Part shown: positions 1 to 25,295 of the stretch, in pieces
Layout of the letters: every line of letters begins with the position of its first letter
How positions within the stretch are numbered: position 1 is the first letter of the stretch
Source of the DNA: a virus
IMG/VR virus record: IMGVR_UViG_3300046462_000403
Coordinates: 1 to 25,295 of that record
Direction: 5' to 3' (one strand)
DNA: 25,295 nucleotides
The notes under the pieces: generated by a model
What the model was told of the DNA's origin: nothing
Database searches by the model: none
What the model saw: the letters and a program-made list of their open reading frames with translations, nothing else
Program-made: the position numbers and the translations under genes

Positions 1-127
1 CGCGGCGAAAGAGGCGATACAGGAGAAATTCCGGGAGCTCGCAAAGACCGCGCACCCGGATCTTGGCGGGAGCCCGGAGCTGTTCGACCGGATCAGGCGC
101 GCCCGCGATGAGGCAATGAGCCAATGA
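1..127 (+). CDS. J-domain (DnaJ-like) protein, C-terminal fragment
   Basis: The gene is cut by the window edge; the visible frame runs from base 2 to the TGA at 125-127 (41 residues). It contains the HPD tripeptide diagnostic of J domains, in the context KFRELAKTAHPDLGGSPELF, followed by a basic/acidic helix resembling J-domain helix III/IV. J domains stimulate Hsp70 (DnaK) ATPase through HPD, so this is probably a small co-chaperone-like phage protein that ends just after its J domain. Its stop overlaps the next start by 4 nt (ATGA), so the two are probably translated together. The amino-terminal half is outside the window, so total length and any extra domain are unknown. Confidence 0.7.
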   Translation, partial: AAKEAIQEKFRELAKTAHPDLGGSPELFDRIRRARDEAMSQ

Positions 128-399
128 AACCGTGCATCTGTCCGACCTGCGGATATTTCATGGACGCGGCCTCGCACATGAAAGACGAGAAGCGCAAGCC
201 GAAACCGGACGACGTCAGCCTGTGTATGTCATGCGGTGAGCTGCTGGTTTTCACCGCCGACCTATCAATGCGCCTTCCAACTCCGGCGGAGCTGCAAAGC
301 ATGAACCCCGCTACCCGGCGCGAAATAGCGAGGATCAGGGCCGCCATAAAACAGGTAGTCCCCGCCGGCGGCCTCGCCCGCCGTGAGAATGAGGTTTGA
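124..399 (+). CDS. Small zinc-ribbon protein, conserved phage type
   Basis: This 91-residue protein has two knuckles, CPTC (C6/C9) and CMSC (C34/C37), 24 residues apart. That is the layout of a rubredoxin-like zinc ribbon, so it should bind one Zn2+ through four cysteines. The remaining helix-rich C-terminus is basic. Similar small two-knuckle proteins are common in phage accessory regions, but I know no assigned function. The ATG at 124 overlaps the preceding J-domain stop by 4 nt, which supports this start. A regulatory or scaffolding role is possible but not shown by the sequence. Confidence 0.75.
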   Translation: MKPCICPTCGYFMDAASHMKDEKRKPKPDDVSLCMSCGELLVFTADLSMRLPTPAELQSMNPATRREIARIRAAIKQVVPAGGLARRENEV

Positions 400-403
400 G
401 CCA

Positions 404-529
404 ATGATAACCGCCATCGTCGGGCTTTCATTGCTCGGATTTCGATACCTGCCGGCGTGGTCGGTTCCGGCCATCGCCTTTGCGATCGACATTTATTTGG
501 TTTTCTCAGGGAAGGAGTCGTTTCCATGA
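404..529 (+). CDS. 41-aa small membrane protein
   Basis: This short ORF begins with an ATG 4 nt after the preceding stop and ends with a TGA that overlaps the next start (ATGA at 526-529). The peptide is strongly hydrophobic, with segments TAIVGLSLLGF and VPAIAFAIDIYLVF separated by a short polar turn, so one long or two short membrane helices are likely. It fills an otherwise empty gap in a tightly coupled gene run, and that is the main reason to believe it is real. I recognise no family. It is too short to judge by coding statistics alone. Confidence 0.6.
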   Translation: MITAIVGLSLLGFRYLPAWSVPAIAFAIDIYLVFSGKESFP

Positions 530-744
530 CGCGCGCAGAGCATTTGGCATGGTGCAAAAAGCGGGCCCACGAATATCTGGACCAGGGCGACATAACCCAA
601 GCCGTGACGTCCATGCTTTCCGACCTGGGCAAGCATCCGGAGACGGCAGTTAGGCCGGGGTCGCCGCTCAATCAGCTCGGGCTTCTGGCCTGTATGTCCG
701 GCGACCAGCGCGAGGCCGCACGGTTCATCGACGGTTTTAATTGA
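526..744 (+). CDS. Conserved hypothetical phage protein (72 aa)
   Basis: The start at 526 (MTRAEHLAWC) is chosen over an upstream in-frame ATG at 457. It has an AAGGAG ribosome-binding site 9 nt upstream and a 4-nt overlap with the preceding stop. The protein is a helical 72-mer with a pattern I recognise from many phage genomes: a start resembling R-x-EHLAWCKKRA, a central TSMxSDLxKHPET segment and a terminal FIDGFN or WIEGFN. No biochemical role is known to me. It has no membrane segment or metal-binding motif. It ends in a 4-nt overlap (ATGA) with the DUF5131 gene. Confidence 0.8.
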   Translation: MTRAEHLAWCKKRAHEYLDQGDITQAVTSMLSDLGKHPETAVRPGSPLNQLGLLACMSGDQREAARFIDGFN

Positions 745-1604
745 TGGGAGCGAACACGGAGATTTCCTGGTGCGACCATACATTTAACGCCTGGGTTGGC
801 TGCACCAAAGTCTCCGCCGCTTGCGATTTTTGCTATGCGGAGACCTGGGCCAAGCGGAGCGGCCATCCGGAGTTGTGGCGCGGGACCGTGCGCCGGACGA
901 CGCCGGAGAATTGGAAACAGCCGATCAAGTGGAACGCAAAGGCCGCGCGGGATGGCGTCCGCTATAGGGTGTTTTGTGCCAGCCTGTCCGACGTGTTCGA
1001 CAATCAGGCACCCCCGCAATGGCGCGGCGATTTGTGGGGGCTAATCCACGAGACGCCCAATTTGGACTGGCTGCTTCTGACAAAGCGGCCGCAGAATATC
1101 CGCCACATGCTCCCGGTCGATTGGGACAATTTCACAAATGTATGGCTCGGAACGACCGTCGAGAACCAAACGGAAGCCGATCGCCGCATCCCGCATCTGC
1201 TGGCTGTCCCGGCGAAAGTGCATTTCCTTTCATGCGAGCCGTTGCTCGGGCCGGTTGACGTTAGCCTTTGGACCTTCCTTGGTTATCCCAGGATTGGTTG
1301 GGTAATCTGTGGCGGCGAGAGCGGCGGAAAGGCGCGGCCGATGCACCCGGATTGGGCGAGGTCTCTCCGCGATCAATGCGCGGCGGCCGGCGTGGCGTTC
1401 CACTTCAAGCAATGGGGTGAGTGGGTAACTGAAATTCAGTCCCCGGAGGATATTGTCCTGCCCGGAGAATCGCGCGGGCCGTGGGCGACCTACCACATGG
1501 GGACCGACGAATGGGGCGGCGACCTAACGCAGGTTTTCAAAGTCGGCAAGAAAGCCGCCGGCCGTCTCCTGGACGGCGTTGAGCACAACGGGTTTCCGGC
1601 GTGA
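744..1604 (+). CDS. DUF5131 / phage Gp37-Gp68 family three-Cys-motif protein
   Basis: This 286-residue protein begins GANTEISWCDHTFNAWVGC and carries C20-x6-C27-x2-C30 followed by Tyr. That spacing is characteristic of the Gp37/Gp68 (DUF5131) family and resembles the 4Fe-4S cluster site of radical-SAM enzymes. Further family signatures are WLLLTKRPQNI, FLSCEPLLGPV and WVICGGESG, the last like a glycine-rich strand of a TIM barrel. A radical-SAM-type reaction is therefore plausible, but I know of no established substrate. The ATG at 744 overlaps the upstream stop; the TTG at 741 is a less likely start. In bacteria this family is often next to a TcmP 'three-Cys-motif partner' gene; no TcmP-like gene is visible here. 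The next gene overlaps by 4 nt. Confidence 0.88.
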   Translation: MGANTEISWCDHTFNAWVGCTKVSAACDFCYAETWAKRSGHPELWRGTVRRTTPENWKQPIKWNAKAARDGVRYRVFCASLSDVFDNQAPPQWRGDLWGLIHETPNLDWLLLTKRPQNIRHMLPVDWDNFTNVWLGTTVENQTEADRRIPHLLAVPAKVHFLSCEPLLGPVDVSLWTFLGYPRIGWVICGGESGGKARPMHPDWARSLRDQCAAAGVAFHFKQWGEWVTEIQSPEDIVLPGESRGPWATYHMGTDEWGGDLTQVFKVGKKAAGRLLDGVEHNGFPA

Positions 1605-1924
1605 GCCACTACCCTCACGCGCCTGGATGGAAAGCCCAGGATACCGCCATTGAAGCGGCGAGGCTCATCGAGAGCAGGGCCGACACACTGAGAGCCAAAG
1701 CCTACGAACTATTTAAGCGCGGCTTTGAGCTCACGCCCGACGAGTGCGCGAAGCGTCTCCGGGAGGAGAAGCTCGCAATCCGTCCGCGGATTACCGAGCT
1801 CTTTAAGATGAATCTGATTATCGACAGCGGCGAGCGCCGCCGAAACGAAAGCGGCCGGTTCGCGATCGTGTACCGGATTCATCCAAACACACGGCCGCCC
1901 AGGCAGCGGGACCTTCCGCTATGA
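1601..1924 (+). CDS. Winged helix-turn-helix protein
   Basis: This 107-residue protein has a GTG start (GTGA overlap with the DUF5131 stop). The segment from about residue 43, LTPDECAKRLREEKLAIRPR, followed by ITELFKMNLI and a GERRRNESGR turn into IVYRI, reads as helix-helix-recognition helix-wing. The same pattern occurs in many small phage proteins that look like MarR-type winged-helix domains. It probably binds DNA, as a regulator or replication accessory factor, though its target is unknown. It overlaps the following ATG by 4 nt. Confidence 0.7.
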   Translation: MSHYPHAPGWKAQDTAIEAARLIESRADTLRAKAYELFKRGFELTPDECAKRLREEKLAIRPRITELFKMNLIIDSGERRRNESGRFAIVYRIHPNTRPPRQRDLPL

Positions 1925-2124
1925 GCGACCCGCTCCCCGCCAATCGTCACCGCTTCGATTGCGCCATCCGGACCAAGGCCGCGCCGTATGTGTGCGACTG
2001 CGGGGTTGACGCGATGGCCGACCGCATGCGCGCGATACTGAGGCTGTTTAAGCAACGCGGCTGCGCGGACTTCACCATGGCGGAGTGGGCGGAAGTTGAC
2101 GCGCTCATAGGGCCCAATGCGTAA
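1921..2124 (+). CDS. Hypothetical small protein (67 aa), Cys-containing
   Basis: The ATG overlaps the preceding stop (ATGA), which supports this start. The protein has three cysteines in its first half (FDC, VCDCG) and a second half predicted as two helices around MADRMRAILRLFKQ and TMAEWAEVDALIG. I do not recognise the family. A CxC plus distant Cys could bind a metal, but a fourth ligand is not obvious. It overlaps the next gene by 8 nt in another frame, as expected in this dense early-type cluster. Confidence 0.6.
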   Translation: MSDPLPANRHRFDCAIRTKAAPYVCDCGVDAMADRMRAILRLFKQRGCADFTMAEWAEVDALIGPNA

Positions 2125-2332
2125 CAAGACCGACTTTGTCCGCCATGCCGGCCTCGCCATGGAAGCGCTTTCCGCTTGTTTCACAGACGCCAAGGGCAAA
2201 CCGCGCCCGCACCGCGGAACGATCACATGCCCGAAATGCGCCGGCACGATCGACTATCTCGCAAAGACTTCTGCACCCGGCACGATATGGGGCAAGTGCC
2301 GGACTGCCAACTGCCTCGAATGGATGGTGTGA
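2117..2332 (+). CDS. Small zinc-ribbon protein (71 aa)
   Basis: The protein has CPKC (C38/C41) followed by CRTANC (C61/C66), a two-knuckle zinc ribbon with a tryptophan just before the second knuckle (TIWGKC) and another after it (CLEWM). Comparable phage proteins with a TCPKC...IWGKC...C.W layout are frequent. Their function is not known to me; nucleic-acid or protein binding is the usual inference for zinc ribbons. The N-terminal half is a short amphipathic helix. The start overlaps the end of the preceding gene by 8 nt, and the stop lies just before the DHH phosphoesterase start. Confidence 0.7.
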   Translation: MRNKTDFVRHAGLAMEALSACFTDAKGKPRPHRGTITCPKCAGTIDYLAKTSAPGTIWGKCRTANCLEWMV

Positions 2333-2334
2333 AA

Positions 2335-3282
2335 ATGGAAATGGGGAAGAAGCCGCTTTGTATTTATCACGGGTTTTGCGACGACGGATTCGGCGCCGCG
2401 TGGGCCCTACGCAAGGCAATGTCGCCGGACGCCTTCGAATACTACCCCGGCGTCTATCAACAGGAGCCGCCCGAAGTCACCGGCCGGCACGTTGTCCTGG
2501 TCGATTTCAGTTACAAGCGGCCTGTGCTCGAGAAAATGGCGGAGAGCGCCCGCTCAATTCTCATCCTGGACCACCACAAAACGGCGGAGGCGGATCTTGC
2601 CGGGTTTGGGATTCAGGCAAAGGAGCCGATCACTTACGAGCCGTGGATTTCATTGCTTGCCGCAGCCGATAACGAGGGACGCGCAGGGCCGGCGTCGAAG
2701 GTCGGCCTGGTTGCGACCGTGTTCGACATGAGCCGTTCCGGCGCCGGCATTGCCTGGGATTTCTTCAATCCGCTAACGCCGCGCCCGGAGTTCATCAACT
2801 ACCTTGAGGACCGCGACCTGTGGCGCCAGAAGCTCCCCGGCGGAGACCAATTCACGATCGCGCTCCGCTCATATCCGCAGGATTTCAAGGTGTGGGACCG
2901 TCTCGCCCGCAACGTGGACGACCTGATAAAGGAGGGCCATTCGATACACCGCTACTATCGGTTGCGCGTGGACGAGCTCAAACGCGCGGCGAAGGTCTGC
3001 CAGATTGTTGTTTACTCCGACGACTGGAAGGCACCCCGCACCGTCAAATGCCGCATCGCCAATGCGCCGTACTTCGCAGCCTCCGAGGTTGCCGGCGAGC
3101 TCGCCACTGACGACGTTGATTTCGGAGCCTGTTATTTCGAGAGCGAGAAGGGCTGGCAGTATTCGCTACGGTCGCGCACCGATTTCGACGTGAGCGAGGT
3201 TGCGCTCGCTTTCGGCGGAGGCGGCCACAAAGCCGCGGCAGGGTTCACGGTCGCATCGCCCGTTCACGAGGCGCCGTTCTGA
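2335..3282 (+). CDS. DHH-family phosphoesterase
   Basis: This 315-residue protein belongs to the DHH superfamily of Mn2+-dependent phosphoesterases (RecJ, NrnA, exopolyphosphatase relatives). The motifs are in the expected order: CDDGFGAAW near residue 15, LVDFSY at 55-60, the eponymous DHH at 79-81 (LDHHKTA) and a C-terminal DHHA1-type GGGGHKAAAGF from residue 294. The likely reaction is hydrolysis of phosphodiesters in short oligonucleotides or cyclic dinucleotides; the substrate cannot be told from sequence. The frame stays open back to 2176, but that would overlap the zinc-ribbon gene almost completely. I therefore take the ATG at 2335, 2 nt after that gene's stop; ATG 2341 is an alternative. 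Nucleotide recycling or defeat of nucleotide-signal defences are possible roles, by inference only. Confidence 0.9.
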   Translation: MEMGKKPLCIYHGFCDDGFGAAWALRKAMSPDAFEYYPGVYQQEPPEVTGRHVVLVDFSYKRPVLEKMAESARSILILDHHKTAEADLAGFGIQAKEPITYEPWISLLAAADNEGRAGPASKVGLVATVFDMSRSGAGIAWDFFNPLTPRPEFINYLEDRDLWRQKLPGGDQFTIALRSYPQDFKVWDRLARNVDDLIKEGHSIHRYYRLRVDELKRAAKVCQIVVYSDDWKAPRTVKCRIANAPYFAASEVAGELATDDVDFGACYFESEKGWQYSLRSRTDFDVSEVALAFGGGGHKAAAGFTVASPVHEAPF

Positions 3283-3497
3283 GGTTGTGTTCCCTCCTGC
3301 CATGCAGATTACCGCATGGATGGAATCCTGGGGTTTTGGACCGCCGCGCAGCAGGGCGAGGGAGCGACTGCTGCTAATCCCCTAATCGGAGATTATCCCA
3401 TGTCTGACCTGTATATTGTGTCGCGCACTTCTTGAGCAATTAAGAGGTCGGGTGATTGATGCGCCGCTTTCCGCACAAGATTAGGGATTGAAACATA
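3283..3497 (+). other. 215-nt non-coding gap with possible decayed small ORF
   Basis: This is the only sizeable gap in the plus-strand cluster, and its 3' half is less GC-rich than its surroundings. An ATG at 3400 opens an 11-codon frame (MSDLYIVSRTS) that ends at 3433. A shifted frame at about 3419-3484 reads RALLEQLRGRVIDAPLSAQD before a TAG. The two could be one small protein broken by a frameshift. No tRNA, strong promoter or terminator hairpin is apparent. Confidence 0.3.
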
Positions 3498-3788
3498 ATG
3501 ACACTGATTACAGATGAACTGGTTGAACGCACAATTGAGGTTTATGTCGGCATACCGTTCGCAGAATTTGCCGAGAACGCTCCAGAGACCGCATTGGGCG
3601 CGTGCCAACGAATGCACGCCGCTCTTTCTATTGCGGCGAGAGAAATAACAGAGGCTTGCGCGAAGGTGGCGCTGAACTGTCCGTTGGAAGCGGGGCGCGG
3701 CAACGTCAGAAAGTCGCGCCTCAGTTACCAAGAGATACAGTTTCAAATCGCCTCCGCCATTCGTGCTCTTGCCCGTGAGGTCGCGTGA
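3498..3788 (+). CDS. Hypothetical protein (96 aa)
   Basis: This is the last plus-strand gene before transcription converges. The protein is mostly helical (MTLITDELVERTIEVYVG..., then GACQRMHAALSIAAREITEACAKVAL and a C-terminal FQIASAIRALAREVA) with no membrane segment or catalytic motif. Its base composition is visibly less GC-rich than the genes before it, which may indicate separate acquisition. A GGGA lies about 10 nt before the ATG. The family is unrecognised. The opposite strand also has an open frame here, but it lacks a ribosome-binding site and overlaps the convergent boundary, so I prefer this one. Confidence 0.6.
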   Translation: MTLITDELVERTIEVYVGIPFAEFAENAPETALGACQRMHAALSIAAREITEACAKVALNCPLEAGRGNVRKSRLSYQEIQFQIASAIRALAREVA

Positions 3789-3827
3789 CCTCTCGCTGCC
3801 ATTGCTGAAAAGCTCTGGAATAGGGAC

Positions 3828-4160
3828 TCAGCGCTTGACGCAGGCCAGGAGCGCCGCCCGGAGTTTGGCGTCGTCCTGTTTCAGGATCGCGATATAGCCC
3901 TTTAGCCACGAAACCCCGTCCCAGGCCCCGAAGAAATCCGGGGTCAGTGTGGCGACGACAGGCTTCGCCGGCGGAGTGGGTACGGGTGGAATCGCCTTCT
4001 CCTCAATGCAGGAAACCGCCACCGGCACATCGACCGGCTTGGTGAGGACGATCGGTTCGCGCGGCAGCTCCGGCACGATCGGCGCGGCCGGCATGTGGCC
4101 GCAGGCCGTCCCAAAGAACATGATGCCAGCAATCAGCGGAACGTGGACATGATGGCTCAT
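3828..4160 (-). CDS. o-spanin (Rz1-like outer-membrane lipoprotein)
   Basis: This 110-residue protein has a short hydrophobic signal ending in a lipobox-like FGTAC, so the mature chain would start at a lipidated cysteine (C20). The following stretch is proline-rich (PIVPELPREP, PPVPTPPAKP), typical of Rz1-type outer-membrane spanins, and the C-terminus (LRAALLACVKR) is helical. The ATG at 4160 overlaps the i-spanin stop by 4 nt, the classic tandem spanin arrangement. The pair would link inner and outer membranes and disrupt the outer membrane at lysis. The frame continues upstream to 4388 but that part is inside the i-spanin gene. At 110 aa it is longer than many Rz1 proteins. Confidence 0.75.
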   Translation of the reverse strand: MSHHVHVPLIAGIMFFGTACGHMPAAPIVPELPREPIVLTKPVDVPVAVSCIEEKAIPPVPTPPAKPVVATLTPDFFGAWDGVSWLKGYIAILKQDDAKLRAALLACVKR

Positions 4161-4603
4161 TGGATTGGCTCCTGGATGAGGGCCACAAGATCCTTGTACG
4201 TGCCACTTTCGGGCTTTCGCGCGGCCAGCGCTATCGAGAGCTGTTGCGCCTCCCGCTTGTGGGCGTCCGCCTCTGCAATCGCATCCTGCGCGCGCTTGGC
4301 TGCAGCCGCGGCGACGGTCCTTAAATCGTCTGTCGCCTTGTTCTGAGCGGTAATCGCCTTGTCCTGCTTGTCCAGGGTGTCGTGGCAAACGGCCAGGTTG
4401 TTGGTCAGGACCGAGATTTTGTCCCCGTCCGCTTTGGTCTCCGCGGCATGGGCCTTGTCAATGACCGCAATGCGGCCTTCTTCGAGATTGTTGTCGGTCC
4501 AGTATCCGGCATATCCGCCGGCGGCCAACACGCCGGCACCGGCGATGCCGAGGAAGATCCAGTGAATCAGTTTGAAGCCGGAGAACACGGAAAAGAAATT
4601 CAT
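4157..4603 (-). CDS. i-spanin (Rz-like inner-membrane protein)
   Basis: This 148-residue protein starts at MNFFSVF, with a GAGGGG ribosome-binding site just upstream. The longer open frame to 4852 overlaps the transglycosylase and is rejected. A single N-terminal membrane helix (about residues 13-35, IHWIFLGIAGAGVLAAGGYAGY) precedes a long polar, alanine-rich coiled-coil region. That matches i-spanins, which are type II membrane proteins with a periplasmic coiled coil. Position directly before the lipoprotein gene and directly after the transglycosylase supports the role. Identification rests on architecture and context, since spanins are poorly conserved in sequence. Confidence 0.75.
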   Translation of the reverse strand: MNFFSVFSGFKLIHWIFLGIAGAGVLAAGGYAGYWTDNNLEEGRIAVIDKAHAAETKADGDKISVLTNNLAVCHDTLDKQDKAITAQNKATDDLRTVAAAAAKRAQDAIAEADAHKREAQQLSIALAARKPESGTYKDLVALIQEPIQ

Positions 4604-4623
4604 TGGAAGTTCCCCCTCACGAA

Positions 4624-5220
4624 TCACCGCGACAATAGCGCCTTCTGCGCGCCCCATCGGTAGATTTTCGGCGCGTAATCCAACGTCTCTTTCGCATAGG
4701 GCCCGGTAATCTGTGGCAGACAGGCCATGATCTGTGCATATCCCGCCGCGTTCCTGCATAATTTCTGCGCTTTGAGGATATTCCCCAGGCCGGCGTTGTA
4801 GGACGCGAGCCCGAGTTTGTGCCGATCGACTTCCGGGCGAGGACTGGACCAATCCGACATGAGCCGTCCCATGTAGAAGGCGCCCGCCTGAATCGCGTAC
4901 TTCGCGTCGTTCGGGTTCGCGCCTGGTACGCCCATCTGGCGGATCACATCAGCCCAACTTTGCGGCATGAACTGTGCCAGGCCCTTCGCCCCGACCGGGC
5001 TCACGGCGTCGGGGTTCAATCCCGATTCCTGCCAGAGCTGTCCCCAATACAGGGTCCAGTCAATCGTGGGGAGGTAGGTGTTCGCGGCCGTTCGAATCGG
5101 CGCGTCGTACCTATCGGATAATGAGAGCGGCTGCGACCATGCAGAAACCGATCCAGCGCAAACCGTAATACAGAGCGAGAGCGCGAGGCTCAGAGTGAAC
5201 CTTGCCAATAACGTGCTCAC
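4624..5220 (-). CDS. Lytic transglycosylase (SLT domain) with signal peptide
   Basis: From a GTG at 5220 the protein is 198 aa. A signal peptide (LLARFTLSLALSLCITVCAG, then SVSA|W as a good cleavage site) precedes an SLT/lysozyme-like fold. Catalytic Glu65 lies in WQESGLNPDA, followed by GAKGLAQFMPQSW and ASYNAGLGNI, all signature motifs of family 1 lytic transglycosylases. It should cleave the MurNAc-GlcNAc bond, forming 1,6-anhydroMurNAc, and here probably acts as a secreted endolysin. The frame is open to 5283 (ATG 5262 also possible), but only the GTG start places the signal peptide at the N-terminus and has a GGGG upstream. Either start overlaps the preceding membrane-protein gene by at least 110 nt. 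Confidence 0.85.
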   Translation of the reverse strand: MSTLLARFTLSLALSLCITVCAGSVSAWSQPLSLSDRYDAPIRTAANTYLPTIDWTLYWGQLWQESGLNPDAVSPVGAKGLAQFMPQSWADVIRQMGVPGANPNDAKYAIQAGAFYMGRLMSDWSSPRPEVDRHKLGLASYNAGLGNILKAQKLCRNAAGYAQIMACLPQITGPYAKETLDYAPKIYRWGAQKALLSR

Positions 5221-5332
5221 TGAATTTGACCCCGTTGTTCCAGTTGAGGAATCGGGAGCCATAATAGACCAGCAGCAGCGCAAGCGCCGTGTAGAAAAGG
5301 TTTAGGCCGTTTGCCGTCAGAAAATAGTTCAT
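5111..5332 (-). CDS. Small membrane protein with two TM helices, holin candidate (73 aa)
   Basis: The protein starts MNYFLTANGL, with a GGGGG 2-4 nt before the ATG and a 4-nt overlap with the previous stop. One hydrophobic helix lies near residues 9-28 (LNLFYTALALLLVYYGSRFL) and another at the C-terminus (LRWIGFCMVAAALIIR), with a polar loop between them. I recognise no family. Its place immediately before a signal-bearing transglycosylase and spanins makes it one of three or four holin candidates. The last 110 nt also encode the transglycosylase signal peptide in another frame. Confidence 0.6.
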   Translation of the reverse strand: MNYFLTANGLNLFYTALALLLVYYGSRFLNWNNGVKFSEHVIGKVHSEPRALALYYGLRWIGFCMVAAALIIR

Positions 5333-5433
5333 CGCCCCCGTCCGCAATTCGTGACGATGAAGGCGATAAGGTAAGCGCCCCAAATCACGAAGAACACTTC
5401 GAGGAGGGTACGCGATTCGTGCGGCAATGCCAT
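5329..5433 (-). CDS. 34-aa single-TM peptide
   Basis: This tiny ORF reads MALPHESRTLLEVFF, then VIWGAYLIAFIVTNCGRGR. It is a single membrane helix with a basic tail. It is supported by 4-nt ATGA overlaps with both neighbours (start at 5433 shared with the stop of the 70-aa gene; stop at 5329 shared with the 73-aa gene). A longer open frame up to 5577 overlaps the 70-aa membrane gene and is rejected. The role is unknown; a pinholin or holin regulator is conceivable. Confidence 0.5.
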   Translation of the reverse strand: MALPHESRTLLEVFFVIWGAYLIAFIVTNCGRGR

Positions 5434-5645
5434 CAGTGAGTGGGCAGTCCAGCGAGCGGGATTCTGTAGCCGTCGAGAATTATCGCAATCACGGCGATAA
5501 GCGCAAAGACGACGATCAAAACCCGGAGCACGGTGTTGAACGGATCCGGCAGGCCGAGCGCACCAAGCGCCCACCAAAAGCAGTAAAAGACCAGTCCGGC
5601 CAGAACGAGCGTGAGCAACAAACTCAAAAGCGCCGCTACCATCAT
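5433..5645 (-). CDS. Small two-TM membrane protein (70 aa), holin candidate
   Basis: The start is supported by a GGAG 7 nt upstream of the ATG at 5645; a second ATG follows immediately. Helices lie at about residues 4-29 (LLSLLLTLVLAGLVFYCFWW) and 42-59 (LRVLIVVFALIAVIAIIL), separated by GLPDPFNT. This outline recalls the short Thivi_2564-type membrane proteins seen in proteobacterial phages. The two-TM size and position at the head of the lysis genes fit a class II holin, but similarity alone does not prove it. The ribosome-binding site lies in the end of the upstream gene. Confidence 0.6.
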   Translation of the reverse strand: MMVAALLSLLLTLVLAGLVFYCFWWALGALGLPDPFNTVLRVLIVVFALIAVIAIILDGYRIPLAGLPTH

Positions 5646-5655
5646 CGCGTCTCTC

Positions 5656-6168
5656 CTATTTTGCCTGTGCTGCAGCCGCCGCTTTTGCAGCGGGGCTCGG
5701 TACCGGCGTCGGGGTGACTGCCGGCCCCGGAGCCATCGGCGCCTCCGGTATCAGTTCGCGACACTCAGGGATGCGCTGGCTCGCTTTCGGGTTGATCACA
5801 GCGGCGTCGAGGTCAATCTGCAAATGCCGATAGGCGAAGTCCATCGAGGGGCCGTTGCCTTCCATAATCGCCAAACATTGCAACGTGCGATCGGATTTAA
5901 TGTCGGACTCAATGCCTCTGGCAGCGGACATTTGCCCCTGTTCAAACAAAATTCTCACGTCGGATGCCAGCGCAAAACCGCTAATCCCCTGCCCTCCCCA
6001 AGAGAGATAACCAAGGGTGGCTATGATGTATAAAAACATGATGCCTCCAAGGATCACGATGGAATAAGCGACTCGCTGGCGCCACTCGTAAATCGCCTGC
6101 TCTTCCGTGGCACCCTTGACCGGCATTGACAGCAGCGCCATTGCCAGATTCTTGAAAAACTGGATCAC
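5656..6168 (-). CDS. Bitopic membrane protein of unknown function (170 aa)
   Basis: The protein begins at a GTG (6168) with a strong AGGGGGG ribosome-binding site 4-5 nt upstream. A cytoplasmic N-terminus of about 32 residues precedes one membrane helix (residues 33-57, SIVILGGIMFLYIIATLGYL). A periplasmic-sized domain of about 80 residues with one pair of cysteines (QCLAIM, PECREL) follows, then a proline/alanine-rich tail ending in repeated alanines. I do not recognise the family. It stands between the virion genes and the small lysis proteins, so it could be an anti-holin-like or superinfection-exclusion membrane protein; neither is demonstrated. Confidence 0.7.
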   Translation of the reverse strand: MIQFFKNLAMALLSMPVKGATEEQAIYEWRQRVAYSIVILGGIMFLYIIATLGYLSWGGQGISGFALASDVRILFEQGQMSAARGIESDIKSDRTLQCLAIMEGNGPSMDFAYRHLQIDLDAAVINPKASQRIPECRELIPEAPMAPGPAVTPTPVPSPAAKAAAAAQAK

Positions 6169-6576
6169 TTACACCCCCCTACTCGCATCAACTATCAGCC
6201 TTTTGGCTCGCTCATCAGTTAGCAAAAACCCGTACAGCGGGTCCGCCAACTTCTCCGCTATTCCGCGGAGAACGAGTCGCCGCCCAGGCCGTGCCATTCC
6301 CTCACTAGCCTTGGCGTACTCTGCCACATGCGCGACCAACTCTTCGTCGAGCCGAAACTTGGGGTCTGCGATATAACGCCGCCACCAGCCCTCGGGGTCC
6401 AAACCGTGCCTTACCGAGTGGACCTGTTCATGCGCGAGCAGCGACGGTGTGATGTTAAGGCGCGACGGATTATAGATCGCGTCCCCGTAGCAGAAGATCA
6501 CGTTACCGGAATTGGCATGCGGGAACGCGCGCAGAATCTCAGCAAAATTCGGTGGATGCTCGAGGACGATCCGCAT
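6169..6576 (-). CDS. Small HExxH protein, putative metallopeptidase
   Basis: This 135-residue protein starts at MRIVLEHPP; the ATG at 6576 overlaps the preceding TAA. It carries HEQVH at residues 49-53 (LLAHEQVHS), a zinc-binding HExxH motif. A tryptophan pair and an acidic segment follow (WWRRYIADP, then LDEELVAHVAEY), where a third ligand Glu could lie at 78-79. Small phage proteins with this HExxH-WWRRYIADP layout are common at the end of virion operons. A zinc peptidase acting on virion or cell-envelope proteins is the natural reading, but no substrate is known. An alternative start six codons upstream would overlap the 436-aa gene. Confidence 0.7.
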   Translation of the reverse strand: MRIVLEHPPNFAEILRAFPHANSGNVIFCYGDAIYNPSRLNITPSLLAHEQVHSVRHGLDPEGWWRRYIADPKFRLDEELVAHVAEYAKASEGMARPGRRLVLRGIAEKLADPLYGFLLTDERAKRLIVDASRGV

Positions 6577-7886
6577 TACGGGAAAACACCCCAAACCCGG
6601 TTGTAACTTGTTTTTCCGGGTGTAACGGGCGGACCAGGGGACGGCACAACACCGAGATAGATTCTGGCAAATCGGTGTGGCGGAATTGCGTTGCCGTGCG
6701 CCGCAAGGTAGGCGCCAAGGTAAACTGGAATCGGACCAATCCCCTCGGTGTAGGCGCCGCCGCCACTGATGCCGCCGGTAACAGGGTCAAAAATCTGCCC
6801 CGCCAGCGTGAGGCCGCGGTTCCAGAGCTGCGTTGTCACATTCCCATCGGTCAGATCGTAAATCAGGACGGACGTGCCAACGCCGGTGAGCGGCCGATAA
6901 AACAGCGGAAGTGTGCCGTTATAGAGCGAGCTCTGAAAATTCAGGAATCCGATGATGCCGGCTGCAGGGACGGCCGCCCGCCACAAAATCGCGCCGGTCT
7001 GCCCGTCCATTTTGACCAGGTAATTTTTATTGGTGACAGCGTCTCCGGTATCAATCCCGAAAATGGGATTGCCGTCCGCCATGTCGTACCCGGGCCCAAA
7101 CATGGTCTGCATCGTGGACCAGGCCGGATCAATGTCGCTCGCATTGATGGTTCCGAGAACCGTCTGCGTCACGGCCGAATTGGGGAGGGTGTAGACGTCC
7201 GCCGGATCTATCGCGTCCCCGATCACATCATAGCGGTAGGCCGTGAAGAAGGTCCCGACTGCCACATATTCGTGGCCCATCACATAGAAACTGCCCTTCG
7301 ACATTGTGGTGGGACCGGGACCCAGGGAGAACGAGGCTTCTGCAATCCGCACCGCGGACAGCAGTAGCGGCGAGCCCGTCGTGTCGACGTTGATTACCGT
7401 CACTTCTTTTTGGTGCGAAGCGCTGGTGTTGCCGCGCGAGACGATGAAATTGTGAGAGCCGCGCTGGCCGGCAATGACGCGCGCCGGGTTTGCGATGTGA
7501 ATTACAACGCCGGTTATCGCATCGCAGGTCGAAATGGCCGCGTTGCCAGTTGCGATAATCTCATCCGAGACGAGCGTAGTCGCGTCGATTTTGGCAATGA
7601 CCTGATTGGGCGTGACGGGCAGGAACAGCTTGCCCATCGGGTGATAACAACCGGGAATGTTGATCATCGAGAACGGCGGACCGGGCCCGAAAATATCCTC
7701 CTCTGTCGCCTGCAGCGTCTCGGTTCCGGTCGTCCCACCATTGAACTGCTTGATCCCGTTGCCGAGCTCCTGCTGAAACACGCGATCGTTTTCGTGATCG
7801 ACAAAGAGCGCGCCGCCAAAGGGCGTGTACGGAACAGGCGTATCGGCGCCGACAAGCGCCAGCAGCGAGCCTTGATCAATCGACAT
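6576..7886 (-). CDS. Beta-rich virion protein, possible tail/adsorption protein (436 aa)
   Basis: The ATG at 7886 shares a base with the TAA of the preceding tail-appendage gene. The protein has many short segments of the type VLIYDLTDGNVTTQLWNRGL or YLVKMDGQTGAILWRAAVP. These resemble the blades of PQQ/WD-like beta-propellers, in which a D-x-x-TG or D-G-x-TG turn precedes a tryptophan strand. There is no signal peptide or catalytic motif. Size, beta content and position after the tail appendage suggest a surface-binding or tail-tip role. I do not recognise a named family, and beta-propeller is inference from repeat-like motifs. Confidence 0.65.
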   Translation of the reverse strand: MSIDQGSLLALVGADTPVPYTPFGGALFVDHENDRVFQQELGNGIKQFNGGTTGTETLQATEEDIFGPGPPFSMINIPGCYHPMGKLFLPVTPNQVIAKIDATTLVSDEIIATGNAAISTCDAITGVVIHIANPARVIAGQRGSHNFIVSRGNTSASHQKEVTVINVDTTGSPLLLSAVRIAEASFSLGPGPTTMSKGSFYVMGHEYVAVGTFFTAYRYDVIGDAIDPADVYTLPNSAVTQTVLGTINASDIDPAWSTMQTMFGPGYDMADGNPIFGIDTGDAVTNKNYLVKMDGQTGAILWRAAVPAAGIIGFLNFQSSLYNGTLPLFYRPLTGVGTSVLIYDLTDGNVTTQLWNRGLTLAGQIFDPVTGGISGGGAYTEGIGPIPVYLGAYLAAHGNAIPPHRFARIYLGVVPSPGPPVTPGKTSYNRVWGVFP

Positions 7887-8560
7887 TACAGGTGCGCCAC
7901 GAGACTGAGGGTGAAACGGGTAATCTGATTATCAATCGACGTGATCGAATAGCGGATTGCAGCCGGCCCCGATATATCGAGGGCCCATCCCGTGAGCGTC
8001 GTGTCGATTGAGCTTTGCGAATCCCCAAGCGTCGGCGGCGCGGAGGCCACGATTGAGTCCGTCAGCACAGGCGGGTTGTTGGCGGAAAAATCGTTTACCC
8101 AAACGTCCAGCTCAATGCTCCCTGGGAGCGTCGATTGCAGGACATTCATTGTCAGGGTGCAATCGACCGGGACAAAGGAATCGCCGCAGATCCCGGTGGG
8201 CGGGATTCCGCCGTTTCCGTCGACGGTCATTTCCGCGACGAGGAACGTACCGTTTTGCAGGACGGGCGGGATATAGGGCGCGACCGGATCGGCCGTCCAG
8301 ACTTCAACATCGTTCGCGTCCGTCAGCATCACTTTGTATTGGAGAGGCTGCAGGAAAATGTTGGGCAGTATGCCGGCCGCGTCCGCGACGACCGGGTTAT
8401 CATTTGGCGTGTCGAGGGTCGGATCCGAAAAGGTCGTAAGCGGCGTCGACGTTCCAGACGCGAAGAAATACAGCTTTGCGCCAGGCAGCGGAGCGCCAGT
8501 CACGGACGGCGCGTATTGATGCGGCATGACGAAACGGGACCAGGGTGTAGCGGCGCCCAT
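7886..8560 (-). CDS. Tail fibre/appendage protein with conserved head-binding-type N-terminus
   Basis: This 224-residue protein has an N-terminal domain (about residues 14-95) with the familiar tail-appendage pattern: GAKLYFFASGTSTPLTTFSD, DTPNDNPVVADAAG, then a YKVMLTDANDVEVWTADPV strand. Many phage tail spikes and fibres use this domain for attachment to the virion. The remaining C-terminal part is beta-rich and short, with no obvious depolymerase. It may therefore be an adaptor for another receptor-binding protein, or a compact fibre. Start and stop are each shared with a neighbour through TAATG overlaps, which indicates translational coupling to the giant gene and the 436-aa gene. Confidence 0.75.
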   Translation of the reverse strand: MGAATPWSRFVMPHQYAPSVTGAPLPGAKLYFFASGTSTPLTTFSDPTLDTPNDNPVVADAAGILPNIFLQPLQYKVMLTDANDVEVWTADPVAPYIPPVLQNGTFLVAEMTVDGNGGIPPTGICGDSFVPVDCTLTMNVLQSTLPGSIELDVWVNDFSANNPPVLTDSIVASAPPTLGDSQSSIDTTLTGWALDISGPAAIRYSITSIDNQITRFTLSLVAHL

Positions 8561-11500
8561 TATTGCTGTCCTTTTTGAAGCGTTCGGAGTTGGTTGCGCT
8601 GGTCCGGTGTGGCGTAGCGCGGAGCCCGCGCCCGCGAGGCCGGGGTCGCCCAGGAGCGCAGCAGGTAAACCCGCTCCCGTGCCGTCATGCCGAGTTTGGC
8701 GAGCGCCCGAGCGGCCCCGTTCTTATCGCCGGAATCATATTGCCGGTGAATGTCCGGCAGCGCCGCTTGAATAGCCTGTTCGTGCTGGCTTCGAATATCG
8801 TGCGCGAAGCCGGCCGCAGGGCCTCCCGGATAGCCGCGGCGAACCGTAACGCCGACCGTGCGAAGCGCCAGTTTGGCCGCGTCCGTGCTTCGCGCCTGTC
8901 CCATGAGGATATTGTAACCGGACTCAATCTGATCCATCGGCAAAAAGGCTTCAATGTAATGGCCGATGATCTTGCCCATGACGACTTCCGGGCTGTCCGA
9001 GGGTTGCCAGAGTTTCTTGTCGCCAATGCCGGCGTTGTTCGAAACCATGTCGAGGGTCGGCCGCGCGAACGGCGAGAGTTTGCTTTTCAGCGTGGCGAGC
9101 GGCGCCTCCGTCCAGTTCGCATATTCTTCCGCGAACTTCCCGAGCGGGTTGCGGGCGTAAATCGCCGTCCCCTGCTTATCGTATCCAATAAGGACGCGGC
9201 GGAGCGGCATGCCCGTCTCAGGGTCAATCTCGTTTGTCGCGGTCGCGGAAATCAGATCCAGCGGAATGAACGGATTGAGCAGCCGGAGCGGGTGGGCCTT
9301 GATGCCGGCGCTCAGGCTCTTCAAGCGATCGACATAGTCCTGCCAGATTTGGTCGCCGTTCGAACGCGCGGTCAAATAGGCAATGCCGTTGGTCAGCAGC
9401 GAATTGGCCGCGTACATCATCGCGACGTCAATCGCCACAATGGCGATCGTCTTGCGACGGGCGAGAGAAGTCACCTTCGACAGCGTTTCAGCGCCAGCAT
9501 CCCGGAGGATTTGCGCCTGCAGGTCGCGCGGGAGACCGTTGATCATATCCTTGACCACGGCCAGGTTGCCGAGGGTGTAGGTGCGCGAGAACAGGACCAC
9601 GTTCGCGATCTTGCGGGAGAGCTGAGACATTGCCTCCCGCGGCAGAGTGCCGGCGTAGCGATTCGCCCAATGCGCCGCCATCCTGTCCGCAGTCTGTTGG
9701 TCGTAACCCTTCGCGACCATGTTATCCGAGAACGTCTTGAAGAGCCCCGCTTGCAGGTCCGCCACGCGATCCCACAACAGCGTATTGTGGAGAAAGTCGC
9801 CCATCGCATCGACTGAGCGATAAACCTTCTCCCCGGCTTTCGGATCAAACAGCCCCGGTACCGCGCCCAATATCTGCGCCGTCCAGGAGCGGCCAGGACG
9901 GATCTGTTCGCTTGCCGCCACGCCGGTAATGTCCTGCATTTCGAAGTGGCGCCCTATCGGGACGAGACCGGCGAGAATCGCGCGGGTCATAACCTCCGGG
10001 TCGTTCTTGATAAGGTTGCCTTCGGCCAGGATCTTGAGATTGGCGCCTTTGAACGTGAGCAGGCCCTTTGGGTCCGCCGGCAGCGCGCGCCCGAGCTCCG
10101 TCAAAAGATGGAGCTGCACGAAGGGCGAGAACATGACGTTATTCATGGCCTTGCCCTTCAAGGTCATAAACGCCTGGTAGGCCGCGCCGTCCGGCGATGC
10201 GAGCACCGAGCGCAGCGGGCCCTCGAAATCATCGCGGACGTAAATCGGCACACGTTCGAAAACGGTTGTGCCGTCCTCATTCTTCATTGCCGACAAGCGC
10301 CCGGTGTCGGGGTCTCTTGTGAACCGCGGGCGCCAGGTCGTGAAAGCGGGATTGCCGTCAATCGTAAACCAGCGGTGTTCCGCGTCCACCGGCGGAGCGC
10401 CCTCAACGACCGTCTCCTCCCCAACCTGCCGTCCGGCTTCCTTGATCGAATTGATCAGCGCGCGTCCCGCAACCGCTTCGCGCAGTTTCATAGTCGCCAG
10501 CGGCAAGGTCCGAATATCCCGGACGACTTTGGCCTCGGTGTCGAATTTGGCCGATGCCGCCGCTTCGCTCTCCTCAGTCGTGAGGTACTTGCGCTGTTTG
10601 AGGTTTGGCGTCGAAGTCCGGACCTGCCGGCCGTAGCCGGGGATCGACCGTGCCTCATTGCCGCGCAGCGGTTTGGCCCCGCCTTCCGCCATATCAACAA
10701 ACATGCGCGGGACGTAGGACGGGAGCCCTTCGTTCTCTACACGGACGAGCCCGACAGCCTTTGCCGCCTCCCATGTCATTTCCGCGTCACGCTGTTGCGC
10801 CAGGACCTCATCGCGCTCCTCGGCCGTGAGACGGGCAAGGCCGTATGGCTCAAGACGCTCGCCCTCAAAGTCGTTTCGGCCCCGTTGCCGCGCGAGTTGG
10901 CGCTCGACCGATTCCTCATCGGCCGCTTCCCACATGCGTTTGCGCTGTTCGGGCGTGAACCTGTCTTTCAACCGCTTATCCATCTGCTGCCCGTGCCAGT
11001 GGGCGAGACGGATTCTGTTGGCCCAATCCTTCACCACGGCGCGCGCGGCGTCTCCGCCTTCTGCCATCGGGGCGAGGAGCATCCGGAAGTTGCGGACGAT
11101 TTCCTGCGCGCTACGGGCCGGATCTTGCAGCTTCTCCGGGAGATTGTCGGGGTTGAGTTGCAACCTGGTCGCGCGCCCAAATGGCCGCGGTTCCGACTTC
11201 GACGCCGCGGCTACGAAGCCGCGAACGCCGCGGTTGCCGATTTCGCCGGACTCAATGCGGTCGAAAATGTTGCGCGCCGTGACGTCGCCACCAAATGTCT
11301 TTCGCAGATAGTCGCGGACGGTATCGAGGAGCTTTGCGAGCCTCTCAAAAATCGGCCGTACCAGCGCAGGCACAATGCTTGGCGCCTTCCGCCACGCGGC
11401 AAAGTGGTCCGCAATCGCTTCTTCAATCTGTCCGTCCGCGTCCATGTGGGCGTAACGCGCGGCTATGTTGTGTTTGCCGATCCAGTCGCCCTTGCGCGCA

Positions 11501-14500
11501 GCGGCTTCGAGCTTTGCCCATTCGCCGGAGCTCAGGAACCCGTTGTGGCGGAGCCAGTGGATTGCTTCGTGCCGCAGCGTATGGGCTGCATCCGGAGAGC
11601 GCAGGGACCAGGCGATAACCCGGCGCGCGCCCAGGGCGGTAAAGCCGGTGATGGAGTTCTCACCGATTTCCTTCGCGAATCCCTTGGTCGCCGGGGAAAT
11701 ACTTTTGGCGACGATAACTTCCGCCTTGGGCACGATGCGATTGGCGATTTTCGTTACTTGCGCGATCACAGCGCTTTCCCGCGCCGATGGCTTATCAGGG
11801 AGTTGGGCTATGACGTCGTCAATCAGGAGCGGCCGTTTCAGGCCGCCACCGGCCTCTTCTGGCCGCTCGCGGGCGCGCTCGAATAGCGGCTGGCCCCGCA
11901 TGACGGACTCACGCATGGATTCTGTGATGGGGATGCTGTGGACGGGAGTGCCCTGCCTTGGGCCTTCTCGCATCCGGCCACCAAGATATTCCGCCGCCGC
12001 TTCTGAGAGATGCTCATTCGCGGCTTCCTTGAACGGGCGTCCGTCCTCGATTGCGTAATAGAGGCTGCGGATTTGGTTCTTTACGCCAGATGGCAGGGCC
12101 TCCCACGATCTACCGGACATTTTGTAGGCGACGGCTTCCTTTGAAACGTCGGGGCCTTCATAGAAAGACAGAGCGTTTCCGGGTCCAGAGACCGTCGTTT
12201 CCTCAACCTTCGCCCCCCATTTCTTGACGTACTTGTTCGCGAATTGCGGGATGATCTTGTCGTAAAATTCCCGCATCCCCTTCCCGCCCACTTTGAGGTC
12301 GAGGCCGCCGTAATTCTTCCCGAAGTATTTGGTATCCGGCTTTGGCTGCGCCTCATATTCCTTCGCGTCTTTAATGATTTTCTCGGCAAGATCCTTTCCC
12401 ACATAGTCGGCAAGGTCCGCCTCCGTCCGCGTATCGTTTCCGATTTCGTCGCCGTGTTTGTAAACGCGAACGGTATATTTGCCGTCGTCCTCTTTTACGA
12501 CGTCGAGTCTATCGACGTGCTTCGACAGGTCGTAGCGATCGGCGTTTGTGTCGCCCGTGTCCCAGGAGAGCCGGTCGTAACCGTTTTCGGCCGCGTAGCG
12601 GAGCAGCCGCTTGAAAACGAGTTCGTGCCATGAGTTCTTGAATGGCGCGTCCGGGACGCCGTTTTTTGCCTCCCTCGCCGCCTTGAGTTCCTGCCTGGCG
12701 CGGGACCAGCGCTCCGCAAGATCCCTGTCCGCTACGGTATCGTAATCCCAACTATACGGGTCGCCGCCGATTGCCGCGCGCGCCGTGGCTACGTCGTCAA
12801 ACCCGAAATTGTCGTGACGCTTCACCATTTCTGTGACTTCCGGCCGCATGTCGTCGTAAGCCTTTTCGGCCGCCTTGAAGCGCTCCTTATGGACTATCCC
12901 GCTGTACCCCTGCTTGCGGCCCCTTTGATGCCAGTCGCTTTGAATCTCCGCTGTGTGGAGGACTTTCTCGCCATTGGGGCCCACGCGATCATCGACGCGG
13001 CCGTGTCCGACGACGTTCGGCTCCTCAAAGTGTCCGGTGTTAAAATCCTCTGTACTTCCGACCCGGTTGACGACGCCACCGGCGCCATCATCCATTGGGA
13101 TTCGTTTCAACTCGCCGCCGCGCGATGGCAGCGTGAGTTTGATTTCGCGATAATTCTCGCCGCCCTTGAGGCGCCAGCCGCCGAATTTTGTCGGGGTCTT
13201 GATTTTCCCCTCAGACGGCAGGCCTTCATATTCGTGCGGGCCAAATTCCTTGTTCAGCGCCTTGAGCCGGTTCTCCGCTTCATGGTGGCTCATCTGGCCG
13301 CCACGATCGCGCAGATTCACAATCTCATCATAGCGCCGCTGATACTCTGCCGTTTTCTCCGGCGACCACGGTTCACCGCCAATGCTCTCGTGAATCTGAA
13401 CTTCGTGCCCGCTCACATGGGCGAGCAGTTCATCGCGCGTGATCGGCTTCGTCTGCCCACGGAGAAAGTCCTCAATGTGCGACCATTCCATTTCTTCGGA
13501 CTTAATTCCGGGCGTGTTTCGTAACGTGGCGAGCCACTGAGCGCCGGTCGCCTTCGCCGTCTTGGAGGTTTCGACCGCGCGCGTGAGAGCGGAGAAGAAC
13601 GGCTTTTCAGCCGCCTGCAGTTGGAAAAGCGATTTCTGCTTTGTCGGAGGCGGACCAAACATATCGGGTTCGCGCGACTTCTCGGATTTCGGCCGGACAT
13701 ATTGTTCCGCCTGCCGCCGCGCGATCGTGCGCGTGTGCTCCTCGGCTTTCATCCTGGTAGCGGTTTCGTCCGACCGCCTTTGCAGGTCAGCCTCAATGCG
13801 CTCACGGGTCGCGGCGTCGGCGTTCTTGTGGATCAGCGCCTCGGTCTCGGTCGCCTTCTCCATGCCGGGGAAAACATATTGCGGGAGCGCGCGGCCGTGT
13901 GCGTCGACGGCGCCGGGTTCGGTGATTTTCTCCTCTTCTTCGCGAAGGCTGTCCCGGCCTTCGAGGAGCTTTATTTGCGTGGGCTTCCGGTACGCTTTAG
14001 GTGGAGTGCGTCCAGGACCGTTCTCCGGGCGAACTTCATTTCCGGATGGTCTTTCTGCGCTTCGGTTTCGCGCAAAAATGTCTTTAATTGTTCCATCGAA
14101 TGATACGGACCCGGCGGGTCGATAAACACCGGATGGCCGGCGTGGAGCGAGCTCGAAGCGCTTGCTGTCCTTGAGGCTTTCCCTGATGCCACTTGCGGCC
14201 TCCTCTATGGCCTGTTCGACCCAACCGCGATGCCGAGCCGGCACTTCGTAATTCGTGGTGTAATCAATCAGCCCCGCGCGGTCCAGCGCTGCATTGCGGA
14301 TATAGGCGCGGAGTTCGCGGCCTTCGTCCGGGTGCATTTCGCCGCGCTCGAATATCGGATAGCCGTATTTGTCCGCCGCCTTCCCGGCGTTGTACGCGGC
14401 GAGCTGAAACTCGAGACGACCGACCGGCTGTGAAAATTTCGTCCCCACGTTTTTGAGCGGCCGCGCCAGGGTCGCGACGTGGAAATCCCCGTTCTGGCCT

Positions 14501-17500
14501 ATGACGACCATCCCAAGATGGCCGGGATAATTCAGCGCAACGACGTCAGGCTCAGAAGGGCCGGAACCGCTCGGATGATTGTGCAGCGAGACGATGCGAG
14601 TTTGTGGATCTTCCCACATGGCGATTGTTGTCGGGCCAAACGTAACCGCCTCGGGTTGCTCGCTCGTATGGGCTTCAATCCCCCCGTTCGAGTGAACAAT
14701 GACCATGCTCTCATTGCCGGTCTGCCGGCCGCGCTCCATGACAAACGAAGCGCCGACCCTGGCACCGTTGACCGGCTCATAGGCGAGCGGTACCCCGAGC
14801 CTTGCCGCGTAGGCGCGAACATCGGTTGTGATGTTCGACATGGCCGCTCTCAGGCCGCGGGTGAACTTAAATGTTTGATCCCGTGGGAATGATTCTACTG
14901 GACCGGGCCCCGGGGCGGCTCCGGCTCTTCCGCCAGTGTCCGCAGTTTGCCAGCCTCCCGGAGACGCATTGCCCGGAACTTCGGATCCGGCTCCTTGGCC
15001 GCCTGGGCTTCGAAAACCCTCGCCATCGCTAGATAGCCCGGGCGTAGTATCGGTCGCTCCGCCAAGTTCCTGTCTCCTCTTCGCGAGCGCGAGGATATCC
15101 GCCGGCGAGGTCGGCGGCAATCCTAGCAGGTTTTCGCCACCAACCGCTTTTGCCGCTTCCTGCGTGAACAACCGCGCCGCGTCTGCAAGTGACTTTCGGC
15201 CAGTCGGGCGCTTCCAGTTCTCCGTGTCACGGAACATCAGCCGCAGCCATGACTCGGTGAGCGGGTCAATCATCTGTCCAGTAAACACGTCTCTCTGGAT
15301 GGTCAGGTCTCCGAGCTTTACGCCTTCCTGCCGCGCGCGTTCGACCAGGTTCGCAGCGGCAAGGAAATTCGCGGTTTGATCCATTTCCGCCGGTACAGAC
15401 CCTCGCCGCACCGCAGCACGAAGCCGCGCCCACTCCGGGGCAACGTCCAGCATCGCGCCGCCGATCGCTTTAATGTCCGAGTCCGGACTTTCGGACACGT
15501 TCTCCACCAGCGCGGGATCGCCATACGCCTTCGCGAGCAATGCGTTCTGTACGCGCCGGATGCCGTCCTGGGACAGCGAACCGTCCCCTTGAACCATTTT
15601 CCCGTATTCCCCCGGCGTGAGCGCGCGAGCGGCAAATTCACGGATGAACGGTCGGTTCTGCACCATCTTGACGTCACCGCCCTGGTACAGGTCGAGCGCT
15701 TCGTCGCCAAGCGCGTTCGCGTCAATCATGGCCTGTTCGGTCGACGAGTATTGGCCGGTCCCCGACTGATTGGCCTCACGGACGAAGGCCCCGCGCTCCG
15801 CCGGAGTCATTTCCTGATTGCGGACGCGCACAAGAACCGGCGCCGTCATGCCATCGACGGGATAGCCTTGGTCTTTCAGATATTGCCTGTAACCATCGGC
15901 TGCGTCCGAACCGTCCGCATACGCCCGCTGGATGGCGAGCGTTCGACCATTGCCCGATTCCACAATTCCGGTCGGGGAAATAATCGGCGCGCCATCGGTA
16001 GCTGTGGCGGACTTGTCGAGCAGTTTTGGATTTAGGTTTTGCGCGATCGTCGCGATCTGCTGTTGGCTCACGGCGCGCGAGCGGTCGCGCGGCTGCAGCT
16101 CCGGCGGAAAATCCTTGTTCGTCACCCCATCCAGCGTTTGCGACGGGACCAGGTGATTTGCTTCGACCACCGCATACTGAACCGGCACTTCGCGCCCGGT
16201 CGACGTCACCGCAACATCGTCCCCAATTACGCGCCGCGGTATTCCGCCATCGCCTTGTGGGGCCGCTGTGACCTCTGGCGCGGGGCGCGGAGGACCGGGC
16301 ACCGGTGGAGCGGGTGTGACGGAAGGGGGTAGGACAGAGGCCGGTGGAGGAGGCTCACCGGGGCGCGTGAGGCCGATTGCACCGAGACCATTATCCACCG
16401 GCGGAGTCGGACGTGCTTCCGGAGCTTTGGGTGCAGGGGCCGCCGCGCGTGGCTTTGCAGGGGGAACCGGCTTTGCCCAATCCGGGACTTCGACGCGCGG
16501 GACTTCCGGATGGCCGCCGCGCATGGCCTCAATCTCAGCGCCACCGAATATGTCGCGCGCAATGTCCTGTGCCTGCTGCTGCGGGAGCCCGGCGCCAGTC
16601 AGCACGTTCGTAAGGCCCTGAGCCCCGCCATGCAGGACGCCCTCAAAGGCCCTGCCCATCAGGTTCATTGCCTCAGCGCCGGTATATCCGAGCGTGGTCG
16701 CCAGATAGCCCGGAAGCGCGTTCCAGACCGTGAGACTTTGCTGCGTCGGAGCAACGCCCATCTTCTGCAGGAAATCGACGGTTGCATTACCCATTTCACC
16801 GAATGGCGCTCCGCCTTCCACGAACCCACGAACCGCAGCGCCAGCCGTGCTTTTGTCCGCCTCAAACGGCGTCAACTCTCCCGTTTCGCCTTGAGCAACA
16901 TTCGCAATGCCGCGCGATGCCACCGAGCCACCCGGACCTTTCCCGGACTTGAGATTGGTCGTGAGCCAGTTTTCGACGCCCTGCCAAAACGTCGGCTTTG
17001 GCGGGTCAAGATCATCGAATGTGATCGGCCCGGATTTCGGAACGTCAAGATCATCGAAAGTGATAGGTCCGCCGGATGCAGCCGGAGCGCCAGCAGTCGG
17101 GGCCTTGCCCGTCGCCAGTTTGACGCCTGTAGCCATCTGTTGCGGCGTGTACGGATTTTTACCGTTTTCGCGCGTGAAGATGGCGCCCAGGAATTGATTG
17201 ACCAGGTTTGGGTCGGAGAGGTCGAGAGGATCGTCGGGCTTCACGCCCAATTCCGCGGCCACCTGGGCGACATACGCCGGCGTGTCGTTCTCGTTTGGAG
17301 GAGCCCAACCGTTTTTCGGGTCGCCAATAATCCCGGCGACAGTAGTCAGCCCGTGCTTCTCACCCTTGGCCTGCAGATTGATTGCAGCCGCCCGGATTCC
17401 GTCCTCGGGAGTGCCAAAGGTCGCAAAGCCTTTGTTGGCTCCGGTCTGCCCCTGCCACTTGGTTTTGTCCGCGCGGATATTGCCGGGATTGTTGTTGCGG

Positions 17501-17667
17501 AGCCCCGCAGGGACGACAGCAGGCTTCGCGGGAGCCGGCGGAGTGCCGGTCTCACTCTCAGCCGGTGCGGGCGCCTGTGACGTGTCAGGCGCCGCAGCGC
17601 CGCCGGTTTCATCCGTTTGATCAGAGCCCCCCGCGGCGTCGAGGTCGTCGAAGGTAATAACGGCCAT
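8560..17667 (-). CDS. Giant virion-associated polyvalent protein (3035 aa), probable ejection protein
   Basis: Layout in residues: an ITFDDLD motif (4-10) and a P5-like lysozyme domain (about 55-187; LRNNNPGNIRA...WQGQTG...WAPPNEND). ITFDDLD recurs twice (202-208, 215-221). A Pro/Ala linker (about 395-470) leads to a DdrB-like ParB domain (about 478-660, ESGNGRTLAIQRAY). A JAB/RadC-like motif HNHPSG with S1038 and D1041 (domain about 955-1070) follows, then charged linkers. Large-polyvalent-protein modules span about 1350-1930 (PFKNSWHELVFKRLLRYAAE; MRESVMRGQPLF). An HExxH domain follows (HEAIH 2033-2037, third ligand EEAIAD at 2083-2087). A long helical C-terminal part (about 2150-3035) has a hydrophobic segment at about 2736-2766. 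It occupies the P22 gp16 slot, so I infer packaging and ejection with the DNA: local wall digestion, then host or DNA modification. The frame is unbroken throughout. Confidence 0.9.
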   Translation of the reverse strand: MAVITFDDLDAAGGSDQTDETGGAAAPDTSQAPAPAESETGTPPAPAKPAVVPAGLRNNNPGNIRADKTKWQGQTGANKGFATFGTPEDGIRAAAINLQAKGEKHGLTTVAGIIGDPKNGWAPPNENDTPAYVAQVAAELGVKPDDPLDLSDPNLVNQFLGAIFTRENGKNPYTPQQMATGVKLATGKAPTAGAPAASGGPITFDDLDVPKSGPITFDDLDPPKPTFWQGVENWLTTNLKSGKGPGGSVASRGIANVAQGETGELTPFEADKSTAGAAVRGFVEGGAPFGEMGNATVDFLQKMGVAPTQQSLTVWNALPGYLATTLGYTGAEAMNLMGRAFEGVLHGGAQGLTNVLTGAGLPQQQAQDIARDIFGGAEIEAMRGGHPEVPRVEVPDWAKPVPPAKPRAAAPAPKAPEARPTPPVDNGLGAIGLTRPGEPPPPASVLPPSVTPAPPVPGPPRPAPEVTAAPQGDGGIPRRVIGDDVAVTSTGREVPVQYAVVEANHLVPSQTLDGVTNKDFPPELQPRDRSRAVSQQQIATIAQNLNPKLLDKSATATDGAPIISPTGIVESGNGRTLAIQRAYADGSDAADGYRQYLKDQGYPVDGMTAPVLVRVRNQEMTPAERGAFVREANQSGTGQYSSTEQAMIDANALGDEALDLYQGGDVKMVQNRPFIREFAARALTPGEYGKMVQGDGSLSQDGIRRVQNALLAKAYGDPALVENVSESPDSDIKAIGGAMLDVAPEWARLRAAVRRGSVPAEMDQTANFLAAANLVERARQEGVKLGDLTIQRDVFTGQMIDPLTESWLRLMFRDTENWKRPTGRKSLADAARLFTQEAAKAVGGENLLGLPPTSPADILALAKRRQELGGATDTTPGLSSDGEGFRSPGGQGAGSEVPGNASPGGWQTADTGGRAGAAPGPGPVESFPRDQTFKFTRGLRAAMSNITTDVRAYAARLGVPLAYEPVNGARVGASFVMERGRQTGNESMVIVHSNGGIEAHTSEQPEAVTFGPTTIAMWEDPQTRIVSLHNHPSGSGPSEPDVVALNYPGHLGMVVIGQNGDFHVATLARPLKNVGTKFSQPVGRLEFQLAAYNAGKAADKYGYPIFERGEMHPDEGRELRAYIRNAALDRAGLIDYTTNYEVPARHRGWVEQAIEEAASGIRESLKDSKRFELAPRRPSGVYRPAGSVSFDGTIKDIFARNRSAERPSGNEVRPENGPGRTPPKAYRKPTQIKLLEGRDSLREEEEKITEPGAVDAHGRALPQYVFPGMEKATETEALIHKNADAATRERIEADLQRRSDETATRMKAEEHTRTIARRQAEQYVRPKSEKSREPDMFGPPPTKQKSLFQLQAAEKPFFSALTRAVETSKTAKATGAQWLATLRNTPGIKSEEMEWSHIEDFLRGQTKPITRDELLAHVSGHEVQIHESIGGEPWSPEKTAEYQRRYDEIVNLRDRGGQMSHHEAENRLKALNKEFGPHEYEGLPSEGKIKTPTKFGGWRLKGGENYREIKLTLPSRGGELKRIPMDDGAGGVVNRVGSTEDFNTGHFEEPNVVGHGRVDDRVGPNGEKVLHTAEIQSDWHQRGRKQGYSGIVHKERFKAAEKAYDDMRPEVTEMVKRHDNFGFDDVATARAAIGGDPYSWDYDTVADRDLAERWSRARQELKAAREAKNGVPDAPFKNSWHELVFKRLLRYAAENGYDRLSWDTGDTNADRYDLSKHVDRLDVVKEDDGKYTVRVYKHGDEIGNDTRTEADLADYVGKDLAEKIIKDAKEYEAQPKPDTKYFGKNYGGLDLKVGGKGMREFYDKIIPQFANKYVKKWGAKVEETTVSGPGNALSFYEGPDVSKEAVAYKMSGRSWEALPSGVKNQIRSLYYAIEDGRPFKEAANEHLSEAAAEYLGGRMREGPRQGTPVHSIPITESMRESVMRGQPLFERARERPEEAGGGLKRPLLIDDVIAQLPDKPSARESAVIAQVTKIANRIVPKAEVIVAKSISPATKGFAKEIGENSITGFTALGARRVIAWSLRSPDAAHTLRHEAIHWLRHNGFLSSGEWAKLEAAARKGDWIGKHNIAARYAHMDADGQIEEAIADHFAAWRKAPSIVPALVRPIFERLAKLLDTVRDYLRKTFGGDVTARNIFDRIESGEIGNRGVRGFVAAASKSEPRPFGRATRLQLNPDNLPEKLQDPARSAQEIVRNFRMLLAPMAEGGDAARAVVKDWANRIRLAHWHGQQMDKRLKDRFTPEQRKRMWEAADEESVERQLARQRGRNDFEGERLEPYGLARLTAEERDEVLAQQRDAEMTWEAAKAVGLVRVENEGLPSYVPRMFVDMAEGGAKPLRGNEARSIPGYGRQVRTSTPNLKQRKYLTTEESEAAASAKFDTEAKVVRDIRTLPLATMKLREAVAGRALINSIKEAGRQVGEETVVEGAPPVDAEHRWFTIDGNPAFTTWRPRFTRDPDTGRLSAMKNEDGTTVFERVPIYVRDDFEGPLRSVLASPDGAAYQAFMTLKGKAMNNVMFSPFVQLHLLTELGRALPADPKGLLTFKGANLKILAEGNLIKNDPEVMTRAILAGLVPIGRHFEMQDITGVAASEQIRPGRSWTAQILGAVPGLFDPKAGEKVYRSVDAMGDFLHNTLLWDRVADLQAGLFKTFSDNMVAKGYDQQTADRMAAHWANRYAGTLPREAMSQLSRKIANVVLFSRTYTLGNLAVVKDMINGLPRDLQAQILRDAGAETLSKVTSLARRKTIAIVAIDVAMMYAANSLLTNGIAYLTARSNGDQIWQDYVDRLKSLSAGIKAHPLRLLNPFIPLDLISATATNEIDPETGMPLRRVLIGYDKQGTAIYARNPLGKFAEEYANWTEAPLATLKSKLSPFARPTLDMVSNNAGIGDKKLWQPSDSPEVVMGKIIGHYIEAFLPMDQIESGYNILMGQARSTDAAKLALRTVGVTVRRGYPGGPAAGFAHDIRSQHEQAIQAALPDIHRQYDSGDKNGAARALAKLGMTARERVYLLRSWATPASRARAPRYATPDQRNQLRTLQKGQQ

Positions 17668-17668
17668 A

Positions 17669-19087
17669 TCAGAGACCGTTGATCGGGATGCCCGCCGCCT
17701 TTAGGCGGTTGAGAATGGTCGCCCGTTGATCAGGATGCTTCTGCAGCGCCGTCCGGGCGGCATTGATCGACGCCGTCATATCGGCCTGGGACATTGGCGC
17801 GCGCGCCGGTCCCGGGGCCGCAGCTCCCGGAGGCCCTGCCTGTGTGATCTGAGCGGCAATCTCAGCCGCTTTCTTGTTGATCCACGCCTCGGGGCCGCCT
17901 TCCGGCTGAAAGCCCGGATCCGAAAGTGTCGTGTCGTACAGTTCGCGCGAAGCCTGGGTAATCGCGTATTTCTGGACTTCCTGGGGAGAAAGCGTCCGCT
18001 TGCCCTGGGCATAATCGAGAGCGCCCTGAGCATCGCCCGGGTGGGTCGCGAGCCAAGCCTGCTGCTTATACATGAACAGGGAGGTTTGCGCGGACGGCTT
18101 GGGCCCGAGCGAACTGCCACCAACCTTTTCCTCGCCCGAGGTCTGTTCGACATAGACGCCCTTGCCGGTACCCTGTTGCGTCCCGGAGAGAACGTATTTT
18201 GGCTCGTACAGCGGCTTGGGCTGTGGGGCCGGGAGGCCGGATTGCGCGGCTTCAAGATCAGCGGCGCGCGCGGCCAGAATGTCCCGGCGCGGGATAACCT
18301 GTTCATTGAGGAATTTGTCGACGGCCGCGTGGTTTGTCGCGTAGCTGAATTTGTCCGTCCGGTTGAAGTCGAGACCGGCAAGCGACGGCGGAATCTGCAC
18401 CCCGGCCGTTTTCAACTCAGTGATTTCATCGCGGAGCTGTTCCGGCGTTTGGGCGCGCCCGAAAGCCGAAATGATCTTGTTGTAGGTCTCCAAGGACTTC
18501 TGAACCGCTGGCGCCGGCGCCGTCGCAATCGCACGGCTGTATTGGTCGGTATCGAATCCGGCCGCCGGCTTGTTTGTGCCATCGGCGCCACGGCGTTGTC
18601 CGGCCTGGGTCCGCGGGCCATAGGTGTCGGCCACGTTTTCCGCGAGCTTTGACGTGTAATTGCCGATGTACTGCTTTGCGTTCTTGACCCCCTTATCGGC
18701 GGCCTCCTGCATCTTTTGGTCCCAAATATCGGCCTGGGCCTTGGGATCGTTCGGGTCCGCCGCTTGCGCCGCGCGCGCCGCCTCCGCGAGAAGCCCGTTT
18801 TGATAGTCCTGGGTCTCGGTGTCCGACTTCTGCCCCGCGGCCTTTATCGTGTACGGCGCCAGCTTGTTCGCCGTATCGAAGCGGAGTTGCGATTCCCCCA
18901 ATTCGGTTTGGGCTTTCTGGACGTCAATCGGCGCGAGCTGCCGCGCCTTGTCGTAATTGAGCTGTGCCGTCCCAATGTCCAGCGGCGTCAACGCCTGCAT
19001 GCGCTTGTATTGGTCGCCAGCCTGCGCCAGCGAAAGCGGAGACGCGATCGGCGTTGGAGGCGCAAAATCGGGGAAGGGACCGGCCAT
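17669..19087 (-). CDS. Internal virion protein, gp20-slot ejection protein candidate (472 aa)
   Basis: The protein is strongly helical, rich in Ala and Gln, with no signal peptide. Near the N-terminus it has loosely repeated segments at residues 33-85: LTPLDIGTAQ, LAPIDVQKAQ and LAPYTIKAAG. These suggest stacked amphipathic helices such as those of ejected channel-forming proteins. The middle part (EAARAAQAADPNDPKAQADI) is coiled-coil-like, and the C-terminus is basic (NRLKAAGIPI). It lies between the gp7-like gene and the giant gene, exactly where P22 has gp20. It probably belongs to the ejection set that crosses the periplasm. The gene ends 1 nt before the giant gene starts. Confidence 0.7.
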   Translation of the reverse strand: MAGPFPDFAPPTPIASPLSLAQAGDQYKRMQALTPLDIGTAQLNYDKARQLAPIDVQKAQTELGESQLRFDTANKLAPYTIKAAGQKSDTETQDYQNGLLAEAARAAQAADPNDPKAQADIWDQKMQEAADKGVKNAKQYIGNYTSKLAENVADTYGPRTQAGQRRGADGTNKPAAGFDTDQYSRAIATAPAPAVQKSLETYNKIISAFGRAQTPEQLRDEITELKTAGVQIPPSLAGLDFNRTDKFSYATNHAAVDKFLNEQVIPRRDILAARAADLEAAQSGLPAPQPKPLYEPKYVLSGTQQGTGKGVYVEQTSGEEKVGGSSLGPKPSAQTSLFMYKQQAWLATHPGDAQGALDYAQGKRTLSPQEVQKYAITQASRELYDTTLSDPGFQPEGGPEAWINKKAAEIAAQITQAGPPGAAAPGPARAPMSQADMTASINAARTALQKHPDQRATILNRLKAAGIPINGL

Positions 19088-19091
19088 TTAA

Positions 19092-19358
19092 TTAGCCCGT
19101 AGGACCAGGTGCAGCCGCCGGCATGGGAGGCGCCGGACCCGCGTCAGCCGCAGGCCCCATGCCAGCATCCGGCGAGGGAGCGCCCATCGCGGGCGCCTGT
19201 GGGAAGGCCGCACCGCCGCCCGGAGTGCTCGGGAAGGCCATGTTTTTCGGAGGCGAAAACGCCGTGTGGCCTTCGACCGACATTTTCTGCCGGCGCATGT
19301 GCGGCCGCGATCCCGTCAGCCTGGCGCGCGGCATGCCCATTTTGTGATGTTTCGCCAT
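19092..19358 (-). CDS. Small Pro/Ala/Gly-rich protein with basic N-terminus (88 aa)
   Basis: The start at 19358 has a good GGAG 7 nt upstream (AGGAGACTCTGATG). The first 27 residues are highly basic and His/Met-rich (MAKHHKMGMPRARLTGSRPH); the rest is a low-complexity Pro/Ala/Gly tail (GPAADAGPAPPMPAAAPGPT). It looks intrinsically disordered. Position between two ejection-protein candidates suggests a small virion or chaperone-like component, possibly DNA-binding through its basic end. The family is not recognised. An antisense open frame lies over the same DNA but has no credible start context. Confidence 0.6.
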   Translation of the reverse strand: MAKHHKMGMPRARLTGSRPHMRRQKMSVEGHTAFSPPKNMAFPSTPGGGAAFPQAPAMGAPSPDAGMGPAADAGPAPPMPAAAPGPTG

Positions 19359-19367
19359 CAGAGTCTC

Positions 19368-20105
19368 CTATGCCGCCATCGGGTAATACTGCCCGGTAAG
19401 CTGGCTTGGGGTTATGGGGATCGTCCCCGGAATGTTGTCGTTTGAGCCCTGCAGCATCGAGTAAGCCTGCAGCGAATTGTTGATCGTGTTGCCAAACGTC
19501 GAGGCCACATTGTTGATGCCGTTTCCAACCGCGCCGGCGCCAAGCATCTGCATATTGCCGGCCGTCGAAGCGGCGTTCTGCCCCTGGGTACCGACCCCCG
19601 CAGCCGAGTTCTGGCCGATCTTCGCGAGGTCCATGTTCTGATTGAAGTAGTTGCCGAAGAGCTGGTCCGCCATTCCCTGATTGTAATTGACGGTATCCTT
19701 GAGCTGCCCGCCGGAGAGCAGGAGCCCTTTCGCCGCAGCCGTGCGGTCGAGACCCTGTTGCCCCTGCTGCAATGCGAATTGGTATCCCGGATAATTCCGC
19801 AGGCCGTTGAGCATGTTCGCGGACGCCGTGGGCCCGCCCGCGCCCATGAGATTCTGCAGATTGGAGAACGCCGTTTGGCCGCCCATCATGTACGGCGCCA
19901 GGTCACTCCGCGTCTGCTGATACATTTTCATTTGGTTTGCAGCGGCATTATTCGCCGCGCCGGCCTCCGTGCTGGCCGCGGACATTGAACCATACGCCGA
20001 CAGCCCGCCGCCGATCACAGATCCGGCGACGGCCGCAACCGGGAGGCTGATACAGACCTCGCAAAGCATCAGGCGATCGAGGCAGTAACTCCGTTCACGG
20101 AACAT
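19368..20105 (-). CDS. Phage DNA transfer / ejection protein, P22 gp7-like
   Basis: This 245-residue protein is Gly/Ala/Asn/Gln-rich. A glycine-zipper hydrophobic helix lies near residues 21-39 (LPVAAVAGSVIGGGLSAYG). The next part (YQQTRSDLAPYMMGGQTAF, YPGYQFALQQGQQGLDRTAA, AKGLLLSGGQLKDTVNYNQG) matches the gp7/DNA-transfer-protein pattern of P22-like phages. Such proteins are packaged, leave the virion with the DNA and help form the conduit across the envelope. The ATG at 20105 shares a base with the GNAT stop (TGATG), so coupling is likely; an internal ATG at 20069 would bring the hydrophobic helix nearer the N-terminus. In P22 the order gp7-gp20-gp16 matches what follows here. Confidence 0.8.
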   Translation of the reverse strand: MFRERSYCLDRLMLCEVCISLPVAAVAGSVIGGGLSAYGSMSAASTEAGAANNAAANQMKMYQQTRSDLAPYMMGGQTAFSNLQNLMGAGGPTASANMLNGLRNYPGYQFALQQGQQGLDRTAAAKGLLLSGGQLKDTVNYNQGMADQLFGNYFNQNMDLAKIGQNSAAGVGTQGQNAASTAGNMQMLGAGAVGNGINNVASTFGNTINNSLQAYSMLQGSNDNIPGTIPITPSQLTGQYYPMAA

Positions 20106-20554
20106 CAGAGTTTCATCCTGTAAACGATTTCAGCGGGGCGGGCCCCCAGGCGGGAAAAGAACGACGACAGCCGCGGCGGACTGTCATTCCAGAAATGCGG
20201 GTAGCACTCCACGGCGCCGGATTGGCGGAGCCACGCCAGCGAGCGGCGAAACAGCTCCAACGCAAGAGTCCCCTCACGCCGCGAGGGATCAATGTACCAG
20301 CCACTTTGCAGCGCAATCTTCTGGCATGTGATCAGCGATTTGGTGATGAACCAAACGCAATACCCGATGAGACGCCCGCTTTCGCGCGCCGTCGCGATCA
20401 GCAGAGCGCCAGCACCTTCGAGAGCCTTCGCCTGGGGAAGGTCGAAAGAAAACTCCTCCGCCGTGCAGGCTTTCACTTCCGCGCAATGAGCCCGCATCAA
20501 TGGCTCGGCCTCCGGCCAGAAACGGGCAAGCGTTTCGCGCGCAATCACGAGCAC
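20105..20554 (-). CDS. GNAT-family N-acetyltransferase
   Basis: This 149-residue protein has the GNAT fold order: N-terminal helices, a strand pair (GALLIATARESGRLIGYCVW), a beta-bulge strand (ALQSGWYIDPSRREG) leading into the acetyl-CoA-binding helix (TLALELFRRSLAWLR), then a strand and HFWNDSPPRLSSFFSRLGAR. The pyrophosphate loop RREGTL is a degenerate form of the canonical R/QxxGxG/A motif. The target amine is unknown; phage examples are often encoded among virion genes. The start is a GTG: 20554 gives a 10-nt overlap with the sulfotransferase-like gene, while a second GTG at 20548 gives the 4-nt GTGA overlap common in this window. The stop is coupled to the gp7-like ATG. Confidence 0.82.
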   Translation of the reverse strand: MLVIARETLARFWPEAEPLMRAHCAEVKACTAEEFSFDLPQAKALEGAGALLIATARESGRLIGYCVWFITKSLITCQKIALQSGWYIDPSRREGTLALELFRRSLAWLRQSGAVECYPHFWNDSPPRLSSFFSRLGARPAEIVYRMKL

Positions 20555-21102
20555 GTTGCGAGCTCCGCTTTGAGTTTGGAGAGCATCGACGCGCGATTCC
20601 GCAACAGCGCCATGCGGGCCTTAATATCAATCTGGATATTGGTCGCGGCGAGCTTGGCGTACCAATCAGGATCGAACGGAACACCGAGGCAGGTTTCGAA
20701 AATGTCCCGGCATACCCACTGGCTTTTCAGGTCCTCATAGCTGCAGCTTTTCACGCCCGGGTAGTAGGAGAAATCCTCGAGCATCTTCGCCCGTTCGCGC
20801 AGCTCGGTATATGGCACCTGAACGCCGCAGCGCTGCAGAGAAATCATCACATCATCGACCGGACGGCGGACGGCGATAAACTTCGATTCCGGGAATTTCA
20901 GCACAAGCGCCTGCCACGCGATCATGGCGCCGGTTTCAACCGTGCCGCGCATCATGGAGACCGCAGCAACAAAATCGCCCACGCTGTCGCAGTTTACCGC
21001 TGTGTCGTGGCCGACAATCGCGCCCTTATAGGAAAGAAACGCAGACAGCCATTTGCTGCGCGAACGCGGAAGCGTCAGAATGAAAAATGGTTTAGCGCCC
21101 AA
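20545..21102 (-). CDS. Sulfotransferase-like P-loop protein
   Basis: This 185-residue protein has an N-terminal FFILTLPRSRSKWLSAFLSY, matching the 5'-phosphosulfate-binding loop of PAPS sulfotransferases (TxPRSGSTWL type). FIAVRRPVDDVMISLQRCGV at about residue 74 matches the 3'-phosphate-binding RxPxxxxxS motif. It is shorter than most sulfotransferases (about 250-300 aa) and lacks a visible acceptor-binding C-terminal domain, so the activity may be changed or lost. The frame begins with a TTG at 21102 (in-frame TAG 10 codons upstream, P-loop starting at residue 6), so a later start is unlikely. It is followed by, and overlaps, the GNAT gene. Sulfotransferase activity is inferred from two motifs only. 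Confidence 0.7.
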   Translation of the reverse strand: MGAKPFFILTLPRSRSKWLSAFLSYKGAIVGHDTAVNCDSVGDFVAAVSMMRGTVETGAMIAWQALVLKFPESKFIAVRRPVDDVMISLQRCGVQVPYTELRERAKMLEDFSYYPGVKSCSYEDLKSQWVCRDIFETCLGVPFDPDWYAKLAATNIQIDIKARMALLRNRASMLSKLKAELATCS

Positions 21103-21227
21103 GCCCCGCCAGCCCCCGAGGAGAGAATACGACTATCGCTTTCTGTCTATCTGAGGCTGGCTAAGGATTTGGCGACACGCTACGGAGAATCACCACTAAC
21201 ACGGGAACGTGCCCGGTTCCAGATTCA
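21103..21227 (-). other. 125-nt intergenic spacer inside the virion operon
   Basis: This is the longest gap in the otherwise overlapping minus-strand virion module. It lies between the repeat fibre stop and the TTG start of the sulfotransferase-like gene. I see no ORF longer than about 13 codons in the coding direction and no strong hairpin with a T-run; a short GGAAC/GTTCC inverted repeat sits around 21204-21220. It could hold an internal promoter for the enzyme pair, but no convincing -35/-10 pair stands out. Confidence 0.35.
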
Positions 21228-21926
21228 TCATCCCGCAAGCCACGCCGCGCCGTCCGAATAGACCGGACATTTGACCGCACCGCCGCCAACGACAGCCGTC
21301 GCGAACGCCGGCCCAAGCGCATCCGTCACGAAGGCCCGCGCGCCCGCACCGGACGCGCCAGCCGCCGGCAGACTCCCGACAACGCCGGTGAAGATGTATG
21401 CGGACAATATCCCGCCACTGAGCGAGAGCCCGGTCGCAACCGTGATTTCCTGGGTCGGCCCCGCGGAGCCCGCCGATCGACCGAGTATCCGCGCATCGGT
21501 GACGTCCTGGATCTTCGCGTAGGTAACGTTCTTGTCCGTGATTTTTGCCGTCGTCACGGCGGCCGCAGCGAGCTTCGCTGTGGTTATGTTTCCGTCCGCG
21601 ACCTTTGGTGTCGTAACGGCAGCGTCGTCAATTTTGCCCGTCGTAACCGCCAGGTCCGCGATTTTGCCGGTCGTAACCACAAGCGGCTGAATCGTCGTGA
21701 CGCCATCGGTCGTGATCTTAACATCGCCGTGCATCCCGAAAAGGATTGCGATTTTGTCGATAACCCCGCCGCCGCCCTGTATCCCGGCCCAAAGCGATTG
21801 CAGGAAGTTGAGCGCAGGGACCGTGAGATAGCCCTGCCCCTTGAACCGCTCATCCTGCTTCGTGAACGGCACGTTTGCGAGTGGCGGCTGTAATTGGCCG
21901 CTCGGGGCCGGAGGGAGTTGAGCCAT
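21228..21926 (-). CDS. Decapeptide-repeat tail fibre/needle-like protein (232 aa)
   Basis: The protein has a short proline-rich head, then a conserved-looking segment (KGQGYLTVPALNFLQSLWAG). Six 10-residue repeats follow at residues 84-143 of the form VTTxKIxDxx (VTTGKIADLA, VTTGKIDDAA, VTTPKVADGN and so on). The C-terminal knob (GVVGSLPAAGASGAGARAFV and YSDGAAWLAG) resembles the ends of phage fibres. VTTAKI-type repeats are known from many tail fibres and probably form a trimeric stalk. The gene follows the gp10-like gene in the exact slot of the P22 tail needle gp26 and has nearly the same length (P22 gp26 is 233 aa). Start and upstream stop overlap as TGATG. Confidence 0.75.
   Translation of the reverse strand: MAQLPPAPSGQLQPPLANVPFTKQDERFKGQGYLTVPALNFLQSLWAGIQGGGGVIDKIAILFGMHGDVKITTDGVTTIQPLVVTTGKIADLAVTTGKIDDAAVTTPKVADGNITTAKLAAAAVTTAKITDKNVTYAKIQDVTDARILGRSAGSAGPTQEITVATGLSLSGGILSAYIFTGVVGSLPAAGASGAGARAFVTDALGPAFATAVVGGGAVKCPVYSDGAAWLAG
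21498..21677 (-). repeat. Six tandem 30-bp repeats (fibre stalk)
   Basis: Six imperfect 30-bp units encode the VTTxKIxDxx decapeptides of the fibre/needle protein. The most alike copies share GTCGTAAC and ATTTTGCC on the plus strand. Such in-frame repeats can expand or contract by recombination and so alter stalk length without a frameshift. Confidence 0.7.
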
Positions 21927-23341
21927 CAGGCCATTCCAGGATTCGCGTTTCCGTGTGTGGCGATCAGTACCCGTTTGACCGGATCTGTAATCACCAGCTC
22001 AAAGACCCACTGATAGGCTTGCCCGAGATTGATCCAGCGTTGGCGGGTCTGGAAGTCACCGATTTTCCCGAGCGAGCGCGCAGGCTGCAGCTTCGACCAG
22101 GTACGCCCGCCATCCTTCGACCAGCGCAGCATCACCACCGGCGAGGAGCCCTGCCCGGATTCCAGCCCGACGCCGTTCTCCATGTCCAGTTCGAGGCGCT
22201 TGACGAACACGCGCCGTTTGTCGGCATGCACGGGCGAGGAGTGGGCGAGCATCGGAAGGGTGTTCGCACCCTCCAAATAGGCGTTCCAGTCGAGATTCCA
22301 GATGGTCCCGTTCGCGTAATCGCCAATCAGGATGCGGTTATAGACTTCGGCCGCGCAGTTGCCGCGCCAGCGGCCCAGGCTGTTGTTGTTCTCATCCCAC
22401 GATTCGCGTTCGTGCCACTGTTTTGTGGACAGATCCAAAACCCAGGTATGCGGGACGCTCGGGAAGGTCAGATGAATCATCTTGTGACCTTGGAGCGTGT
22501 AGGTGAAGCAAAAGGCGTCCGAGACGTCGCCATAACTGGAAATCGCCTTTTCGACCGCGTGGGTCGATTGGCGAATCGCGACGTTGCCCTGTAGCCGGTA
22601 AAACATATTGTCATTGCCGAGGAAAAACAGCGCGTCGTCCTGGGCAATGATCGAGCCCGCCGCCTTGCACCCTCTCGGGATCACGCCGCCGGCGTAGCGC
22701 GCGAAGGGGAAGTTCTGCGCGCCGGCGTCATACCACATTTCGATATGGTTCTGACCAAACAGAAAAAGGAGCTGCAGATTCTTCGCCACGCCAATGAGGA
22801 GCCCGGAATCGGCCTCCGCCGTCGCAAAGTCGTCCCCGTTGTAAAGCAGCCCGTCGAGGAGCCCGGAGATAAAGTATTGGTTTGTCCCGTGCCGGTTGAG
22901 GACAAACACATCGTCGAAAAACGTCAGGGTGTCGGCGCTGAAAAAGTTGGGACTGACGATCTGCTGAAAGGCGCCCGTCGCGACCGTCGCGATGTACCCG
23001 GCAACGCCGTTAATCACCATGACCTGATTCCCGTTGTCGCACATGACCACGGGCGAGAGGCCGGAGATTCCGGAGCCGATCTTGCGGAAGCCCCCGTTTG
23101 TGTTGAGCCGGTACAGCGTATCGCCGCCAACCGCCCATAGGTTGCCCCGATAATTCCACATGCCGCGCACGGGATACGTCGGCAGCGTCGTGAAGGGCGT
23201 CAGCCCGGGAGCTCCAAAAATCGGGACCTGGCTCTTGGTCCCCTGGGGCTCGGATTCAATGAAGCAGTTGAGCATCCTCTGAGCCGAAAGCGGGAGGCTT
23301 TGGCTCTCATAGGACTGCATGCCGAAAACGATTTCAGGCAC
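21926..23341 (-). CDS. Packaged-DNA stabilisation protein, P22 gp10-like tail hub
   Basis: The 471 residues match the size of P22 gp10 (472 aa). The start MPEIVFGMQSYESQSLPLSAQRMLNCFIES and following FGAPGLTPFTTLPTYPVRGM are typical of the gp10 / Phage_stabilise family. The rest is a series of beta repeats (NYRGNLWAVGGDTLYRL, DDVFVLNRHGTNQYFISG, DNMFYRLQGNVAIRQST) as expected for its propeller-like body. In P22 this hub joins the portal/gp4 ring to the needle and tailspikes and keeps DNA in the head. The start is a GTG (23341) with a strong GGAGG upstream inside the gp4-like stop region. The stop is coupled to the fibre gene by TGATG. Confidence 0.88.
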   Translation of the reverse strand: MPEIVFGMQSYESQSLPLSAQRMLNCFIESEPQGTKSQVPIFGAPGLTPFTTLPTYPVRGMWNYRGNLWAVGGDTLYRLNTNGGFRKIGSGISGLSPVVMCDNGNQVMVINGVAGYIATVATGAFQQIVSPNFFSADTLTFFDDVFVLNRHGTNQYFISGLLDGLLYNGDDFATAEADSGLLIGVAKNLQLLFLFGQNHIEMWYDAGAQNFPFARYAGGVIPRGCKAAGSIIAQDDALFFLGNDNMFYRLQGNVAIRQSTHAVEKAISSYGDVSDAFCFTYTLQGHKMIHLTFPSVPHTWVLDLSTKQWHERESWDENNNSLGRWRGNCAAEVYNRILIGDYANGTIWNLDWNAYLEGANTLPMLAHSSPVHADKRRVFVKRLELDMENGVGLESGQGSSPVVMLRWSKDGGRTWSKLQPARSLGKIGDFQTRQRWINLGQAYQWVFELVITDPVKRVLIATHGNANPGMA

Positions 23342-23344
23342 GGC

Positions 23345-24340
23345 CTATCTGCCTCCGGGAGAGTAGCTGCGTCCGAAAAACACGCTTTGCGGTTCGCGGT
23401 CCCAACCCTGGGCCATTTCGAGCTTTTCCGCCGCCCGCGCCACGATGCGATCGTAGCGCTCTGCCTCAACGTCGTAGACCGGACCAACTTCCTTCGACAG
23501 GTTCCAGTCGAGAGTGTTTATCCATTCCTGTGGAAGATCCGGAAGATCATCGACCGTAACAAAGCTCTCAATCGGCCGGTACCAGGTAAACCGGATTGCG
23601 CTGCTGGCATTGACGGGCGCCGGCCACACGAAAAACTCGCCCTGCACCCGCGCCGGATTGTAATAGGCCGAAGTCGGGATTCCGGTCGCGTTCTTGTTCG
23701 GCAGGTTCATATACTCCGCCCGCGACAGCATTTGCCCCGGGCTGAGCCCCATCGGGGTTTCGAGAAGCCCCTGCCAGGCGAGACGCCGCGACGAGACCAC
23801 GCGCAACGGGCGCACGATGTTCGCCGTGTAGGACCAGTCGAAATTGCCGGCGGACGCGCTCGAAGGCATCGCGGCGGACAATGTTAGAACATTGCCGGTC
23901 GGATCGTCCGCGGCCGTCGTCCAGAAGGCCGAGCCCGTGTCCAGGACAATCCCGACATTATCGCCCTTCGCGATCCCCGCGGCGCTTACGAGGTTCACGC
24001 TTGTATCGCCCGCGGCTGCGGACAAGTTGAGCGTAGACTGCTGATAGGAATATGCGTCCGCGCAATGGTCCGTCGTGGTGCCACCGAGGAGGTAGCGCTC
24101 CTGATTTGGTTGCAGGAACAAGACCGCTTCCCGGACGGTCCAGATATGCAGCCCGGAAGTTTCCCATTCCTTCACCATAGAGTTGAGGGCCCGGAAGCAC
24201 GTCTTGAACATGCCGGCAGTCGGTGTCTCATCCTCATTGATCACGCCGGCGATCTGCAGCGCAGAGGTAATGATTTCCGTCGCCACCTGACTGTATTCGG
24301 TGTCGCCCGAGGTCGTGAGGTTGCCGGGTCCGCTGGTCAT
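23345..24340 (-). CDS. Head-completion / tail accessory protein, P22 gp4-like
   Basis: The N-terminal part (TEIITSALQIAGVINEDETP...FKTCFRALNSMVKEWETSGL) has the helical pattern of gp4-type head-to-tail connector proteins: a conserved 'A(L)xxxGV..DE......M...LN.M...W' frame. Its place directly before the gp10-like gene agrees. At 331 aa it is about twice P22 gp4 (166 aa). The extra beta-rich middle (TSVNLVSAAGIAKGDNVGIV) and C-terminal portion occur in related proteins of other podoviruses. It would sit below the portal as the first tail ring. The ATG overlaps the preceding stop by 4 nt (ATGA). Confidence 0.7.
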   Translation of the reverse strand: MTSGPGNLTTSGDTEYSQVATEIITSALQIAGVINEDETPTAGMFKTCFRALNSMVKEWETSGLHIWTVREAVLFLQPNQERYLLGGTTTDHCADAYSYQQSTLNLSAAAGDTSVNLVSAAGIAKGDNVGIVLDTGSAFWTTAADDPTGNVLTLSAAMPSSASAGNFDWSYTANIVRPLRVVSSRRLAWQGLLETPMGLSPGQMLSRAEYMNLPNKNATGIPTSAYYNPARVQGEFFVWPAPVNASSAIRFTWYRPIESFVTVDDLPDLPQEWINTLDWNLSKEVGPVYDVEAERYDRIVARAAEKLEMAQGWDREPQSVFFGRSYSPGGR

Positions 24341-24804
24341 GGTCCGCCCGTGCTCCTGTAGTTGGTGACGTTGTTGCCGCTCGCCGCCGTGTACGGAAGT
24401 CCTTGCGTGAGGCGGATAGAGCCGGCCGGAGCCGCGACGTTCGAGACCTGGGTGTTAAACACCACGCCACTGTCAAGCATGATCCCGACAAAGCTCCCGG
24501 GATTGAACCCGGTTGTTGCTTCCAGTGGCAACACCGTCGCGCCAACCGCAGCGTTGGCCGTCGTGGTCGTGAAAACCGGGCCCACGAACGGCGGAGGCGG
24601 CAGCGGGCGGGCGTCCGGCACATTCTGATTGTCAGCCACCCCGGTTACGAGGTCTTGCGGCTGGCGAGCCTCCCAAAAGCGCTTATCCACAATTAGCCCG
24701 TTCCATTCGGGCGCCGTGTTTTCGGCGCGCGTGGTCAAGCCGCTCATATCGTCCTGGCGATAGAAGGATCCGGGCCGATACTGGATGCCGCGCTTTCTGC
24801 CCAT
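24337..24804 (-). CDS. Conserved phage structural-type protein (155 aa)
   Basis: The N-terminal half (SGLTTRAENTAPEWNGLIVD, then WEARQPQDLVTGVADNQNVP) shows a pattern I recognise from P22-like podovirus virion modules (a WxGLLV...PQDFVRxVxDxQxVPxxRP type), without a known role. The C-terminal half (TTANAAVGATVLPLEATTGF, GIMLDSGVVFNTQVSN) is a beta-rich module also echoed in the gp4-like protein's middle part (TSVNLVSAAGIAKGDNVGIVLDTGSAFWTT). The start shares a TGATG with the previous gene and the stop overlaps the gp4-like start. A head or connector decoration role is an inference. Confidence 0.65.
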   Translation of the reverse strand: MGRKRGIQYRPGSFYRQDDMSGLTTRAENTAPEWNGLIVDKRFWEARQPQDLVTGVADNQNVPDARPLPPPPFVGPVFTTTTANAAVGATVLPLEATTGFNPGSFVGIMLDSGVVFNTQVSNVAAPAGSIRLTQGLPYTAASGNNVTNYRSTGGP

Positions 24805-25121
24805 CAGCAGGAGTTCGCAGAAATGGTGAAGTGCTGCACGTCCGCGATCAAATGCTGGCTTCCATCATCATAGGTCGCATAGACGCACCACACGCCCGCC
24901 TGGTCGACGTCTCCCGGCTGAAACGTGTACTGAGCATAAGTCCCCGCCGGAAACAGCCCCTCGGTCGTGGTGACGTCAACATTCGGCGCCGTCACGTCCG
25001 GATTGGTTTTTGTGACCACGGTGCCATCCGGTTTTGTGAAAACGAGCGACAGCGCGGAGAAGCCGGTCAGATCGAAGCCGGTCGAGAAGCGAAAGAAAAC
25101 GCCCCATTCGTTTACGTTCAT
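24804..25121 (-). CDS. Ig-like small virion-module protein (105 aa)
   Basis: The protein is a compact beta-sandwich-type sequence: VFFRFSTGFDLTGFSALSLV, TKPDGTVVTK, LFPAGTYAQYTFQPGDVDQA, VWCVYATYDDGSQHLI. This outline is seen in many small proteins between coat and gp4 genes of proteobacterial podoviruses and resembles BppU-like N-terminal domains of tail proteins. Its function is unknown to me. The ATG at 25121 is preceded by GGGTGGG about 5 nt upstream. The stop is coupled to the next gene by TGATG. No signal peptide or membrane segment is present. Confidence 0.7.
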   Translation of the reverse strand: MNVNEWGVFFRFSTGFDLTGFSALSLVFTKPDGTVVTKTNPDVTAPNVDVTTTEGLFPAGTYAQYTFQPGDVDQAGVWCVYATYDDGSQHLIADVQHFTISANSC

Positions 25122-25154
25122 CTGTGCCCACCCGATTCGCTTGCGAAACTCATA

Positions 25155-25295
25155 TCACGTCACCGTCACGGCGACGTCCGCCGCCACACATTGAGCCGTC
25201 GCGGCCTGGACCCTCATCAGCACATTGCGGAATGGCGTCACATTGCGCGCCACCCCCGTAGCCGACGCGCCGACGATAATCGCAGCAACCGAAAC
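25155..25295 (-). CDS. C-terminal fragment of an unidentified virion-module protein
   Basis: Reading leftward from the window edge there is one fully open frame of 46 codons ending in TGA at 25155-25157. The visible peptide is rich in Val, Ala and Thr with short beta-strand-like segments (VSVAAIIVGASATGVARNVT, VAADVAVTVT), so it may be a second Ig-like or head protein. The start lies beyond the window, and the gene could be short. It is followed after 33 nt by the Ig-like protein gene. I assign no function. Confidence 0.5.
   Translation of the reverse strand, partial: VSVAAIIVGASATGVARNVTPFRNVLMRVQAATAQCVAADVAVTVT

Follow-up and report, generated by a model that had tools for sequence, protein, structure and literature searches.

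The window analyzed here, the whole 25,295-base stretch of an IMG/VR record, is probably a fragment of a virus genome; its source is an uncultured short-tailed phage (podophage) from an unsampled lineage. It contains one very long reading frame, which runs on the minus strand from 17667 down to 8560, starts with ATG, and has no internal stops. The original prediction had given the coordinates of this single unbroken frame correctly but had left out the strand; the plus-strand reading of 8560-17667 contains many stops. The GC content by codon position (66/48/71%) resembles that of the adjacent genes, and the frame is kept in homologues, with 43.8% identity over 1779 columns to L008, 46.8% over 726 columns to L009, and 37.8% over 1158 columns to L002 (three relatives from viral contigs, described below). 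Thus, this is a real coding frame. The gene and its upstream neighbors are as follows.

21926..23341, minus strand: tail/head-closure protein of the P22 gp10 type (phrog_578, E 9e-107)
20105..20554, minus strand: stand-alone GNAT acetyltransferase gene, kept in the same place in related phages
19368..20105, minus strand: DNA ejection protein of the P22 gp7 type (phrog_598, E 7.5e-36)
17669..19087, minus strand: gene for a 472-aa protein, directly upstream of the 3035-aa gene and in the place of P22 gp20
8560..17667, minus strand: polyvalent protein gene (3035 aa, 330 kDa; residue i begins at 17667-3(i-1))

The upstream genes are transcribed in the order gp10-type, fibre-like, hydrolase-like, GNAT acetyltransferase, and gp7-type. 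The start of the 3035-aa gene lies 1 base past the stop of the 472-aa gene, for whose product we sought a family match and found none. Downstream are more minus-strand genes, including one for a lytic transglycosylase. It had been proposed that the 3035-aa gene occupies the slot of P22 gp16. Its position among gp7- and gp10-family ejection genes agrees with this proposal, and the likeness is one of position: the P22 gp16 family is absent among the PHROG matches of the protein. Within the protein, the front modules are separated by linkers rich in Pro, Ala, Gly, and Ser, and we distinguish the following features.

17638..17658, minus strand: short N-terminal motif ITFDDLD, copy 1 (residues 4-10)
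17095..17508, minus strand: lysozyme/lytic domain of the Enc34-epsilon15 gp15 type (residues 54-191; W121, Y132, and E167 conserved)
17044..17064, minus strand: ITFDDLD, copy 2, just after the lysozyme (residues 202-208)
17005..17025, minus strand: ITFDDLD, copy 3, also just after the lysozyme (residues 215-221)
15820..16200, minus strand: DdrB-like ParB domain (residues 490-616; R575 in a GNGR motif)
14257..14772, minus strand: JAB/JAMM domain (about residues 966-1137; E986, H1029, H1031, S1038, D1041)
11863..13614, minus strand: unnamed module (residues 1352-1935) whose predicted fold is GNAT-like with inserts; the fourth core strand bears an invariant ExQSD
11230..11772, minus strand: zincin-like metallopeptidase domain (about residues 1966-2146) with HEAIH and EEAIAD
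11557..11571, minus strand: conserved zinc motif HEAIH (residues 2033-2037)
11419..11424, minus strand: E2082-E2083 of EEAIAD, candidates for the third zinc ligand, 45 residues past HEAIH
8563..11139, minus strand: conserved, mostly helical C-terminal core, common to relatives (residues 2177-3035)

Iyer et al. (2017; PMC5512222) defined polyvalent proteins and named the DdrB-ParB domain, a zincin hub, and a lysozyme fusion. By that definition, the 3035-aa protein is a phage polyvalent protein: one polypeptide carries at least two domains of unlike biochemical activity, and its gene is a neighbor of late/virion genes in an invasive element. Further points of likeness are the zincin hub and the fusion of DdrB-ParB to lysozyme, and the paper lists an Acinetobacter prophage protein, WP_005204948, that consists of lysozyme and DdrB-ParB. 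The order and set of modules found here (lysozyme, ParB, JAB, GNAT-like module, zincin, and helical C-terminus) are not given in the accessible portion of that paper (PMC5512222). Because the class is already defined, the 3035-aa protein is a further example of it; it bears out a known strategy for a podophage lineage that had not been sampled, and its relatives reveal which parts are fixed and which are exchangeable. We consider it quite likely that it serves the short-tailed phage as a polyvalent ejection protein of the phage type.

The first domain matches PHROG 873 (E 5.5e-47). Among solved structures, it matches the N-terminus of Gp29, a phage protein of 1295 residues (PDB 9vvp; E 6e-23), and the endolysin of Enc34 (7q47; E 4e-11). 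W121, Y132, and E167 are among the columns that are invariant in comparison with epsilon15 gp15, CF418P1, Enc34, and Gp29. The catalytic residue of Enc34 is Glu131, with Trp79 and Tyr95 (PMC8943055); by our reading of the alignment, E167, W121, and Y132 would correspond to Glu131, Trp79, and Tyr95, respectively. These matches and the aligned catalytic residues bear out the wall hydrolase, or lysozyme, that had been placed at residues 50-190, and the intact catalytic site makes it very likely that the domain is muralytic.

A DdrB-type ParB domain had been expected within residues 470-670 and was found at residues 490-616, where the Pfam model PF18763 scores 123.9 bits against a cutoff of 27.6 (E 5e-36) and the conserved Arg, R575, is present. 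Similarity to P1 DdrB covers about residues 486-796 at about 35% identity, that is, the ParB domain and about 180 residues beyond it, and P1 DdrB also has a zincin in the same protein (PMC5512222). P1 DdrB differs in size, at about 109 kDa (PMC9024508), and in that it gave no match to a lysozyme, JAB, or GNAT-like module.

The original prediction of a JAB/RadC-like motif at residues 940-1080 also holds for JAB. All five residues of the JAMM motif (E...HxH...SxxD) are invariant in six phage proteins, namely, the 3035-aa protein and five other phage giants aligned with it. The Pfam score is less decisive, as the region reaches 17.6 bits with Prok-JAB (PF14464), below the cutoff of 25, and RadC is not among the Pfam models listed. 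When the JAB profile was compared with solved structures, the best match was a Mov34/MPN protein (E 0.019). We aligned the JAB and GNAT-like modules separately; a joint MAFFT alignment placed JAB rows on the wrong module and was discarded. In PMC5512222, RadC-type JAB is listed only from polyvalent proteins of conjugative elements. The JAB module is also found in phage proteins annotated as DarB-like antirestriction proteins. Together with the similarity to P1 DdrB, this would suit a Dar-type antirestriction protein whose chief role is to protect entering DNA and whose wall enzyme merely aids entry. However, our Pfam search of the 3035-aa protein found no DarB-like adenine methylase or helicase module. 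Moreover, P1 DdrB helps DarB into the capsid (PMC9024508), and thus similarity to DdrB is not in itself proof of protection. We regard a protein devoted to antirestriction as unlikely. Within the polyvalent ejection protein that we favor, action of the ParB and JAB modules in DNA protection or takeover is a tentative prediction.

Large-polyvalent-protein modules had been proposed for residues 1350-1930. A conserved module is indeed present at residues 1352-1935, with at least 522 relatives among the 599 matched viral-contig stretches listed, but none of the Pfam LPD models matches it, and Pfam models compared with 58 aligned members gave no consistent match. The name LPD23 (PF18838) was suggested by the annotation of plasmid homologues. 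We rejected this name, as the model matches 0 of the 58 members and, in the plasmid protein that has both, sits elsewhere (residues 690-746 of the stretch, with the similarity to our module at about 2001-2247).

Instead of an LPD, the module appears to be GNAT-like with large inserts. The structure predicted from the 58-row alignment is a confident one, with a pLDDT of 84.5 and a pTM of 0.79. When this model was searched with VIA-align, GNAT acetyltransferases filled most of the top rows, including 8g8k (Z 9.7, rmsd 3.4, 144 aligned), SpNatD (Z 8.3), AtaTR (Z 8.1), NatD (8.0), and GCN5 (7.8). Foldseek gave no match below E 0.09, and a sequence search of solved structures with the profile of the module turned up nothing convincing. 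The core elements, numbered as in the model (residue = model + 1339), are 87-91, 97-115, 122-136, 165-173, 213-223, 229-237, a helix, 360-364, a helix, 483-488, and 567-574. The order of these strands and helices would be that of a GNAT with large inserts, which is our own reading of the secondary structure rather than the result of a tool. The acetyl-CoA loop [Q/R]xxGx[G/A] after strand 4 is absent; the module reads SDWHQxGRxxGY there, followed by a long insert. Because the canonical loop is absent and Foldseek matches lie above E 0.09, we describe the module as GNAT-like in fold and do not class it as a GNAT. Judging from the model, the fold is probably GNAT-like; acyltransferase activity is a more doubtful prediction. 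Phage giants widely carry this module, for which Pfam has no model, and knowledge of its activity would account for part of many proteins that act early in infection.

The zincin domain agrees with the HExxH peptidase-like domain, with EEAIAD as a source of the third ligand, that had been predicted at residues 1950-2150. It has both the HExxH motif and a downstream Glu on a second helix, and none of H2033, E2034, H2037, E2082, and E2083 varies in any of the 28 aligned rows. We give even weight to the prediction that the zincin is a protease that processes its own chain (in cis) or partner proteins. PMC5512222 describes two packaged proteins with zincin-type domains: P1 DdrB, which is processed before packaging, and N4 vRNAP, which is packaged uncut. 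The case of DdrB would allow the zincin to be a prohead-stage maturation protease for other virion proteins and not for its own chain or for the host. However, nothing links the zincin to capsid substrates, and since the window is part of a genome, a separate prohead protease is possible. We consider this role improbable and retain processing of its own chain or of a host protein as part of the polyvalent ejection protein.

Comparison with relatives separates the fixed parts from the exchangeable ones. In L008 (IMG/VR, 2636 aa), the ParB domain, GNAT-like module, zincin, and C-terminus are kept, JAB is cleanly missing, and an M15 peptidase stands in the place of the lysozyme. With L009 (IMG/VR, 3005 aa), the 3035-aa protein has in common residues 187-867, the zincin, and the final 170 residues; an SLT domain stands at the front of L009, and ART and GHKL-ATPase modules lie in its interior. 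Only the zincin and the C-terminus are in common with L002 (1830 aa), which ends in an InPase domain. As judged from these alignments, the chain is a mosaic in which the zincin, the C-terminal core, and the slot are fixed, and the wall enzyme (lysozyme, M15 peptidase, or SLT) and the effectors are exchangeable. A scan of the genome collection returned one Hyphomicrobiales MAG contig, with only the zincin in common.

The C-terminal core is common to L002, L007, L008, and L019 at 33-44% identity and has one clear hydrophobic helix, near residue 2741. A model of the C-terminal 1086 residues built from six rows has a low mean pLDDT of 55.7, no zincin fold is among the structural matches listed for it, and a search by sequence with the C-terminal profile likewise gave no convincing match to a solved structure. 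The top structural match, the PhiM1 ejectosome (8vb2), has a Z of 4.6, which is too weak for use. The low confidence of this model and the lack of a sequence match to P22 gp16 weigh against our best explanation, as does the uncut packaging of N4 vRNAP. A mainly structural ejectosome protein like T7 gp16 or P22 gp16, with the nonlysozyme modules as vestiges or building blocks, would account for the position in the ejection cluster, for the core being the longest part in common, and for the front domain (N-terminal lysozyme domains are common in T7-type gp16 proteins), but it is highly improbable, given that the catalytic residues are invariant (the zincin in 28 of 28 rows, JAB in six proteins), which is not expected of vestiges, and that modules are cleanly gained and lost between relatives.

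The polyvalent ejection protein has counterparts in known phages. Epsilon15 gp15/gp16/gp17 and gp46/gp47/gp48 of Alcaligenes phage Piluca occupy the same slot after a GNAT gene; epsilon15 gp15 carries the matching lysozyme domain, and Piluca gp47 carries ParB. In both Piluca and TPWB-05, ParB (gp47-type) lies on a separate protein of the ejection cluster, after the GNAT gene. Epsilon15 and Piluca differ in that the functions are spread over three genes, whereas here they are in one chain to which the zincin and JAB are added. Since lysozyme and ParB are on separate ejection genes in epsilon15, Piluca, and TPWB-05, one chain here does the job of neighboring genes there.

Related proteins are known to be packaged. 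P1 DdrB and DarB are virion proteins (PMC9024508), and the 4515-aa giant protein gp69 of podophage JC1 was detected in CsCl-purified virions (PMC9144972). JC1 gp69 (Bcep22-like, Lessievirus) is also a giant polyvalent-type protein from a slot of this kind in a podophage late gene cluster; it differs in being annotated as DarB-like (PMC9144972), and we liken it to the 3035-aa protein by description. Iyer et al. proposed that polyvalent proteins are injected with the DNA and that the zincin frees the modules (PMC5512222). By analogy with that proposal, JC1, and P1 DdrB/DarB, the 3035-aa protein is very probably packaged and ejected, in keeping with the original suggestion of an ejected multi-tool.

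We propose the following course of infection. As its position suggests, the protein would be made late, together with the head and tail proteins, and it would enter the head, probably via the N-terminal ITFDDLD tag. It would be ejected ahead of or with the DNA, alongside the gp7-type and 472-aa proteins, and the helical C-terminal core, judging from its position and conservation, may form part of the ejection machinery. The lysozyme domain, with its intact catalytic site, would then open the peptidoglycan locally. Next, the zincin may cut its own chain and free the modules, as PMC5512222 proposes for the class, or it may target a host protein. In the last and least certain step, the ParB, JAB, and GNAT-like modules would act in the cytoplasm within minutes of the start of infection. 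Their most likely role, by analogy with the P1 Dar proteins, would be in DNA protection or takeover.

The tag of the first step led us to compare the ITFDDLD copies with other proteins. In L009, the N-terminus carries DFSDL, and NFDDLL and SFDDLL follow the SLT domain; in L008, repeats of the DPW(G/A) type flank the M15 domain; and L002 has PP[D/S]DL repeats. We searched IMG/VR for pairs of sites that code for FDDL and lie 16-46 bases from each other, and we kept in-frame pairs in 5'-complete ORFs of at least 300 aa. The first FDDL copy lay within residues 1-25 in 33 of the 54 in-frame pairs among the matches listed (31 distinct N-termini), compared with 2.0 expected if positions were uniform. 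This expectation is crude and related contigs are not independent, but the enrichment is strong. A typical N-terminus reads MGMFDDLIPADPKAGGGGGMFDDLIPKEK. The reversed motif LDDF, used as a control, was N-terminal in 2 of 6 among the matches listed, and six in-frame cases are too few for a strong contrast. A scan for the DPW motif gave 10 of 30 N-terminal among the matches listed versus 1.5 expected. A synthetic FDDL peptide used as a tblastn query gave no match, and FDDLIP was not found as a word in the literature searched.

The N-terminal 30 residues of P1 DarB suffice for packaging (PMC9024508). We considered the DarB N-terminus as a relative of ITFDDLD and rejected it; the sequences are unlike, and thus only the principle of an N-terminal signal is transferable. 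By this analogy, FDDL is a tentative candidate for a packaging or docking tag, and the internal ITFDDLD copies may mark old fusion points. A joint reading is possible but speculative: unrelated large virion proteins would share portable tandem N-terminal tags that direct them to the head or ejection apparatus, internal copies would reflect fusions of once separate tagged proteins, and the module at residues 1352-1935 would represent a novel enzyme family, with a GNAT fold, carried by ejected proteins. The tags would fall into the classes hydrophobic-x-FDDL-[I/L/V/D] and DPW[A/E/D/G], with PP[D/S]DLV perhaps a third. If these tags are packaging signals, the phage proteins that are packed and injected could be predicted from sequence alone, and the tags would offer a short address label for loading reporters into phage heads, as has been done with P1 DarB. 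In 20 proteins chosen for the FDDL motif, the motif columns are invariant and the mean column identity is otherwise 11%; ParB is present in two of these proteins, and LPD5, LPD1, and RadC domains are present in one. In 14 of 39 FDDL loci, a neighbor or part of the protein itself matches podophage ejection-cluster proteins.

The giant gene, which encodes the 3035-aa polyvalent protein, includes a module for which no Pfam model was found.

Window 11863-13614, minus strand: GNAT-like module of the giant gene (relatives, L047-L126)

We found relatives of this module at more than 500 viral-contig stretches. Its structure was predicted with confidence, and the model resembles a GNAT fold carrying a large helical insert. 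The module also occurs, or has a likeness, in two very large proteins.

L036: 5016-aa frame, open at its 5' end, a relative
L288, 1-10287: 5,000-residue protein of Pseudomonas aeruginosa plasmid p382

In L036, JAB (3062), zincin (3254) and the GNAT-like module (3466) follow an order that differs from that of the giant protein. Thus, whole modules get shuffled. In the plasmid protein, an ADP-ribosyltransferase (ART-PolyVal) domain occurs about nine times, alongside LPD23 and a region resembling the GNAT-like module.

Window 17638-17658, 17044-17064 and 17005-17025, minus strand: FDDL motif copies in the giant gene

Many large phage proteins (IMG/VR loci L128-L247) carry tandem copies of an FDDL(I)P-type motif at their very N-terminus. 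Among the IMG/VR matches listed, 33 of 54 in-frame FDDL pairs fell in the first 25 residues, versus 2.0 expected. A DPW-type motif behaved similarly (10/30 N-terminal versus 1.5 expected, among the matches listed).

Window 20105-20554, minus strand: stand-alone GNAT acetyltransferase gene
Window 20545-21102, minus strand: small-protein gene with a hydrolase-like PHROG match

The stand-alone GNAT gene lies directly upstream of the ejection genes, an arrangement common to the window and phages Piluca, TPWB-05 and epsilon15; Atu_ph08 has such a gene close to its giant gene. The small-protein gene is flanked by a fibre-like gene and the GNAT gene. Judged by eye its product is sulfotransferase-like, an unusual cargo inside a virion gene cluster.

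Window 3828-4388 and 4157-4852, minus strand: overlapping frames, putative two-component spanin

These frames, which come after the lytic transglycosylase gene (window 4624-5283), look like a spanin pair: one a putative inner-membrane protein (MNFFSVFSGFKLIHWIFLGIAG...), the other, read in a different frame, with a lipoprotein-like signal (LIAGIMFFGTACGH).
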